64,000 nucleotides of DNA from an uncultured Dehalococcoidia bacterium. Lineage in GTDB: Bacteria; Chloroflexota; Dehalococcoidia; Lucifugimonadales; GCA-2712585. Where the stretch lies: the NCBI GenBank assembly GCA_951812825.1, contig OX638324.1, forward strand, positions 1,611,141-1,675,140, written 5' to 3'. A program made the position numbers and the translations under genes. The notes beneath the pieces are model-generated. The model saw only the letters and a program-made list of their open reading frames with translations, did not search any database and had not been told where the DNA came from. This document shows positions 1 through 64,000 of the stretch, piece by piece; the first letter of the stretch is position 1, and the number at the start of each line of letters is the position of its first letter.

Positions 1-72
1 GCTCACGTCTTCGATGGCGGGGAACTTCCCGTAGTACTTGGTGAGGTTGGTTACCTCAACCATGCCGGCCAT
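1..72 (-). CDS. ABC transporter ATP-binding protein, N-terminal fragment
   Basis: Only the first 24 codons lie in the window; the gene runs off the left edge. The translation reads MAGMVEVTNLTKYYGKFPAI, the usual opening of an ABC ATPase: first beta strand, then the aromatic A-loop tyrosines that stack on adenine. The Walker motifs would lie outside. Start at 72 is chosen because an AGGAG sits 9 bases upstream; a second ATG at 63 is possible. The partner permease and substrate cannot be told from this fragment. Confidence 0.7.
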   Translation of the reverse strand, partial: MAGMVEVTNLTKYYGKFPAIEDVS

Positions 73-90
73 AGACCTTTACTCCTTCTT

Positions 91-127
91 CCTTCCCCTC
101 GACGGGGGAAGGTTAGGATGGGGGTGA
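91..127. repeat. Intergenic repeat family A, copy 1
   Basis: A palindrome (TTCCCCTCGACGGGGGAA) followed by GGTTAGGATGGGGGTGA. It lies just upstream of the ABC ATPase start. Near-identical copies occur at 1630 and 11259. Confidence 0.8.
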
Positions 128-253
128 ATGCCTACCCCCGCTTCTTCTCTCTCCGTTGTCGGAACGCGGTGCAAATGATATTCTATAACACTCAACTCTG
201 ACAAACACTAAGAGCGGCTTACATATATACCAGTTTTTTGATGGTGATGCCAG

Positions 254-667
254 TTGCACCTGCTCATTGACGGTTACGGCGCCGACCCGGAACGGCTTTG
301 GGACCAGTCCTTCCTCCGAAATTTCTTGGACGAATACCCCGTCCGGCTGGGTATGACCAAGATAACCGGGCCCAAGGTGCTGTGCTACAACGCGCCCGTT
401 GAGGCCGACTCCGGCATTACCGGATTCGTGGTCATTGCCGAAAGCCACATCAGCGTCCACACCTTCCCCCATCGTCGGTACGTGAACATCGACATCTTCT
501 CATGCAAGAGCTTCGACAACCGGAAGGCTCTGGAGGAGGTTCAACAGATTTTTGGCCTGCAGCGGGTGAAGTCGTGGCTGGTGGACCGGGGTCTTGAGCA
601 CTACGATCCCCAGATGTGCATACCCGGCTTGGCCGCTTCTGGCGCCGCCCGTACCTACAATGTCTGA
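254..667 (+). CDS. speD: S-adenosylmethionine decarboxylase proenzyme (SpeD)
   Basis: Decarboxylates S-adenosylmethionine to give the aminopropyl donor for spermidine synthesis. The 137-residue protein has the short prokaryotic AdoMetDC layout. The self-cleavage site is ESHISVHTFP at residues 63-72: cleavage before Ser64 would create the pyruvoyl group, with His69 and Cys84 as the other known catalytic residues. The start is a TTG; an in-frame stop lies 9 bases upstream and no ATG or GTG fits, while family members begin at about this point (MHLLIDGYG). It is followed 9 bases later by the agmatinase gene, so the two probably form a polyamine operon. Confidence 0.88.
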   Translation: MHLLIDGYGADPERLWDQSFLRNFLDEYPVRLGMTKITGPKVLCYNAPVEADSGITGFVVIAESHISVHTFPHRRYVNIDIFSCKSFDNRKALEEVQQIFGLQRVKSWLVDRGLEHYDPQMCIPGLAASGAARTYNV

Positions 668-676
668 GTCGACGCC

Positions 677-1666
677 ATGACCGTCGACGAAGGGGCCTTC
701 TGGGTCCCCAACAACTTCCTGGCCCTGACTCCTGAGCAGAGCGATCTCGAAACCGCCGCCGCCGTCCTCATCCCCGTCCCCTACGACAGCACCACCTCCT
801 ACCGTACGGGCGCGCGATACGGCCCCGCCGCCATCATCTCCGCTTCCTACAATCTGGAGGACTACGACCACGAGTTGGACGTCGATCTCTCCCAGGCGGG
901 CATCCACACCACCGCCGCTCTGGAACCCCACATGGCAGGCCCCGACGCCATGGTTCGGCGTGTCGCCCAAGCCGTCGAAAGCTACGACGACGGGGGCCGA
1001 CTGGTGGGCCTCCTCGGGGGCGAACACACCATCGCCGTCGGCGCAGTACGGGCCATGAAGCAGCGCCGTCCAGACCTCTCCGTGCTGTACCTGGACGCCC
1101 ACGGCGACCTGCGCGACATCTACATGGACACGCCCTACAGCCACGCCTGCGTGGCCCGCCGCCTCATGGAAATCTGTCCTGTGGTCCAAGTGGGCGTTCG
1201 CAGTGTCAGCCGGGAGGAGTTCGTCCTCACCCAGAACCCTCCGCCGAACCTGCAAACCTTCTTGTGGAACGCGGAAGCGTCCCGGCTGCCCAACCTTCAG
1301 GACGTTCTCGACCGCCTCACTCAGGATGTCTACGTTAGCATAGACCTCGACGCGCTGGATCCATCGTTGATGCCCGCAGTCGGCACGCCGGAACCCGGCG
1401 GCATGGACTGGGCGCACCTTATGCGGCTTATCGACTCCGTCGCTCGCCACCGCCGCATCGTTGGCTTCGACGTTGTGGAGCTCAGTCCCAACGAAGGCCC
1501 TCACGCCTGCGCCTACACCGCCGCCAGGCTGGTGTACAAGCTCATCGGCAGCGCCCTTGCCCATAACCGCGCTCCCCTGCGCCAGCATACAGGGGCGGTT
1601 CAAGAACCACCCACGACCCCAAGTAGTCCCTTCCCCCTCGACGGGGGAAGGTTAGGATGGGGGTGA
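677..1666 (+). CDS. speB: Agmatinase / ureohydrolase family protein
   Basis: Predicted manganese ureohydrolase, most likely splitting agmatine into putrescine and urea, which would feed the AdoMet decarboxylase pathway encoded just upstream. Metal-binding signatures are all present: GGEHT (His117), DAHGD (Asp140, His142, Asp144) and SIDLDALDP (Asp223, Asp225). Arginase or formiminoglutamase activity cannot be excluded from sequence alone; the speD neighbour favours agmatinase. The last 20 or so residues (from about PPTTPSSPFPLDGG) are encoded by an intergenic repeat of family A, which also supplies the stop codon. The natural C-terminus has therefore probably been replaced or extended by repeat insertion. 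Confidence 0.87.
   Translation: MTVDEGAFWVPNNFLALTPEQSDLETAAAVLIPVPYDSTTSYRTGARYGPAAIISASYNLEDYDHELDVDLSQAGIHTTAALEPHMAGPDAMVRRVAQAVESYDDGGRLVGLLGGEHTIAVGAVRAMKQRRPDLSVLYLDAHGDLRDIYMDTPYSHACVARRLMEICPVVQVGVRSVSREEFVLTQNPPPNLQTFLWNAEASRLPNLQDVLDRLTQDVYVSIDLDALDPSLMPAVGTPEPGGMDWAHLMRLIDSVARHRRIVGFDVVELSPNEGPHACAYTAARLVYKLIGSALAHNRAPLRQHTGAVQEPPTTPSSPFPLDGGRLGWG
1630..1666. repeat. Intergenic repeat family A, copy 2 (overlaps speB 3' end)
   Basis: Same palindrome and tail as the copy at 91. Here the repeat is read through by the agmatinase frame and its terminal TGA is the stop codon of that gene. Confidence 0.85.
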
Positions 1667-1727
1667 CGACCAGTGTCCGATAACATTTTCCCCAGGTGGG
1701 CCGTCCAAAACTCCCCCGCCACCCATC

Positions 1728-1754
1728 CGTCATTCCCGCGAAGGCGGGAATGCA
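1728..1754. repeat. Intergenic repeat family B, copy 1
   Basis: CGTCATTCCCGCGAAGGCGGGAATGCA-type hairpin: ATTCCCGC pairs with GCGGGAAT around GAAG. Sister copies occur at 5147, 10238 and, more weakly, 63078. Confidence 0.8.
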
Positions 1755-1791
1755 CTCCTCCCACTGAAACCACCTTGGTCGACCACTAGAA

Positions 1792-2907
1792 ATGTTTGGC
1801 GGCAACATATCCCTCGGCCGAATCCTCGGCATCCCGCTAACCATCAGCTATAGCTGGTTCATCATCCTGGCCCTGGTCACCTTTCTGCTGGCCAACCGGA
1901 TGGGTGATCGGTACCCCTTCTGGTCTACGGCGGAGCAGTGGTTGGTAGGCGCCGCCGCGACTATCCTCTTCTTTGTTTCCGTCCTGATCCACGAACTCTC
2001 CCACAGCGTCCTCGCCATCAACCGGGGCATTCCCGTCAAGGGCATCACCCTGTTCATCTTCGGCGGCATCTCCCACATTGGAAGGGAGGCGCGAACGCCT
2101 CTGGTGGAGTTCATCATCGCCGGCGTCGGCCCTCTCTCCAGCTTCATCCTCGCCGCCGCCTTCTACGGCGCATACGTCCTTTTCGAGGACGCCAGCGTTC
2201 ACTTGGGCGAGATGGCCATCACCCTGGCCGTCATCAACGTTTCCTTGGCCCTGTTCAACCTTTTGCCGGGATTCCCTCTCGATGGCGGACGGGTGCTCCG
2301 CTCCATCATCTGGGGCATAACCGGCGACTACTGGCGGTCCACCTTCCTCGCCGCCCGTGGCGGTCAGGTTGTAGCGGGCCTGATGATTGTCGGCGGGCTG
2401 GCCATGCTGCTCTTACTCAGGGAATTCCAGGGCATCTGGCTGGCCGCCATCGGCTGGTTCCTGGCCATGGCCGCAGGCGGGAGCCTGAGCCAGTTCAAGC
2501 TTCGCAAACGGCTGGACGGCTACCGGGCCGAGGACCTCATGGCCACCAGCATGGAGGCTGTGCCGCTTGGCATCAGCCTGGAGACCTTGGCGGCGGAGTA
2601 CGTCCTTCAGAGCCGTCAGGACGTCTATTTCGTCATGCGGAACGAACAGGTCTTGGGAATGATTACCTTCCGGGCCGCCTCCCGGGTGCCTCGTAATCAA
2701 TGGTCGATGACAACCGTTGACGAAACCATGATGCAGGCGGAGAACATACCAGTAATCCCACCCGAAGTCGCTGCCCTTCAGGCTATGGAACTCATAGAGT
2801 CGCGGCGCTTTCCCGTTGTGCTGGTTATGAAGGACGGACAGCTCCTCGGCTACGTGACCCAAAAAGCCGCCATGCACAACCTGGACGTCCTGGAGTCCAT
2901 GAACTAA
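1792..2907 (+). CDS. Site-2 protease family membrane metalloprotease with CBS domains
   Basis: Predicted intramembrane zinc protease of the M50 family (371 residues). The zinc site HELSH is at residues 67-71 inside a membrane helix; the third ligand is in the LDGGR motif at about 163-167. About six hydrophobic segments fill residues 10-230. Residues 245-371 form a pair of CBS-like domains, which in this subfamily are thought to sense adenine nucleotides. No anti-sigma factor or other obvious substrate is encoded next to it. Start ATG at 1792 gives a normal N-terminus for the subfamily ([16 protein letters not shown]). Confidence 0.9.
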
Positions 2908-2971
2908 CCCCCTTCAAACTTCCGCAACCGCCCTGTGCTACAATAACCCCCCAGTTTTGGACTCTGAGGCA

Positions 2972-4168
2972 ATGACTACTCCCGACCACGTCATATACAT
3001 GGACCACGCCGGCACCACGCCCCTTGATCGCCGTGTGCTCGAGTTCATGCTGCCCTACATGTCCGAACTCTTTGGCAACCCCTCCAGCATCCACACTGTC
3101 GGCCAGGAGGCCAAGAAGGCCCTCGCCGACGCCCGCGACACCGTGGCCCGCATTCTCGGCTGCCGCACCAGCGAGGTGGTCTTCACCAGCGGCGGCACCG
3201 AGTCCGACAACGCCGCCCTCCGCGGCGTGGTCGACGCCCTACGACCCACGGGCCGCCACGTCATTACCACCGCCGCCGAGCACCACGCCGTGCTCCACAC
3301 CTGCCAGTACCTGGAGGACTCCGGCTTCGACGTCACCTACCTGCCCGTGGACCAGCACGGCCTAGTCACCCCTGAGCAGGTCGCATCAGCCGTAACTGAC
3401 GAGACCATCCTCGTCTCCGTGATGCTGGCCAACAACGAGGTCGGGACCATCCAGCCCATCGCCCAAATCGCCCGTGCGGTGAAGGAACGGGCGCGGGAGC
3501 TAAAGCGCACCGTCGTCGTCCACACCGACGCCGTCCAGGCCGCGGGATTCCTCGATCTGAACGTGCGAGCCCTGGGCGTGGACATGCTCAGCCTCTCTGC
3601 CCACAAGTTCTACGGACCCAAGGGCGTAGGGCTGCTCTTCATTCGCAGGGGCGCCCCCTGGCTGCCCCAGCAGCTTGGCGGCAGCCAGGAACGGGAGCGA
3701 CGCTCCGGCACAGAAAACGTGGCCGGCATCTGTGGCTTGGCCATGGCACTCCACCTCGCCCACGCCGAAAGGGAGCAGGTGAGCGCCCATTGCGCCGCCC
3801 TTCGGGATAGGATCATCGACGGTATCCGCGAGGCCATTCCCAACGCGCAACTCAACGGACACCCGATCAACAGGCTTCCCAACAACGTCAACTTCTCCTT
3901 CGAAGGGGTGGAGGGCGAGCCCATCCTGCTGGGTCTGGACATGGCCGGCATCTGCGCCTCCAGCGGCAGCGCCTGCTCCTCCGGTTCCCTGGAGCCTTCC
4001 CACGTACTTCTGGCCCTCGGCCAGTCCGCAGATCTGGCCCGCGGAAGCCTGCGTATAACCCTGGGCAAACACAACACCACTGAGGAGGTAGACTACCTGC
4101 TGAACACCCTGGCAAATCTGGTCAATAGACTGCGCCAGATGCCTTCCCTCAGCGCTACAGGTATGTGA
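2972..4168 (+). CDS. Cysteine desulfurase (NifS/IscS family)
   Basis: PLP enzyme that removes sulfur from L-cysteine for Fe-S cluster or tRNA thiolation pathways (398 residues). The N-terminus [10 protein letters not shown] is typical. The PLP lysine is in [10 protein letters not shown] (about Lys212) and the catalytic cysteine loop is [10 protein letters not shown] (about Cys335). ATG at 2972 is preferred over a TTG 15 bases upstream because GAGG precedes it and the protein then starts just before the conserved strand. No IscU, SufB or MnmA neighbour is in view, so the sulfur acceptor is unknown. Confidence 0.93.
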
Positions 4169-5100
4169 TACCCTACTACGCTATGAAATATCTGAAGAAC
4201 ACCCCCGTCAAGATAACCACAATCTTCCTGGGTCTCCTGCTGGCGTCCCTGCTGACCGCCTCCTGTTTGGGAGGCACCTACGCCTTTCTGGGCCGCACCT
4301 TTCAGGGCGCCATCCTGCAGGTCACCCTGGAGCAGATAGTCATTCTGGATGAGGTGGCCTACACCGAAGAGCCGGAAGCCATCAGGGAGATAGTCTTCCA
4401 GCGCGACGAAACCGGCGGCAACGACGACTCCCTGGCCGGCACGTCCTGGACTCTGGAATCTCTCGGCGAACTGGGATCCCAGGAACCGGCCATATCCGGC
4501 GTTTACGTCACGTTGCAACTGCTGGAAGGCGGTGAACTGAGAGGCAACGCCGGATGCAACAACTTCTTCTCCAACAACTACAGCGCCGCGGGCGGAGTCT
4601 TCTCCGCCGGTGCAGTCGGCTCAACGAGAATGGCGTGTGGGGAACCCACGGGCATCATGGAGCAGGAATCCCGGGTCCTGGACATGCTGGGTGAGGCCGA
4701 GTTCTACACCGTTACTGGCGACACCCTGACCATGACCGTTCCCGGGCAGGTTGGGGACTACGTGATCAGGCCCTCCAGCGAAGGGAACAAGCTCATGGTC
4801 ATTCGCGCCCGGATAGGCAACCACGCCGCCACTCGCGCTCAGCTGGACATCGAGGCCCTTCCGCCCGAACTGCGCATGGACACCGGCAGGTACAAGTCCA
4901 TCAACACCTTCGAAGCGGGCGTGCCCACCGAAGGCTTCCACGCCAACAAGAACGTCTACGTTCCCTTCATTCGGGGGTCTCAGGCGGTGGAGAGAGGCTT
5001 CGAGCTGGACGGATGGCTGGTATTCGACGTTCCCGAGGGTTCCCAGGTCGAGTCCTTCAAGTGGGAAGCCGGCGGGGACATCATCATCATAGACAACTAG
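4165..5100 (+). CDS. META-domain lipoprotein
   Basis: Predicted secreted, lipid-anchored protein. A hydrophobic signal ([17 protein letters not shown]) ends in a lipobox-like LTASC. Residues about 90-195 match the META/HslJ domain: [25 protein letters not shown] and an MAC-containing strand. Residues 205-311 form a second beta-rich domain of unknown type, perhaps DUF4352-like. The GTG at 4165 overlaps the stop of the cysteine desulfurase (GTGA), suggesting translational coupling; an ATG at 4183 would give a neater signal peptide. Function is unknown; META domains are found in heat-stress and resistance-associated envelope proteins. Confidence 0.75.
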
Positions 5101-5146
5101 TCGCAGTGCCCATCCGCCACCCCTCCCGGCCATAATGCGCACCCTC

Positions 5147-5176
5147 CGGCATTCCCGCCAAAACGGGAATCCATCC
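5147..5176. repeat. Intergenic repeat family B, copy 2
   Basis: CATTCCCGCCAAAACGGGAATCCAT hairpin, a variant of the copy at 1728. Confidence 0.75.
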
Positions 5177-5222
5177 CCTTCCGTTGGGGTAGTTTGAGGG
5201 GGTTGAGTTCGGGTTTAGAGGC

Positions 5223-5312
5223 CTACCAGCCGGGGCGCCGCTTGCCGCACTTCTTGCAAAACACGTCGCGCAGGGGGCCGTTCTCCGTACCACAAGAATC
5301 GCAAGTCCACAT
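5223..5312 (-). CDS. Tiny zinc-ribbon protein (29 aa)
   Basis: A 29-residue open frame reading MWTCDSCGTENGPLRD and then VFCKKCGKRRPGW. It has two CxxC pairs (Cys4/Cys7 and Cys19/Cys22) after a tryptophan, with an asparagine at residue 11. This is close to the RanBP2-type zinc-finger pattern W-x-C-x2-C-x3-N-x6-C-x2-C, except that seven residues separate Asn and Cys. An AAGGAG lies about 9 bases before the ATG. It sits between the META lipoprotein and ilvC and would be missed by length cut-offs. Role unknown; such fingers bind RNA or proteins. Confidence 0.6.
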   Translation of the reverse strand: MWTCDSCGTENGPLRDVFCKKCGKRRPGW

Positions 5313-5444
5313 GAGGCTCCACTCCTTACTCTTTATATTGCGCAGGGAACAGACGCCTGATGCCGCACCTGACCCCCGCAGGTACTAGCAAATTGTACCA
5401 ATCACGCCGAAAACTTGGCAACTTCAGGTGGGGGGAGATGGGAG

Positions 5445-5476
5445 GGGAGGGCTGGTTTGAAACCAGCCCCTACCGG
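5445..5476. repeat. Intergenic repeat family C, inverted copy
   Basis: GGGCTGGTTT-G-AAACCAGCCC (10-bp arms, 5449-5469) followed by CCTACCGG. It is the reverse-oriented form of the CGTAGGGGCGGTTCGCGAACC repeat and sits after the ilvC stop, where it could also act as a transcription stop or processing hairpin. Confidence 0.65.
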
Positions 5477-5513
5477 TTGCGCGCAGGTTGGAAGGGGGAT
5501 CGACGAGGGCGGG

Positions 5514-6512
5514 CTAGACCTGGTCCTTGAGCCAGGGCATCATCGCCCGCAGCTCTGAACCGACCTTCTCCAGCTGGTGGTCGGCGTCGGTCTTTCGCAG
5601 CCGGTTGAAGCGGGGACGGCCTTCGTCGTTTTCCGTGATCCATTCCTTGGCGAAAGCGCCGCTCTGGATGTCCGCCAGCACCCGCTTCATGTTCTCCTTC
5701 ACGTGCTCGTCCACCACCTGCGGGCCGCGGGAGTAGTCCCCGTACTCCGCCGTGTCGCTCACGGAATAGCGCATGTAGTCCATGCCGCCCTGGTACATCA
5801 GGTCAACGATGAGCTTGAGCTCATGAAGCACCTCGAAGTAGGCCGACTCCGGCTGGTATCCCGCCTCGACAAGGGTCTCGAAGCCCGCCTTCACCAGAGA
5901 AGTGACTCCGCCGCACAGGACGGCCTGCTCGCCGAAGAGGTCCGTTTCCGTCTCCTCTTTAAAGGTGGTGTCGAGGACGCCGGCGCGGGTGCAGCCGATG
6001 CCCTTGGCGTAGGCCAAGCCGATTTCGCGGGCGTTGCCGGAAACGTCCTGGTGGATGGCCAACAGTCCGGGGACGCCGGAGCCGCGGGTGAACACCTCGC
6101 GCATCCGGTGGCCGGGGGCCTTGGGAGCAACCATGGAAACGTCCACGTTCTCCGGCGGCGTCACCGTCTCGAAGTGGATGTTGAACCCGTGGGCGAACAT
6201 CAGGGTCTTCCCCTCGTTCAGGTGTGGTAGTACCGACTCTTGGTACACCGAAGGCTGCGTCGTGTCTGGTATCAGCAGCGTAATCACGTCGGCGGCCTGG
6301 GCCACCTCCGCCACGGTGGCCACTTCCAGCCCCTCCGCTTCCGCCTTGGCCTTGCTGGAACTGCCTTCGTAGAGGCCCACCATAACCTTCACCCCGCTGT
6401 CGTGCAGGTTCAGCGCGTGGGCGTGTCCCTGGCTCCCGTAGCCAATGATACCGACGACTTTTCCGTCCAGTAGGGATAGATCAGCGTCGTTGTCGTAATA
6501 CATTGTTGCCAT
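5514..6512 (-). CDS. ilvC: Ketol-acid reductoisomerase
   Basis: Second common step of valine and isoleucine synthesis: isomerises and reduces acetolactate or acetohydroxybutyrate with NADPH and magnesium. The 332-residue class I enzyme has the nucleotide-binding [13 protein letters not shown] at about residues 24-36, the catalytic region [14 protein letters not shown], and [14 protein letters not shown] further on. It is the last gene of the leftward ilvB-ilvN-ilvC operon, 42 bases after ilvN. The start at 6512 ([11 protein letters not shown]) has an AAGGAG about 11 bases upstream; an ATG at 6503 is possible. Confidence 0.96.
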
Positions 6513-6554
6513 TGGATGAGTGTCTCCTTATATGCTGATTGGCTTTGCCAGGGA

Positions 6555-7079
6555 CTACATGGGCCCCGGCAAGGGGCGCTGTTCGTGGTTGCGGGCCATT
6601 CCTCTCACCATAGCCACCCGGCCGGTGCGGATCATCTCCGTTATGCCGAAGCTGGAGAGGAGGTCCTTCAGCGACTGCACCGTATCCTCGTCCCCCGTCA
6701 CCTCCACGATGAGGGAGTCCGGGGCCACGTCCACTATGTTGGCCCGGTAGATGTCTACAATCTGCTGAATCTCTCCGCGGTTCGTGGCATTGCTGTTGAC
6801 CCTGATCAACGCCAGCTCCCGGGAAATCATCGCCCGCTCCGTGATGGGATGAACGTCCGCCACGTCGATGAGCTTGCGAAGCTGCTTGATTACCTGTTCC
6901 ACGGTGGCGTCGTCCCCGTTGACCACGAAGGCCATGCGGGACATTCCAGCCGTTTCCGACTGGCCGACGGCCAGGCTAACGATGTTGAAGTTCCGCCGCC
7001 GAAACATGCTGGATATCCGGTTCAGGACACCCGGCCTGTCTCGCACCAGCGCGACTATCGTAGATTCGTTTCTGGCCAT
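6555..7079 (-). CDS. ilvN: Acetolactate synthase small (regulatory) subunit
   Basis: Regulatory subunit of acetohydroxyacid synthase, which binds valine and activates the large subunit. At 174 residues it has an N-terminal ACT domain (TIVALVRDRPGVLNRISSMF, residues 6-25) and a C-terminal ACT-like half containing VTGDEDTVQSLKDLL. Its ATG overlaps the ilvB stop by one base (TGATG), so translation is probably coupled. Longer reading frames upstream only shadow ilvB. Confidence 0.95.
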   Translation of the reverse strand: MARNESTIVALVRDRPGVLNRISSMFRRRNFNIVSLAVGQSETAGMSRMAFVVNGDDATVEQVIKQLRKLIDVADVHPITERAMISRELALIRVNSNATNRGEIQQIVDIYRANIVDVAPDSLIVEVTGDEDTVQSLKDLLSSFGITEMIRTGRVAMVRGMARNHEQRPLPGPM

Positions 7080-8755
7080 CAGACGGGCTCTTCCATTAGC
7101 TGGTCGATGGTGCCGCCGGCGGGAATCATCGGGTAGACGTTCTCCTCCTGGGCAATCCTGAAGTCCACAATGGCCGGGCCGGGGTAGGCCATGGCCTCCT
7201 TGATGGCGGGCACCACCTCGTCCTGGGTCTCCACCCGTGCGCCGTGTATCCCGTAGGCGTGGGCCAGCTTTACGAAGTCCGGGTTGCCGGTGTAGTAGGT
7301 GGAAACGTAGCTCTTGTCGTAGAAGATGTCCTGCCACTGGCGGACCATGCCCAGGAACCCGTTATTGAACAGGGCGAACTTCACCGGAATTCGATTTTCC
7401 ACTAGGGTGGCCAACTCCGACATTGTCATCTGGAAGCCGCCGTCTCCGGCCACGGACCACACCGTCGCGTCGGGACGGCCCACCTGCGCTCCCAAGGCCG
7501 CCGGAACCTCGAAGCCCATGGCTCCCAGGCCGCCGGACGTTATCCAGCTATTCTGCTTGGTGAAGGTGTAGTGCTGGGCCGCCCACATCTGGTGCTGACC
7601 CACGCCGGTAACAATCAGCGCCTCTCCCTTGGTCGCGTCGGAAAGGGCCTGGAGGATGTGTTGGGGACGCAGTTCCCCCGTAACCTTGGGCCGCATTAGC
7701 GGATGCTCAATCTTCAGCTCTGCGATGCGCTGCACCCACTCCTCGTGGGACTTGGGGTGCACCATGGGGAGCAGCTGCTCCAGCACGTGCTTCAAGTCGC
7801 CGACCAAGGGAGCCGTGGCCCGCACGTTCTTGTGAATCTCGGAGGGGTCCACCTCCACGTGGATGACCTTGGCCTTGGGCGCGAAGTAGCGGGTGTCCCC
7901 CGTAATCCGGTCGTCGAAGCGCATCCCCAGGCCGATCAGCAGGTCCGCTTCTTCAATGGCCAGGCTGGCGTGGGCCATGCCGTGCATTCCGGGCATCCCA
8001 ACACTGAGGGGGTGGGTCTCCGGGAAGGAGCTTATGCCCAGCAACGTGGTTATAACGGGGATTTGGGCCTTCTCAGCCAGCTCCATCAACTCGGCGTAGG
8101 CCCGGGAAATGATGATGCCGTGCCCCGCCAGAATCAGAGGCTTCTTTGCCTCCTGTATGAGCCGTGCTGCCTTCCGCACCATCTCCGGGTCTGCCCCCGT
8201 CGGCGGATGGTAGTTGGGTAGGTTCACCTCATCCGGGTACTCGAACTCGCACCGCTCAACGAACACGTCCTTGGGGATGTCCACCAGCACCGGCCCCGGC
8301 CGTCCCGTGTTGGCCACGTAGAAGGCTTCCTTGATGGTTTCCGCAATCTCCGAGGCGTTCATGACCAGGTAGTTGTGCTTGGTGATGGGCAGGGTGATGC
8401 CCGTTACGTCCGTCTCCTGGAAGGCGTCCTTGCCGATGGCGTCGCGGGCAACCTGGCCCGTAATGAACACCGTGGGCACCGAGTCCATCTGCGCCGTTGC
8501 AATGCCCGTTACCAGGTTGGTCGCCCCCGGGCCGGAGGTGCCGAAGGCCACTCCAACCCGTCCGGTGGCGCGGGCGTAACCGTCGGCGGCGTGGGCCGCT
8601 CCCTGCTCGTGGCGCATGAGAATGTGCCTGAGCTGCGGATAGTCGGGCAGGTCTTGGTATAGAGGCAGAATAGCGCCGCCGGGAATGCCGAAGATAACCT
8701 CTACGCCCTCTTGGATGAGAGATTCGCAAACTATCTGACCGCCGGTGAGCATCAT
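7079..8755 (-). CDS. ilvB: Acetolactate synthase large subunit
   Basis: Catalytic subunit of acetohydroxyacid synthase: the TPP-dependent first step from pyruvate to acetolactate, or with 2-oxobutyrate to acetohydroxybutyrate. The N-terminal region has FGIPGGAILPLYQDL and the catalytic glutamate in RHEQGAAHAADGYARATGR. The TPP-magnesium motif is VAGDGGFQMTMSELATLVEN through NNGF. The start is placed at the first of two tandem ATGs (8755), 8 bases after GGAGG. It is the first gene of the ilv operon and sits directly behind a T-box leader. Confidence 0.96.
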   Translation of the reverse strand: MMLTGGQIVCESLIQEGVEVIFGIPGGAILPLYQDLPDYPQLRHILMRHEQGAAHAADGYARATGRVGVAFGTSGPGATNLVTGIATAQMDSVPTVFITGQVARDAIGKDAFQETDVTGITLPITKHNYLVMNASEIAETIKEAFYVANTGRPGPVLVDIPKDVFVERCEFEYPDEVNLPNYHPPTGADPEMVRKAARLIQEAKKPLILAGHGIIISRAYAELMELAEKAQIPVITTLLGISSFPETHPLSVGMPGMHGMAHASLAIEEADLLIGLGMRFDDRITGDTRYFAPKAKVIHVEVDPSEIHKNVRATAPLVGDLKHVLEQLLPMVHPKSHEEWVQRIAELKIEHPLMRPKVTGELRPQHILQALSDATKGEALIVTGVGQHQMWAAQHYTFTKQNSWITSGGLGAMGFEVPAALGAQVGRPDATVWSVAGDGGFQMTMSELATLVENRIPVKFALFNNGFLGMVRQWQDIFYDKSYVSTYYTGNPDFVKLAHAYGIHGARVETQDEVVPAIKEAMAYPGPAIVDFRIAQEENVYPMIPAGGTIDQLMEEPV

Positions 8756-8789
8756 TTCATGGTCCTCCTGGTTCTGCCGAACCACTGTA

Positions 8790-9045
8790 GCAACTTATCA
8801 AGAGAAAAATAATCCGCCCCCTGTGGAAGGGGCGGACGGGATCCGCGGTACCACCCTTCTTGCCCAAGGACATCCTTGGACCGCTCATGTGCTATAACGG
8901 GCAACCCGTCCGGCCTTACTACTACTTCAGGCCGGCCGCTCCAGGGTGATGTAGCGGCTCTCCTTGCATGGGGCTTCCACTTTATCCCCACTCTCTTTAG
9001 CGGTGGAAACCGCATTGTCCCTTTCACAGCGTTATTTTGTATTTT
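8790..9045 (-). promoter_or_regulatory. T-box riboswitch leader of the ilv operon
   Basis: On the minus strand the leader contains AAGGGTGGTACCGCGGAT (8841-8858), the hallmark T-box antiterminator sequence that pairs with the NCCA end of an uncharged tRNA. Upstream lies a stem III-like hairpin (CCAAGGATGTCCTTGG) and a stem I region with a GAGAG purine motif. An ATC triplet in GCTACATCACCC could be an isoleucine specifier, but I cannot fold the RNA here, so that is a guess. Downstream comes a terminator and then ilvB. Uncharged tRNA would allow read-through. Confidence 0.88.
8803..8837 (-). terminator. Intrinsic terminator of the T-box leader
   Basis: Minus strand TCCGCCCC-TTCCACAG-GGGGCGGA followed by TTATTTTT. 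Its 5' arm overlaps the antiterminator region, the usual T-box switch geometry. Confidence 0.85.
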
Positions 9046-9291
9046 CGGCGCTAATTTTAGAGGATTTCGTAGCATCCGGTCAACACTAGCTTATCTCGAC
9101 TTCAGACGGAGCTATACATATCGCAACGGCGCTTGGCCAACCCTAGCTATACGGTTGCAATTCCATTCACAATCGAACACTTCTTGGAACATTCCTCGTT
9201 CAGCGAGTGAGCCCGGGGATGAAGCATACACTGTCACATTTCATTCGAGGGTAACCTTTCCATAGCTTCACAGCCGTCATCCCTCCTCTCT

Positions 9292-9318
9292 CCGTAGGGG
9301 CGGTTCGCGAACCGCCCG
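9292..9318. repeat. Intergenic repeat family C, copy 1
   Basis: CCGTAGGGGCGGTTCGCGAA followed by CCGCCC: a perfect GGGCGGTTCGCGAACCGCCC-type palindrome. Relatives at 5445 (inverted), 11181, 11327, 13893 and 21788. Confidence 0.8.
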
Positions 9319-9361
9319 TCTTCTCGTCCCACAAATAATTCTCAACGCGGTGAAGTGCCCC

Positions 9362-9403
9362 CCACATGTCATTCTGAGCGCAGCGAAACGGAGTGAAGAA
9401 TCT
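9362..9403. repeat. Intergenic repeat family D, copy 1
   Basis: CACATGTCATTCTGAGCGCA followed by GCGAAACGGAGTGAAGAATC. Relatives at 13755 and 19115. Confidence 0.75.
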
Positions 9404-9470
9404 CGTTGTCGCAGCACCCCCTCCCACCCTATCCCCGCCGCCTCAACCCTGCTAACCTTGCCCCGCTGCC

Positions 9471-10232
9471 ATGGAATTCCCCCTCACCAATCTCGCCCTG
9501 CCGGAGATGATTCTCCTTCAACTCCTGGTCGTGGCCGTCAGCGCCGCCGCCGGCATCGTCGCCTTTGGCTTCGCCATGGCCGTGACCCCCTTCTTCCTCA
9601 TCTTCCTGGACGCCGGCCTCGTCATAGAGATGAACATCGTCCTCACCGCCGTCCTCTTCGCCACGGTGCTGCCCCAGGTGCGACGGCACATCATCCCCGG
9701 CACGTTGGCGGCCATGCTGTTGGGCGGCGCGCTGGGCATCTACCCGGGCCTGCTGGTCCTCCAATCCCTGCCGAACGAAGCTCTGAGCCTGATCCTGACC
9801 TCCGTAGTCATCATCACCGCCCTGCTCGCAGCCTTTAATAGATTCCCCCACTTCCAAAGGGAAAAAACAGCCGGCGGCGTGGTGGGCTTCGTCTTCACCT
9901 TCATCAACGCCGGTCTCGCCCTTGGTGGCCCCATTCCGGCCCTCTTCGGCCTGAACCAGGGTTGGCTGCGCGACCAGATGCGGGCCATGCTTTCTAGCTT
10001 CTTTCTGGTGACCGGCCTCGCCATCATCGCTGCCCATGTGGCCAGCGGCAGGCTGGGTCAGCAGGAGTTCTTCAGCGCTGTGCTGTTCGTGCCTGCCCTT
10101 CTTCTGGGCAGCCTCATCGCCTCCAGGCTGGCCGGACGCGTCAACGAGCTGTTATTCCGCAAGCTGGTCGTTGGCGTCTTGCTGGCAACCAGCTTCGGCA
10201 TCCTCGGACGGGAGATAGCCGCTGCCCTCTAA
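9471..10232 (+). CDS. TSUP (TauE/SafE) family membrane permease
   Basis: A 253-residue, very hydrophobic protein with about eight membrane segments in two similar halves. The second half carries GPIPALFGLNQGW, resembling the GGGGG/P-x-L motifs of TauE/SafE transporters. The family moves sulfite, sulfoacetate or other small sulfur-containing or organic anions. No sulfur-metabolism gene is adjacent, so the substrate is open. It stands alone between a regulatory stretch and a convergently oriented LLM oxidoreductase. Confidence 0.78.
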   Translation: MEFPLTNLALPEMILLQLLVVAVSAAAGIVAFGFAMAVTPFFLIFLDAGLVIEMNIVLTAVLFATVLPQVRRHIIPGTLAAMLLGGALGIYPGLLVLQSLPNEALSLILTSVVIITALLAAFNRFPHFQREKTAGGVVGFVFTFINAGLALGGPIPALFGLNQGWLRDQMRAMLSSFFLVTGLAIIAAHVASGRLGQQEFFSAVLFVPALLLGSLIASRLAGRVNELLFRKLVVGVLLATSFGILGREIAAAL

Positions 10233-10237
10233 CCCCC

Positions 10238-10268
10238 CGTCATTCCCGTGAAGACGGGGATCCATCCC
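10238..10268. repeat. Intergenic repeat family B, copy 3
   Basis: CGTCATTCCCGTGAAGACGG followed by GGATCCATCCC, between the converging TSUP and LLM genes. Confidence 0.75.
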
Positions 10269-10282
10269 CTTCCAACCTTCAA

Positions 10283-11128
10283 CTAAAGCACCTTCCGGGC
10301 TATATCCTCCAGCTGCGCCATCATCTCCGACTCGCTTTTCGTAGGCTGGGTGCGAATAATCACCCGGTGGGCCCCCGAGTCGAAGTACGCCTTCAGCAGC
10401 TCCCGGTCGTCCGGCTGGCCGTGGACGGAAATGGTCAACGACGCCGGATCGCGCCCCGCGGCCTCAGCCCGACGGTCCAGTTCCGCCCGCTTCTCCCGCA
10501 GTTCCTCCGGCGAGATCCGGTTGGGCAGCCAGCCGTCGGCCCAGCGCACGATGCGCTTTAATACGTTGGGCGCCATGCCCCCCAGCAGCACCGGCGGATG
10601 GGGCTTCTGCATAGGCTTTGGATAGGACTTCACCGCGGGGAAGTTGTAGTAGTGGCCTTCATGGGCCGCTTCCTTCTGCGTCCACAGCTTCTTCATCACT
10701 GCAATCGCCTCCCTGGCCTGCGTCCACCGATGGTCGAAGTCGCCCCCCATTATCTCCGTCTCCTCCCGCAGCCAGCCCGTGCCGATGCCGAACAGGAACC
10801 GGCCTCCGCTGAACAGGTCCAGCGTGGAGACCTCCTTCGCCAGCAGCAGTGGATTGCGCTCCGGCACCAGCGTTATCCCCGTTCCCAGCTTCATCCGCTT
10901 CGTGACGCCCGACGCTCGTGCCAGCGCCACGAAGGGGTCCACGAAGTGGGAATAGCTTTCCGGTATCACCCCGTCCTCGGAGCTGGGGAACCGGCTTTCG
11001 CTGTGCACCGGCACAATGGGGTGCTCTGCGCACCACAACGACTCGAATCCCAACTCCTCAGCCTTAGCCGCTATGGGTGCCACGTCCACGTAATATGCGG
11101 GTAGCGGCACCGTAATTCCAATTCTCAT
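10283..11128 (-). CDS. LLM-class F420/flavin-dependent oxidoreductase
   Basis: A 281-residue luciferase-like TIM-barrel oxidoreductase. It begins MRIGITVPLPAYYVDVAPIA and contains SLWCAEHPIVP, LGTGITLVPERNPLLLAKEV, and FGIGTGWLREE, the common signature of probable F420-dependent members. The C-terminal half has HPPVLLGGMAPNVLKRIVRWADGW. Substrate is unknown; members oxidise or reduce small organics with F420 or FMN. It is monocistronic. Family expansion of such enzymes is known in SAR202-type Chloroflexota, one of the hints for the host. Confidence 0.88.
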   Translation of the reverse strand: MRIGITVPLPAYYVDVAPIAAKAEELGFESLWCAEHPIVPVHSESRFPSSEDGVIPESYSHFVDPFVALARASGVTKRMKLGTGITLVPERNPLLLAKEVSTLDLFSGGRFLFGIGTGWLREETEIMGGDFDHRWTQAREAIAVMKKLWTQKEAAHEGHYYNFPAVKSYPKPMQKPHPPVLLGGMAPNVLKRIVRWADGWLPNRISPEELREKRAELDRRAEAAGRDPASLTISVHGQPDDRELLKAYFDSGAHRVIIRTQPTKSESEMMAQLEDIARKVL

Positions 11129-11180
11129 TTTTCTTCCCCTTATTCAAATCTATCCCGACGAAACTCCCTACTCTTTACCC

Positions 11181-11207
11181 CTAGGGGCGTCCCTTGTGGG
11201 CGCCCAT
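11181..11207. repeat. Intergenic repeat family C, degenerate copy
   Basis: CTAGGGGCGTCCCTTGTGGG followed by CGCCC; arms GGGCG/CGCCC are kept, centre diverged. Confidence 0.6.
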
Positions 11208-11258
11208 CCCCGTTCCCGTGTCCTCGCGGATGCGGGGACCATCCCTTCCCTTCTTCAC

Positions 11259-11294
11259 CCTTCCCCTCGATGAGGGAAGGGTAGGATGGGGGTG
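11259..11294. repeat. Intergenic repeat family A, copy 3
   Basis: CCTTCCCCTCGATGAGGGAA followed by GGGTAGGATGGGGGTGA. The palindrome has drifted slightly from the copies at 91 and 1630. Confidence 0.75.
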
Positions 11295-11326
11295 AACTCC
11301 CCAAAGTTCCCTTACCACCCTTCTTT

Positions 11327-11352
11327 CGTAGGTACGGTTCCCGAACCGCCCG
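11327..11352. repeat. Intergenic repeat family C, copy 3
   Basis: CGTAGGTACGGTTCCCGAAC followed by CGCCC, just after the penicillin acylase stop codon. Confidence 0.65.
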
Positions 11353-11357
11353 ACCCC

Positions 11358-13682
11358 CTACGCCTTACGCAGCGTCTGGCAAGATTCCGCCCCCTCCGCT
11401 ATCTGCGTCCAGCTGTAAAGCATGGGAACGTAGCCCACCTCCGACCAGATGAGGGCCTGGTCTGAGTAGTGGGCGCTCCCTGGGTGCCCCGACGAGCCCA
11501 GCGGGACTATCCAGCGGGAGTTGGTCCAGTCCGAAAGGTCGTAGATGTACCTCAATACCGAAGTCGACGATATGGTGTAAGGCTGGGCCGGCGAGTAGCT
11601 GGCCGCCTGCGGCGTGTCCCCGTCTCCCCCGGAAACCACGCAGGGCGGGTCCAGCAGGTGCGCCGAATCAGGAAAGACCTCCGACAACGGGTGCTTCGGG
11701 GCCGTGTGGTGCACGCGACTCCACTGCCACTTGGCCGGATCCGGCCCCAGGCGCTCCGAAAGTTCCTCTACGGCAGCGGTCAGAGCCTCCTCCAATAGCC
11801 CCTCCCATCCTCCGGGCCCGGGCGGCAGCATCGACGTGTCTCCCAGGTCCATGAGGTGTACGAAGTGCGCCCTCAGCCGTGCTGCGTGGGCCGGCCCTCC
11901 CCGGCTCGTCTCCGTCAGCGCCTCCTCCGCAAGGGGCCCGAGGAGATGCCGCAGAATCTTCTCGTCCATGTGCAGCCTCAAGGAGCTGAACACCGTCGCT
12001 GCAGCGCTGTCCGGGTCCATTGCTCCGTCCCATTCTCTGAGCAGCCCTAGCGCCTGCTGAGTGAGGGCGTCGCCGGACTTCAGCGCCGCCAGCTTCGGCA
12101 GATAGTGTAGGGCGGGAATCGACGTCCTTTCGGCGTGGACGCCTCCCATGTCGTCCACGGTCGCTCCGTCCAATTCTCCCAGTCGGATGGAAATTCGCCT
12201 GGCTCTAAACTCCGGTGCATGGTCCAGGCCAACGTAGTAGGGATAGTCGTGGTCCACTACCCTCTGGTTGGCAGTGACGATGTAATTGGTTTGCGGGTTG
12301 TGACTCCGGGGCATCTCCTCAAAGGGTATGTACCCCTCCCACTCATGCTGTCCCGTCCAGCCCGGCACGGGCAGCCAGCCGTTGGCGCGGGACCGAATGG
12401 GCACCCGACCCCGCGTCAGGTAGCCGATGTTCCCTTCCACGTCGGCGAAGAGGAAGTTGTTGACCGGGTCCACCCACTCCTTCATGGATGCGTCTATCGC
12501 AGCGGCGGAACGGGCGCGCATCATCCCCAGCAGGACCTCCGCCGTCCGGTTGGGTTCCGCCGTCTGCGTATAGCGGAAAGCGATACCTATCCCCTGCTCA
12601 GGCCCGCCGGATATCACCGGCCCGTGATGGGTCACCGTAATCGAAACGTCCTCGGATGCGCCTCCCCTCACCTTGATGGTCTCCCGGAAAGTCTCGGCCC
12701 GCCGCTTCTGGCCTCTGAATTCGTAGTAGGTCGGATTGTTCCCGTCGAAGCGCTCAACGAACAAGTCCTGATAGTCGGCTCCCGTGTGGGTCACGCCCCA
12801 AGACACATGTTGATTATGGCCGAAGTGGGGAAATCCCGGCACTCCGGGGAAAGAAACTCCCACCACGTCGAAGTCCGGGCATGCAATATGGTTCTGATAG
12901 TAGACGTTGGGCGTGTCCAGCCCCCTGTGAGGGTCTCCCGCCAGCAATGGCTTTCCCGACTCGGTCAACTGGCCGGAAAGAGTCCAGTGGTTGCTGCCAT
13001 ACTCAAGCTCCTTGAGACGGTCCGCCAGCGCAGCGCCCCGCTCCAACTCCTCCAACGCCCCTGTCGCCTCACCTAGGAATTCTGCGCCAGGGGGCAGAAT
13101 CAGCAGATGTCCGGGCTGGTACCCGGGATGCAATCGCGCCGTCCGCCGCGCGCCGATCCGTGCCAACAGCTTGTGTCGCCACGCCTTCCCCTCGAAGGTG
13201 CCCATCAGCACGTGGCGCACCTTGAACACTGCCAGCCCGTCCCACGGCTGCCACGCCTCGGGGGAAGCCTCCAGCAGCTGGTACTCCACCGGCATATGGT
13301 CCGACGTCTGCATGAAGGCGTTGACACCGGCGGCGTAGGCGTCCAGCATTGCGCGGGCTTCCGCATTTACGAAAGCGTAGTCGTTCCGCGCGCTTGCCTC
13401 CAGCCGCAGCCGACGCATGAACCTGTCCTGCTCCAACCCGGGCTGTCCCGCGAACTCCGCCCACCGACCGTATGCTCGGTGGCGATCGTAGTCCATGTGC
13501 CACAGCCTGTCCTGGGCCGTGAAGAACCCCTGGGCAAAGAAGGCGTCCTCCATCGTCGTTGCCTGGGCGTGGGGAATCCCGTAAGCGTCTCGGTAAATGC
13601 GCACCGGGGCATTCAGCCCCGCCACCTTCACGAGATTGACTGTTTCCGGCACCGCCTTCTCAAGGTCGGATCTGTTTATCAT
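11358..13682 (-). CDS. Penicillin acylase family (Ntn-hydrolase) protein
   Basis: A 774-residue member of peptidase family S45: a precursor that cleaves itself to free an N-terminal serine nucleophile and hydrolyses amide bonds of penicillins, acyl-homoserine lactones or other acyl-amides. The predicted alpha chain has IPHAQATTMEDAFFAQGFFTAQDRLW-type sequence near residues 35-60. The predicted nucleophile is the serine of EYGSNHWTLSG (about residue 230), followed by LLAGDPHRGL and GVSFPGVPGFPHFGHN. No signal peptide is visible, so it may be cytoplasmic, unlike many relatives. A GGGAG lies 7 bases before the ATG. True substrate cannot be inferred. Confidence 0.9.
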   Translation of the reverse strand: MINRSDLEKAVPETVNLVKVAGLNAPVRIYRDAYGIPHAQATTMEDAFFAQGFFTAQDRLWHMDYDRHRAYGRWAEFAGQPGLEQDRFMRRLRLEASARNDYAFVNAEARAMLDAYAAGVNAFMQTSDHMPVEYQLLEASPEAWQPWDGLAVFKVRHVLMGTFEGKAWRHKLLARIGARRTARLHPGYQPGHLLILPPGAEFLGEATGALEELERGAALADRLKELEYGSNHWTLSGQLTESGKPLLAGDPHRGLDTPNVYYQNHIACPDFDVVGVSFPGVPGFPHFGHNQHVSWGVTHTGADYQDLFVERFDGNNPTYYEFRGQKRRAETFRETIKVRGGASEDVSITVTHHGPVISGGPEQGIGIAFRYTQTAEPNRTAEVLLGMMRARSAAAIDASMKEWVDPVNNFLFADVEGNIGYLTRGRVPIRSRANGWLPVPGWTGQHEWEGYIPFEEMPRSHNPQTNYIVTANQRVVDHDYPYYVGLDHAPEFRARRISIRLGELDGATVDDMGGVHAERTSIPALHYLPKLAALKSGDALTQQALGLLREWDGAMDPDSAAATVFSSLRLHMDEKILRHLLGPLAEEALTETSRGGPAHAARLRAHFVHLMDLGDTSMLPPGPGGWEGLLEEALTAAVEELSERLGPDPAKWQWSRVHHTAPKHPLSEVFPDSAHLLDPPCVVSGGDGDTPQAASYSPAQPYTISSTSVLRYIYDLSDWTNSRWIVPLGSSGHPGSAHYSDQALIWSEVGYVPMLYSWTQIAEGAESCQTLRKA

Positions 13683-13754
13683 CCTCTAACTCCCATCATC
13701 TTTATCCCGAATACTCTACCTTGACCACGCACAAGCGGCAACCTTCCTATCCTC

Positions 13755-13796
13755 CCACATGTGATCCTGAGCGCAGCGCGCGGAGCCGAAGGATCT
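13755..13796. repeat. Intergenic repeat family D, copy 2
   Basis: CACATGTGATCCTGAGCGCA followed by GCGCGCGGAGCCGAAGGATC. Confidence 0.75.
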
Positions 13797-13892
13797 ATCC
13801 CCATAGAAACCATCCCTCGCCCCACGCCCCCTTCCCCCGCGAACGCGGACGCCCACGCTTCTTCCCCAACCGTTCCCGAACTCCCAACTCCC

Positions 13893-13919
13893 CCGTAGGG
13901 GCGACCCTTGTGGTCGCTC
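13893..13919. repeat. Intergenic repeat family C, copy 4
   Basis: CCGTAGGGGCGACCCTTGTG followed by GTCGCTC, a degenerate palindrome upstream of the HAD gene. Confidence 0.65.
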
Positions 13920-13972
13920 GCTCCTTCCCCACCCCGTTGGTGGACAGCCCCCCACACTGATATCATTGCCCC

Positions 13973-14752
13973 ATGATCGGAAACATAAAGGCTGTAACCT
14001 TCGACCTCTGGCAGACCCTTATCGTCGAGGACCACGACATCAACAAGCGTCGAGCCCAGCTTCGCATCGACCGCGTCGCTCAAGCCCTCGAAAACGCAGA
14101 CAGATCCTTCCCCGAAGAAAAACTCTGGCGGGCCTTCTCAGATTGCGCCGCCGAATGCGCTCAATTCCGACTCAAGGGACTAGAGGTCAGCTTCGACACG
14201 CAAATCGACATGTTCCTGGCGCTAATCAACCCAAGCCTCCCCGGCAAGCTCTCCCGCCCCCAGAAGCGGGCCATCAGAGAAGCCTACGACCTCTCATTCC
14301 TCGACGCCGCCCTCCCCGCAGACCCCGCCGCGGCCGCCATGCTGGCCGAGCTGAAAGATCGCGGCTGTGCCCTGGGCCTCATCTCCAACACCGCCATGAC
14401 CAGCGGCGCCACCTTCCGCGTCCACCTCACCCGCCTCGGCCTGCTCCAATACTTCGACGCACTGGTCTTCTCCGACGAACTTGGCTACGCCAAACCCTCC
14501 GGCAGGGTCTTCAAACAGGCCCTCGACGAGCTCAACGTCACGCCCGAAGCAGCGGTCCACGTTGGCGACGACCGGGCCGCCGACGTGGGTGGCGCGCTCA
14601 AAGCCGGCCTACGCGCTATCTGGGTCGCCCGCCCCCCGGATTCCTACGACGAGCCCTACGCCTACCAGACCCCTACCGACGACCAACCCCACGCCACCGT
14701 CACCAGCCTAAACGAAGTAATCCCCGCCCTCGAACGCCTCGCCGCGGAGTAA
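13973..14752 (+). CDS. HAD-superfamily hydrolase
   Basis: A 259-residue Rossmann-fold hydrolase of the haloacid dehalogenase superfamily. Motif I is TFDLWQTL near residue 9; motif II SNTAM near 140; the lysine region GYAKPSG; motif IV VGDDRAADVGGA near 198. The second aspartate of the usual DxD in motif I is a tryptophan (DLW), so the general acid of the phosphatase reaction is absent. This pattern occurs in some dehalogenase-like members and leaves the reaction uncertain. It ends 3 bases before the convergent NYN gene. Confidence 0.85.
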   Translation: MIGNIKAVTFDLWQTLIVEDHDINKRRAQLRIDRVAQALENADRSFPEEKLWRAFSDCAAECAQFRLKGLEVSFDTQIDMFLALINPSLPGKLSRPQKRAIREAYDLSFLDAALPADPAAAAMLAELKDRGCALGLISNTAMTSGATFRVHLTRLGLLQYFDALVFSDELGYAKPSGRVFKQALDELNVTPEAAVHVGDDRAADVGGALKAGLRAIWVARPPDSYDEPYAYQTPTDDQPHATVTSLNEVIPALERLAAE

Positions 14753-14755
14753 CCC

Positions 14756-15361
14756 CTACCCCTCACCCTCCCCCTGCTTCTTCGCAGGCGTCCGACGCCG
14801 ACGTCGACGCTGGGGTTTGGTGTTCCCCTTTTCGTCCCGGCTGCTCGACCACAAATCGTCGAAGAAGTCCCGCTCCAGAACGTGCAGCACGTCCGCCGTC
14901 TGCGTCAGCTCGTAGGAGAGGTTGCTCGGAAACGCCACCACCTCCACGTGCTTTCCCAGGTTCTTCACCGCCTGCATCGCGTACGCAAAGTCCGCGTCCC
15001 CGCTCACCAGCACCGCCACGTCGTACAGGTCCCGGTAGGCGAACTGGAGCACGTCCGTCGCCATCATGATGTCCACCCCCTTCTCTATCAGCACGTCGCC
15101 CCGATACTTGGAAATACCCAGGCACACCTCCAGATAGGGGGTGTTGTACAGGGTGGCGAGAAACTTCTGCTGCTCCTGGTATGCCGTGCCCCGACGCTCC
15201 GGGTCCTGCAGGATGTTGTAGTAATAGGCCCGAAAGAGCTGCCTCTCCCCGCACATCTTCTTCACAAAGGACCCGAAGTCCAGGTCCATCCGACCGCAGT
15301 TCTCCTCCAGGGCGTGATACAAATTGCTTCCATCTATAAATGCGGCTAACCGCTCACTCAA
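14756..15361 (-). CDS. NYN (PIN-like) domain protein, LabA/DUF88 type
   Basis: A 201-residue protein with the NYN nuclease-like fold. The acidic metal-site residues are in AAFIDGSNLYHAL (Asp10), KGVDIMMATDVL (about residues 93-105) and VLVSGDADFAYAM (about residues 116-128), as in PIN-like RNases and LabA-type proteins. The tail after about residue 175 is highly basic (PQRRRRRRTPAKKQ), probably RNA-binding. Predicted cytoplasmic RNA-processing factor; no target can be named. It converges with the HAD gene and shares no operon. Confidence 0.83.
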   Translation of the reverse strand: MSERLAAFIDGSNLYHALEENCGRMDLDFGSFVKKMCGERQLFRAYYYNILQDPERRGTAYQEQQKFLATLYNTPYLEVCLGISKYRGDVLIEKGVDIMMATDVLQFAYRDLYDVAVLVSGDADFAYAMQAVKNLGKHVEVVAFPSNLSYELTQTADVLHVLERDFFDDLWSSSRDEKGNTKPQRRRRRRTPAKKQGEGEG

Positions 15362-15399
15362 TAATTAAAACCTTTCTATCTGTAATGTTTGAATTCTCC

Positions 15400-16503
15400 C
15401 TAATCAAACCGCGTAATCACCCCGCGGCCCACCTCTCCCCGATTCAGGTCCGCGTAGGCCTCGTTGATCTCGTCCAGGTGGTAGTTGCGGGTGATCAGGG
15501 CGTCCAGGTCCAGCTGCCCGTTCATGTACAGGTCCACCATCCGCGGCATGTCCGACTGCAGCTGCGCCGAGCCGTAGTACGTTCCCTTCAGCGTCTTCTC
15601 CTGGCGCACCAACGACACTGCGTCGATGGAAGGCACGTCCCCGTCTGCCGGGATTCCCACCACCGTCACCGTGCCGCCTTTGCGGGCCATATCGTAGGCC
15701 ATCTCCACCGTCTCGGCGGAACCGAACACCTCGAAGGTGTAGTCGGCGCCCAGCCCGCCCGTAATCTCCCTCACCCGTCCCGGCCCATCCTGCTGGCCGG
15801 GGTTCACGGCGTGGGTTGCGCCGAACTGCATCGCAAACTCCAACGCCCCCTCGCTGATGTCCACCGCGATTATCTGACGCGCGCCGGCCAGTTTTGCCCC
15901 CATCACCACGTTTAGCCCCACGCCACCGCAACCCACCACCGCCACCGCCGCGCCCGGCTCAACCTTGGCCGCGTTCACCGCCGCGCCCACCCCCGTGGTC
16001 ACGCAGCAGCCGATCACCGCCGCCTTGTCCAGGCCAAGCTCCTTCGGACACGGCACGCAGGCTACCTCCGGCACCACCGAATACTGCGAGAAGCAGGCCA
16101 GCTTGGACATCGGCGTGAAGTTCGTGTCTCCCTTGTGCAGCCGGTACGTCCCGTCCAGCATCGTCGTCGACGTAGACATGTGCACGTCGCACAGGTTGGG
16201 ACGTCCGATGGTGCAGAAGTGACACCGTCCGCACCTCGACACGAATGACAGAATTACCGGGTCCCCCGCCTTCACCGACGTGATCCCGGGCCCCACTTCC
16301 TCAACTACGCCGGAACCTTCGTGGCCCAGCACCGCCGGCAGGGGCATGAACGACTCTCCCGCCATGTAGTGCCAGTCGCTGCGGCAGATGCCCGCCGCGC
16401 CGATTTTCACCAGCACCTCTCCTTCCTTGGGTGGGTCCAGGTCTAACTCCTCCACCACCAACGGAGAATTCGCTTCGTACAGGACCGCCGCTTTTGTCTT
16501 CAT
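15400..16503 (-). CDS. Zinc-dependent alcohol dehydrogenase family protein
   Basis: A 367-residue medium-chain dehydrogenase. Catalytic zinc ligands: Cys in GICRSDWHYM (about 40), the GHEGSG glutamate/histidine (about 61) and a later cysteine in IGCCVTTGVGAA. The structural zinc lobe is CGRCHFCTIGRPNLC (about 91-105). NAD(P)-binding motif is VVGCGGVGLNVV. It is similar in layout to class III and mycothiol-type alcohol dehydrogenases, but the substrate is not determined. Its ATG overlaps the stop of the FAH gene by one base, making it the third gene of a coupled catabolic operon. Confidence 0.9.
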   Translation of the reverse strand: MKTKAAVLYEANSPLVVEELDLDPPKEGEVLVKIGAAGICRSDWHYMAGESFMPLPAVLGHEGSGVVEEVGPGITSVKAGDPVILSFVSRCGRCHFCTIGRPNLCDVHMSTSTTMLDGTYRLHKGDTNFTPMSKLACFSQYSVVPEVACVPCPKELGLDKAAVIGCCVTTGVGAAVNAAKVEPGAAVAVVGCGGVGLNVVMGAKLAGARQIIAVDISEGALEFAMQFGATHAVNPGQQDGPGRVREITGGLGADYTFEVFGSAETVEMAYDMARKGGTVTVVGIPADGDVPSIDAVSLVRQEKTLKGTYYGSAQLQSDMPRMVDLYMNGQLDLDALITRNYHLDEINEAYADLNRGEVGRGVITRFD

Positions 16504-17330
16504 TACTCGTTCCCTTCTTCTGTAGATTTCTCCTCCGACGCCGCCTCCCGCACCACCGGGTTTCGGAGGACTCCGATGCCGCTAATCTCCACCTCCACCA
16601 CGTCGCCGTCCTTCAGGTTCTGGGTCGCTCCGTCCGTGCCCATCCAGATAACATCCCCGGGATACAGGGTGATATTCCGGCTCATGGTGCTGATGTATTC
16701 CGCAATGCCGAAGACCATGCTGTTGGTGGGAAACTCCGAAACTACTTCGTCGTTGATGCGCACCGTGGTCATCATCCGGCGAAGGTTGACCTTCGTCTCT
16801 ATCCACGGCCCCATGGGCTTGAAGGTGTCCGAGTTCTTCGACCGCCACATGGTCCGATCGCTCCGCTGCCACGAACGCTCGCTCACGTCGTTGCCGATGG
16901 TGTAGCCGAAGACGCAGTCCAGTGCCTCCTCCTCCGAAACGTTCTTGACCTTCTTCCCGATGACGGCCACCAGCTCCCCCTCGTACTGCACTTCCTCCGT
17001 GGCGTCCCACGGGATGACGATTGTCTCCCCGTGGGCGATGAGGGCGTTCACGGCCCGGTAACCTATGTCAGGCTTCTCGGGCACGTCCGGCTCCTCGCCC
17101 CTCGCCTCCGCCGTCTCCGTCACGTGGGCCAGGTAGTTCAACCCGGCGGCGTAGAAGGTCGGTGGCTGACACGGCACCAGTATCTCCACCCGATCGATGT
17201 GCCGCCGAATCGACGTCATGTCGTAGCGCCCAAAGGGGTCGCCCATTATCTCCGTTACCGTCACCCCGTCCACCACCCCGTAGGCCACCCTGTCGAGGGA
17301 CTTGAACCTGCAAATCTTCATATTCGTCAT
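16503..17330 (-). CDS. Fumarylacetoacetate hydrolase (FAH) family protein
   Basis: A 275-residue member of the FAH/MhpD superfamily, whose enzymes cleave, decarboxylate or hydrate 2-oxo acids in aromatic and sugar-acid breakdown. It contains AAGLNYLAHVTE, the metal ligands of VQYEGELVAVIGK (two glutamates) and GYTIGNDVSERSWQ, then GPWIETK. Its ATG overlaps the stop of the upstream TPP enzyme (ATGA) and its stop overlaps the dehydrogenase start, so three activities are probably made together. Acylpyruvase or 2-hydroxyhepta-dienedioate isomerase-type chemistry is likely; the precise substrate is unknown. Confidence 0.88.
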   Translation of the reverse strand: MTNMKICRFKSLDRVAYGVVDGVTVTEIMGDPFGRYDMTSIRRHIDRVEILVPCQPPTFYAAGLNYLAHVTETAEARGEEPDVPEKPDIGYRAVNALIAHGETIVIPWDATEEVQYEGELVAVIGKKVKNVSEEEALDCVFGYTIGNDVSERSWQRSDRTMWRSKNSDTFKPMGPWIETKVNLRRMMTTVRINDEVVSEFPTNSMVFGIAEYISTMSRNITLYPGDVIWMGTDGATQNLKDGDVVEVEISGIGVLRNPVVREAASEEKSTEEGNE

Positions 17331-19030
17331 CCCTCCTGACTGGAATTTGCCTGCCCCCGCCTCTCAAGCCACTTGTCGATGGCGGCCTCTGCGCGAGGGC
17401 TGATGGCGTTCTGAATCTCCACGTTGACCAGGCTGGGTCTGCCCGAATCGAAGGCCCGCCGAAGTGCAGGCGCCAACTCCTCCGGCCGCGTCACGTGCTC
17501 GCCGTAACCTCCCAGCCCCTCCACCACCTTGTCGTAGCGGGTGTGCAGCAGCTTCGTCGCCGTATCGCGACCGAACAGCCCCACCTGGATATGATAGTCG
17601 ATTCCCCAGGTGGCGTCGTTGCCCAGCACCGCCACTATAGGCAGATTGTGACGCACCGCCGTGTCGAACTCCATGGCCGTGAACCCGAATCCGCCGTCTC
17701 CCGCCATCAACACCACCCGCTCGTTTGGATGCGCCACCTGCGCCGCGATGGCCGTCGGCAACCCATTGCCAAGCGTCCCGAACTGGGAGAAATAGAACCA
17801 CCGTAAGGGCAACCGCGCCGGGTGCAGCATCCGCCCAAAGTGGCCGAAGTCTCCCCCGTCCCACACCAGAATGTCCTCCGGCTTCAGAAACTCCGACAAC
17901 ACCTTATGGACGAACGAAGCATGCATCGGCGCTTCCGGCTTTGCAATTCCCTCGTACCATTCCGCCTGCGCCTTCTGCTGCTCCCGCAGCTCCTCCAGCC
18001 ACGACCGCCGCTCCGACCAGACCTTTCCCTGCGCCGCTGCCGTCATCTGCTCGACGATTGCCGGAACGTCCCCCGCCATCCCCACCTCCACCGGGCGGTT
18101 TCGTCCAATCTCCGTCGGCGATGGGTCCACCTGCACAATCCGGGCTGCATCATCGAATATCCCCCCGTACCGGATGCTGTTGTCCAGCTTCTTCCCCAGC
18201 AGCAGCACCGCGTCGGCCCGCCCCACCAGCTTGGCTGCCCAGTTCAGCGCCGTGTCGAAGAACCCAAGGCAGTAGGGATGGTCGTCCGACACCAGCCCCC
18301 GCGCCTGGTCCGCCGTCATCAACGGTATCCGCGTCGTCTCGATGAACGTCTGAAGCCACGCCCCGTCTCCCCCATACCCCGCCGACGCTGCTGCGATGAT
18401 AAGTGGGCGCTCGGCGGCATGTAGAAGACTGACCGCCTCCGAAATCTGCGCCTCGCTAGCCCTCACCTGCCCCCCAAGCCCGTGAGCCGCCGCGGCATAG
18501 TATCGGAAGTCCCCCTCCGAGACCCGCTGCTCCTGCACGTCCAGCGGAATCGTCAGATGCACCGGTCCGCGCCTGCCCGAATAAGCCGTCCGCACCGCCA
18601 TGGCGATCATGTCCGGTATCCGCCGCGCGTCCGGAATCAGCCACGAACCCTTCGTCACCGCCCCCGCCAGCGACACCTGGTCGATCTCCTGGTTGGCCCC
18701 CATCCCCAGCTCCGCTGCCTCCGCCGAACCGCCTATCGAAAGCATCGGGCTCTCGCTGTGCAGCGCGTTCGCCATCCCCGGAATTGCGTTGGCCATCCCC
18801 GGCGTCGTCGCCATCACCACCCCCAGCCCGCCGGTGATGCGCCCCCACGCGTCGGCCATGAACGACGCCGCATGCTCGTGCCGTGTGTCGATGAACCGAA
18901 AGTCCCCGTCGGCCATCACGTCCATAAGCGGCAGCGTATGGTCCCCGGCGATCGTGAAGACGTTGGAGACCCCTTCGATCTTGAGCGCGTGGGCAATCAG
19001 ATGGCTGCCCGTAAGGGAGGAAGGACTCAT
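17327..19030 (-). CDS. Thiamine pyrophosphate-dependent enzyme, acetolactate synthase-like
   Basis: A 567-residue TPP enzyme of the acetolactate synthase / benzoylformate decarboxylase superfamily. The cofactor-activating glutamate is in RHEHAASFMADAWGR (about residue 52). The TPP-magnesium motif is GDGGFGFTAMEFDTAV followed by GNDATWGI. It is distinct from ilvB: no small subunit is near, and it is followed by FAH-family and alcohol dehydrogenase genes with overlapping starts. A carboligase or 2-oxo acid decarboxylase role in a catabolic pathway is more likely than branched-chain synthesis. Confidence 0.87.
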   Translation of the reverse strand: MSPSSLTGSHLIAHALKIEGVSNVFTIAGDHTLPLMDVMADGDFRFIDTRHEHAASFMADAWGRITGGLGVVMATTPGMANAIPGMANALHSESPMLSIGGSAEAAELGMGANQEIDQVSLAGAVTKGSWLIPDARRIPDMIAMAVRTAYSGRRGPVHLTIPLDVQEQRVSEGDFRYYAAAAHGLGGQVRASEAQISEAVSLLHAAERPLIIAAASAGYGGDGAWLQTFIETTRIPLMTADQARGLVSDDHPYCLGFFDTALNWAAKLVGRADAVLLLGKKLDNSIRYGGIFDDAARIVQVDPSPTEIGRNRPVEVGMAGDVPAIVEQMTAAAQGKVWSERRSWLEELREQQKAQAEWYEGIAKPEAPMHASFVHKVLSEFLKPEDILVWDGGDFGHFGRMLHPARLPLRWFYFSQFGTLGNGLPTAIAAQVAHPNERVVLMAGDGGFGFTAMEFDTAVRHNLPIVAVLGNDATWGIDYHIQVGLFGRDTATKLLHTRYDKVVEGLGGYGEHVTRPEELAPALRRAFDSGRPSLVNVEIQNAISPRAEAAIDKWLERRGQANSSQEG

Positions 19031-19114
19031 GCAATAATCCGGTCGAAGGCGAACGTAGAATATGGCCTGATTATGGAATGGCCGCCATTGAGCGTCAAGT
19101 CACCCCCCTCCGCC

Positions 19115-19145
19115 CCACATGTCATCCTGAGTCAACGAAGGATAT
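19115..19145. repeat. Intergenic repeat family D, copy 3 (short)
   Basis: CCCACATGTCATCCTGAG followed by TCAACGAAGGATA; the central GCGCAG of the other copies is missing. Confidence 0.6.
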
Positions 19146-19398
19146 AACTCCCCGGAGATCACCAATGCTTCCCCACTCTCCAAACTGACAATCCACCCAT
19201 TGCCCCCAACGCTCACCCCTTGCTATCCTACCCGAATGAACAAGACAGCTACCTCCACAATCTTTCCATCCGTCCCAACCCTCTCCCAGCAACATGATAC
19301 ATTCTCGCAAAAAATAGTCGAAAACCCCTCTGAAAATTCTGGAAACGAGTATTTTGACCCCAAAACCCTCGTTTTTACGCCTGAAATTCCGCAAAAAT

Positions 19399-19430
19399 CG
19401 TTTCAGTCGTTTGCACTAACGACTGAAACG
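19399..19430. promoter_or_regulatory. 12-bp dyad, possible operator
   Basis: CGTTTCAGTCGT and its perfect reverse complement ACGACTGAAACG are separated by 8 bases. A second smaller dyad, AAACGAA-CCA-TTCGTTT, lies at 19449-19465. Spacing and lack of a T-run favour a protein-binding site over a terminator. No regulator is encoded nearby. Confidence 0.4.
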
Positions 19431-19594
19431 CAACGCCTGGCCTCACCGAAACGAACCATTCGTTTACCCCTTCGTTCCCCACTTGTTTCAGAGAATAAAT
19501 CTCACCAATTCAGCCCTCCGCCGAATATCACCAATCTTGTGACCCAAACAATCCCTCCGTTAGAATGACTCCACTCCACCCGGGAGGCTGAGCC

Positions 19595-20599
19595 ATGTCC
19601 AATAAACCCGTAGTCCGCGTCATCGGCACCGGCGGCACCATCGCCACCGTCACCGACAACCGCATGGACTTCACCAACTACCCCGAAACCGGACGCCGTA
19701 TCTCCGTCGCGGAATCCCTGACCCGCATTCCCGAAGCGGGTTTCATCGCCGACGTGCGCTCCGAAGACCTGATGAGCGAGGCGAGCAGCAACATCGGCCC
19801 CGAAAACTGGCCCCTCATTGCCCGCCGCATCAACCAGGTCTTCCGGGAGGAGCCCGACGTTGACGGTGTGGTGCTCACCCACGGCACCGGCACCATGGAG
19901 GAGACCTCCTACTTTCTCCACCTCACCGTCAAGTCCTCCAAGCCCGTCGTCATGACCGGCGCTATGCGTCCCGCCTCCGCCGTGGGCACCGACGCCGACC
20001 TGAACCTCTTCAACGCCATCCGTGTCGCCGCCGACCCCAACTCCGCCGGACGCGGCGTCCTCGTCGTCATGAACAACCAGATCCACAACGGCCGGGACGT
20101 TACCAAGACGGACCCCCTACACGTGGAGACTTTCAAGGACTCCGACACTGGCCTTCTCGGCTACTGCGACCCCGATGGCCAGGTGGCCTTCTACCGCTCC
20201 GTGGAGCGTAAGCACACGGTGGACACCCCCTTCGACCCGGAGAAGATGGACGCCTTGCCCCGGGTGGACATCGTCCCCACCTACGCCGGCGCCGACGAGG
20301 TGCTCGTAAACGCCGTCCGCGCCCACGGCTCCCCCGGCCTCATCCTCGCCGGCGTGGGCGGCGGCAGCTCCGCTTCCCCTGCCCCCCGCGCAGCCATGGA
20401 GGCTATGGCGGACGGCATGACCGTCGTGCTGGCCTCCCGCACCGCCAACGGTCGCGTCGTCATGACCTCCGGCAAGCAGCGGGACGGGTTCCTCGTCGCC
20501 GATAACCTCCTACCCCACAAGGCCCGCATCCTCCTCATGCTCGCCCTCTCCGTCACCAATGACCGCCAGGCCATACAGCAAATGTTCTACGAATACTAG
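19595..20599 (+). CDS. Asparaginase family protein
   Basis: A 334-residue L-asparaginase/glutaminase homologue that would release ammonia from asparagine. Both catalytic threonine motifs are present: VIGTGGTIATV (about residues 9-19) and LTHGTGTMEET (about 93-103), with TGAMRP following and a conserved lysine region. No signal peptide is visible, so the protein should be cytoplasmic. A GGGAGG about 9 bases upstream supports the ATG at 19595. Substrate preference among Asn, Gln and D-isomers cannot be read from sequence. Confidence 0.92.
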   Translation: MSNKPVVRVIGTGGTIATVTDNRMDFTNYPETGRRISVAESLTRIPEAGFIADVRSEDLMSEASSNIGPENWPLIARRINQVFREEPDVDGVVLTHGTGTMEETSYFLHLTVKSSKPVVMTGAMRPASAVGTDADLNLFNAIRVAADPNSAGRGVLVVMNNQIHNGRDVTKTDPLHVETFKDSDTGLLGYCDPDGQVAFYRSVERKHTVDTPFDPEKMDALPRVDIVPTYAGADEVLVNAVRAHGSPGLILAGVGGGSSASPAPRAAMEAMADGMTVVLASRTANGRVVMTSGKQRDGFLVADNLLPHKARILLMLALSVTNDRQAIQQMFYEY

Positions 20600-20692
20600 C
20601 CCAACGCCGCCCCCACTTTTCCCCGTATGTCGCTTCTGGTTTTATGTTATCCGCAGCTTCTCTCGCATATCATTTAAGCACCCTTAACGTCT

Positions 20693-21700
20693 ATGGAGAA
20701 GGCTGCGACCCGCGCTATGCCTCGAACATCCTTCATCGTCCTTGCTCTCTTGGCTCTCTGCCTTCTGGCTGCCTGCGGGCCGAAGGACAAACGCGTCGTC
20801 TTCGTTTCCGAGCGGGGCGGTGACCTGATGGCCTACACCATGGCCTCCGACGGCTCCGAGGTCTCCAGCGTTCCCTCCGGCGGCGACGAGAGCGTCTCTC
20901 CCAGCTGGTCCGTCACCCGGAACCACGTCGCCCTCCTCTCCCGGAACGGCGACTCCTCCCGTCTTCACGTCCTGGCCCAAGAAGGCGACGACGAATGGGA
21001 GTCCTGCACCGTCGACGAGGACCAGGTCCTTGACTACAGCTGGGACCCCAAAGGTGAGCGCATCGCCTTCCTTGTCGGAACTTCAGATGACGCCGACGTC
21101 TTCGTCACCGACGTGGAGTGCGCCACCGTCGAGCCCCTGACTTATGATGGTGGCCCCATGGTCCTCGGCAACTGGTCCGAAGACGGACACTGGGTGGTCT
21201 ACTCCATCCACGGCGAGGACGACCAGGGCATCTTCCTCCGCAACCCCAGCGGCGTGGACAGAAGGACAATCAACGACAAGGCCGCTATCCAGTTGGACTT
21301 TGCCCCCAAAGGCGGCGGCTTTGCCTTCATGACTCAGGACGAAGAGGAAACCCGCATCTGGGCTTCGGAGGACCCCGACCAGCCTCCCGTCAGCATCACC
21401 AACCAGGTGGCCCGAGATTCCACCTTCGCCTGGTCCCCCGATGGGAAACGCATCGTCTTCGTGTCCGACCGTGACGGCGACCCGGAGATCTATACTATGA
21501 AGGCCAACGGCTCCGATCAGAAGCAGCTCACCCGCAACGAAATCAACGATTTCCTTCCCTCCTGGTCCTCCAATGGCAAGCTCATCATCTTCGTTTCCGA
21601 CCTTCACGACAATACGGAAATCTTCACCATGAAGGACGACGGCACCGACCAGCAGCGCCTCACCAACAACGACTACACCGACACTCATCCTAGCTGGTAG
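20693..21700 (+). CDS. TolB-like beta-propeller lipoprotein
   Basis: A 335-residue secreted protein with signal MPRTSFIVLALLALCLLAAC ending in a lipobox, so probably anchored outside the membrane. The rest is PD40/WD40-like repeats: SPSWSVTRNHVAL, FAWSPDGKRIVFVSDRDGDPEI and LPSWSSNGKLIIFVSDLHDN are repeated blades with the xSPDG and IVFVSDRDG signatures. The first ATG (20693) adds eight residues before a second ATG at 20717 that gives a more usual signal peptide. Likely a surface binding or scaffold protein; partner unknown. Confidence 0.85.
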   Translation: MEKAATRAMPRTSFIVLALLALCLLAACGPKDKRVVFVSERGGDLMAYTMASDGSEVSSVPSGGDESVSPSWSVTRNHVALLSRNGDSSRLHVLAQEGDDEWESCTVDEDQVLDYSWDPKGERIAFLVGTSDDADVFVTDVECATVEPLTYDGGPMVLGNWSEDGHWVVYSIHGEDDQGIFLRNPSGVDRRTINDKAAIQLDFAPKGGGFAFMTQDEEETRIWASEDPDQPPVSITNQVARDSTFAWSPDGKRIVFVSDRDGDPEIYTMKANGSDQKQLTRNEINDFLPSWSSNGKLIIFVSDLHDNTEIFTMKDDGTDQQRLTNNDYTDTHPSW

Positions 21701-21787
21701 CCCTGCCTTCACCAGTGCCCTCACAGACGCGGGGCCCATTCTTACCCCTGCACCAACTCCCGACACCCCAAAACCTCTCCATTCTTC

Positions 21788-21812
21788 CGTAGGGGCGGCT
21801 CGCGAGCCGCCC
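21788..21812. repeat. Intergenic repeat family C, copy 5
   Basis: CGTAGGGGCGGCTCGCGAGC followed by CGCCC, a perfect palindrome. It is the last backbone repeat before the island. Confidence 0.8.
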
Positions 21813-21911
21813 ACCCCCTCCCCTCTCCAGCTAAGAACCTCGCTGCCCCTGCACGTTTGCCCACCCTGTGGCATAATTTAACCTCTGGGCTCTCGCCCAA
21901 CTGTTTGACGA

Positions 21912-21982
21912 TGCCCGGTGGTGCAGCGGTAGCACAGCGGACTTTGGATCCGCTGACCCTGGTTCGAATCCAGGCCGGGCAG
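21912..21982 (+). tRNA. tRNA-Gln (anticodon UUG)
   Basis: Full cloverleaf: acceptor TGCCCGG/CCGGGCA, D arm GTGC-AGCGGTA-GCAC, anticodon arm GCGGA-CTTTGGA-TCCGC with anticodon TTG, T arm CCTGG-TTCGAAT-CCAGG, discriminator G. CCA is not encoded. Its 3' half from 21963 is duplicated at 62523, so the gene is the integration target of the island. Confidence 0.96.
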
Positions 21983-21987
21983 CTTTT
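21963..21987. repeat. Left attachment site (attL) at the tRNA-Gln 3' end
   Basis: A 25-base segment from TTCGAATCCAGG through AGCTTTT is identical to 62523-62547. It covers the T loop, acceptor 3' strand and first bases past the tRNA, the classical target of P4-type integrases. Confidence 0.92.
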
Positions 21988-22090
21988 TTCTCCTCCCATG
22001 TTGGCCGTAAGAGTCCCTATTTTGCCTGCTTTTGTAGCTGATTCAGCGACTTGCTGGTTCTTGTCAATTCCGGTAGAATCTCACCTATCC

Positions 22091-22166
22091 CCATCTTTCC
22101 CCACGCCCGACGTGGGGGTAGATGTGGGGAAAAATATAGCGGATTCCGCCTTAAATGTGGGGAAAA
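22091..22166. repeat. Putative integrase arm-type sites, left end
   Basis: ATGTGGGGAAAA occurs at 22122 and 22155, and an inverted relative (CTTTCCCCAC) at about 22095. The same word is found twice next to the right attachment site (62471, 62482). Clustered repeats at both ends of an integrase-mobilised element fit arm-binding sites. Confidence 0.55.
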
Positions 22167-22187
22167 TCAAGAGGCAAAAGAAGCCAT

Positions 22188-23345
22188 ATGCCAAAGCAAC
22201 TTACGGTAAAGAGGATCAATGCACTTACAAAGCCAGGAAGATTCGGTGACGGCAACGGTCTTTACCTTGAGATATCCAAGGGTGGAACAAAGTCGTGGAT
22301 TCAGAGAATCACGATAGACGGACGGCGGCGAGACATTGGCTTAGGAGGCTTTCCTGCTGTGAGCCTCGCCATGGCCCGTCAAAGAGCAGCAGGCAATCGG
22401 ACCGCTGTTGCCGAAGGACGGGACCCGCTGTTAGAGAGACGCAAGACCAGAAAGGTTCCGACATTCCGGGAGGTAGGAGAATCATTCTTGAAGGCGAACA
22501 CTCCCCGTTGGAAAGGTGAGAAGACCGCAAAAAACTGGCGAGGGCAGATGGAAAAGTACGCCTTTCCGGCGTTTGGGAATATCAGCATTGACCGGGTGGG
22601 TCGGATCGACGTGCTGGGCGTATTGACCCCGATTTGGACCTCCAAGCCATCGGCCGCCAGGAAGCTGCGCCAACACCTCAGGGCGGTCTTCTCCTTCGCC
22701 ATGGCCCACGGGTACGTGGGGTTCAACCCTGCTGGAGAGATTATCGATGCTGCGCTCCCGCCCATGCCTGCGGTCAAGAACCACTTCCGCGCTCTCCCCT
22801 ACCAGGAGGTAGGAATAGCCCTCAGAATGGTGGAGGCGTCTACGTCGTCTCTCTCATCCAGATTGTGCTTCAAGTTCCTGGTGTTGACGGCGGCGAGAAG
22901 CGGAGAGGCCAGGGGAGCCACATGGGACGAGATCGACCTGCACGATGCCGTCTGGACGATACCGGGTAACAGGATGAAGGCGGGGGTCGAGCATCGAGTG
23001 CCCCTGGTCAACGCAGCCCTGGAAGTCTTGGAGACGGCGCAGTTGCTTGATGACGGCAGCAATCTGGTCTTTCCCTCGTTGATGAAGCCTCGCCACCCGT
23101 TGAGCGACATGACGTTGACGAAGCTCCTCAGGGACCTTGGACTGGCGGAACGCGGAACCGTCCACGGTTTCAGGACTTCCTTCAAGACATGGTGCATGGA
23201 GCAGACGAATACCCCCTGGGCCGTCGGAGAGGCCGCCCTTGCTCACACCATTGGCAACAGCACCGAGGCGGCTTATGCTCGTTCTGACTTGTTCAAGAAG
23301 CGAAGGTCGGTAATGCAGCAGTGGGCAGATTACGTTCTGGGCTGA
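22188..23345 (+). CDS. int: P4-type tyrosine integrase
   Basis: Site-specific recombinase (385 residues) predicted to integrate and excise the island at tRNA-Gln. The N-terminal DUF4102-like domain starts MPKQLTVKRINALTKPGRFG and has GLYLEISKGGTKSWIQRI. The core-binding domain follows. Catalytic residues: Arg237 in TAARSGEARG, His326 and Arg329 in HGFRTSFKTW, His353 in LAHTIGNS and the nucleophile Tyr363. The ATG at 22188 is chosen; an ATG at 22155 lies inside a putative arm-site repeat. Reads away from attL, as usual. Confidence 0.94.
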   Translation: MPKQLTVKRINALTKPGRFGDGNGLYLEISKGGTKSWIQRITIDGRRRDIGLGGFPAVSLAMARQRAAGNRTAVAEGRDPLLERRKTRKVPTFREVGESFLKANTPRWKGEKTAKNWRGQMEKYAFPAFGNISIDRVGRIDVLGVLTPIWTSKPSAARKLRQHLRAVFSFAMAHGYVGFNPAGEIIDAALPPMPAVKNHFRALPYQEVGIALRMVEASTSSLSSRLCFKFLVLTAARSGEARGATWDEIDLHDAVWTIPGNRMKAGVEHRVPLVNAALEVLETAQLLDDGSNLVFPSLMKPRHPLSDMTLTKLLRDLGLAERGTVHGFRTSFKTWCMEQTNTPWAVGEAALAHTIGNSTEAAYARSDLFKKRRSVMQQWADYVLG

Positions 23346-23379
23346 ATCGATTACTGCGGTAAACCCGGCGAACGCCAAA

Positions 23380-23574
23380 CTAGCTAAATTGACTTCTCGC
23401 CACAGGCCGTGATTCGATCCAGGCATTGATGTCGCTGGCCTTCCACCTCACGGCTGAGGGACCCACCCTCACAGGCCTTGGGAATTCTCCCTCTTGCATT
23501 AGCCGGTAGATGGAGGAGCGACTCACACCAGTGATCTTCTCGACATCTCGACGCCTTAGCAGTCTATCTTGCAT
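23380..23574 (-). CDS. AlpA-like HTH regulator / excisionase
   Basis: A 64-residue winged-helix protein of the AlpA/excisionase group: RLLRRRDVEKITGVSRSSIY is the helix-turn-helix, followed by FPRPVRVGPSAVRWKASDIN and AWIES, the family's wing and terminal helix. Such proteins activate or direct excision of P4-like islands. It converges on the integrase 3' end. ATG at 23574 is chosen because GAGGAG lies 9 bases upstream; a longer frame begins at 23688 but its extra N-terminus matches nothing in the family. Confidence 0.88.
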   Translation of the reverse strand: MQDRLLRRRDVEKITGVSRSSIYRLMQEGEFPRPVRVGPSAVRWKASDINAWIESRPVARSQFS

Positions 23575-23809
23575 ATCATTCATCTCCTCATAAGTCTTAA
23601 TCATTGCAGCGAATTGCTCCGCTTTCTGAAGTAGATGTGACACAAAATCCACAATTGCCAGCATTAGATCGTTAATGGGTGCAAACATCCCTCTGGCCCC
23701 TGAGACCCTTGAGAAAAGCGATGGAGCGAATTGTTGCGGCCTTCAAGTTGTGGACCCTGCTGCTGTTGCCATTGATGAATTCTGCGGAAATGGGTGGAGG
23801 ATAATCATG

Positions 23810-23847
23810 GTCCGTGAGGGGGACTCGTGCAGGAGTCCCCCTCGGAC
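23810..23847. repeat. Hairpin with 11-bp perfect stem
   Basis: GAGGGGGACTC (23816-23826), loop GTGCAG, then GAGTCCCCCTC. The stem can be extended by GTCC/GGAC past a 2-base bulge. Confidence 0.8.
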
Positions 23848-23910
23848 AAGAACCTCCTGTGCCTGCATTGAGTGTGGCGGTGCCGAAGTCGGTATCCAAG
23901 GCCTCATAGC

Positions 23911-23948
23911 GGGGGGCGTGAATGCCCCCGGGGGCATTCACGCCCCCC
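23911..23948. repeat. 38-bp perfect palindrome
   Basis: Arm GGGGGGCGTGAATGCCCCC is directly followed by its exact reverse complement with no spacer. It lies 63 bases after the previous hairpin. Not part of any backbone repeat family seen here. Confidence 0.85.
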
Positions 23949-24097
23949 TTGGGACATGGGAATCGGAGGTGCTGCGGTGGTTACATACCCGTGTACAGAA
24001 ACTGCGAATTTAGACAACGGGCCATTTTTGTCGCTGATTAAAAAATTCGTTTAACAACAATTGCGTGTTAGAATGATGTTGACGGAGGGTAATTGCT

Positions 24098-24523
24098 ATG
24101 CCATACCCGGAAATGGTGGCTAGATGCTACGAGGACGTGCTTGAGTGCACCAAGGTCTTCAACGTCGGCCTCAAGACAGACCCACGCTTGTGTGGGCGAT
24201 TTGCTCAATTCAGAGCATGGTACTACCTCCCGGAGATTAACGCCGTGGGCCCCAGTAAGTTCGTCGGCTACAGGGACATTGGCGTGGACTTTTACTTCAC
24301 CCATACCGGTGCGGTGGCCCGGGCAACTCTGCCCAGTAACAAACGCCTTGATGGCCGGGAAACAGAGCCCAGGTTGCAAGAGTGGTTCGAAATAGTAGAG
24401 CCAGGAACAGCGGAGCATAGATTCGTCCTAGACATGGTGAAGGAGCTCGGCTCAGAACAATGTGGCAAAAAGCCGTCCCAGCTTGCCCGGTATTGTGTGC
24501 CAATTGGATTCAGGCTGAATTGA
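24098..24523 (+). CDS. Hypothetical protein (141 aa)
   Basis: Well-supported reading frame: ATG follows GGAGGG by 8 bases. The protein is soluble, with an N-terminal segment MPYPEMVARCYEDVLECTKV and a central YRDIGVDFYFTHTGAVARAT. I do not recognise a family. The product ends with GFRLN, and the next small gene starts 10 bases downstream, suggesting a two-gene unit. Confidence 0.6.
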   Translation: MPYPEMVARCYEDVLECTKVFNVGLKTDPRLCGRFAQFRAWYYLPEINAVGPSKFVGYRDIGVDFYFTHTGAVARATLPSNKRLDGRETEPRLQEWFEIVEPGTAEHRFVLDMVKELGSEQCGKKPSQLARYCVPIGFRLN

Positions 24524-24533
24524 GGTGGGTGGA

Positions 24534-24758
24534 ATGGCGTCGGACGACCTATCAAATAGACCCAATAGCTCTTGTGCATGGCCCACGTGCAGCGTACAGC
24601 TTGGCCCCTTGGCTCTGGCGGTAGCGCCGTTCTGCGACATGTGCTGGGACACGGCCTTACGAGTTGTTGGGGCTTACCTGCGCATGGCCGATCAAGATCC
24701 GGAGAAATCGGCGGGTACCACTCTGCTAGACGCCCTCCGCGAGGCAACTAGTACTTAA
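24534..24758 (+). CDS. Hypothetical small cysteine-rich protein (74 aa)
   Basis: Starts at an ATG shortly after GAGGTGG. It has a CAWPTC pair (about residues 14-19) and a CDMC pair (about 34-37), which could bind a metal ion as a short zinc ribbon. It ends in an acidic/helical tail. It follows the 141-residue hypothetical gene closely and is probably cotranscribed. Function unknown. Confidence 0.5.
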   Translation: MASDDLSNRPNSSCAWPTCSVQLGPLALAVAPFCDMCWDTALRVVGAYLRMADQDPEKSAGTTLLDALREATST

Positions 24759-25389
24759 CCAGACCGGTTGAGTTTGGGTTGCGGAGAGCTTTGAATTGCA
24801 CACCGAACCATCCGCGTATCGGCCCCTTCATACGATAAATTCGAATGGCTAACCGGCTAGGTAAGTTGCCTAAACGGTTCAGGGCAGCCGATCTGAGAAG
24901 AACCTGCCCGGGATGGGCATACCAGACATATTCCACGTTCCTTCCCAAACACCGCGTCGGAAACCCGATCGGCACAACAGAGTTCTTCCTTCAGCATGGA
25001 GACGGTTCCTATGGTCTAGTGGAGGATTGTTCTGCTTAGTGTTGGCAATCAGCAAGAGTAGGACACAATGGGATCTGAGAGATCAGAAGTGATTTGAAGG
25101 TTGGTCCAGTTCTCTTGGTGCTTGATTAAACAGCCTTCTCTGAAGGAGCATCATTGTTCAATGATGTTAGTGGACGGCAAAAGTAATAGTGGTTGTTCAT
25201 CGGCACACATTGGTGTTGCTCATCTAATGTTCGTGATGGTGAGGGTTGGGGACACTGTGAGCAACCAGGCGTGGAGCAAAGCAATCTATAAGTTGACTGG
25301 CAAACGCAATTGGCCATATTCTGCTGAGGAAATCCGCGATTAGGAACGGGTACATCTCTGGGACTAGGTTTGAGAGGGGAAGGAAGCGC
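24759..25389. other. Stretch without a confident gene
   Basis: Short frames exist on the plus strand (24845-25039 and 25101-25343), but neither has a clear ribosome site or family; the second, ending VSNQAWSKAIYKLTGKRNW, might be the decayed end of a gene. The promoter of the methyltransferase should lie here. Confidence 0.4.
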
Positions 25390-28300
25390 ATGCCAATCAA
25401 GAACCCAAATGATGCGGCGGAGGTTGAAAGCAGAATCGCTCGCATCTTCGCCGCCACACCACCCGAAAGGGCGGCGGAAGTCCGTGCGCTCTTTGTTGAG
25501 GTGCTGGACTTCGATGCTGCTTCCGGCTGCGTGGACCTGGGGGCTGCGCTTGACAACGTCGTCCTGCCCACCTCGGCGGAGCGCATCGCTACTATGAACA
25601 GCGTGAACGTTGTGTACATCCCCCTGTCCATTCCGGGGACGGATCGCGTGCGCAAGGGTGAGGCTGCTGCAGCGGCCAAGCATATTGCGGACCAGCTCCA
25701 GGGCGACCTCCTACTGGTCTTCACCAACACGTCGGCCAGTCAGCTCCATCTGGTTTACCCCAGTTTCCAGGGGGCTCGTCCAGTCCTGCGGCGTATGGTT
25801 GTGGAGAGAGACCTGCCTCGTCGCACCGCCGTTCAGCAAGTCTCCAACATCTACTGGAATCATCGGCATAGCGGCAGCATCGTGCTTGCCCTGGATCAAG
25901 GCTTTGACGTTGAGCCCGTCACCAGAGAGTTCTTTTCTGAATACAAGCGGGTCTTCGAGAAAACGGAAGAAAGCGTCACCGGCTTTGAGGACGACGACGA
26001 GACGAAGCGGCGGTTTGTTCAGACGATGTTTAACCGCCTCATGTTTGTCTATTTTCTGTCTCGCAAAGGTTGGCTCAGTTTCAACGGTGACAAGGACTAT
26101 CTGAACGCCCTGTGGCAGGACTATCGCTCCGATGCCACACAGACTAACTTCTATCGCGAACGGCTTAAGCTCCTATTCTTCTTTGGATTGAACAATCCCC
26201 AGTCCATTGGCTTGAACTTCAAGGGCAGTCCCATGACTTCCTATTATGGCGACGTCCCGTTTCTAAACGGTGGGCTGTTCGAGAAAACTGACCTCGACAA
26301 GCGTGATGATATCGATGTGCCGGATGAGGCCATTAGGCCCATCCTGAGCGACTTGTTCGACCGCTTCAATTTCACTGTGATGGAGTCCACGCCCTTCGAT
26401 GTCGAAGTAGCAGTGGACCCTGAAATGTTGGGCAAGGTGTTCGAGGAGCTGGTAACAGGCCGCCATGCTTCCGGCGCATACTACACGCCCCGTCCCGTTG
26501 TTTCCTTCATGTGCCGGGAGGCTCTCAAAGGCTACCTTCAGGGGCAGGATACCGGTGTCCCGCCGGAAGCCCTCGCTCGGTTCGTAGACGAGCGCGATAC
26601 GTCCGGAATCTCGGTGTCGTCGGCCAAGGACGTGGCGGCGGCGCTGGACGAGGTGACGGTGGTAGATCCCGCCTGCGGCTCCGGAGCCTATCTACTGGGC
26701 ATGATGCAGGAACTTGTGGAGTTGCAGTCAGCGTTGTTCAACGTCGGAGTGGATGCCAAGGGGCTTTACGAACTGAAGCTGCATATCATAGAACGCAATC
26801 TCTATGGAGTGGACATTGACGACTTTGCAGCCAACATTGCCATGCTGCGGCTCTGGCTCTCGCTAGCCATCGAGTACGAAGGCGACCAGCCGGAGCCGTT
26901 GCCTAACCTGGACTTCAAGGTGGTATGTGGTGACAGTCTACTGGGGCCTGACCCCAGCGTAGGGGTGATGGCGCAAAGCGCTCTGGGTAGGTACGACGAA
27001 GCTATCCGAAAGCTGGATAGTTTGAAGGCCAAGTATATGAGGGCGCGGACCGGCCCCCAAAAGCAGAATCTGAGGGAAGACATTCGCGGGACGGAAGAGT
27101 TGATCAAGACGGCGATGGGAGACGCTAGCGTACCGGAGGCGGTGGTGGATTGGCGGTTACAGTTCGCTGAGGTGTTCGCTAAAGACGGGGGGTTCAATAT
27201 AGCAATCGCCAATCCACCGTATGTGCAGTTGCAACGAAACGGTGGGCTATTGGCGAATCGATACAAGGATGCGAAGTACACGACCCTTGCTCGTACCGGT
27301 GATATGTATCAACTCTTCTTTGAACGAGGTTGCCAGGCTCTTCGTGCCAGCGGCGGTATGCTGACCTACATAACTTCCAACAGCTGGCTGAAGGCAGAAT
27401 ATGGCAAGAAGACACGACAGTTCTTCGCAGACGGGCACACCCCTCTTCGATTATTGGAATTGGGCAAAGATGTCTTCGAGTCGGCTATCGTTGACTCGGG
27501 TGTGTTGGTGCTGAGAACCGGTGGACCTACTAATGGTACATTTCCTGGAGTAGACATGGACCGCTTGGCCGATAAGGCCATCCCGCCGGAGGAAAGGCAC
27601 TGGGGACAGGTGCGTCCTGATGGTGCTGCACCGTGGAGCATCCTTTCGCGCTTGGAACAAAGTGTGTTGGAAAAGATGCTTGCCAGGGGAACGCCATTGA
27701 AAGAATGGGATATTGCGATTTATCGAGGAATAACTACCGGCCTCAACGAGGCCTTCATCATCGATAACGAGACTAAGGAAGCAATAGTTGCCCAGGACCC
27801 GGGCTCCGAAGAGATTATCAAGCCTGTAGTGCGTGGACGGGACATCCGGCGGTACCAAGCCCGGTGGGCTGGACTATGGCTCATCGACGCCCACAACGGG
27901 TACGAAAACGTACCTGCCGTTGACATCAACGATTATCCGGCGATCAAGGCTCATCTTGATGGTTTCTATGACCGTCTGGCAAAGCGGTACGACAAAGGAA
28001 GGACGCCATACAACCTTCGTAATTGCGCTTACCACGCAAATTTCGGGCAGCCAAAGTTGTTTTGGGCAGACATGGCAAAGGTAGGCCGATTCGCCTTCTC
28101 TGAAAGGGAAACCTACTGCAACAACAAGGGGTATCTGCTGACAGGGGAGTCGCTCAAGTATCTATGCGCCATTCTCAACAGCTCCTTGATTACGTGGTGG
28201 GTGGGCAATATGGCAGCAACGACCGGGATGGGACTCACTGAGTGGACCATCGTAACTGTGGAGCGTCTGCCCATACCCAAGGTAGACGTTGAAGAACAGG

Positions 28301-28446
28301 GGCCACTCGTTCGCATCGTGGACCGCATTCTTGACGGCAGGGACTCCGATGCAGAACTGAGAGAACTGGAAAGCCAAATAGATAGAATCGTGTATTCGCT
28401 CTATGGACTAACTGAGCACGAAGTTGATTCGATAGAATCTAGGTAG
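25390..28446 (+). CDS. Eco57I-class adenine-specific DNA methyltransferase with C-terminal recognition domain
   Basis: A 1018-residue N6-adenine methyltransferase of the Eco57I/type IIG type. SAM motif DPACGSGAYL is at about 426, followed by NLYGVDIDDFA; the catalytic motif NPPYVQLQ is at about 608. A central segment before motif I has VTGRHASGAYYTPRPVV, typical of the class. From about residue 770 the protein is a TaqI-like target-recognition region (ITTGLNEAFIIDNE, RGRDIRRYQARW, CAILNSSLITWW, VERLPIPK). The N-terminal 200 residues show no clear PD-(D/E)xK nuclease, so cleavage may come from the PLD-helicase encoded downstream. A second, inverted copy of the C-terminal third lies beside it. 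Confidence 0.9.
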   Translation: MPIKNPNDAAEVESRIARIFAATPPERAAEVRALFVEVLDFDAASGCVDLGAALDNVVLPTSAERIATMNSVNVVYIPLSIPGTDRVRKGEAAAAAKHIADQLQGDLLLVFTNTSASQLHLVYPSFQGARPVLRRMVVERDLPRRTAVQQVSNIYWNHRHSGSIVLALDQGFDVEPVTREFFSEYKRVFEKTEESVTGFEDDDETKRRFVQTMFNRLMFVYFLSRKGWLSFNGDKDYLNALWQDYRSDATQTNFYRERLKLLFFFGLNNPQSIGLNFKGSPMTSYYGDVPFLNGGLFEKTDLDKRDDIDVPDEAIRPILSDLFDRFNFTVMESTPFDVEVAVDPEMLGKVFEELVTGRHASGAYYTPRPVVSFMCREALKGYLQGQDTGVPPEALARFVDERDTSGISVSSAKDVAAALDEVTVVDPACGSGAYLLGMMQELVELQSALFNVGVDAKGLYELKLHIIERNLYGVDIDDFAANIAMLRLWLSLAIEYEGDQPEPLPNLDFKVVCGDSLLGPDPSVGVMAQSALGRYDEAIRKLDSLKAKYMRARTGPQKQNLREDIRGTEELIKTAMGDASVPEAVVDWRLQFAEVFAKDGGFNIAIANPPYVQLQRNGGLLANRYKDAKYTTLARTGDMYQLFFERGCQALRASGGMLTYITSNSWLKAEYGKKTRQFFADGHTPLRLLELGKDVFESAIVDSGVLVLRTGGPTNGTFPGVDMDRLADKAIPPEERHWGQVRPDGAAPWSILSRLEQSVLEKMLARGTPLKEWDIAIYRGITTGLNEAFIIDNETKEAIVAQDPGSEEIIKPVVRGRDIRRYQARWAGLWLIDAHNGYENVPAVDINDYPAIKAHLDGFYDRLAKRYDKGRTPYNLRNCAYHANFGQPKLFWADMAKVGRFAFSERETYCNNKGYLLTGESLKYLCAILNSSLITWWVGNMAATTGMGLTEWTIVTVERLPIPKVDVEEQGPLVRIVDRILDGRDSDAELRELESQIDRIVYSLYGLTEHEVDSIESR
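27749..27794. repeat. 46-bp inverted repeat, left copy (inside the methyltransferase gene)
   Basis: Starts AGGCCTTCATCATCGATAAC and ends TAGTTGCCCA. It is an exact reverse complement of 29196-29241. It sits at codon about 787, the junction of the catalytic and recognition parts. The flanking homology on both sides is only partial, so perfect identity here points to recent recombination. Confidence 0.93.
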
Positions 28447-28492
28447 ACTACCACATGCCCTGCGTACTCAGTGCCTTTTGCAGAGTGATTGC

Positions 28493-29284
28493 CTACTCCT
28501 CTTGCGGAGGAGTTCCCTGCCCAGTTGCAATAATCTCTGAAGGCGTCAGCTCATAAAGATCATAAACTCTCCTATCGATCTCTGCTTCGGCCTCCGACGT
28601 GTCCGCATCTCGGTCGCCAGCTTTTGCTGCCAGTATGCTATCGACCAATTGGCTAAAGGGTTGCTGCCTCAGACCGCCAATCCTCGGTATCGGCAAGCGC
28701 TCAACATAGACCTTCTTCCAGCGCAATGTCCCCATTCCTGAAGTAGGAGCCAACTGTTCCAGCAGCCATCTAATCAGCTTGGAATTCAGCACGGCGCAAA
28801 GGTACTTGATGCATTCCCCTGTAAGCATGAAGGTCGTGGCTTCTCCGTACAGCCCGCCGTTGTCGTAGGCGAAGCGACCATTGTTGACAAGCTCAATCCA
28901 GAGCAGTTTCTCCTTCGTGAAATCTTCGTGGTAAGCGCAAGTATCCTGCATTTCAAACCAAGCGTTTCCGGTCTTCTTCCTAGATCGTTTCCCATTGGGA
29001 AGTCGTTTCCCTGACTGCTCTAGCCTCCGTTTGCCGAAAGAGAGCAGATAATTCTTCACCGCCGGGTAGTCCTCAATGCTGAGACCTAGGGCGGGAAACG
29101 TGGCTATGAGCCACCATCCCTTCCAGTTGGCCTGGTAGCGCTGGATATCTCTTCCCCGCAGTACAGGCTTGATGATCTTCTCGGAGCGCGGGTCTTGGGC
29201 AACTATTGCTTCCTTAGTCTCGTTATCGATGATGAAGGCCTTGTTGAACCCGGTTTTTATTCCGTAGTTAATCGCATATCCACG
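28493..29284 (-). pseudogene. Silent inverted target-recognition cassette of the methyltransferase
   Basis: An open frame of 263 residues lacking any catalytic domain. It is homologous to the C-terminal third of the neighbouring methyltransferase but in the opposite orientation: GIKTGFNKAFIIDNETKEAI, RGRDIQRYQANWKGWWLI, LCAVLNSKLIRWLLEQ and VERLPIPR match the active gene's counterparts while the segments between differ. A TAG closes the frame at 29285. There is no start codon at the homologous boundary, so it is probably silent until inverted into the expressed gene through the 46-bp repeats. Normal stop TAG at 28493. Confidence 0.85.
29196..29241. repeat. 46-bp inverted repeat, right copy (inside the silent cassette)
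   Basis: Exact reverse complement of 27749-27794, in the same reading frame of the homologous protein segment (KAFIIDNETKEAIVAQ). Recombination between the copies would invert about 1.4 kb and keep the frame. Confidence 0.93.
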
Positions 29285-29545
29285 CTATGCGTCATCCTAG
29301 TGGCAGCCGGAGCGCAATCTGCCCATTGTCCACACCTTTTGGCGTAGTTCTTCGATACGGCAGACGACCTCTAGAGGACTTCTTTCTATGCACAAGTTTG
29401 GTCTATCTGCCGTCAAGTGATCTGCTGGGGCCTCATGATTGGCTTCGTACATCCGCTGAACCAGCTTTGGAAGTGAGTCCAGCGTCTTGATAGCGTCTCG
29501 TCCGATTCTACGTCTCATGAAGGCATTACAGAAACGGAGGATGGC

Positions 29546-30514
29546 ATGGACGCTCTATCAGTCGCTGATCCAGACCTGTACCAGGAAGCACTCATCTCGG
29601 AACTCGCCCCTAACACTCGCGTCGCGTACGAGAAGGGGTGGAATAGGTTCGTTGACTACTGCGTTGAGGAACGAATAGTCGATCCCCTTTCGGCGACGCC
29701 CGAACAGGTGGCACGGTTCTTCGTTCAATCGGCGACTCGCCCAAGCCCGTATAGTGGGATGGTACTTTCAATGGGTACAGTGATGCTCTACAAGAGTGCC
29801 GTGAGCAAGAAGTATCTTGAGTCAGGAAAGTCATCGCCCAGCAATCACCCCATGGTCCGTTCGACCCTCAGAGGGTTGGCTCGGCTCAAAGGTTCCTCAA
29901 GCCGCCAAGTAGAGGCATTGCGTGAGTATCACATAGAAGCCATGCTGCGGGAATGCCCCCATACATTGATTGGCAAGAGGGACGCTGCAATCATTGCCGT
30001 CGGATTCGCTGGAGCCCTACGGCGTTCGGAGTTGTGCAATCTGACGGTTTCTGACGTTGAGTTCCTAGACGGAAGTGCGGATGACGACATCCGTCTGTGG
30101 CTTACCATCCGTCGCTCCAAGACTGACAAGTGGGGAAATGGGCAACGGGTGGCGATCTTGGATGGAAGTGTCATTCGTCCGATAAGCCGACTACGACTGT
30201 GGCTGGAGGGCTCAGGGGTAACGAGTGGACCGCTCTTCCAAACAATGAAGCGGGGAGGACACTTGCGAGGCAGGTCGATGCATCACAGCGATATACCGCG
30301 CATTGTCAAGCATTACGCGGCGGCTATCGGGCTGAATCCGAAGGGAATATCTGGGCATTCGCTGAGAGCGGGCTTCGTCACCAGCGCAGCCGTTCATCAT
30401 GCGCGCTTGGATAAGATAATGGAGATTACGCGGCATACGAATCCGGCCACTGTCATGCGATACATCCGAGATGCCGATGCCTTCACTGATCATGCTGGGC
30501 AGCGCTTCCTATGA
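29546..30514 (+). CDS. Tyrosine recombinase (candidate DNA invertase)
   Basis: A 322-residue XerD-like recombinase. N-terminal SAM-like core-binding domain (RVAYEKGWNRFVDYCVEERI). Catalytic set is complete: Arg159 in GALRRSEL, a lysine in RRSKTDKW (about 192-195), His271 and Arg274 in HSLRAG, His297 in TRHTN and Tyr306 in MRYIRD. GGAGG is 5 bases before the ATG. It is unlike the P4 integrase at the island edge and lies 305 bases from the inverted-repeat cassette, so it is the natural candidate for inverting the recognition domain. Confidence 0.93.
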   Translation: MDALSVADPDLYQEALISELAPNTRVAYEKGWNRFVDYCVEERIVDPLSATPEQVARFFVQSATRPSPYSGMVLSMGTVMLYKSAVSKKYLESGKSSPSNHPMVRSTLRGLARLKGSSSRQVEALREYHIEAMLRECPHTLIGKRDAAIIAVGFAGALRRSELCNLTVSDVEFLDGSADDDIRLWLTIRRSKTDKWGNGQRVAILDGSVIRPISRLRLWLEGSGVTSGPLFQTMKRGGHLRGRSMHHSDIPRIVKHYAAAIGLNPKGISGHSLRAGFVTSAAVHHARLDKIMEITRHTNPATVMRYIRDADAFTDHAGQRFL

Positions 30515-30979
30515 TTGAGACAAGCCGCAATGCTGATATGGACACAATTGCAGCGACATTCTTACTGACGAATGGTTTGGAGTGCGTTCAGCGATGCATG
30601 GATCCGTCAGACACCTGATTGGCAGACTCCAAGGGAGGAAGATATCGTCCGAAATGGCCGCACAGACTTAATCGGAGGTATCGTAAACCAACATGCTCGA
30701 AGTATAATAGGGTTAGTGAGCGAGGTAGTCTTATGGATGATGGAAGGCACATGCCTAACAGACGTAGTCATCCTAGGTACCAGGTGTTCCACAGACGTTT
30801 AACCCCGGTGGGTCAAAGGACTTCATTGAAGCCCTCGCCACATGTCTTCAAAGTAGTCTGACCGCCTATGCTTGGCTGTTCACCCTATGGAGAGGTTCCC
30901 GGCTGCCATGCTCAGTTGCGCCAATCCAGGGGCGGAATCTTCTGGACGTCAAGAACCAGGACCTCAGGAGGGATAGACG
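30515..30979. other. Stretch without a recognised gene
   Basis: Short overlapping frames only, none with a good ribosome site. The end of this stretch must contain the promoter and GGAGGG-like ribosome site of the antitoxin gene. Confidence 0.45.
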
Positions 30980-31234
30980 ATGATTGTGAACGTGAAGGCG
31001 AAGTATTCCAACGGTGTACTCACCCCGCTAGAACCTCTGAACCTTGCAGAGGGCGCGGAGGTCACCGTATCGGTTGAAGAGGCCCGGTCGCCACAGGGAG
31101 TACTGGCTGCCGTTGTAGAAATGGTCGACGGTTTGCGCGAATCCTATCCACCGGACATGTGGGACGGCCTGCCTACTGACCTAGCCAAGAACAAAAAGCA
31201 CTACCTCTACGGTCATCCCAAGGAACAAGATTGA
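30980..31234 (+). CDS. Antitoxin, AF2212-like (DUF104) family
   Basis: An 84-residue protein starting MIVNVKAKYSNGVLTPLEPL and continuing with LAEGAEVTVSVEE, the typical short beta-rich N-terminus of DUF104/AF2212-like antitoxins (VxAxYxNGVLxPLEPLxLxEG). The C-terminal part, rich in acidic residues, would wrap the partner toxin. It overlaps the following PIN-domain gene by one base (TGATG), the usual antitoxin-first order. Likely represses its own promoter, though no operator is obvious. Confidence 0.83.
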   Translation: MIVNVKAKYSNGVLTPLEPLNLAEGAEVTVSVEEARSPQGVLAAVVEMVDGLRESYPPDMWDGLPTDLAKNKKHYLYGHPKEQD

Positions 31235-31662
31235 TGCAAAGAAGAATGCTCTTTGCCGATTCAGGGTATTGGATAGCGATCATGTACCCCGGCGATCAGT
31301 TGCATCAACGGGCAAGGCAAATGGCTACTGCCCTGTCCACTGTCCAGATTGTCACGACCCAAATGGTACTCACCGAGGCACTCAACTTCATGTCGGACCT
31401 TGGCGAGATCCGCAGACGATTCGCAGCGCAGACTGTGCAGAGTCTGGAGGGTAACTCCGGTGTGGAGATAATCTCTCAGACCGAAGCCCAGTTCAGGGAT
31501 GCGGTGGAAAGGTATTCAACGCGAGGTGACCAGAAATGGAGCCTCACGGACTGCGCGAGCTTCCTGGTCATGGAAGAACGTGGCATCACCGAGGCGCTGG
31601 CCTACGACCGCGACTTCGAGCAAGCGGGCTTCGTCGCCTTGCTGAGAGGCGACCGGGAATGA
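31234..31662 (+). CDS. PIN-domain toxin (VapC-like ribonuclease)
   Basis: A 142-residue PIN-domain protein, predicted magnesium-dependent ribonuclease kept inactive by the preceding antitoxin. Acidic residues match the PIN site: Asp in FADSGYWIAIM, Glu in LTEALNFMS, Asp in WSLTDCASFLVM and Asp in ALAYDRDFEQAG. The ATG at 31234 overlaps the antitoxin stop; an upstream TTG is less likely. The pair lies between the recombinase and the PLD-helicase and may stabilise that locus. Confidence 0.85.
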   Translation: MQRRMLFADSGYWIAIMYPGDQLHQRARQMATALSTVQIVTTQMVLTEALNFMSDLGEIRRRFAAQTVQSLEGNSGVEIISQTEAQFRDAVERYSTRGDQKWSLTDCASFLVMEERGITEALAYDRDFEQAGFVALLRGDRE

Positions 31663-31696
31663 TGCGCTACTCCCGGTCCCCTATAGGTGCAGTCCG

Positions 31697-34600
31697 TTGA
31701 ACATCCTCCATTCCAAGACGGACCCGACACTGCTTGAACGTCTCAAGGGGATGCTGGGCAGTTCTGCGCGGGCGGATATCGCCGTAGGCTACTTCTTCAT
31801 CAGTGGGTTCGGAGCCGTTGCCGACGATCTGGCGGGGTTGGACAAGGTGCGCATACTGGTGGGACGCACGGACCGTCAGGTGCTGGAGGAAGTCGCCCTG
31901 GGTCTCCAGCAAAGCGAGGCCCTGCGCGCCCGTCTGGAGGCCGATGCCCTGGTTCAGCGCAGACAGCGAAGCCAGATTGCCCAGGAAACTGTCGCACGTG
32001 TCGCGGAGGGGGTTGCTACTCTTCCGCAAGACCAGGTGTCGGAGGATTCGGTCGCTAGACTCAGAGACCTGGTTGCGAGTGGCAAGGTTGAGGTGCGGGC
32101 TTACCTACGTAGTCCCCTCCACGCCAAGGCATATCTCTGCTGGTACGACAACCACGCCGAACCCGGCGCAGCGGTGGTTGGGTCGTCGAACCTCACGCTG
32201 GCCGGGTTCACGGGAAACACGGAGCTAAATGTACGAGTCACCGGCGATGCAGAGATGGAGGCCCTTCGCAAGTGGTTCAACGAACTCTGGCGAGACTCGG
32301 AAGACATCAGCGACGACTTGGTGTCGGAGTTAAACCGGTCATGGGTCTTAGCGGAAACGCCGCCCTATCATGTCTACCTGAAGGCTCTCTACGAACTCTA
32401 CTACACGGACGTGGGAGGCGGGCAGCTGGCGGTGCCGCCTCGGGACCACCTGCTGGCAAACTTCCAGCTGGACGCGGTGAGCCTCGGATTGTCGATGATT
32501 GAAGTCTATGGAGGCTGCTACATCGGCGACGTGGTAGGGCTGGGCAAGACATTCATCGGCGCGGAGTTGCTGAGGCAACTGCGGGTTAGTTACCCCAACG
32601 AAGGACCGCCGCTCATTCTCTGTCCTGCAGGACTGAAGCCCATGTGGGAGGCATTCAACGAGCGGTTCGCCCTGGGCGCGGAGGTGGTTTCGCATAGCAT
32701 GATTGCTGCACCTGCCGGGGCTGAGTTCGACGAGGAGTTGGGGCGGTATGTGGATACGGTCCCGCCCGGCCATGGAATCGATCTTGAACAAACCTATCCA
32801 AACCGCGGGCCGGTGTTGGTGGACGAAGCGCACAACTTCCGAAACATCAACCAACGTTCCAGAGGCCTCGCCAACTACCTGGAATCGGGCGACCACAAGG
32901 TGATTCTGCTCAGCGCCACGCCTCAGAACCTGGGGCCTATGGACATCTACCGGCAACTTCGACTGTTTCTCCACGACAGAGAGCATGGTCTGAACATCGA
33001 GCCGGTTAGCCTGGAGTCCTACTTCCGCAACGCCCAGTTATGGTTAGCATATCGAGCTGATTACGAGAACTATGAGGCAGAATTTGAATCGTGGCGGGCT
33101 TCTGGGTCAAGGGGCGCGCCTCCCTTGCCACCTGACAGGCCGAAGGTGCCCAAGGCGGAGATAGACCAGGTGCTGTTGCCGGTGTTCATTCGCCGCCGGC
33201 GAAAGGACATCAGGGACCTGTACCGGGACACGGCGCTTGTGGACGGCAAGCCGGTGCGCTTCCCTGACCCGGTATTGGACAATGTTGAATACCTGCTGGA
33301 TAAGGTATATGCGAAGGCAGGATCGCTGGACGAATTGGAGGCGTTGCTAGGCCTGCATAAGGGAGCACGGTATCGGGCCACCGAGTATATCAAGGAAGAG
33401 TTCAAGACCAAGCCGGAGTACCGCGACCTCTTCCGTGCAGGAGATAGGATCGCACGGCTCATGGGCGTTTTGTTGCTAAAGCGGCTTGAGTCCAGCATTG
33501 AGGCCTTCCGCTCCACGCTTCGTTCTCTCATGACCAGCAACCGAAACTTCCGCGAGGCCCTGGACGCTGGATTCATTCCTATTGGCAGCACAGCGACGCG
33601 CATCTTGGCCGGACAGTCCTTTGATGTAGACGACCTCTTTGAGGTACTCAGCCAAGAAGAGCAGCGCCGCCAGCAAGAGGGTAGCCAACGAGACAAGCTG
33701 GTCTACAGCGCAGCGGACTTCGAAACTGACAAGTGGACCAAAGACCTCGATGCAGACCATGATGTGCTGAGAGACATTATGGGGCGCGTGGAAGACATTG
33801 GGCCTGAGGACGACGATAAACTCCGTGCGCTTCGGGATTTTCTGGCCCGGCCGGAAGTGCAAGCGGGCAAGGTGCTGATATTCTCAGAAGCCGAGACGAC
33901 TGTGGAGTACCTCTATAGGGAACTGAACCCCAATGGACAGAAAGCAGAAATCGCACGGCTAACGGGCAGCACGAGCCATGATGCCGAGAGGTTAGTCAAA
34001 CGATTCTCGCCTACCTGGAATCTGGGACCGCGTGAGTCTTTGCCTGGACCGGAAATACGGGTTCTACTGGCAACGGACATCGTGTCCGAGGGACAGAACT
34101 TGCAAGATTGCGCGTGCGTGTTGAACTACGATCTGCACTGGAATCCGGTACGTCTCATTCAACGATTTGGTCGCGTCGACCGTATTGGCACGGAGCATGA
34201 CGTCATCAACTTGCATAACATGTGGCCCGACGTGGCGGTAGATGAGGAGTTGTCGTTGACTGAGCGACTGCTCCGGCGCATTCAGTTGTTCCACGACCTC
34301 ATTGGTTTGGACAGCAAGCTCCTTTCGGATACCGAGCGACTGAACGCGGGTGCGATGTACCGCATTTACGATGGGAAGACGCTACCCGAGATTGACGACG
34401 GATTGGATGAGGTGGCCGCCAATCAGAGAGCCATCACGTTGCTCCAGCGCATCCAGGAAGATGACCCGGATCTGTGGCACACTATCACGCAGCTGCCAGA
34501 CGGCATCAGGTCAGCATTGGCAGCGCGCACGGTGCAGGCGCCTTCATCTAACGGAAGCCGCAGTGAGGACGTGCTTGAAGAGATGGTTGCGCAGGTTCCC

Positions 34601-35191
34601 CTCATTTCACCTTCTACAATTGCCGCTTCAAACTCTCCCTTTGACGATCCAAGACAGGGAGAGACATTGGTCTTGTTAAGTGCAGGGGAAGTACGAAGCT
34701 GCTACGCGGTCGATAGCGATTTGGAGCCACGCGCCATAAGCCCAGCCCAGTTCATCGCGGCGGCAGAATGCAAGGACGACACCCCTCCCAAACCGTTGCC
34801 CAGAGACACGAATGAACGGGTAATGGCTGCGTTTGAATCGTTCAAGACCGACTTCCATCGAAGGCTGGGAAGGGCTAGAAGACCACGCGACACAATGGCG
34901 CGCCGTTACGTTTCACGCTACTTGGGCATCGCTTTGAGAGCAGCCAATGATGACCCGGGATTGCTAGACCGGATTGACATTCTACGTCGAATCTTCCTCA
35001 GTGACGTGTCGCCGCAAGTTGAGAGTGCTATGAGCGATATCAGACATCTGCGACTTGAAGGATCCATTCTGTTGACCAGGCTTGAAGCCTTACGTGAGCG
35101 GTATCGCCTCAACCCCCCCCACGACGCTGATCGAACTCGATCAGTGGAGCCGCAAGTCATCCGTATCGTCTGCTCCGACGGGATTGTTTGA
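31697..35191 (+). CDS. PLD-nuclease / SNF2-family helicase fusion
   Basis: A 1164-residue protein. Residues 1-200 are a phospholipase-D-type nuclease domain with an HxK motif in SPLHAKAYL (His142, Lys144) and VVGSSNLTLAGF. From about 250 there is an SNF2-like helicase: Walker A VVGLGKTF (Lys284), DEAH at 376-379 (VLVDEAHNFRN), LLSATPQN, and the C-terminal motifs TDIVSEGQNLQDC and IQRFGRVDRIG. The start is TTG with AGGTG 7 bases upstream. Together with the methyltransferase at 25390 it could form a complete restriction-modification system: modification and specificity by one chain, ATP-driven cleavage by the other. That pairing is inference. Confidence 0.9.
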   Translation: MNILHSKTDPTLLERLKGMLGSSARADIAVGYFFISGFGAVADDLAGLDKVRILVGRTDRQVLEEVALGLQQSEALRARLEADALVQRRQRSQIAQETVARVAEGVATLPQDQVSEDSVARLRDLVASGKVEVRAYLRSPLHAKAYLCWYDNHAEPGAAVVGSSNLTLAGFTGNTELNVRVTGDAEMEALRKWFNELWRDSEDISDDLVSELNRSWVLAETPPYHVYLKALYELYYTDVGGGQLAVPPRDHLLANFQLDAVSLGLSMIEVYGGCYIGDVVGLGKTFIGAELLRQLRVSYPNEGPPLILCPAGLKPMWEAFNERFALGAEVVSHSMIAAPAGAEFDEELGRYVDTVPPGHGIDLEQTYPNRGPVLVDEAHNFRNINQRSRGLANYLESGDHKVILLSATPQNLGPMDIYRQLRLFLHDREHGLNIEPVSLESYFRNAQLWLAYRADYENYEAEFESWRASGSRGAPPLPPDRPKVPKAEIDQVLLPVFIRRRRKDIRDLYRDTALVDGKPVRFPDPVLDNVEYLLDKVYAKAGSLDELEALLGLHKGARYRATEYIKEEFKTKPEYRDLFRAGDRIARLMGVLLLKRLESSIEAFRSTLRSLMTSNRNFREALDAGFIPIGSTATRILAGQSFDVDDLFEVLSQEEQRRQQEGSQRDKLVYSAADFETDKWTKDLDADHDVLRDIMGRVEDIGPEDDDKLRALRDFLARPEVQAGKVLIFSEAETTVEYLYRELNPNGQKAEIARLTGSTSHDAERLVKRFSPTWNLGPRESLPGPEIRVLLATDIVSEGQNLQDCACVLNYDLHWNPVRLIQRFGRVDRIGTEHDVINLHNMWPDVAVDEELSLTERLLRRIQLFHDLIGLDSKLLSDTERLNAGAMYRIYDGKTLPEIDDGLDEVAANQRAITLLQRIQEDDPDLWHTITQLPDGIRSALAARTVQAPSSNGSRSEDVLEEMVAQVPLISPSTIAASNSPFDDPRQGETLVLLSAGEVRSCYAVDSDLEPRAISPAQFIAAAECKDDTPPKPLPRDTNERVMAAFESFKTDFHRRLGRARRPRDTMARRYVSRYLGIALRAANDDPGLLDRIDILRRIFLSDVSPQVESAMSDIRHLRLEGSILLTRLEALRERYRLNPPHDADRTRSVEPQVIRIVCSDGIV

Positions 35192-35407
35192 CCTGGCGAT
35201 AGCGAGCGACATATGAAAAGTCATCGCCACAGATATTGGTCCACCCTGCGCATGACTTATGAAGACTGCATTTCTGAATTAGGTGAAGGGCCAGCGGTGA
35301 TGGTCCAATGCCCCCGGTAATCGACAGGACTGTCACGGGACAGAAAGCTCTCTTGAGATGTAGCCAATTACAGGGGGGAAGTGGGGGTGAGAAATCCAAG
35401 TGTTTCC

Positions 35408-38400
35408 CTAACGCCCATCATCCACCTCATCCCTGACAATCAATAGACCGCCTTTGCCTTTCATCTCTATTGGTGCTGCGAACGGGTCATCGTGAGGAAC
35501 GTCATCATCCCAATAGCCGTATCGGTCCGCTAGGAATTGTTCGATGGCGGGAAAGTCCGGGGTTTCTTGATGACACTCCAAATCCCAGAAATTAACAAGG
35601 GACATCATGGCGGTCCGCCGATGTATGTTGATATTTTCAAAAGAAAGCAATCCGAGTGGAATCGGAGCATCGGCCCCGCTCTCTGCCTGTAAAGCCGCCG
35701 TAGTTAACTGCTCCTTGCCTTCTTCGAGAGATTGTTCAGATAGAGTTATTGGATTGCGATGATTTATTACGATATTGAAGATAGCAATTAAAATATGCCA
35801 GTCAAGCCAACCATTACTGCGAAGACTTTGTAATGTCTTCTGAAACTCTGATGATGCCGCAAGTCGCACCCTAGTGATTCTCAGTCCGCTGGCGAGACTC
35901 TGATAGCGTTTATTGAGAATCTTTTTCGCTTTCTTGCGTGAATAAGTGGGGCCAGGGCCACACTGCCATTTGAGCTCATCGTGTGGTAGCAACTCTCCCT
36001 CGCGAGAGTCCCAAGGGGCATTGAATCTACATCTTGAAATCTCCGTTTCAATTGACGGAGCGAATGCTGCGGCAAGTTCTTCGTATGGGCGTGCAGGAGC
36101 AAGCATATGCCCTAACCCCCTCTGAAAAGCCCTTTCAAGGCTCATTGAGAAGTCTGCCTTTGGGAGCAGTGAGGCTTCACGGAGTATCAATGTTGCCATC
36201 GTTAAGAGTTCAAATTTGAACTCTTGGTATTGCTCGACGTTTAAGGCATTGGCAGGAGATAGTCTTACCACCCACTCTCTTCCTTCGTTTCTTGGCAATG
36301 ATTCAACACGATCCGCATCGGGCAAATCAGATCCAACACCCCTTTCTATGCGCACCTGAATTTTGGTTTGAATGAGGCACATGTCTTCTCGGTGGAGGGC
36401 AGCAAGTATCACTTGTACAGCGGCCGCGAATCCTTCGGCCATCCGAACAGACTCAATGTCATTATCCACTACCAAGGTCCAATCAGTGCCCAATGCAGAG
36501 AATCGGAGATAGCGTTGTTTACCGAGGTCAGAGAATGGTTTGCTAACGAGCTCCTCACTTCCAAAGGACTTCCAATAGTCGTCGAATTTAACTTCCGGCG
36601 TTTTGATCACTTCATTGATGATTTCATTTGCTCCGATTCGAGCAGTTGCTGTTTCGATTGATGAAGCAAGCACAGGATCGATGAATCTGGCACACGCGAT
36701 GATGTATGAAAGGTGTGACAGTGCGATTTGTTGCATTTCAGCCTTTTCTGTATCGTCTTTATCCTCAATCAATTGAAATTGCGTGATTAAACCTAGTTCA
36801 TACAATCCTGTTGCGCTACACCATGCACCGGCCATAAAGTCGGCGCTTGCTGCCATGAGTAGTCCGGTGGGGATTAAGTCTACAAGCTCCTCATCGCTAT
36901 TGGATACGGCGATATACGCAGCCGCCAAGGCATATGATTTGGCTGCCTGTGGCAACCTTAATTCAAGATAAGTTCTTGCAATAAGAATCATTGCCAAGAG
37001 AGAGCCACGAACTGTTTCACCTGTCCACCAATCGTTCTTTACTCTGTGTAATTCTTCTAGGGCTTCTAGCCGGCGTTCAGCATTCAGAAGCATAATTGCT
37101 CGTTCCCGTGCGCGATCAGCAAGGACGTACTTTCCTATGCGCTTTTCCAAGGATGCTTCGACTAGATTCAGCAATTCTCGCCACTCGCCCTGATTGCTCC
37201 AAAGTGGGAACAGTAATTGAAGAATATCCGCTAAGTTCTGGATAGGGAATAGTGGTGTTCCTTCCAGACCATTTGCCAAATCGGTCCAGGCTGAGAGTGC
37301 TCTAGATTCGTCAGTAAATCTCAAGTCATGCGCGTTGGATGAGAAATCGATTGACATTGTTGGGTCATATCCGAGACTTCGGAGTTCATGCATTCGGGCT
37401 TTGAAACTCCCATCTGGGCAGTGGTTTTCTTCAGGAACTGGGTGCACGCCAAGAAACCCAAGGGCGTATAGAAGGCTTGCCTTGCGATGAGGAGTCTCGC
37501 AAGTGAGTTGGCATTTGACCTGCCGTGTCAATCGCATATTCCAATTATCAATCTCAGCCGCCATAAGCGAAGATAATCCAGTGCCCACAGCAGAATTAGC
37601 GTACAGAAGTAACGTACACGCGTCCTGTAAGCGTGCTGGCTCAGTCTCACGTAATGATTCATCGAAATAGATGCGTGCAACGTCGTCAACAGGCTTAAAA
37701 TCTGCGGTCCCCCTAAGCGTGGCTACCACTAGTTCGTATCGCGCACGTTGTTGAATATGCGCCGGCAATTCAGGGATTGCTAACAGGTGTCTCAAGTTCC
37801 CCAGCCAGAATGGGAGATCGGCATATGCCTCTTTGTGAAAGACTGCCTCTCGCAAGCCAGACTTAAGGTCTATAAACTCGCCCAGGGTTGGGACTATTGA
37901 ATCCTTTTGCCGCCATCTGCTTCTTCTGTCAGAGTATTCTGATGAGAGGCCTTCATCAAGATTTGCATTCGGTCTAATCTCAGATGGAATTGAGAGGAAT
38001 TGCTCCGCAATCCAGAATCCTTCTGGTCGTGCGAGGAGATTGGCAATGGATTCTGCGTCGTGGAATTCTATCTCGATTCCGTAAGTCTCCTTCGATTCTT
38101 TTTCCAGCTTGTGTCTGGTTCCCACAGGAACCGATGCCAATGTGAATGCGCGAATTTCATGTACGGAGTGTCCAGAAGTGCAAACTGTCTTGATGTCGTG
38201 TCTGAGCTTGCTAAGCACACCATTGGTTTGAATGGTGCAAATGAAGGCAATAGTCCCCTCATTGACCAATCCCAAGAATGCACCATGTGGCCCCAGTTCC
38301 TCGAGAAGATAAGTGCGAAACGTCTCAAAATCACGACCTTGGTCGCCACCAGAAGACACTGGCCCCGTAGCAGGCAATACGTTTGAGCAAATAAACTGTT

Positions 38401-38506
38401 GCGTCAGGTAGCGGCAGATATGCTCAAAATCGTGATGGGCATTATGTGCGGGCAACTGGGAAAGGGCAAATCGTATCTGGGCTTCAACTGTAGATGGATT
38501 AGCCAT
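35408..38506 (-). CDS. Large protein with nuclease-like N-terminus and long helical tail
   Basis: A 1032-residue protein from the ATG at 38506. Residues 50-130 resemble a PD-(D/E)xK-type restriction domain: SGGDQGRDFETFRTYL and IAFICTIQTNGVLSKLRHDI. The acidic half of the motif is clear, but the usual catalytic ExK/QxK strand reads QTN, so activity is uncertain. Residues 230-1000 are mostly alpha-helical, with segments such as RERAIMLLNAERRLEALEEL suggestive of TPR-like repeats. No NTPase P-loop was found. Position among defence genes suggests an anti-phage sensor/effector. AT-richer than the preceding helicase gene. Confidence 0.7.
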   Translation of the reverse strand: MANPSTVEAQIRFALSQLPAHNAHHDFEHICRYLTQQFICSNVLPATGPVSSGGDQGRDFETFRTYLLEELGPHGAFLGLVNEGTIAFICTIQTNGVLSKLRHDIKTVCTSGHSVHEIRAFTLASVPVGTRHKLEKESKETYGIEIEFHDAESIANLLARPEGFWIAEQFLSIPSEIRPNANLDEGLSSEYSDRRSRWRQKDSIVPTLGEFIDLKSGLREAVFHKEAYADLPFWLGNLRHLLAIPELPAHIQQRARYELVVATLRGTADFKPVDDVARIYFDESLRETEPARLQDACTLLLYANSAVGTGLSSLMAAEIDNWNMRLTRQVKCQLTCETPHRKASLLYALGFLGVHPVPEENHCPDGSFKARMHELRSLGYDPTMSIDFSSNAHDLRFTDESRALSAWTDLANGLEGTPLFPIQNLADILQLLFPLWSNQGEWRELLNLVEASLEKRIGKYVLADRARERAIMLLNAERRLEALEELHRVKNDWWTGETVRGSLLAMILIARTYLELRLPQAAKSYALAAAYIAVSNSDEELVDLIPTGLLMAASADFMAGAWCSATGLYELGLITQFQLIEDKDDTEKAEMQQIALSHLSYIIACARFIDPVLASSIETATARIGANEIINEVIKTPEVKFDDYWKSFGSEELVSKPFSDLGKQRYLRFSALGTDWTLVVDNDIESVRMAEGFAAAVQVILAALHREDMCLIQTKIQVRIERGVGSDLPDADRVESLPRNEGREWVVRLSPANALNVEQYQEFKFELLTMATLILREASLLPKADFSMSLERAFQRGLGHMLAPARPYEELAAAFAPSIETEISRCRFNAPWDSREGELLPHDELKWQCGPGPTYSRKKAKKILNKRYQSLASGLRITRVRLAASSEFQKTLQSLRSNGWLDWHILIAIFNIVINHRNPITLSEQSLEEGKEQLTTAALQAESGADAPIPLGLLSFENINIHRRTAMMSLVNFWDLECHQETPDFPAIEQFLADRYGYWDDDVPHDDPFAAPIEMKGKGGLLIVRDEVDDGR

Positions 38507-38749
38507 GAATTCACACCAAACACATGTATTTGTACGAGTCCAGCATATCATAATTCCGCTGAACCATGACATTTATTCTTGCGGTTAGGCAACAGTCCGG
38601 CAAGAATGACCGTCGCTGTTTAGGACCGTTCACCGGTGGCCCCGCCCGACGCTCGGATGCGACGCAGGTCTGTAAAATACTTCTCGACTGCCGTTGTCAG
38701 TTTGGTTGTGGTTTTGGGCATGGGCTAATGTAAAATCTATTGGGATTCC

Positions 38750-39052
38750 CTACGAAGTAGGCTGGGGCTGGTAACGCTCGACGCGGATTCTGTCTTCGCC
38801 TTTGCGCGCTTGTGCCAGGTCGTATGCAGTCTGACGGCTCATCCAGAATTCTGCGCTGGACCATCCGGCCTTCTCCAGGCGGATGGCCATGTCGGGCGAG
38901 ATCCCCGCGTGACCGTTCAACACCCGCGAAAGTGTATGACGGGCAACCCCCAGAACCTCCGCTGCCTCTGTAACGCTTAGGCTGAGGGGTTCCAAGCAGT
39001 TCTCTCGGACGCTGCGGCCCGGATGGGGCGGATTCTTCATGGGCATCGTCAT
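38750..39052 (-). CDS. higA: HigA-type antitoxin (XRE helix-turn-helix)
   Basis: A 100-residue DNA-binding antitoxin: [20 protein letters not shown] is the signature N-terminus of HigA/VapI proteins, followed by the [23 protein letters not shown] and [19 protein letters not shown]. It is the second gene of the operon, 10 bases after the toxin, which is the characteristic higBA order. It probably represses the operon promoter. Confidence 0.93.
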
Positions 39053-39062
39053 TCCCTCCTAA

Positions 39063-39341
39063 TTAGTGGTAATCGACGAGGTCAACGTCATAAACATCGC
39101 CAGCCTCAAACCTAAAGGTGATCCTCCAGTTGCCAGTAATCGAAATGCTCCACAATCCCCTTAGAGACCCTCTGAGTGGATGCAGTCTGTATCCTGGCAC
39201 GTCGAGATCACTGGGCTTGCCGGCGGCATCCAGGTCTGCCAGGGCGAGGGTGATTCGGCCCAATTGGTGGGCGGCTATTCTCCTGGGGTCGTCTCGTTCA
39301 TATAGCCGCCTTAACCCTCTATGGCGAAAGGAACGGATCAT
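39063..39341 (-). CDS. higB: HigB-type toxin (RelE superfamily)
   Basis: A 92-residue RelE/HigB-fold ribonuclease: MIRSFRHRGLRRLYERDDPR opens the protein and WSISITGNWRITFRFEAGDV with DVDLVDYH closes it, both classical. Predicted to cleave mRNA on the ribosome unless bound by HigA. ATG at 39341 was chosen because family members begin MI.SFRH; the frame stays open upstream without homology. Divergent from the replication-relaxation gene. Confidence 0.93.
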   Translation of the reverse strand: MIRSFRHRGLRRLYERDDPRRIAAHQLGRITLALADLDAAGKPSDLDVPGYRLHPLRGSLRGLWSISITGNWRITFRFEAGDVYDVDLVDYH

Positions 39342-39455
39342 GAACTGATTATACCGTGTGCCGGTATAGCTATCAACGGGAGCTCCTGTCCGATCTACAC
39401 TGACACAGACACATGGCGGTTGCCCACCGGTTCCCCCAATGGTTATCCTCGAAAC

Positions 39456-41156
39456 ATGGCCCTCTCCGAACGACAGATATTCGATGCCCTCAGTCAGATG
39501 CCCTTCACCAACACGACGGAGTTGGCAAGCATCCTGGTTGAGCCGCCCGCCACAGTCCACCGCTCCCTGACCCATCTGCGCAGGGAGGGCCTTGCGGGGC
39601 GCGTAAACCACGGCACCGCGCTCCTGTCTACAAGTCTTAGATATTTCCTGAGTGCCAAAGGGGTCAAAAAGGCTGCCAAGGTCCTCGGCTACGACTCATC
39701 CTCGGACTACGTGCGAGCCTACCCGATGTCCAAGGAATGGCTGACGCTCCTCATCCGCAGGATGGACGCGGTGTCCTACATCTACCGACTCGCCGCCTCC
39801 CTCTCTCGGGCGGCTGGCGGTCTCCGTTCACGGGTGGAAATCTTCCGCCGCGGTCGCTTCGACGCGGCTATAACACTGGACGACGGACGACGATTCGGTG
39901 TGGTACGACAGGGTCTCGCTCTCCGCCGTCGTTCTCTCTTTGACCGGCTACGGACGATTGTGGAGTACGACTTCACACGGCGTCCAGAGGCGATTCTGAT
40001 CCTGACGCCCACGGAGTGGGAGAAGAGGCTGACGGCGAGATTCTGCATTGACCGGAGCCTCCAAGATTGCTACGTCACAGCAGAGTCCCGAGAAGCCCTC
40101 GAGGACCGACGGCGCCGGCTCTGGCAACAAACATCGTTCCTGGTGGAAGGTGCTTACTGCTCGTTGGAGACGGTAGCTTCTCACAAGAGCTATGGAGGAT
40201 GGGCGTCGTCGACGTCGTCCAGCCGAAAACGTGCATCGATTCCCGACCCGGAACGAATGGTGAAATCAGCCCCGACCTTTGGCCTGAAGCCTTCTGAGAA
40301 ACGAGTGCTGGACCTGGTTACCGACCATCCCATGATTCCACGCAAGCACCTCTCCCGTTGGCTCGGAGTGTCTGAGGGAAGGATCAGCCGGATGATGGGC
40401 AGCCTCATTGGAGAATGGGGACTGGTGGAGCGATACGGACAACGCGGCGACACTCGCTACACGCTGTCTGACGAGGGCATACGCTACGTCACTCACAGGG
40501 ACCGTGCCCAACTCCCAACCACACGTGGCATCTGGAGCACCGCCCTGACGATTGGTCAGGATGGTCGCAGACGGCATGTGGGCCACCGCATTGACACATG
40601 GGCCCGGCAGACGAAACACGCCGACGGTGTCACCTGGTTCCTGTCAAAGCTCGCAGACGAAGCCAGAGCCGACCCGTCTAGCTGGCTTAGGTGGTCCGTT
40701 CCCACTGCAAGGTCCGACCGGTCCTTTCACTGGGGCGAGGCGGCCATATCCCCCGACGCCGTCGGAGAGATCATAACTGGCGGCCTACATATACCGTTCT
40801 TCTTTGAGTACGAGCTACGCGCCCGTCACCCCAGAGGTGTGGTAGCACGGTTGAGGCCCTACATTCGCTACTATCACCACCCGGACCAGCCACGTAACGA
40901 CCTGCCTCCATTTCCTACAACCCTCTTCGTGGTCGACAGGGATGACGTGGAGGCTACCTACGTCAGAACAGCTGCCAGGATGACCCTGATGAGCATCCCG
41001 GTCCTGGTATCCTGCATCCCGGTGTTGTTGAGAGAAGGCATTCTAGGGAGGTCATGGCATCGACTGTGGCACCCGGATTCCCGACGACTTGCCCTGTCCG
41101 AATTGGACGCCTACAGCTGGGATTCACTCCGCAGTCGGATAGTTCCTGTAGAGTGA
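39456..41156 (+). CDS. Replication-relaxation family-like protein
   Basis: A 566-residue protein with two winged-helix segments, one at the N-terminus (LSERQIFDALSQMPFTNTTE) and one near residue 280 (LKPSEKRVLDLVTDHPMIPR). Each is followed by an alpha/beta region with basic residues. The pattern of an N-terminal wHTH plus a nuclease-fold-like remainder resembles replication-relaxation (MobC-like) proteins of mobile elements; assignment is tentative. A degraded copy of residues about 60-115 lies at 61960, near the right attachment site. ATG at 39456 is preferred to one at 39321, which overlaps higB. Confidence 0.6.
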   Translation: MALSERQIFDALSQMPFTNTTELASILVEPPATVHRSLTHLRREGLAGRVNHGTALLSTSLRYFLSAKGVKKAAKVLGYDSSSDYVRAYPMSKEWLTLLIRRMDAVSYIYRLAASLSRAAGGLRSRVEIFRRGRFDAAITLDDGRRFGVVRQGLALRRRSLFDRLRTIVEYDFTRRPEAILILTPTEWEKRLTARFCIDRSLQDCYVTAESREALEDRRRRLWQQTSFLVEGAYCSLETVASHKSYGGWASSTSSSRKRASIPDPERMVKSAPTFGLKPSEKRVLDLVTDHPMIPRKHLSRWLGVSEGRISRMMGSLIGEWGLVERYGQRGDTRYTLSDEGIRYVTHRDRAQLPTTRGIWSTALTIGQDGRRRHVGHRIDTWARQTKHADGVTWFLSKLADEARADPSSWLRWSVPTARSDRSFHWGEAAISPDAVGEIITGGLHIPFFFEYELRARHPRGVVARLRPYIRYYHHPDQPRNDLPPFPTTLFVVDRDDVEATYVRTAARMTLMSIPVLVSCIPVLLREGILGRSWHRLWHPDSRRLALSELDAYSWDSLRSRIVPVE

Positions 41157-41429
41157 CACAGAAGGGGGACGCTACGTCCCCTTCTTCCCGTTGCGCCGAA
41201 TGAGGTCAAGATCTGCTCCGAAAGATGGAAAATGTGGAGTTCGCTGACATTATCACACACCAAAATTGTCCTGATTTGGCTACAGATCGTGCCTGTAATT
41301 TGCCTGATACGTCAAAAGTTACTCCTCGTTCAGTGTGAAATACAGAGGTAAAGTACCATGCCCGCAATTTGACATTTTCGGGTGGCGTTTTCATAGTTGA
41401 CGTATCATTCCATTCTGAACGTGAACACC
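41157..41429. other. Intergenic stretch before the HTH/coiled-coil gene
   Basis: No gene seen. The segment 41230-41400 is markedly AT-rich and probably holds the promoter of the gene at 41430. Confidence 0.4.
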
Positions 41430-41894
41430 ATGGAAGAAAAGGAACGTTGGGTCACCAAAGCGGAGGCCGCCGAAGAGTTGGAGATCTCCCTCTCCACCCT
41501 GGACAGGAGGATAAAGAAGGGAGAAATTGAGGTGTTCAGGGAAGGCCGCCGAGTCTGGGTACTCATGTGCGGGCCAGAGTACCTGGGCAACGAAGTGCTG
41601 CTACGCCGGGCCGAAGTCAGGGAGGAAGAGTTGAAGAGGGCCGCTTCGAGGTTGGAAAGGACTATATCTGAGTTGGAGCATAGAGCGGCTAGGCTAGAAC
41701 AGGAGCGGGACGAAGCCAGGCAGGCGGCAGCCAACGCCACAAGGCCCTACCATGAGTTGAAGGAGAAGCACCGGAAGGAGAAGGCCGCCCACAAAGTTGC
41801 GAAGGAGGATATCATCTGGGAAAGGGTGAGGTCCTTCATCCTGTTGGTGCTTCTGATCGGAGCTGTTCTCTTATGGTGGTTCGTGTTGAGGTAG
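41430..41894 (+). CDS. HTH / coiled-coil / membrane-anchor protein
   Basis: A 154-residue protein with three parts. Residues 5-45 form an excisionase/MerR-like helix-turn-helix (VTKAEAAEELEISLSTLDRR followed by IKKGEIEVFREGRRVWV). Residues 55-125 are a charged coiled coil. Residues 134-152 are a single C-terminal membrane helix (FILLVLLIGAVLLWWFVL). A DNA-binding head on a membrane stalk is unusual and could tether the element or a plasmid-like form to the membrane. The ATG at 41430 (MEEKERW) is chosen over one at 41397. Confidence 0.7.
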   Translation: MEEKERWVTKAEAAEELEISLSTLDRRIKKGEIEVFREGRRVWVLMCGPEYLGNEVLLRRAEVREEELKRAASRLERTISELEHRAARLEQERDEARQAAANATRPYHELKEKHRKEKAAHKVAKEDIIWERVRSFILLVLLIGAVLLWWFVLR

Positions 41895-42325
41895 GGTGAC
41901 TACAGGTTTCAAATAGAGACGTACAATACATGCAGTCCACATTGATCTACCTGATCGATCAGGCACCTAGTAGGGAAGCTGTCACCAATCGAGATACCTG
42001 CCCCACGAAGACGTCCTCACCGAAAAGCACAACCAACGCGAGTTGCTGGATGCAACCTGCACCCGATTTTGAGCCGGCGAAGGAGTAGCCTGTCGCTCTT
42101 TCCGATTAAAGACACATACCTGTACATCGGCGACTCCAAGTGCTGGCTCATAACCGACTACAACGGAATTGACCCCTAGAGTGATGAGGGCGACTGTGGA
42201 TGAATCCTGCCCATCTGTACAGGGACCGATGATGCTTCGTCATCTAAACTGGCGATTCTGGCAAGCCGGATGACTACTCCAATAGCTTGGCCCACTGGAA
42301 ATGAGAGAGGTGACTAAGAGCAAAT
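41895..42325. other. Stretch without a recognised gene
   Basis: Several stop codons in every frame. It contains CCTGATCGATCAGG (a 14-bp palindrome near 41949) and perhaps decayed coding sequence. The promoter of the GmrSD-like gene should lie at its end. Confidence 0.4.
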
Positions 42326-44419
42326 ATGAAAGCGATACACAACCCATTGGTGCAATTCGTTAATGGGACAAAACAGTTCATAATTCCTGCATTCCAGCGA
42401 GACTACAGTTGGACCACCGAACAGTGCCAACAAATGTGGGACGACATAGTAAGGGCGGGTGCCAGCGATGGGGACCACTTCATAGGATCAATAGTCTACA
42501 TAGCCGGTGATACTACGACTGCCGTATTCAGCAGTTGGTTGGTGGTCGATGGACAGCAGCGGTTGACCACACTTACGCTTCTATTGATCGCCCTCCGAGA
42601 CCATATTCAAGAAACTGGTTGGGCTGGACATGAGCCGACTGTGGCCCAGATCGATGCCTACTATCTCAAGAACGCGCATGAGTCTGGTGAGAGAAGGTTC
42701 AAAGTCGCCTTGCGACGTCACGATGATGTGACGTTGAAGGCTCTTGTTGAGGGTAAGGAACCGTCAGAAATCGAAAGCAGTTCGGAACTGGTTGTGGAGG
42801 CTTACCTCTACTTCAGAAAGCAACTCAACCGCCCTGAGACCGACCCTGGGCTAATCTATCGGGGGGTAGGACGCCTAAACATAGTTGACGTTACGCTCGA
42901 TCGCCGGATAGATGATCCTCAACGAGTCTTTGAGAGTCTGAACTCAACTGGTGTTGACCTCACCCAGAGTGACCTAATTCGAAACTATCTCCTTATGGGG
43001 CTTCCAGAGCCGGAACAGACCCGGATGTACGACGACTACTGGAGCAAGATCGAGACACTTTTCCGCGAAACGGGAAGCTCTCCCGATACTTTCCTGCGAG
43101 ACTACATTGCACTCAAACAAGGTACGACTACTCAGGTCCGGGCAGATCGCATATACACGGAATTCAGAGAATTCTGGCAACCATCGGATGAGAAGCCCTT
43201 GGCAAGTCTATTGAACGATATGGTCCTATATGCACGCTACTTCGTATCCTTCGTACAGCCAGACCGTATAGACCACAAGCCGCTCAGCATGGCAGTCAGA
43301 CAGGTCCGAAGCCTGGGTTCCGCTCACGCCATGCTTATCATGAGGCTCTTCAATCTTCACGAGGAAAAAGCGCTCTCCAATAACGAGTTCATTCGAGCCT
43401 TGAATCTTATCTCAAGCTATCTTGTCCGGCGGTCAGTATTGGGTTGGCAGACTAGGGGTTACTGGGGAATCTTCGCTAGGATTGCTCACTCCCTAAAGAA
43501 TGAGGATCCATTAGGAAGCTTACAGGTTGCCTTCGCCAGACAGAATTACAGGATTCCCAATGATGGAGAGTTCATGTCAGCAATTCAAGAACGAGACCTA
43601 TACGGGCTGCGCATCTGCTGGCACATACTCTCCCAGCTTGAAAATTCAGAACAGAAGGAGCCTAGTCCTGTTAGCGAGTATTCTATCGAGCACATCATGC
43701 CCCAAAGCATTGACGATGTTCCAGAATGGAAGTGTATGCTCGGCAAGAACTGGGAGGAAGTTCATAGCAAGTGGTTACACAGGTTGGGCAACCTGACTCT
43801 AACCGGCTACAACAGCACCTATTCCAACAGGCCCTTCGAAGAGAAGAAAACGATAGATGGCGGTTTCTGTCATTCCGCCGTACGCCTAAACGGTTATGTC
43901 CGAAATCAGGCTGCGTGGACCGCCGATGAAATGAAAACGAGAGGACGATTGTTGGCACATCGCGCTCTAGACATCTGGCCTCATCACAATGCCGACGAAG
44001 GGCTCATTCTAGCGGAAGAGATTCGAGTACTGCGTAGTCGCGCGGATGAAAGGCAGCCGGATAGCATAGATATGGGTCCCAAAGCTGGAGAGATCCTTTA
44101 TGGCATTCGGGATTCAATTCGCGAACTTGGTGAATCCATTGAAATTGTTGAGCGGAGATCGCTGTGCTTCTATAGTGCCCTATCCGCCGGCTTCTTCGCA
44201 GAGACGCTGCCGATGTCAGGTTACGTTAGAATTCTCCTTCCCATCGATTTTGAGGAAGTAGACGATCCTGAAGGGATGGCGAGAGATGTGACGGCGTGGA
44301 AGTTCATTCCAAATGCTGTTAACCGTGACTGCGGTGTATTTATTGATGTCAGCAACCTGCAGGACATCCCTAAGGCAGTCGCAATGGTTCGCCAGGCGTT
44401 TAATGTAGTGGCGGAATAG
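42326..44419 (+). CDS. GmrSD-like type IV restriction protein (DUF262/DUF1524)
   Basis: A 697-residue fusion protein. The DUF262 (GmrS-like) nucleotide-binding part has IPAFQRDYSW (20-29) and VVDGQQRLTTL (73-83). The DUF1524 (GmrD-like) HNH nuclease part has SIEHIMPQS (His456) and HRLGNLTLTGYNS (His485), followed by a family-typical C-terminal extension of about 130 residues. Relatives use NTP hydrolysis to restrict DNA with modified cytosines, such as glucosylated phage DNA. It is alone in its transcription unit. Confidence 0.92.
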   Translation: MKAIHNPLVQFVNGTKQFIIPAFQRDYSWTTEQCQQMWDDIVRAGASDGDHFIGSIVYIAGDTTTAVFSSWLVVDGQQRLTTLTLLLIALRDHIQETGWAGHEPTVAQIDAYYLKNAHESGERRFKVALRRHDDVTLKALVEGKEPSEIESSSELVVEAYLYFRKQLNRPETDPGLIYRGVGRLNIVDVTLDRRIDDPQRVFESLNSTGVDLTQSDLIRNYLLMGLPEPEQTRMYDDYWSKIETLFRETGSSPDTFLRDYIALKQGTTTQVRADRIYTEFREFWQPSDEKPLASLLNDMVLYARYFVSFVQPDRIDHKPLSMAVRQVRSLGSAHAMLIMRLFNLHEEKALSNNEFIRALNLISSYLVRRSVLGWQTRGYWGIFARIAHSLKNEDPLGSLQVAFARQNYRIPNDGEFMSAIQERDLYGLRICWHILSQLENSEQKEPSPVSEYSIEHIMPQSIDDVPEWKCMLGKNWEEVHSKWLHRLGNLTLTGYNSTYSNRPFEEKKTIDGGFCHSAVRLNGYVRNQAAWTADEMKTRGRLLAHRALDIWPHHNADEGLILAEEIRVLRSRADERQPDSIDMGPKAGEILYGIRDSIRELGESIEIVERRSLCFYSALSAGFFAETLPMSGYVRILLPIDFEEVDDPEGMARDVTAWKFIPNAVNRDCGVFIDVSNLQDIPKAVAMVRQAFNVVAE

Positions 44420-44514
44420 ACCATGCCTGTGCCTACACCTGCCCTGTCGTTTGCGTCGTATATGGCTTGCCTGGATCACCACGGGTCTACCAGTGCGCCC
44501 TCTACTAAGTGCTG

Positions 44515-44660
44515 TCGTCCCTGTGCGCTCCAGGCCAGAAGGTGGAGGTCGGTCTGGGCAGCAAGTTGGTGCGTATCTTCTACCGGGCCAAACTGATCAA
44601 GGCCCACCCTCGCCAACCAGTTAGGAAGTGGCTATCGCGAAAGGCTTACTCTCCATTAAA
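44515..44660 (+). pseudogene. IS21-family transposase (IstA) remnant
   Basis: From 44533 the frame reads GQKVEVGLGSKLVRIFYRAK and continues LIKAHPRQPVRKWLS. This matches the C-terminal beta domain of IstA-type transposases. There is no upstream catalytic core and the frame is broken on both sides, so only a scar of an insertion sequence remains. It lies between the GmrSD gene and the DndD-type operon, marking a junction of island parts. Confidence 0.55.
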
Positions 44661-44809
44661 GTCGGAAAGTCCCTAAGGAGATGATTGGCTCCCGGCTTAA
44701 ATCCTGGTTATAGTCTTTGCCTCAACATGTCCTGGGTGTTCTAAGGTCTGTGAAGACGATTTGACCAATGTTCCTTGCTGCCGAAAGTCAAAAGGTTGCG
44801 CGGAGCTGA

Positions 44810-46087
44810 TTATGTGGAAAGGCTTCGAGCTAGGTTGCCTAGCCATACTACACATTCTGAAATATGGCCGATTTTAAGAATTGCGGTGTCCAACGAAGTT
44901 GTTCCAGGGCAAATGGTTCTCAGTTGTTGTAGAACTTCATGATCTTTATTTTGGTCGACAGAACCCTTGAAGAGCGCACGCTTTAGTGATCGTGGGTAAA
45001 TCCAAACAATACCGGAAGGATCAATAGTAGCCACAGGCACATCTCTGGTGGGAGTGCGGACGGAAACAAAATACTCGTTGCTCCTCTTCTCACTGTCCGG
45101 TTGGATTGCTATATTGCCAGATGTTTCGGCAAGACGTCTTATTTGATCTCCAAACTCATCTATCAACTTACCCCTGCCTGATAGATTCCTAGGTTGAAGC
45201 TTGTTTCTAGAGTGATTGTCGGAAGATTCAATGCGAGACCTTGTAGGGATGGCCGTTTTCTCAGCTTCGCTCTCAGCATATACAGTGAATGTCCGCCACT
45301 CGTTTTCGGGGCTGTAAATTTCTCCAGAAACCAATCCAATATGCTCCAATCGACGTGCATCGATTGAATTAAGTAGCGCAAGTTCGTCCACGCTAACAAT
45401 AGAGTCGGGCCCGTTGTTTAGGTAGAGCAACCATGGTCTAAGGCTGAGGCAACGAGTTGAGTTTGGTTTGACCAAGATTACCTCACATCTCGATATTGTT
45501 TGGCTAATTGGAAGGTTTACTGCTGTATATCTTTCTGCAAAACCGTGACACCTGACGCCATTCAATAAGCTTGTGCGCCTATCAGGGGTCATCTCTAGGT
45601 TCTTGACTGCAATGAGTGCGTAGGAACGAAGGAAAACGAGCTCTTCCAAGATTTCGTCCATGTCAATCCTCAACGCGCGCAGCCAGACTGCGGTCTGGGC
45701 GAGCGAAGCAGCATGGGCGTCTCGGTTCCTACTCTCAACAACTCTCTGAAGCCGGGTCTTCCGTTGCCTGATTGCCTTTCCCAAATCTCCGTATAGGCGC
45801 ACTAATTGTGGAACATAGGCATTGTCGGCTACCGGCATAAGCGCGTTCGATGCCTCAACAATCAATGTGAAAAAATCACCTACCACCAACTTCTTCCGAG
45901 GTATTGGCGTTGGTAAGTGATCAATGAGACCAAGTCGGTGGCAGTCGTTTACCAAAATCGAAGCCATAAACTGAAGTGTGTTTTGTGCAAGTACCCTTAG
46001 CTGATCGAATTTTGCCCTTTCGTCGTCTTCAACATCCACTAGATGTCTTACGTAGGCAATTGGAGCTGGCAAAATATGGAGTTCCAT
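44810..46087 (-). CDS. Unknown protein of the DndD/HerA/methylase operon (425 aa)
   Basis: The last gene of the leftward five-gene operon, starting 2 bases after the methylase stop. The N-terminal half (1-160) is mostly helical (RQRKTRLQRVVESRNRDAHA); the middle contains NGVRCHGFAERYTAVNLPIS; the C-terminal part VPVATIDPSGIVWIYPRSLK is beta-rich. I do not recognise a known domain. The tight linkage suggests it is a dedicated subunit of the system. Confidence 0.75.
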   Translation of the reverse strand: MELHILPAPIAYVRHLVDVEDDERAKFDQLRVLAQNTLQFMASILVNDCHRLGLIDHLPTPIPRKKLVVGDFFTLIVEASNALMPVADNAYVPQLVRLYGDLGKAIRQRKTRLQRVVESRNRDAHAASLAQTAVWLRALRIDMDEILEELVFLRSYALIAVKNLEMTPDRRTSLLNGVRCHGFAERYTAVNLPISQTISRCEVILVKPNSTRCLSLRPWLLYLNNGPDSIVSVDELALLNSIDARRLEHIGLVSGEIYSPENEWRTFTVYAESEAEKTAIPTRSRIESSDNHSRNKLQPRNLSGRGKLIDEFGDQIRRLAETSGNIAIQPDSEKRSNEYFVSVRTPTRDVPVATIDPSGIVWIYPRSLKRALFKGSVDQNKDHEVLQQLRTICPGTTSLDTAILKIGHISECVVWLGNLARSLST

Positions 46088-46089
46088 GG

Positions 46090-47973
46090 CTAACTTCCAC
46101 TAGAGAACTGTCCGATACTTGCCAGGTAGCCCTCAAAATCTCCTGCTGGATTCAAGGTTGCGAGAGCTGCAGCCATTGCGTAGCGAGCGCTAGTAATATC
46201 GATACTCTTCAACTGATCGAGTGTTGAAAGGCTCCGAAGTGCATCTTCAAGCAGAATGTCTTGCTGTCCCAAACCAACCTCATCACGCTTACGACAGTAA
46301 AATATCGAATCTATCTTGATATTGCCGACAGAGCTGTGGAATCCATTGTCAAGTTCAGATCGAACAAACATTAGTCTATACGGAACAATTCCAGACCTTC
46401 TCAGCGCCGTAGCTAGGCATTTCCAGGCTTGTGCCTTCGCATGATGATACGAGAAGGCTACGACTCCTTTGGGCTTTAGTTTTCTCAAGGCTTGTCTGAA
46501 TACCTTTGCAAGTTCCTCGCCAAATTTTTCTGCCTTCAGATTCGAAACTGCAATCCTGGATAAGTCGGTTTCGCTGAGGGAATATTTCTTGTCAAAAGGT
46601 GGTTCGTTGTTCAGCGTAATACGCAACCATTGGAAATAGAAATCACTTAGTTCTCCGTAGTCGAGATTATCAAAATATGGGGGATCCGTTACAATCGCAT
46701 CCATGTCATCCCAATTGATTTCCGAAAGGGCTTGAGATGGCAAACACCTCACATCTCGTTGTGGAGGTGAGCTTCCGTCTAAAGAGGCTGCGAGAATCGA
46801 AGATCCAATAGTCGAATATGCTCTGCTCGCTTTGCTAACGCAGTTCCGAAAGCTGCCTCTACCTCGGGATGCGCCCCAGACATTCCCTTCGACCGGTCTA
46901 GTCACCACATCAAATCCATGTAGCCCGAAGGCAGGGGTTAGTTTAAGCCAATCCGCTGCGTAGCGACACATTCGATTGTTGTTACCGGCAGCGTCTGAAA
47001 GGGCGAGAGCCATCGCATACCTTGAATCTGGATCGTCCAGGTTGCTGATGGCTTCAGAAATCAACGAAAGTGACAATAACTGTCGAGGAGAAAACAACTG
47101 TCCGTAGTACGAGAATCCATGAGAGATGGGTCTTGGATCCCTCCGATCCATTGGAATGCGAGTGTCATTTATCCTGCAAGCAATTTCGTTGGTGCGGCAT
47201 TGTAATTTGGCAGTTTCCACGTTTTCGAAATCGATAGCAGATGGCCTGTGGTACCGGCGTCCAGACTTCTTTGAATACGACTCAACAGCAATTAGCTTGT
47301 ATTCTGGGGGACCGACTTCCTGCTTGTAAAATTCGGACAAACGCACTTGGCGGCCCATCACTCTAACTTGCCCCCTTGAGACCGTACCTTGCTGCCAGTA
47401 AAATGCCGAATAACACTTAGTGCATCGCACAAATTCAGAACAATCACCTGAGAAAATTTCGCAGCAAGTGGGGCAATAGTAGACTGCCCAATTCCTCCCC
47501 CTGTCCCGTGCGAGCAAATAGTTATGATGCAGTTCGACTTTCCCTTCCTGCGGCGTACGCACAACACGCACATAGAATCCGGTTACAAACTCTGAAGGTA
47601 CTCCCTCAGGAGTCTCGGTAGTGAACAAGTACCTTATACGATCTCCCACAGATTCATTGATCATCCCAAAAGATTCTTCCATCCGCACTTTAGTTGGGGG
47701 ACTCAGCGTCTGTCTAGCTATCAGCCATGCCACTGGGTTGATATCTACTCCGAATACATCGTGTCCATCCATTAGGCATTCCAATAGAATCATCCCAGAT
47801 CCCGCGAAGGGATCCATTACCCTCAAACGGCGAGCATCGGATGAGCCATCAAGACCGTCTAGCACTCTTCGGATGGCATCGGGACGCCTTCTGGCAAACC
47901 ATTTGTGGATTAGCGGCGCCACTTTCCCAGCTTTATGCCTGAACATCTGGGAATTTGGAGCGGTCACACTCAT
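46090..47973 (-). CDS. DNA methylase with internal zinc ribbon (COG1743-like)
   Basis: A 627-residue DNA methyltransferase. The N-terminus has the KVAPLIHKWFARRRPDAIRR motif typical of COG1743-like adenine methylases; SAM motif DPFAGSGMIL at 54-63 with FGVDINPVAW; an inserted zinc ribbon CPTC (167-170) and CTKC (184-187); catalytic TDPPYFDNLDYGELSDFYF at about 429. Likely methylates adenine (or N4-cytosine) to mark self DNA for the linked ATPases. GGGAG is 7 bases before the ATG. It follows the HerA gene after a 145-base gap. Confidence 0.88.
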   Translation of the reverse strand: MSVTAPNSQMFRHKAGKVAPLIHKWFARRRPDAIRRVLDGLDGSSDARRLRVMDPFAGSGMILLECLMDGHDVFGVDINPVAWLIARQTLSPPTKVRMEESFGMINESVGDRIRYLFTTETPEGVPSEFVTGFYVRVVRTPQEGKVELHHNYLLARDRGRNWAVYYCPTCCEIFSGDCSEFVRCTKCYSAFYWQQGTVSRGQVRVMGRQVRLSEFYKQEVGPPEYKLIAVESYSKKSGRRYHRPSAIDFENVETAKLQCRTNEIACRINDTRIPMDRRDPRPISHGFSYYGQLFSPRQLLSLSLISEAISNLDDPDSRYAMALALSDAAGNNNRMCRYAADWLKLTPAFGLHGFDVVTRPVEGNVWGASRGRGSFRNCVSKASRAYSTIGSSILAASLDGSSPPQRDVRCLPSQALSEINWDDMDAIVTDPPYFDNLDYGELSDFYFQWLRITLNNEPPFDKKYSLSETDLSRIAVSNLKAEKFGEELAKVFRQALRKLKPKGVVAFSYHHAKAQAWKCLATALRRSGIVPYRLMFVRSELDNGFHSSVGNIKIDSIFYCRKRDEVGLGQQDILLEDALRSLSTLDQLKSIDITSARYAMAAALATLNPAGDFEGYLASIGQFSSGS

Positions 47974-48118
47974 GCCTTCACTCCCTACCGCAAACTGCAG
48001 TTATAGGTTAGGTTTGAGTTGGCCTAGCGTCATTCTGAACAGCCACCGATTGCAGGGAGATTTGTTGCAAACTCGCTTTGGCAGGACAGCAATATGTGGA
48101 TTTCAGAATAGTGGTAGT

Positions 48119-49690
48119 TTAGGCCCTCTTGTAGTATTGAACTGCTGAAAGGATCGACGACTTTAAGTCTCTACCTAGATTCCTGGAGTATAGAATTTCT
48201 CCGACCCCAAGTCCTGAGATGGCATTGGTGACTTCCTGAATTCGTTGGGCAGCGGTAGGTATCATTGCTCTAATGTCTGAGTTGCTTCGGATATTCGACT
48301 TAAAGAAGAAAGAATTACTTATGAATTCACGATAGTCTGCGCCAGCAGGTCCAGCAAGGTCAGAAACGGTCTGCGTAGCGAGAAACACCGCCACACCTTT
48401 CGAGCGTCCCTCACGTATAATCCTTGCTAATGGGGATGAACGATGCGAAAGATAGTGGTGTGCTTCGTCGATGAAGATGACGTGACGCAACTCTATGATC
48501 GACCCCGCTCTTGGTGCATCTGGAAGCCTTTTCATCTCGTCATAAAGCCTGCTAATTAAGAGGAAAGCCGCAGGCATTGTGTCAGCAGCCAATTCATTAA
48601 GACGGACCAACAATGAGCCGTTCAAGAGAGGCAAAGTGTTTTGCTCAGAGGGAACTTCTTCGAAAATTCGAAGAACCTGTAACCTGGAAATAACTTCCGT
48701 GAGTCCATCATCCTTTCGACCTCTTGCTGAATAGAATTCCCTAAGGCGGTCACCTAGTACATCGAATCCGAACGCATTCATATTCTCTGCGTTGGACATT
48801 ACTTCCACGAGCACCTCGCGAAGAGCCAATCTCTGCTGTGTGCCCAACTGAGAGTAGAATTGACTAATCAAATCTGTTACGGTCAGCGCATATTGTTCGG
48901 GGTCCAGAGAAGAGGACCTGAGAAAGGGCACGGCTGGGATTCGAGATACTCCTGGTACAACAATGTTGCAACCCAAATGCGATTCGAACAGCTGATGTGC
49001 CTTACTTCCTTTCTCAGACAGGTCTCCTTTGTAGTCCAAAACTGTAAAGGTGAGATCTGGATTCCTGCTGCGCAATTGATAAAGCAAATCCAGCACAAAT
49101 TGCGTCTTTCCCTGTCCACTTAAGCCGATTATGCAGGCGTGGGGATTTTCGACTGATTCAGTGTCCGCAAGTCTCCAATATACTTCTTTTCCTTCCTTGT
49201 TGTTCCCCAAACATAAGCCTGAACCATCTTCTGAGAAGCGGTGGATTGACTCCAATTCATCCTTAGCTTCAATTCCAGTAGGAATTTCTTCCAAAAGCAA
49301 ACCGAAAAGCTCCTCAAAGTTCGACGCATCATTAGCTAGTTCCCATAAGAGCGAGGAGCCTAAGTGAATGTGGTACCAAACTTGTTCGTAAACGTCATCC
49401 AGTGGGAGTCGTTTCTTGGCCAAAGTTTGAATCACCGTGGGAAAAAGCGCCATCTGAGTGGTAGAAGAAGAAATCTCGAATACGCCAGGTAGACGAACAG
49501 GCCGATCTTGGTCAGAATCAATCTCGGGTGGCGGGTCCTCAAGGATACCGTTCCGCCTTAGACTCAACATTGCGGCTATTCTGTATACTAGGCCAATTCT
49601 CCCTATTTCTGGAAACTTACGTAGGACATCATGTGCTTCTTGGTAAGCGCGCGTGGAAACCTTTACCCTGTCCGGTATTCTACTCGTCAA
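48119..49690 (-). CDS. HerA-like ATPase with DndE-like N-terminus
   Basis: A 523-residue protein. Residues 7-50 (RVKVSTRAYQEAHDVLRKF and LVYRIAAMLSLRRNG) resemble the small DNA-binding protein DndE; this match is by eye. The remainder is a HerA/FtsK-type hexameric ATPase: Walker A GLSGQGKTQ (189-197), Walker B VIFIDEAHHYL (404-414), a sensor FLATQT, and an arginine-rich IIREGRSKG. Predicted DNA-translocating motor. The start is TTG, with AAGGA upstream, and overlaps the DndD-like stop by 11 bases. Confidence 0.85.
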   Translation of the reverse strand: MTSRIPDRVKVSTRAYQEAHDVLRKFPEIGRIGLVYRIAAMLSLRRNGILEDPPPEIDSDQDRPVRLPGVFEISSSTTQMALFPTVIQTLAKKRLPLDDVYEQVWYHIHLGSSLLWELANDASNFEELFGLLLEEIPTGIEAKDELESIHRFSEDGSGLCLGNNKEGKEVYWRLADTESVENPHACIIGLSGQGKTQFVLDLLYQLRSRNPDLTFTVLDYKGDLSEKGSKAHQLFESHLGCNIVVPGVSRIPAVPFLRSSSLDPEQYALTVTDLISQFYSQLGTQQRLALREVLVEVMSNAENMNAFGFDVLGDRLREFYSARGRKDDGLTEVISRLQVLRIFEEVPSEQNTLPLLNGSLLVRLNELAADTMPAAFLLISRLYDEMKRLPDAPRAGSIIELRHVIFIDEAHHYLSHRSSPLARIIREGRSKGVAVFLATQTVSDLAGPAGADYREFISNSFFFKSNIRSNSDIRAMIPTAAQRIQEVTNAISGLGVGEILYSRNLGRDLKSSILSAVQYYKRA

Positions 49691-51614
49691 AATAGCCGTT
49701 CCTTATTTCAGTCTGCCCCGTCTGGGTGTCTAGATGCAAATGGTGCTTGGTGGCGAGAATAGGCGCCATGCGTTCCATTTCCTCTGGCCCAATCTCGGAA
49801 TCAGTAGCTAAAATTACTACTTGAGGTCCAAGACACGGGAAAAACCCGTGTAACGCGTTCTTTCGGTGAGCCATGTCGAGCCTAGCCAGAGGGGTATCGA
49901 TTACGGCGGGAACCTGTCTATTTGAAAGTTCTACCACGCTTGCGATTAAAGCGAATGCCAAGATCTCCTTCTGACCCGCACTTTGCTCCATAGCCAGCAA
50001 CTCTGCTTTTTTGTTTAGCAATCGGAGTTCTACATTGTCGGTATCAATCTGGATTGATTCTATTAGGCCAGGCGCATTTGTTAGCTCCCTGAATTTCCGA
50101 TTCACGATTTCCTGTAGTTGACCAACTCGCGTACTTCGATAGTCAGACACAAAATCTCTCAATACTGCTAAAACCTGTTCACAGACTTCTATGTTGTCTG
50201 TAAGCGACCTGTATTTCACTTTTTCTTTGGTCAAACGTGCAATATCCCTTTTCAAACCATCGGATTCCTCGGTCAAGCGATCCTTTTCGCCTGCCAGTGC
50301 CTGAAGCGATGCTTCATGACGGGCCTGCGCGGTGCGCACAGCTGTCATTTGATCGTGTAGATTCTTGGCGTCTATGTTGATATTGTCGGCGCTTGGAAGG
50401 CCCGCAATCTCATGGCTAACCTTGTCCAACGATGAGCGCAGTGCCTGCAACTTTTCTGGAAAAGATGCAATTCGATCCTTGCCGGCACCAATCAATGCTG
50501 CTAGACTCTCCAAGCTATCCTCATCTGCATTATTTACGCCTTCGTCCGAGATGTTTCCCAGAGTATATGCTAGGATTTCGCTTAACCGCTCAACAGAATC
50601 TGAGGCTAGGGCATCGTAAATTGCATCACGATTCAGGTGCAAAAAAGTAGCCAATTCTTCTATTGTTTCTGGGAGACTCCTCCCATTGGGGGAAGTACTC
50701 TCCAAGGCTCCCAAAATTTCTGGCCAAAACCACGATACTATTGCTTCCTTTGGCAGCAGACTTGTCAGCGCGGCTTCGTATTCCTCAATATCCCCAAGCA
50801 GCGCGTTTCTCTGATTCTCCATCGCCCTCCTTTCCGCTTGGATTTTGGGATCGAATAGCCCTTGTAATCTCGCCTCTTCCAATTCCAATTTGGCATAGTC
50901 TGCTTTTGTCTCTGATATAGAGTGGGTTAGATCTTTCCGCCTTCTGTCAATTGACCTTAACGACGCGTCATTGCGATCCACAGTCTCCTGCTTTCCCAAT
51001 AAGTCCTCGTTTACGTCGTGCAGGGTTCTCTCTTTCCGCATAGTTTGCTGGATGCTTTCTACATCTCTTTGCAATTGTATGTAGGGATTGAGCCCTAGTA
51101 GCCTTTCGATCGCGTCTCTCACGCTCTCCGACGCCTTGTCGATATAACTTTGGACTTTCTCGCCATCAAACAGGAATAGATTCCTAGTCTGAAACGGGAC
51201 TAGACTATTCATGAATTCTGCGATGTCATCTTCTTCCGTGATGCTGTCACCGCTATCTAGGTTTTGAAGTAGCGAATGAAGTACCACGCTGTTGATGCTG
51301 TGTTCATTCGGGCCCGACCGTCTAGTCCAACTACGACTCAAGACGAATGATTGTGACTCGTGTACAAACTCAATCTCAACTGCCATCTCTCTCGGACCCG
51401 GTTCTGTTCTTGAAAAATCCCGAGCTCTGAGTATAGGATCAGATTTCGAGGCAAATAGGCATGCTTGAATTGACTCGAACATCGTGGTTTTGCCAGCACC
51501 GTTTTTTCCGCCAACAAGATGAACATGTTGACTATCTATTGGGCGAAGAAATTCAATTGTCTGCTCGCCATAATATCGCCGAACGTTTTTGATCGACAAC
51601 TTAGTGAGAATCAC
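49680..51614 (-). CDS. DndD-like SMC/RecF-type ATPase
   Basis: A 644-residue ABC-type ATPase of the DndD/SbcC group. The N-terminus has KLSIKNVRRYYGEQTIEFLR and Walker A GGKNGAGKTT (35-44). The middle is long coiled coil. The C-terminal signature is AGQKEILAFALIASVVELS (from about 546) and Walker B PAVIDTPLARLD (573-580 region). DndD acts with DndBCE in phosphorothioate modification, but no dndA, B or C is present here. The GTG start overlaps the upstream small gene; AGGGAG is 7 bases before it. Confidence 0.88.
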   Translation of the reverse strand: MILTKLSIKNVRRYYGEQTIEFLRPIDSQHVHLVGGKNGAGKTTMFESIQACLFASKSDPILRARDFSRTEPGPREMAVEIEFVHESQSFVLSRSWTRRSGPNEHSINSVVLHSLLQNLDSGDSITEEDDIAEFMNSLVPFQTRNLFLFDGEKVQSYIDKASESVRDAIERLLGLNPYIQLQRDVESIQQTMRKERTLHDVNEDLLGKQETVDRNDASLRSIDRRRKDLTHSISETKADYAKLELEEARLQGLFDPKIQAERRAMENQRNALLGDIEEYEAALTSLLPKEAIVSWFWPEILGALESTSPNGRSLPETIEELATFLHLNRDAIYDALASDSVERLSEILAYTLGNISDEGVNNADEDSLESLAALIGAGKDRIASFPEKLQALRSSLDKVSHEIAGLPSADNINIDAKNLHDQMTAVRTAQARHEASLQALAGEKDRLTEESDGLKRDIARLTKEKVKYRSLTDNIEVCEQVLAVLRDFVSDYRSTRVGQLQEIVNRKFRELTNAPGLIESIQIDTDNVELRLLNKKAELLAMEQSAGQKEILAFALIASVVELSNRQVPAVIDTPLARLDMAHRKNALHGFFPCLGPQVVILATDSEIGPEEMERMAPILATKHHLHLDTQTGQTEIRNGYFDE

Positions 51615-51798
51615 TAAACTTCTCCCTCGTGAAATCCTCTATACATCCCCTTAGCGCAGGGAATATTCCTCGTCGTCTAAGGCGACGTTCATTGTCCCTT
51701 TCTAACTGAATCAACTCTTCAATCAACTCTGGCTCTATATCGAAACCAATACAGTTTGCCATAAGAAGTCTGTGTTCGGTTTCATCCTGCTGTGACAT
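51601..51798 (-). CDS. Small acidic/basic helical protein, first gene of the operon
   Basis: A 65-residue protein (MSQQDETEHRLLMANCIGFD...) rich in charged helices, including ELIEELIQLERDNERRLRRR. It overlaps the DndD-like gene by 14 bases, which suggests that it is real and translated first. No recognised family; it may be an adaptor or regulator of the ATPase. Confidence 0.65.
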   Translation of the reverse strand: MSQQDETEHRLLMANCIGFDIEPELIEELIQLERDNERRLRRRGIFPALRGCIEDFTREKFSDSH

Positions 51799-52396
51799 GT
51801 TTCACTACCCCAGATACTTGTATCATCTTTAGCGGCATGCTTTCAAGTCTTTGGAATTGAAGACGACAGTTGGGTTTGAATGGCTCAAGAGTTGTGCAGC
51901 ATTTAGCCTCAAAGCGCAGGTATTTCTATGTTCAATTTCTGTAGATTCGTCTTAGGAAGGACCCAGATACGAGCATAGTGGGATGCCAACTTAACTGGAC
52001 AAAATCGAGAACCTTTACGATCAGACCCACACTCGTCCTGTAAGTGGGGTTCTCCCTCCGCCTCGAGTGCAACACGAACAGCTTATTTGCCTCATGGCGA
52101 CTCACTCTGGCTGCGGACCTGAGTTCGCTTGAAATGCTCAGACAGGAAGTTGGCATCTCCTTGGCAGTTATGCTTTTGACTTTCACCCAGCCAACGGAAC
52201 GGTTATCATCCTAGGGCAAACATTTCCAACCACAATCGCGCCGGTGGTTTCTCCACACGCTTTTTCGCCCTTTGGGGCGATGATCATATAGTACTTTCAC
52301 CCGACGACCTGTTTCAAAATGGGCCAGTCTACGGGGCGGTTAAGGTTGAAGCAGTTAACATGAAGCACTGCTGAGCAGAAGGAAGAGGAAGGTACG
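51799..52396. other. Divergent region between the defence operon and the sugar genes
   Basis: No confident gene. A minus frame from 52186 to 51932 starts with GTG (VKVKSITAKEMPTSCLSISS) and has no clear family; it could be a decayed gene. Promoters for both directions should be here. The 3' end has GGAAGAGGAAGG, the ribosome site of the dehydrogenase. Confidence 0.4.
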
Positions 52397-53743
52397 CTGA
52401 AGGTAACGGTAGTTGGATTGGGCCGCGTCGGAACGGTCGTAGCTGCGGGGTTGGCGGCGGCGGGACATCATGTGCTGGGTGTGGACATCGACCATTTTCG
52501 AGTGACCGCTCTTCGCGAGGGCAACCCTATGTTTCACGAACCGGGGTTGGTCGAACGGATAGCTGTGGCGTCCCGGAGCGGCGCACTCCAGTTCAGGAGA
52601 CTGGATGATGTAGGGCAAGAACTGGGAGAAGTCGCCGTCATTGCCGTCGACACTCCTAACAGTCGGGCACACGCCCCAGTATTGAAACAGGTCCGCAATG
52701 CCGTATCCTGGGTCAGGTCAGTGAAACCCAAGGACCTCGTCGTAGCCATGAAGAGCACGGTGCCCCCCGGTACAGGGTTGGAATTGATGGAAACGGAACT
52801 GCATGGAACAGGAATCGGCTATGTGGCCAACCCGGAGTTCCTCCGAGAGGGGAAGGCAATAGGTGATTGGGATTCTCCAGGCCGCATCGTCATCGGAGTC
52901 ACTCCGGATGCCGACAGGTCTGCTGAGGTCGTCAGAAGAATGTACGCGGGCATCGACGCCCCCTTTCTGGTTACCGATATCACCAGTGCGGAGATGATCA
53001 AGTACGCCAACAATGCCTTCCTGGCCACCCGGATATCCTTTATCAACGAGATTGCAGCCCTGTGCGACCTGTTCGGAGCCTCTATCGACGCCGTCAGCGA
53101 AGGCCTGGCGATGGACTCCAGAACCGGTACCAAAGTCTACGCCGGAGTGGGCTACGGGGGATCATGTTTACCTAGAGGCGTTCGGGACTTGGAATTGCTA
53201 GCCCTGGAGTACGGGATGGAATCGGAGTTGCTCCGGGCGGTGGTCAGCGTAAACAACAGGCAAAGGCTGCTGCCCTTGCGTGCCCTGCGGGAGCGATTCA
53301 ACCGCCGCCTCACCGGTTTGAGAATCGGTGTCTTGGGGCTTGCCTTCAAGCCGGGCACCGACGATATCCGAGATGCTCCGGCACTGGAACTGATACGGGC
53401 CCTGACCGCCGAGTCCGCTGCTGTAACGGTCTTTGACCCCCAGGCCGGTGGCCACACCAAGGGACGACTGCCACCCTCAGTGCGGCAAGTAGGCAGAGCG
53501 GAAGAAGCGGCAGAGGGCGCACAGGCCTTGTGCCTGCTTACAGAGTGGGAGGAAATCGTCAGCGCTAACTGGCAGGCGGTAGCCGGCCGAATGGTCCAGC
53601 CACGCTTTGTTTTCGACGGCAGGAACGCCTTGGACCCGCGTGAAATGCGCCGTATGGGATTTGAGTACGTGGGTGTGGGAAGAAACGGTACCGGCAAGAG
53701 AGCTAGCCCTAAACGACGGCCCCGGTGCAGAAGGCCGGAATGA
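52397..53743 (+). CDS. UDP-glucose/GDP-mannose dehydrogenase family protein
   Basis: A 448-residue NAD-dependent sugar-nucleotide dehydrogenase, turning the 6-OH into a carboxylate. Rossmann motif is KVTVVGLGRVGTVVAAGL at the very N-terminus; NPEFLREGKAIGD carries the catalytic glutamate; SAEMIKYANNAFLATRISFI follows; the nucleophile cysteine is in GYGGSCLPRG. In relatives this motif usually ends CFPKD; the K-to-R and D-to-G changes are odd. The only start that keeps the first beta strand is a CTG at 52397 after AGGAAGG; a TTG at 52418 would cut into the motif. Confidence 0.87.
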   Translation: MKVTVVGLGRVGTVVAAGLAAAGHHVLGVDIDHFRVTALREGNPMFHEPGLVERIAVASRSGALQFRRLDDVGQELGEVAVIAVDTPNSRAHAPVLKQVRNAVSWVRSVKPKDLVVAMKSTVPPGTGLELMETELHGTGIGYVANPEFLREGKAIGDWDSPGRIVIGVTPDADRSAEVVRRMYAGIDAPFLVTDITSAEMIKYANNAFLATRISFINEIAALCDLFGASIDAVSEGLAMDSRTGTKVYAGVGYGGSCLPRGVRDLELLALEYGMESELLRAVVSVNNRQRLLPLRALRERFNRRLTGLRIGVLGLAFKPGTDDIRDAPALELIRALTAESAAVTVFDPQAGGHTKGRLPPSVRQVGRAEEAAEGAQALCLLTEWEEIVSANWQAVAGRMVQPRFVFDGRNALDPREMRRMGFEYVGVGRNGTGKRASPKRRPRCRRPE

Positions 53744-54681
53744 CTGCTGAACAGCGTGTCCTGATCACCGGAGTCGCGGGATTCGGTGGATCCAATCTTG
53801 CCAGAGCCCTGCTCAACCTGGGCTATAGCGTTACAGGGCTGGACATTACACCGCCTGGCCATGCCAATCTATTGAGTAACGAACTTTCCATGCCCAAATT
53901 CCGATATGTGTGGAAAAGCGTCCAAGACATCCAGCCTGGGGACCTGGAGGGTCATTCGACAATTGTGCACCTGGCTGCGCAGGCGGATGCCCCCCTTGCG
54001 TTCGAGTCACCTCGATACACGGTTTTGCAGAACATCGAAGGCATGATTGCGTTGCTGGAAGCGGTGCGTCGCACGGAATCCGTATCGAAGTTCATGTTCG
54101 CAGGGTCCGGCAACGAGATCGGACGAGCCGCATACCTGCCCATCGACGAAGCCCACCCGTTGACTCCCCACAATCCCTACGCGTTCTCGAAAGCGGCGGC
54201 GGAAATGGCATTGGAAACGTGGCGCCTGGCCTACGGAGTCCCGTCAATTGTTGTGAGAACGGGAGTGGTAATCGGCCCCAATATGCGCCGGGAGGTCTTC
54301 ATATTCAAGTGGCTGTGGAACGTGCTCCACGGGAAGTCTTTAGTAGTCGAGGGCGGCAGGCAGACTCGTGACCTCGCCTTCATCGATGATGTGGTCAGGG
54401 CCTGGATACTGGCAATTCAGGCTCCGCCCGAGGAGGTGGTAGGGCAAAAGTTTTTCGTAGGCTCCGGCCAGGAATACTCCATAGATGACCTCGCGAGAAT
54501 GTGCAGAGACGCAATCGGAGCCAACGTTCCCATCGAACATGTCGGCTATCGTCCCGGAGAAGAAGGTCATCGCGAAGCATTCAGTGTGGAGAAGGCCCGG
54601 AGAGTGCTCGGCTACGCTCCCCAAGTATCACCCAGGGAGGCGATCAAGAAAACCGCTGAATGGGTAAGAACCCTGCTCTAG
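53740..54681 (+). CDS. NAD-dependent sugar epimerase/dehydratase family protein
   Basis: A 313-residue extended short-chain dehydrogenase. The N-terminal GVAGFGGSNLARAL binds NAD; the catalytic set is FAGSGNEIG (Ser), then NPYAFSKAAAEMALE (Tyr-x3-Lys), with TRDLAFIDDVVRAW near the C-terminus, as in UDP-sugar 4-epimerases. Its ATG overlaps the dehydrogenase stop (ATGA), so the two act together, probably to make a modified sugar nucleotide for the glycosyltransferase at 58093. Its 3' end overlaps the convergent histidine phosphatase gene by 54 bases. Confidence 0.88.
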   Translation: MTAEQRVLITGVAGFGGSNLARALLNLGYSVTGLDITPPGHANLLSNELSMPKFRYVWKSVQDIQPGDLEGHSTIVHLAAQADAPLAFESPRYTVLQNIEGMIALLEAVRRTESVSKFMFAGSGNEIGRAAYLPIDEAHPLTPHNPYAFSKAAAEMALETWRLAYGVPSIVVRTGVVIGPNMRREVFIFKWLWNVLHGKSLVVEGGRQTRDLAFIDDVVRAWILAIQAPPEEVVGQKFFVGSGQEYSIDDLARMCRDAIGANVPIEHVGYRPGEEGHREAFSVEKARRVLGYAPQVSPREAIKKTAEWVRTLL

Positions 54682-55320
54682 ACCTCTCCAGATGTAATGG
54701 AGTCGTTCCCCGCGCCGCCACAGTAAGAGCGCGTCCAGGTAACCCGGCCAACTGATCTCTTCCACCGCCAGCCCGTACAGGTAGGCAACGAGTACTGCAA
54801 GTATGGAATCGTGGGTTACGTATATGTTCAAGCAACCGAGAGACTGGAGGTCGCAGGCGGTTAACCCCAGTAGCAAGTCTATGCCCTTCGGAGTTGGCCT
54901 CATGCCCGCCGGAGGCTCCTTACTGGTGAGCTGACGCCTGAGTATATCCAGGATACCAGTTTCAAGGAAGAGGACCCCGCAGACCTCCTCATCCACCACA
55001 AAAGGGCCGGGCGCTCCGAGCCGCCAATCCAGGGCGAACTCTCTATCCAAGCCGCCTCCGTGAAGTATCGCCCGAGCCGTCGCTTTGCACCTGGGTACAG
55101 GACTGGCCGTAGCCCTGACATGCGGCCTTATGATGGACAATTTCGCTCCAAGCTTTTCCGCCGAGGCGACTCCGAGTTCGGTCAGATGAACGTCGTTGCC
55201 GAATGCTCCTTGAGGCATATCCTCCCGCTCGGCATGCCTCAATATCAGCGTTATGTCCACTTCTGTAGGTATGGCGCGAAGCTGCTGCTCAATCCAAGTT
55301 ACTCGACAACTATTGTTCAC
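54628..55320 (-). CDS. Histidine phosphatase superfamily protein
   Basis: A 230-residue phosphoglycerate-mutase-like phosphatase with the RHAERED motif (about 28-34) and a second catalytic histidine in VTHDSILAVLVAYLYGL. The start is GTG, overlapping the stop of the WG-repeat/methyltransferase gene (GTGA). As the last gene of the leftward biosynthetic operon it may dephosphorylate an intermediate. The tail overlaps the epimerase gene on the other strand. Confidence 0.83.
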   Translation of the reverse strand: MNNSCRVTWIEQQLRAIPTEVDITLILRHAEREDMPQGAFGNDVHLTELGVASAEKLGAKLSIIRPHVRATASPVPRCKATARAILHGGGLDREFALDWRLGAPGPFVVDEEVCGVLFLETGILDILRRQLTSKEPPAGMRPTPKGIDLLLGLTACDLQSLGCLNIYVTHDSILAVLVAYLYGLAVEEISWPGYLDALLLWRRGERLHYIWRGLEQGSYPFSGFLDRLPG

Positions 55321-57008
55321 AGCGCCCTTGCACGAAGGATTGAGCTTACGGAACTTGTCTCAACCACGTCCAGCAGGCCGAATCCTTCTTGAGCCAGAAT
55401 CTCCCTGAACTGCTTCTCCGTGCGTTCGGCGCCCTGGGTCATAACGAGCATATTCAGGTCCAGAAGACCGCCCCTGCTGGTCGCTTCGTCCAGCACCATC
55501 TCTATCACGTAGAGTGTGCCTCCCCTTGGTATCGCCTCGCGAGCGCGCCTCAGAATTCGCAACGCGTCACCGTTAGGACAGTCATGTATGACCCTCGACA
55601 GGATGACGGCATCCGACGTGACAGGCCATTCCTCAAAGAGGTCCCCTGCAACATATCTGCACCGTCCAGCGAGGTCTGCTGGCGGCATGGCGACCTCCAC
55701 TACCTCCGCTCTGTCCATTATGGTTGCCTCAAGCTCCGGGCAAGAACGCAGCAGTGCAAATACCAACTCTCCGGCGCCACCTCCCGCATCCAGGATGCTG
55801 TCATGGTCGGTGAGTTCCAGCAAATCCGAGACATCTCGATAGTCGTGCCTTGCGTACGCTGACATGGCCGAATGGTAGGTCCTCAGATCGCAGGGGCGGT
55901 CCTGAAGCCAGTCGAAGAAGCTCTTGCCATGCAATTTCTCGAATGCCGACTTGCCGGTCTGGAGGGAACGAACAACCCCTGACCAGGATTGGTAAGACTC
56001 CCTGCCCCAGTGTCGAGCCGCATCCGATAACGAAATCGGGTGACTTCGCATGAGCAACGCTCCACGGTTCGTCGGATGGTAGAGACCGTCTACATCCCTC
56101 CATACAACTTCCAACTCCATGAGGGCCCTCATCAACCTTGCCCCGACCGATCTATGCATCCGAGTTCGCTCCTGTACCTCTATATCGGATGCGGGTAAGC
56201 ACTCAAAAACACCCAATTCCACGGCAGCATGAATCGTTTGGGTCCGCCAGTGGCCGACCATTTCACGGGATAGAGCTTCGAAATGAGATTGCGGGGGACT
56301 CCTGAGTTCCAGCAAAGTCAGACCTGACTCGTTGACAACCGATAAGGAGCCGTCGAGCCCCTCCACGCGAGCCTGGCCGTTGTAGAACGGCTCCACATTG
56401 CTGAAGCGCTCTCTGTACAGAGGCATTCCGGTCATGTCCACATGGTGCCATCCTTCGGAGTCGCAGGCGCGAGCGTACCGCTTGTGAAATACGTCCAGGT
56501 CCTTGAACCATCGGCCATGGATCAGGTTGCCTGAAGCGTCTATGTGGGTGTGTTTGCCATCGTCCCGCTGAACCACGGCATAGCCCTCCTTGAAGTCACC
56601 GGCGTACCGGTAGCGCCCTCTGTATGCAGGCAAGCCGTCGCTGATGATATGGAAATAATCACCGCCGCGCAGGCGGACAGCGCAGCGGTCCTCCTGGAAG
56701 TTCCCGCACCACGCATAGCGCTCCTTGTACAGAGGACTTCCGTCCGCGAGGATATGGAACCACCCATCATCTGAATGGACGGCAGCACGGCCTTCGTAAT
56801 ATCCGAATGTACTGACGTAGCGTGACTCGTAGGCCGGCAGCCCGTCCGCGGTAATGTGGTATGCGCCTGAACCGTCTATGGCCGGGGCAAGGCCGGGTTC
56901 GTGGAACTTCATCACTTCGTCGAACCTGGACCTATAGGCAGGTCGTCCTTTATACACGTGGTGAGAAGCAGATTCCGATATCCCATATTCCCGCCATCGT
57001 TCTTTCAT
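55317..57008 (-). CDS. WG-repeat / O-methyltransferase fusion protein
   Basis: A 563-residue fusion. Residues about 25-240 contain about six degenerate WG-like repeats, each near 38 residues with an aromatic-rich core (YHITADGLPAYESRYVSTFG, FHILADGSPLYKERYAW, FHIISDGLPAYRGRYRYAG). Residues 255-563 are an O-methyltransferase of the Methyltransf_2 type: dimerisation domain MVGHWRTQTIHAAVELGVFE, SAM motif ILDAGGGAGELVFALL and catalytic-type VIHDCPNGDALRIL. The ATG at 57008 overlaps the radical SAM stop (ATGA). Substrate unknown; the repeats may bind it. Confidence 0.85.
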   Translation of the reverse strand: MKERWREYGISESASHHVYKGRPAYRSRFDEVMKFHEPGLAPAIDGSGAYHITADGLPAYESRYVSTFGYYEGRAAVHSDDGWFHILADGSPLYKERYAWCGNFQEDRCAVRLRGGDYFHIISDGLPAYRGRYRYAGDFKEGYAVVQRDDGKHTHIDASGNLIHGRWFKDLDVFHKRYARACDSEGWHHVDMTGMPLYRERFSNVEPFYNGQARVEGLDGSLSVVNESGLTLLELRSPPQSHFEALSREMVGHWRTQTIHAAVELGVFECLPASDIEVQERTRMHRSVGARLMRALMELEVVWRDVDGLYHPTNRGALLMRSHPISLSDAARHWGRESYQSWSGVVRSLQTGKSAFEKLHGKSFFDWLQDRPCDLRTYHSAMSAYARHDYRDVSDLLELTDHDSILDAGGGAGELVFALLRSCPELEATIMDRAEVVEVAMPPADLAGRCRYVAGDLFEEWPVTSDAVILSRVIHDCPNGDALRILRRAREAIPRGGTLYVIEMVLDEATSRGGLLDLNMLVMTQGAERTEKQFREILAQEGFGLLDVVETSSVSSILRARAL

Positions 57009-58096
57009 GAGTCCGCCGGCCGTCTCATGTTGCAAACTAGGCACAATGCGTTTTCCAAATAGTTGGCTTGAAGGTGCCTGTATTTGGAACTCTTCCAGAT
57101 GTTGCACAGGCTGGTTTTGTTGACGTTCCCGAAGTAGCCGAGTGTGCGCCGCAGGGTGTCAGGGGCGCAGCACGGGTTGAATCTGCCGTCGGAGGCCACC
57201 CAGGCCTCCTGCCCCAGAAACGGGCAAACAGCGTCAGACGCAATTTCCCTTACACCGTTTTGGTCCAGTTTAAAGATGTTCTCCAACAGGACCTGTTCGC
57301 CGTTTGGCAACCTGTGACGCTCAGCAACCTGGTATGCCGAATCCACCATGTCGTTCCAGCGGGAAATGGCCTCACGGTTTCGGCGCATCGACTCGTGACC
57401 CATCTGGCTGAAGTGGACCCAGAGATGGTGTCCCTTCACTCTGTCCACTCCAAGACTCGCGGCCAGCTTCACCATGCCGGGAAGTTCGGAGAAGTTGATT
57501 TCCATGAAGGTCAGTTGAAATGTCACCCGACACCGGTTGCCTCCGGTTTCCGCATGGACGTCCCTGACGTCTATGAATGTCCGGAGGTTTTCGACAATGG
57601 TTTCCCATTTTGATCCAAGCATGACCTTCTCATGGGTGGCTTTCGTTGAACCATTCCACGAGATCTTCACGTCCGACGCGACAGGTACGATGCGTTCGGC
57701 CCAAGCCCTGGCTCCACGCTTTGGAAACGTCCCATTAGTGGTCAGGTTGAGCCTGACTTCGTACTCCGCGCAGAGGTCAAGAATCTCGTCGAAGTGCCGG
57801 TAGAGGAGAGGCTCCCCCATGGTCGATGGAATGATCTCGCGCAGTCCTGTGCCCCTGGACTCCTCCATCACGCTGCGAATCAGGTCGATAGACATTCGAC
57901 GCTTTGGGCGTTCCGCCTTCTGCCTGTCGCTCTGAGTCGTGCTGTAGGGCGAGTGGTCCTCGCACATGATGCAGTGGAGGTTGCAGTCGTCGGGATTGGT
58001 GTCGAAAGTGATGCGCCAGGGGCCTCGCCGCTGGAGTGTGGTTTGCATGCCCCCTGCCTTTGGATATTCTCCTTGTTCGACCGCTACTTTGCTCAT
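57005..58096 (-). CDS. Radical SAM protein with SPASM-like C-terminus
   Basis: A 363-residue radical SAM enzyme. The 4Fe-4S motif is CNLHCIMC near residue 39; the GGE-like region is STMGEPLLYRHFDEIL; KISWNGSTKATHEKVM follows. The C-terminal part has further cysteines, CPFLGQEAWVASDGRFNPCC and CLVC, as in SPASM domains that hold extra clusters. The ATG at 58096 overlaps the glycosyltransferase stop by ATGA. A long upstream extension of the frame is arginine-rich nonsense within the glycosyltransferase gene. Possible roles: peptide or sugar modification. Confidence 0.9.
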   Translation of the reverse strand: MSKVAVEQGEYPKAGGMQTTLQRRGPWRITFDTNPDDCNLHCIMCEDHSPYSTTQSDRQKAERPKRRMSIDLIRSVMEESRGTGLREIIPSTMGEPLLYRHFDEILDLCAEYEVRLNLTTNGTFPKRGARAWAERIVPVASDVKISWNGSTKATHEKVMLGSKWETIVENLRTFIDVRDVHAETGGNRCRVTFQLTFMEINFSELPGMVKLAASLGVDRVKGHHLWVHFSQMGHESMRRNREAISRWNDMVDSAYQVAERHRLPNGEQVLLENIFKLDQNGVREIASDAVCPFLGQEAWVASDGRFNPCCAPDTLRRTLGYFGNVNKTSLCNIWKSSKYRHLQANYLENALCLVCNMRRPADS

Positions 58097-59403
58097 CGTC
58101 GCGCGTCTCTGCCTATAAGGTTGGAGTAGATTCTCTCTACGGCCAAGGCGTGTGATTTCATGTCTGGGACATTTCCGTCGTCCGATTTTAGGTAGCCTGT
58201 CTTGCCCAGTCGCCTTGCAAGCTGGGGATTGTCGGCCAATCGCTGCATCTGCTGAGCGAGGGACTGGGGGTCGCGGTGGGTGAACAACAGGCCGTTGCGC
58301 TCGTGATGGACATACTCGGCCATCCCCCCAAAGTCTGCGGTTATGACCGGAACCCTGGCCTGTAACGCCTCGTGAATGACGAGGGGCGAGTTCTCTGCCC
58401 ATATCGAAGGCACCACAATCACATCGCAGCGGTTGAACACTTCTGGAACGATATCCTCGTTTCTGTACTCCCCCATCCAATCGACGCGGGATCCCGCACA
58501 GTCTGGCAGGTTTCTCGCCGCCTCCTTCAGTCCGTCGGTCTCTATGTCCCGGTCTCGTCCCCAGATTCGGAGCTTGGTACTTCCTGATACCCTGCCGAAG
58601 GACTCAATGAGCTGGTTCACCCCCTTGGCCGGTATATGTGTCCCTATATAGCCGAATGTGAACGGCTCACCCTGTGTCCGGCTACGGCCCTTCATACGCT
58701 CCCGGTGGAATCCGTAGTCTAGATAGGTGAGTTTCCGATGGGGAATTCCGAAGTCGTCTCGGAACCGCCTCAGAAGGTACCTGGAGGGCGCAATGAACAT
58801 ATCTACGGCGTCGCATACCTCCTGGACATGTCCCATGCGCCGGGCCACCCAACCTGTCCAGTAGGCCTCATCCGCCTTGTACTCTTCCTCATCGCCTGAG
58901 AAGTAGCGCACATAGCAGCGGACGGCGCACTTCCTGTCATCCTGCCCGTCGCAGACAGGCCAGACTTTCGTCGGGTCCTTGGGGTACATCTGAATGAACT
59001 GGCCCCTCGGACACATCAGCCAGTAGTCGTGCAGTGTGACCACGATGGGGATCCTCCGCTCTCTCGCCTTGAACACAAGCGAAGTAGACAGGTGGTTCAG
59101 ATGTCCGATATGGACCACTTCGGGAAGGATCTCATTCATCAGGCGGACAAAGGCGTCATCCACGGCGGTGTGTCGATACCCATCCCGCGCCCTCGCCATG
59201 TTGATAACGTGGAGAGTTATGCGAGAGTCGGCCGGGTCGGTTTCCCTTTGCATGCAATATTCGGGAAGGAAGGCGTTTTCCTGCCGGGTGAAAACGTGCA
59301 CTTCGTTACGTTCTGCTAGCGCCTGAGAAAGACCCTGGGTATACACCTCAGCGCCCGCGTTGTACCGCATGGGATATCCGTGGATCACCTGGAAGATCTT
59401 CAA
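58093..59403 (-). CDS. Glycosyltransferase family 4 protein
   Basis: A 436-residue GT-B retaining glycosyltransferase. The N-terminal domain has FQVIHGYPMRYNAGAEVYTQ; the C-terminal domain has FTFGYIGTHIPAKGVNQLIE and the nucleotide-sugar site WAENSPLVIHEALQARVPVI. The start appears to be a TTG at 59403. A cysteine-containing insert around residues 145-165 (CDGQDDRKCAVRC) could bind metal. It is the first gene of the coupled leftward operon, probably adding the sugar produced by the convergent dehydrogenase/epimerase. Confidence 0.9.
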   Translation of the reverse strand: MKIFQVIHGYPMRYNAGAEVYTQGLSQALAERNEVHVFTRQENAFLPEYCMQRETDPADSRITLHVINMARARDGYRHTAVDDAFVRLMNEILPEVVHIGHLNHLSTSLVFKARERRIPIVVTLHDYWLMCPRGQFIQMYPKDPTKVWPVCDGQDDRKCAVRCYVRYFSGDEEEYKADEAYWTGWVARRMGHVQEVCDAVDMFIAPSRYLLRRFRDDFGIPHRKLTYLDYGFHRERMKGRSRTQGEPFTFGYIGTHIPAKGVNQLIESFGRVSGSTKLRIWGRDRDIETDGLKEAARNLPDCAGSRVDWMGEYRNEDIVPEVFNRCDVIVVPSIWAENSPLVIHEALQARVPVITADFGGMAEYVHHERNGLLFTHRDPQSLAQQMQRLADNPQLARRLGKTGYLKSDDGNVPDMKSHALAVERIYSNLIGRDARR

Positions 59404-60437
59404 TTACCGCTCTGCTCTCGTGCGACTCTAATCTCCGCTTCACTGAATGTAGGACAAATCACTGCATCTTCAGTGTGAGAGTACCACGAATCTCAGGTCT
59501 ATTGGAGAACGTGGATATTGAGACTACCTATTATTCGCTGTTCCCCTTTCCTCGTTTCGGATCAATAACACTTGACGGGATCAAGTAGCTTCATCTTGAC
59601 CCTCATCCTGAGTAAGTAAGCTGAATCTGCTTGTTGTCCTGAGGAAACTAGGCCTGTTCTCCAGGACAGTGTCCTTGAGTTTGCGCAGCCAGTGCCCTGG
59701 CACACCAGAGACTATCTCTCGACGGCGTCAACCAAATTCTCACTAGCATCGTAGCGTTGCTTAAAGTATCTGGCAGGGTTCCACCATTTGCCCATCTCGG
59801 CCTAGAGTCCTCCCCGTGTCGACTGAGGATGGAATTTGCGAGAGGAGGTGTTAGCAGCTATCGACCGAATACACTGGCCGATTGACTTGCATTCTTGTGC
59901 GAGCAACTGCCGGACCAGTCAAGTATGAGAATCCATCATGTCGAAGCGAGAATCGACATTGCACCAATCAAGGAAGTTTGTCCACAAGAACTCCCCCACG
60001 ATCTTCGACAAAATCAAGAACCTTTTCGTTCACTTCCCTCCTCAAGCGGTACTTAGGATATACGCCTGCTTGTTTCGACGAGAGTCATTATGTCCGGAAA
60101 TCGCCGGAGGAGATCACCAGTGACTTCCATTAGCAAGCGAATCGCAACCTTTGACGGTGACCTATCTAGTTAGTTCGTGAACTTGCTTGAAGACTATAGA
60201 AACGTCACCCTTCCTGAGGCAGTTCGCACGCCCTCCTAGTAGTCTACCGGCAAAAGCAATTGGTGTTGTTCACGGAGATAGAAGCATCAAGCCTTTTGGA
60301 CCAGTTCATGGGGTAGGTCACGTCAGAACTTCCGAGATTGATGGTAACAATGTGCGCCACCCCCACCACCAACGCTGAGGGGCCCACTTCTAGGACGTTC
60401 TCGACTTGGATGCTCTGTGGATTCTGGCGGCGGATGT
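59404..60437. other. Gene-poor kilobase
   Basis: No supported gene on either strand. Short frames (for example 59938-60123) have no ribosome site or family. This looks like decayed sequence between the biosynthetic cluster and the HEPN gene. The promoter of the glycosyltransferase operon should lie at the left end. Confidence 0.5.
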
Positions 60438-61706
60438 TCATTTCAGAGAACCAGAGTACTCTGCCCAGTCGAGTTCAGCTGGCCTGTCATACCAGGTTGG
60501 ACTATCTAGCCATTCAGGATCGTGGCCTAGCCTGTACACATCGTCATCCCTCTTGAAAAGCTCCTCACATTGGGATTCGGCAAATCTAATTGCATGCTCG
60601 TTGATAGCAAACTCAAGCTCGTACTCTTTCACGTAGAGGTTCCTAGCTTCTGGGATGACATGGTGTTTCTTTGGGCGCAGCTCGGATGCCCATTCATTCA
60701 GATAGGGAGAAAGCTTCAGGCCGGGTTTGAATCTCAGCGAGAAGCGTCCATCTGGGTGGAACCAATAGCCGGCCCCTGGCATCCAGGACTGAGCGTGTTT
60801 GCCCATGACGATCTGAATCGACGCATTCAAAATGTGGAATAGATGCAGCCGTGACTCGGAACTCCTGTGCACAAGAGATTCAATATCCTCTAGTCCGTGG
60901 ACAATTCTATCTCGTAGCTTTTGAGCGTCAGTTGAAGAGAAGTTGCCGGTCAACTCTTTGGACAACCGCTCCTTTACGTCGTCAGAGAGCGACTCAGATA
61001 GTTGGGAGATATCAGATAGACAACTAAACATGTGGTCTATGCCAGCCTTCTTGCGATCCCTGTCCTCACCTGGTACATTGCCACAGGTCTTACAAGAAGC
61101 CTTCGGCCCGTAAGGGTGTGCAATCCTATCTATGACCGTTCCAATACACTCTAGCCCCGTCCATGCGGCGACATAGCTTACAGTTGGATCCTGGACACTT
61201 ACCGATAAGCCATACCAGTGGATAGCTGACTGCAGCTGGCCACGCGAGCTGACATCGATCGAGGCAGCCAACCGAATATATTTGGCCAGCCTGTAGTCTG
61301 TCATTTGATCGAATTCAGTGAGCATGTAGGGTCTGTCTTTATGTACGTAATTGTGCTCGGCTCTCAGGTCCTCGTTTACATCGATGCAAGCGACTCGCTT
61401 AAGTTGAGGAGACTGTATAGGATATGCACCAAAGGCAGAAAGCATGGAACTAAACACTTCCCCCATACTGATGGCGCGGGCTTCAGCCTCTAGGAGTCCC
61501 GGGCTCAAGAACTCGATCACGAGGACTACTTCGGCATATCCGCTTACAAGTGAATGCTCATCTCGTGGGAGGATTACATAGTAGCCTTTGTTGATACCGA
61601 AATCAGACGGCCTAGGAATTTCACCTCTGATTTCGCTAGCAGAATAGAAGAGCGATGGCAGTTTCAACTCAGCAACGTAAAGTTGCTCACTTTTCCCGCT
61701 GAGCAC
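60438..61706 (-). CDS. ApeA-like HEPN domain protein
   Basis: A 422-residue protein. Around residues 180-300 it looks like a HEPN domain: a helical segment followed by RDRIVHGLEDIES with the R-x4-H motif (Arg265, His270) of HEPN ribonucleases. A CKTCG pair (about residue 206) may bind metal. The N-terminal 170 residues are a beta-rich region (YYVILPRDEHSLVSG, VVLVIEFLSPG) of unknown type, as seen in ApeA-like abortive infection proteins. Predicted RNA-cleaving phage defence factor. Family assignment is by eye. Confidence 0.65.
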   Translation of the reverse strand: MLSGKSEQLYVAELKLPSLFYSASEIRGEIPRPSDFGINKGYYVILPRDEHSLVSGYAEVVLVIEFLSPGLLEAEARAISMGEVFSSMLSAFGAYPIQSPQLKRVACIDVNEDLRAEHNYVHKDRPYMLTEFDQMTDYRLAKYIRLAASIDVSSRGQLQSAIHWYGLSVSVQDPTVSYVAAWTGLECIGTVIDRIAHPYGPKASCKTCGNVPGEDRDRKKAGIDHMFSCLSDISQLSESLSDDVKERLSKELTGNFSSTDAQKLRDRIVHGLEDIESLVHRSSESRLHLFHILNASIQIVMGKHAQSWMPGAGYWFHPDGRFSLRFKPGLKLSPYLNEWASELRPKKHHVIPEARNLYVKEYELEFAINEHAIRFAESQCEELFKRDDDVYRLGHDPEWLDSPTWYDRPAELDWAEYSGSLK

Positions 61707-61959
61707 GTCTCTTCACCTCCTGAAGACTCGCGAAAGCTGCCCTTATTTGATTCTCGTTGGCTCATTAATATTACACTGTTGAGTTGCCCGACTGTGCCGT
61801 CTCCGATCTCAGTCCCAACCCAATGGGAACCCACACTTAGCTGGTGGCAAGTCCCCTGACCGTCAACCTCACAATGTCCAGATTCACGGGCATCCCCTGC
61901 GCAGGGAGACCCTGTGAACTACGTTCTTGCCGTCCGGCTCACCTGGGGCATCACTGGGA

Positions 61960-62210
61960 GGATGACCACTGCACCGCCCATCTGACGTCAGACCAAAGAT
62001 ACCACCTGACGGCCAAGGGTATTGGCGAGACTATCTCGTTGCTGGGCTTCGCCACGCCCTCGGACTTCATGCGGGTCTACCCCATTTCCAGAGAGCGACC
62101 GCCGTTGCCCATCCACAGGATAGAGGCTGCGGCCTGGGTCTACCGACTTGCAGTCTCGATGCCCTTCGGCATCGAGGGTCTGGCTTCCACGTGGAAGTCC
62201 ACCCAACTGG
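61960..62210 (+). pseudogene. Degraded replication-relaxation family fragment
   Basis: The frame TSDQRYHLTAKGIGETISLL followed by DFMRVYPISRE and AAWVYRLAVSM matches residues about 60-115 of the intact protein at 39456 (SLRYFLSAKGVKKAAKVLGY, YVRAYPMSKEW, VSYIYRLAASL). Neither the wHTH start nor the C-terminal half is present. It probably marks an older copy of the element's backbone. Confidence 0.65.
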
Positions 62211-62470
62211 GCTGGTATTCATTAGAAGACAACAGAGAGAAGAAGGCAGCCTTTGATTGAATAAGTTAGAATCGCCCCTATGAATGGTGGGAACAATTGT
62301 CAAGCCAATTATACAAGCAAGAATTGACTCCCCACCCCCCAAGGCTTTCGTCCACAGGGACCTTTTGCCCTGCATCCCCAGGCCCAACCCGTGGTGGTGG
62401 CACATTGCCAGTGGTACAGGAATTTAGGGGCGGTCACTTCGGCAAAGTTGCCCAGCAAAACCTTGGAACC

Positions 62471-62493
62471 TGTGGGGTAAAATGTGGGGAAAC
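62471..62493. repeat. Putative integrase arm-type sites, right end
   Basis: TGTGGGGTAAA directly followed by ATGTGGGGAAAC. The word matches those at 22122 and 22155. Confidence 0.55.
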
Positions 62494-62522
62494 TTGAAAA
62501 ACGTCCCTGATTTAGCTACAAA

Positions 62523-62547
62523 TTCGAATCCAGGCCGGGCAGCTTTT
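62523..62547. repeat. Right attachment site (attR)
   Basis: Identical over 25 bases to 21963-21987. Only the T-loop and acceptor part of the tRNA is present; no second tRNA can be folded. Confidence 0.92.
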
Positions 62548-62650
62548 CCTTAACCTCCCCTTAACGCATCCCAACCCACGCACGTTATCCTCCCCTCATC
62601 AGCACCCCTCGGCGGAAGTTAGGTGGTGTCCCGATTTGAAAAACCGAAAC

Positions 62651-63013
62651 TCACGACGCGGGTTCCCAAAGCTCGATCGCGTTCCCTTCAGGGTCGTGAA
62701 TGCGGGCGAAGCGGCCTATGCCCTCCATCTCGCTTTCGTGGCTGACCTCGATATCCGCCGACCTGAGCTGCGCGACCATCGCGTCCAGGTCCGCCACGCG
62801 GAAGTTCAGCATGAAGGCCTTGTCCACCGCGAAATAATCCGTGTCGGCATCGAAGGGGGAGAAGACCGTGACCCCGGACTCCGTCACCCACGGCTCCATC
62901 TCCATGCTCGTCGGAGCGGGATTGATCCCAAGATGCTCCTGGTACCATTTCGTAAGCTCCTCCGGGTCCTTCGCCCGAAAGAAGAACCCGCCGAATCCCT
63001 GAACCTTCTGCAT
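62651..63013 (-). CDS. VOC-family (glyoxalase/bleomycin resistance-like) protein
   Basis: A 120-residue protein of the vicinal oxygen chelate superfamily: FFFRAKDPEELTKWYQEHLG begins the first beta-alpha-beta-beta-beta unit and VADLDAMVAQLRSADIEV with RIHDPEGNAIELWEP ends the second. Members bind metal and act as lyases, dioxygenases or drug-binding proteins; substrate unknown. AGAGGTG precedes the ATG at 63013; longer upstream frames are not homologous. First gene of the right backbone. Confidence 0.9.
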   Translation of the reverse strand: MQKVQGFGGFFFRAKDPEELTKWYQEHLGINPAPTSMEMEPWVTESGVTVFSPFDADTDYFAVDKAFMLNFRVADLDAMVAQLRSADIEVSHESEMEGIGRFARIHDPEGNAIELWEPAS

Positions 63014-63077
63014 GCAACACCTCTCATCGCACTGAATCATCCTCTCCCTTCCACCATGATGGCGGAAGGTTAGAGCC

Positions 63078-63100
63078 TGCCCCCGCGAAGGCGGGGGATG
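63078..63100. repeat. Intergenic repeat family B-like hairpin
   Basis: GCCCCCGCGAAGGCGGGGGA: stem CCCCCGC/GCGGGGG with the GAAG-type centre of family B. The flanking TCATTC is absent. Confidence 0.55.
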
Positions 63101-63128
63101 CGGCTGAGGATACTCCTTCAACGTTAAA

Positions 63129-63794
63129 ATGCACAAAACCCTCCCCATCAAACCCCTCGCAGCAGAATTCGTCGGCACCTTCCTGCTGGTCCTCGTGGCC
63201 ACCGGCGTCATCATGGCCGACGAATTGGCTGGCGGCCAGGTGTCACACCTCGGCATAGGCATCGCAACCGGCCTCGCCGTCTCCGTCATCATCTTCGCCC
63301 TCGGCCACGTCTCCGGCGCCCACATCAACCCCGCCGTCACCATCGGCTTCGCCCTTGGCGGCCACTTCCCCTGGCGCACCGTCCCCGCCTACGTCGCCAC
63401 CCAGCTGGCCGGCGGCATCCTCGCCAGCGCCGTCCTTCTGGCCCTCCTCGGCTCCGTAGCCAACCAGGGCGCAAACCTCCCCGGCGTGGGCACGTCCCAG
63501 GCTCTCGGCTTCGAAGTCATGCTCACCTTCCTGCTCATGCTGGTCATCGTCGCCGTGGCCACCGACTCGAAAGCCCGCGGCAACCTCGCCGCCATCGCCA
63601 TCGGCTCAACCATAGCCCTGGAAATCATCTTTGCTGGCCCCCTCTCCGGCGCCTCCATGAACCCTGCCCGCTCCCTCAGCCCCGCCCTTGTCGGCTGGAC
63701 CTGGACGGCCCAGTGGATCTACGTCGTCGGCCCCCCCATCGGCGCCGCCCTTGCCGCCTTCTTCTACGGCTGGATTCGAGACGGTGCAGACTAG
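63129..63794 (+). CDS. MIP-family channel (aquaporin)
   Basis: A 221-residue membrane channel with six hydrophobic helices and both NPA motifs: HINPAVTIGFA (about residue 67) and SMNPARSLSP (about 176). The arginine after the second NPA (NPAR) is the selectivity-filter residue. The N-terminal EFVGTFLLVLVATG is typical. Water versus glycerol selectivity was not resolved. No neighbour suggests a particular substrate. Confidence 0.95.
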   Translation: MHKTLPIKPLAAEFVGTFLLVLVATGVIMADELAGGQVSHLGIGIATGLAVSVIIFALGHVSGAHINPAVTIGFALGGHFPWRTVPAYVATQLAGGILASAVLLALLGSVANQGANLPGVGTSQALGFEVMLTFLLMLVIVAVATDSKARGNLAAIAIGSTIALEIIFAGPLSGASMNPARSLSPALVGWTWTAQWIYVVGPPIGAALAAFFYGWIRDGAD

Positions 63795-63962
63795 CCCTCC
63801 TCCCCCGTCTTCACATTTCCTTAGACTTTCTCATCCATAGTTGTCCCGGCGACCATGGAACGAAGCTCCACCTTTTGTCGTATTATCTATTGACGCAACC
63901 ATCCCAATGGTCGAAATAACCCGGCAGTCCACCCTCGCGGAAAGCACAACAGGAGTAACGGT

Positions 63963-64000
63963 TTGGGAGACGCAATAATCAACACCTTCAAGGCCCTCGG
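63963..64000 (+). CDS. Start of an unidentified gene, truncated by the window edge
   Basis: A TTG at 63963 follows AGGAG with a 7-base spacer and opens a frame MGDAIINTFKAL that continues past the window. Too short to identify. Confidence 0.4.
   Translation, partial: MGDAIINTFKAL

Follow-up and report, generated by a model that had tools for sequence, protein, structure and literature searches.

Positions 44810–51798 of the window (the whole stretch of 64,000 nucleotides that was analysed) hold a leftward operon of five genes, all of whose open reading frames lie on the minus strand (Table 1). From first to last they encode a small protein (Sp), a DndD-like ATPase, a fusion of a DndE-like head with a HerA ATPase, a DNA methylase and a protein of 425 residues (P425). 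As calculated from the coordinates, the Sp and DndD genes share 14 nt and those of DndD and HerA share 11 nt, and the methylase and P425 genes are separated by 2 nt. An earlier note on this DNA had described five leftward genes with overlaps or short gaps; all five reading frames stand, but the 145 nt between the HerA and methylase genes are the sole gap that is not short. The operon is situated inside a low-GC island, in which an integrase beside a tRNA-Gln gene and other restriction-type genes are also found.

Table 1. Features of the operon and of its convergent neighbour (positions in the window).
Feature	Positions	Strand	Description or basis
Sp, 65 aa (PF20306 'Sp-DndD')	51601..51798	-	stand-alone homologue of the DndC C-terminal DndD-docking tail
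Sp docking segment, residues 2-49	51652..51795	-	ungapped alignment to E. coli DndC
DndD, 644 aa, GTG start	49680..51614	-	coiled-coil ABC ATPase without CxC zinc hook
DndE-HerA fusion, 523 aa, TTG start	48119..49690	-	Pfam, PADLOC, profile-profile comparison
DndE-like head, residues ~5-139	49274..49678	-	hhalign and predicted secondary structure
HerA/FtsK ATPase domain	48122..49147	-	Walker A GLSGQGKT, Walker B IFIDEAH, ATQ
COG1743-like DNA methylase, 627 aa	46090..47973	-	DPFAGSG ... DPPY
Methylase Zn-ribbon, CPTC ... CTKC	47413..47475	-	motif scan
P425, 425 aa, orphan	44810..46087	-	candidate effector or specificity factor
P425 motif RNRDAH (R-N-x3-H, HEPN-like)	45713..45730	-	kept in orthologue
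GmrSD/DndI-type DUF262 + HNH nuclease	42326..44419	+	convergent neighbour of operon

The co-occurrence search proposed in the earlier note recovered the full set of five genes in one further genome, a second member of the Dehalococcoidia (G045, locus L012). The gene order is identical, the HerA and methylase genes share 4 nt and the HerA gene is interrupted by a transposase gene. The L012 orthologues of the operon genes show 48–74% identity, and in a codon comparison every gene is under purifying selection (pN 0.18–0.37, pS saturated at about 0.8). As pN lies far below the saturated pS, the operon reading frames are real genes under selection.

The DndD-like ATPase named in the earlier note is secure, since the protein passes the cut-off of the DndD profile TIGR03185 (266.1 bits compared with 245.85). 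It also matches the PADLOC DndD profile (2.9e-90) and contains a Walker A motif (GKNGAGKT), a SAGQK signature and the sequence AVIDTP, and a motif scan of its coiled coil found no CxC zinc hook.

The HerA domain of the third protein matches Pfam HerA_C (3.6e-6) and is closest in PADLOC to the C-terminus of DndH (2.5e-34). The top Foldseek matches of its low-confidence model (pLDDT 51) are DndH-C (PDB entry 7es4) and TdpAB. When HerA was used as a tblastn query against plasmids, the matches that were opened proved to be mostly DndH C-termini, other HerA proteins or conjugation ATPases, and one, L021, is a DndE-HerA fusion. The window protein itself has no direct Pfam match to DndE, and a PDB sequence search with its head returned chance matches only. 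The head is identified as DndE through profile–profile comparison and a Bacteroidales homologue (L018), which aligns to the window protein over its full length and is itself matched by Pfam DndE at 1.2e-20. When five heads from homologues were compared by hhalign with three genuine DndEs, the probability was 55% (E = 1e-4); it became 89% (E = 2e-6) for the heads against DndE plus L018. The earlier note had placed this head at residues 1–60; it is real, but the profile–profile alignment extends it over residues ~5–139. DndE is a double ribbon-helix-helix (PMC10853773), and the predicted head, a strand-helix-helix unit occurring twice and followed by a C-terminal helix in a model that is poor as a whole (pLDDT 51), corresponds to that fold.

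In the methylase, motif I (DPFAGSG) starts at residue 54, motif IV (DPPY) at residue 430 and the two CxxC pairs of the zinc ribbon at residues 167 and 184; all four cysteines are kept in the L012 orthologue. Together with matches to PF01555 (8.2e-9) and to the DUF1156 family NF042963 (1.2e-25, C-terminal part only, profile positions 407–757), these motifs bear out the assignment as a COG1743-like zinc-ribbon methylase made in the earlier note. DPPY methylases of this kind usually produce m6A, and going by this motif the target is probably N6-adenine. The C-terminal methylase core is shared with the COG1743/DUF1156 methylases of Hma, BREX-related and further systems, but the window protein has 627 residues instead of ~950, the DUF1156 head is unmatched and helicase, DUF499 or PglZ partners are absent.

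P425 has no family match in Pfam, PADLOC or NCBIfam and, by sequence, no relative in plasmids, viral contigs or the PDB. It occurs in two of 250 genomes of the order, both times within this type of operon. The RNRDAH motif, which resembles the Rx4-6H motif that HEPN RNases carry within a helical bundle and is conserved in both P425 orthologues, lies between two predicted helices of a low-confidence model (pLDDT 42), and a fold search of this model against the PDB gave no E value below 0.001. Because the model is weak and the fold search came back empty, we regard a HEPN-type effector or RNase as a rather doubtful identity for P425.

Convergent to the operon lies a gene for a GmrSD-type nuclease (PF03235, 5e-38; PF07510, 4.7e-22; PADLOC Orf5, 1e-157). 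It resembles DndI, a DUF262-HNH nuclease that senses phosphorothioate (PMC11662687), and a GmrSD gene is also present beside locus L010. These two observations would fit a scheme in which the nuclease is the true restriction effector and P425 a regulator or specificity subunit. This is highly improbable, as no GmrSD gene is present near L012 and a relative of 57–59% identity in a genome of the same genus (G001) stands without an adjoining Dnd core. The latter also rules out the nuclease as an obligatory partner; it is probably an independent gene, with an accessory role being possible.

The first gene of the operon connects it to the sulfur-modifying systems. Window Sp matches PF20306 at E = 2e-4 and 21.8 bits, which is under the cut-off of 27.2 bits, while its L012 orthologue is above the cut-off (7.7e-8). 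A PF20306 search of the Chloroflexota also led to canonical dnd operons, where the match falls within the C-terminus of DndC. Conversely, positions 395–445 of the NCBI DndC profile match the Sp genes of genome G101, and positions ~406–460 of the DndC-like profile PRK06850 match Sp. Window Sp aligns without gaps to residues 431–478 of DndC from E. coli H240 with 20 identities in 48 positions, a score that was reached by none of 5000 shuffles. In this alignment, Leu29, Glu33 and Arg42 of Sp, which are invariant in all five Chloroflexota Sp proteins, coincide with DndC Leu458, Glu462 and Arg471. A published model seats DndC residues 433–482 on the head of DndD, and binding to DndD is lost in the DndC triple mutant L458D/E462A/R471A (PMC12193691). 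The numbering was matched on H240 DndC, in which residues 458, 462 and 471 are Leu, Glu and Arg, as a stand-in for the B7A protein.

In the DndD loci examined, the docking domain is part of DndC in the canonical operons (L043–L046, L049, L059, L069 and L072) and a separate gene directly before DndD where DndC is tail-less or missing (the window, L010–L013, L021, L060, L070 and L071). Part of this locus set served to train the profile; L021, L049 and L070 were outside the training and match at 1e-4, 2e-7 and 9e-8, respectively. Two loci, L009 and L018, were left out of the scoring because of degeneration or truncation at a contig end. In Methylobacterium extorquens (L021), DndC stops at 380 residues and Sp follows 9 nt further on in the same frame, with its own start and after a G-rich stretch. 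Judged by these alignments, Sp is a stand-alone version of the C-terminal DndD-binding tail of DndC, which would account for a small gene preceding dndD in loci that have a shortened DndC or none. The small protein has been described in CxC-type systems (PMC10853773). Its origin as a DndC tail appears to be new, and the relation is unstated in those parts of the published text that were consulted.

The source genome is a single contig of 2.47 Mb with a completeness of 95.65%, from a lineage whose relatives are uncultured Dehalococcoidia/SAR202 Chloroflexota. Profile searches of this genome found no DndB and no DndC; the best DndC match scores 20 bits against a cut-off of 290 and is CysH-like background of the kind that is also seen in E. 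coli. The absence of both genes that the earlier note reported for the operon thus extends to the whole genome. Its broader statement that sulfur-modification genes are lacking needs one qualification, as the docking tail of DndC persists in the form of Sp. A phosphorothioate system drawing on sulfur genes elsewhere in the genome could dispense with DndA, which can be replaced by IscS (PMC10853773), and DndC accompanies DndE-HerA in some loci (L069, L072 and L021). We consider such a system barely conceivable here: DndC is seen only at background level and DndB not at all in a one-contig assembly of this completeness, and Sp takes the place of precisely the DndC segment with which DndD would be occupied.

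A search of 197 relatives found DndE fused to HerA in five, namely the source genome and four others, and a search of 393 genomes of the class found it in one, the source genome. Only two genomes are known to contain all five genes. Genome G101 contains two copies of Sp–DndD–DndE/HerA, each followed by a protein of 215 residues, interpreted in one of the copies as Mrr_N plus sigma70-region-4, and no methylase. In the Bacteroidota, six of 296 genomes have a match, at least one of which is a long DndH-like protein and not DndE-HerA. Bacteroidota loci L069 and L072 carry DndC, and L070 and L071 have no DndC and combine Sp with a sigma70-region-4 protein, in L071 also with a PLD nuclease. DndC is likewise missing from the neighbourhood of the core in L010 and L011. 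Since the core occurs without the methylase and with different partners in G101 and the Bacteroidota, Sp–DndD–DndE/HerA is a reusable core whose partners vary. As neither methylase nor P425 accompanies it in L010, L011, L070 and L071, the core as such needs no methylation.

This modularity bears on how the five genes belong together. They might constitute two adjoining modules, an autonomous Sp–DndD–DndE/HerA core and a separate methylase–P425 pair resembling a restriction–modification system. Such a division would suit the cores in G101, L070 and L071 that have neither methylase nor P425, as well as the 145 nt gap in the window. It is harder to reconcile with the identical order and the HerA/methylase overlap in G045 and with the restriction of P425 to this operon type among the 250 genomes of the order, and we judge it rather unlikely. 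Alternatively, the core could be purely a targeting part that directs or loads the methylase, with no effector encoded. DndDE is the site-recognition pair for the chemistry of DndC (PMC10853773; PMC12193691), and Sp would mark the former attachment place of the modifying subunit. Given that COG1743-like methylases operate in many systems without DndDE and that the core persists without any methylase, this second alternative is quite unlikely.

The general type of the operon has precedents. A HerA/FtsK domain joined to DndE and encoded next to a DndD-like ATPase has been described (Rakesh, Aravind & Krishnan, 2024; PMC10853773), and the same work covers DndDE pairs and systems without DndC or sulfur genes and CxC-type relatives in which methylases stand in place of the sulfur genes. 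With the small protein also on record, the kind of system is therefore already known. The earlier note knew of no named system with exactly this set; none was found beyond PMC10853773 in a full-text search of open-licence papers, so that an earlier description outside these is possible, but the DndE-HerA/DndD arrangement, the small protein and sulfur-less DndDE have all been published (PMC10853773). The combination of a DndD core with DndE-HerA, Sp, a COG1743-like methylase and P425 appears to be new.

Comparison with the individual systems places the operon outside Dnd phosphorothioation, PbeABCD, DndFGH, MADS and Hma as these are defined. With the canonical DndCDE complex it shares DndD, the DndE domain and the DndD-docking tail of DndC; of DndABCDE it lacks the PP-loop sulfurtransferase domain of DndC and also DndB, which is not universal, and its DndE bears a HerA motor. 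In the DndE-HerA subset (HerA clade 3; PMC10853773), too, DndE-HerA comes immediately after the gene for a DndD-type ABC ATPase, but this subset is described in phosphorothioate systems, whereas the window operon is without linked DndC or DndB and contains the methylase and P425. CxC/PbeABCD systems with cytosine methylases have in common with it a DndD-sister ATPase, DndE, a small protein and a methylase replacing the sulfur genes. The window operon differs from them in the absence of the CxC hook and, among its five genes, of the PbeA HKD nuclease–SF2 helicase, in the DPPY zinc-ribbon class of its methylase and in the fusion of DndE to HerA. Its HerA domain has the C-terminus of DndH as its nearest relative in sequence and in a low-confidence fold, but this likeness to DndFGH is not accompanied within the operon by DndF, DndG, the N-terminal domains of DndH or a full DndH with its REase; a DndE head is present instead. 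As for MADS, similarity is seen between HerA and mad8 (1.5e-21) and between the methylase and mad2 (4e-7), and the rest of mad1–8 is absent from the operon.

We therefore favour, with a probability of about 0.5, a defence operon built on a scanning complex of the DndCDE type minus its sulfurtransferase and supplied with a motor, a methyl self-mark and a response by P425. Several lines of evidence lead to this reading: the domain identities, the kinship of Sp with the DndC tail, the gene order of L012, purifying selection, the absence of DndC and DndB, DndC-less cores elsewhere, the island location and the published recruitment of methylases (PMC10853773). In this arrangement, Sp would dock onto the DndD head at the site of the DndC tail, as its homology and identical contact residues suggest. 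By analogy with their families, the DndE head would bind the DndD coiled coil and recognise DNA, and the fused HerA ring would translocate DNA. The methylase may place a base mark, probably m6A, on host DNA as a self-tag replacing phosphorothioate; methylation as a self-mark in its place, an idea published for related CxC/DndE systems (PMC10853773), is plausible here by analogy. On unmarked DNA the complex would stall or become activated and P425 would execute the response, possibly as a HEPN-type RNase. The occurrence of the five-gene set in only two genomes and of the core without methylase and P425 counts against this reading, as does the dependence of the HEPN idea on a six-residue motif and a model of pLDDT 42. 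That the operon is a defence system, directed against phages, is probable.

More tentatively, and at clearly less than even odds, the sulfurtransferase may have been discarded while its tail of ~50 residues was kept as the adaptor Sp, with DndD–DndE/HerA reading or writing the base methylation of the methylase. If Sp is the docking tail of DndC, a 'small disordered protein' gains a concrete structural role, and this identity offers a ready test by point mutants. Whether sulfur-less DndD–DndE cores serve other DNA modifications is a question raised by Rakesh and colleagues (PMC10853773), and it becomes testable because in this operon such a core and a methylase stand together in a conserved gene order.

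The stretch with a tRNA-Gln, then a P4-type tyrosine integrase, and over which GC falls to 46–58% from ∼62%, is an integrated island that holds the five-gene operon together with other restriction-type genes.

Location of the island and of related loci
Feature	Locus	Position
Island	window	21912-52000
P4-type integrase	window	22155-23345
Eco57I-like gene, restriction-type	window	25390-28446
PLD-SNF2 helicase gene, restriction-type	window	31697-35191
GmrSD gene, restriction-type	window	42326-44419
Sigma-70 region 4 HTH protein beside DndC-less core	L010	13689-14336
Same	L070	3750-5954
Same	L071	4688-6688
Methylases, AlwI-type enzyme	L018 (Bacteroidales)	2066-5631
Methylase relative, nuclease	L055 (Tabrizicola 8-kb plasmid)	2367-6936
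Divided DndC/Sp frame	L021 (Methylorubrum extorquens AM1)	3999-5363
Tandem Dnd cores	L060 (Mesorhizobium plasmid)	6745-15425
Repeat array	L012	16074-18999
Degenerate copy	L009	8558-8884; 12420-15011

Sigma-70 region 4 HTH proteins repeatedly adjoin DndC-less Sp–DndD–DndE/HerA cores across two phyla. At the Bacteroidales locus, the genes immediately after DndE–HerA encode a pair of D12 methylases plus an AlwI-type restriction enzyme. On the Tabrizicola plasmid a relative of the operon methylase precedes a DUF262 protein together with a HEPN-like nuclease.

The Methylorubrum frame is divided into a 380-residue DndC enzyme and a 70-residue Sp gene with its own start, with DndD and a DndE–HerA fusion downstream. 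The Mesorhizobium plasmid carries DndA–DndC–ATPase–DndE and then Sp–DndD–DndE/FtsK, in which the motor fused to DndE is FtsK-type, not HerA-type.

Adjoining the orthologous operon (L012) is an extended short-repeat array with the ORF reading 'GLSPRVRGN / SIPARAGQP / VYPRACGAT'. In the degenerate copy (L009), an intact DndE–HerA lies downstream of a fusion between the first part of an SMC-like ATPase of unrelated origin and the last part of DndD, which suggests a hybrid made by recombination, or a relic.
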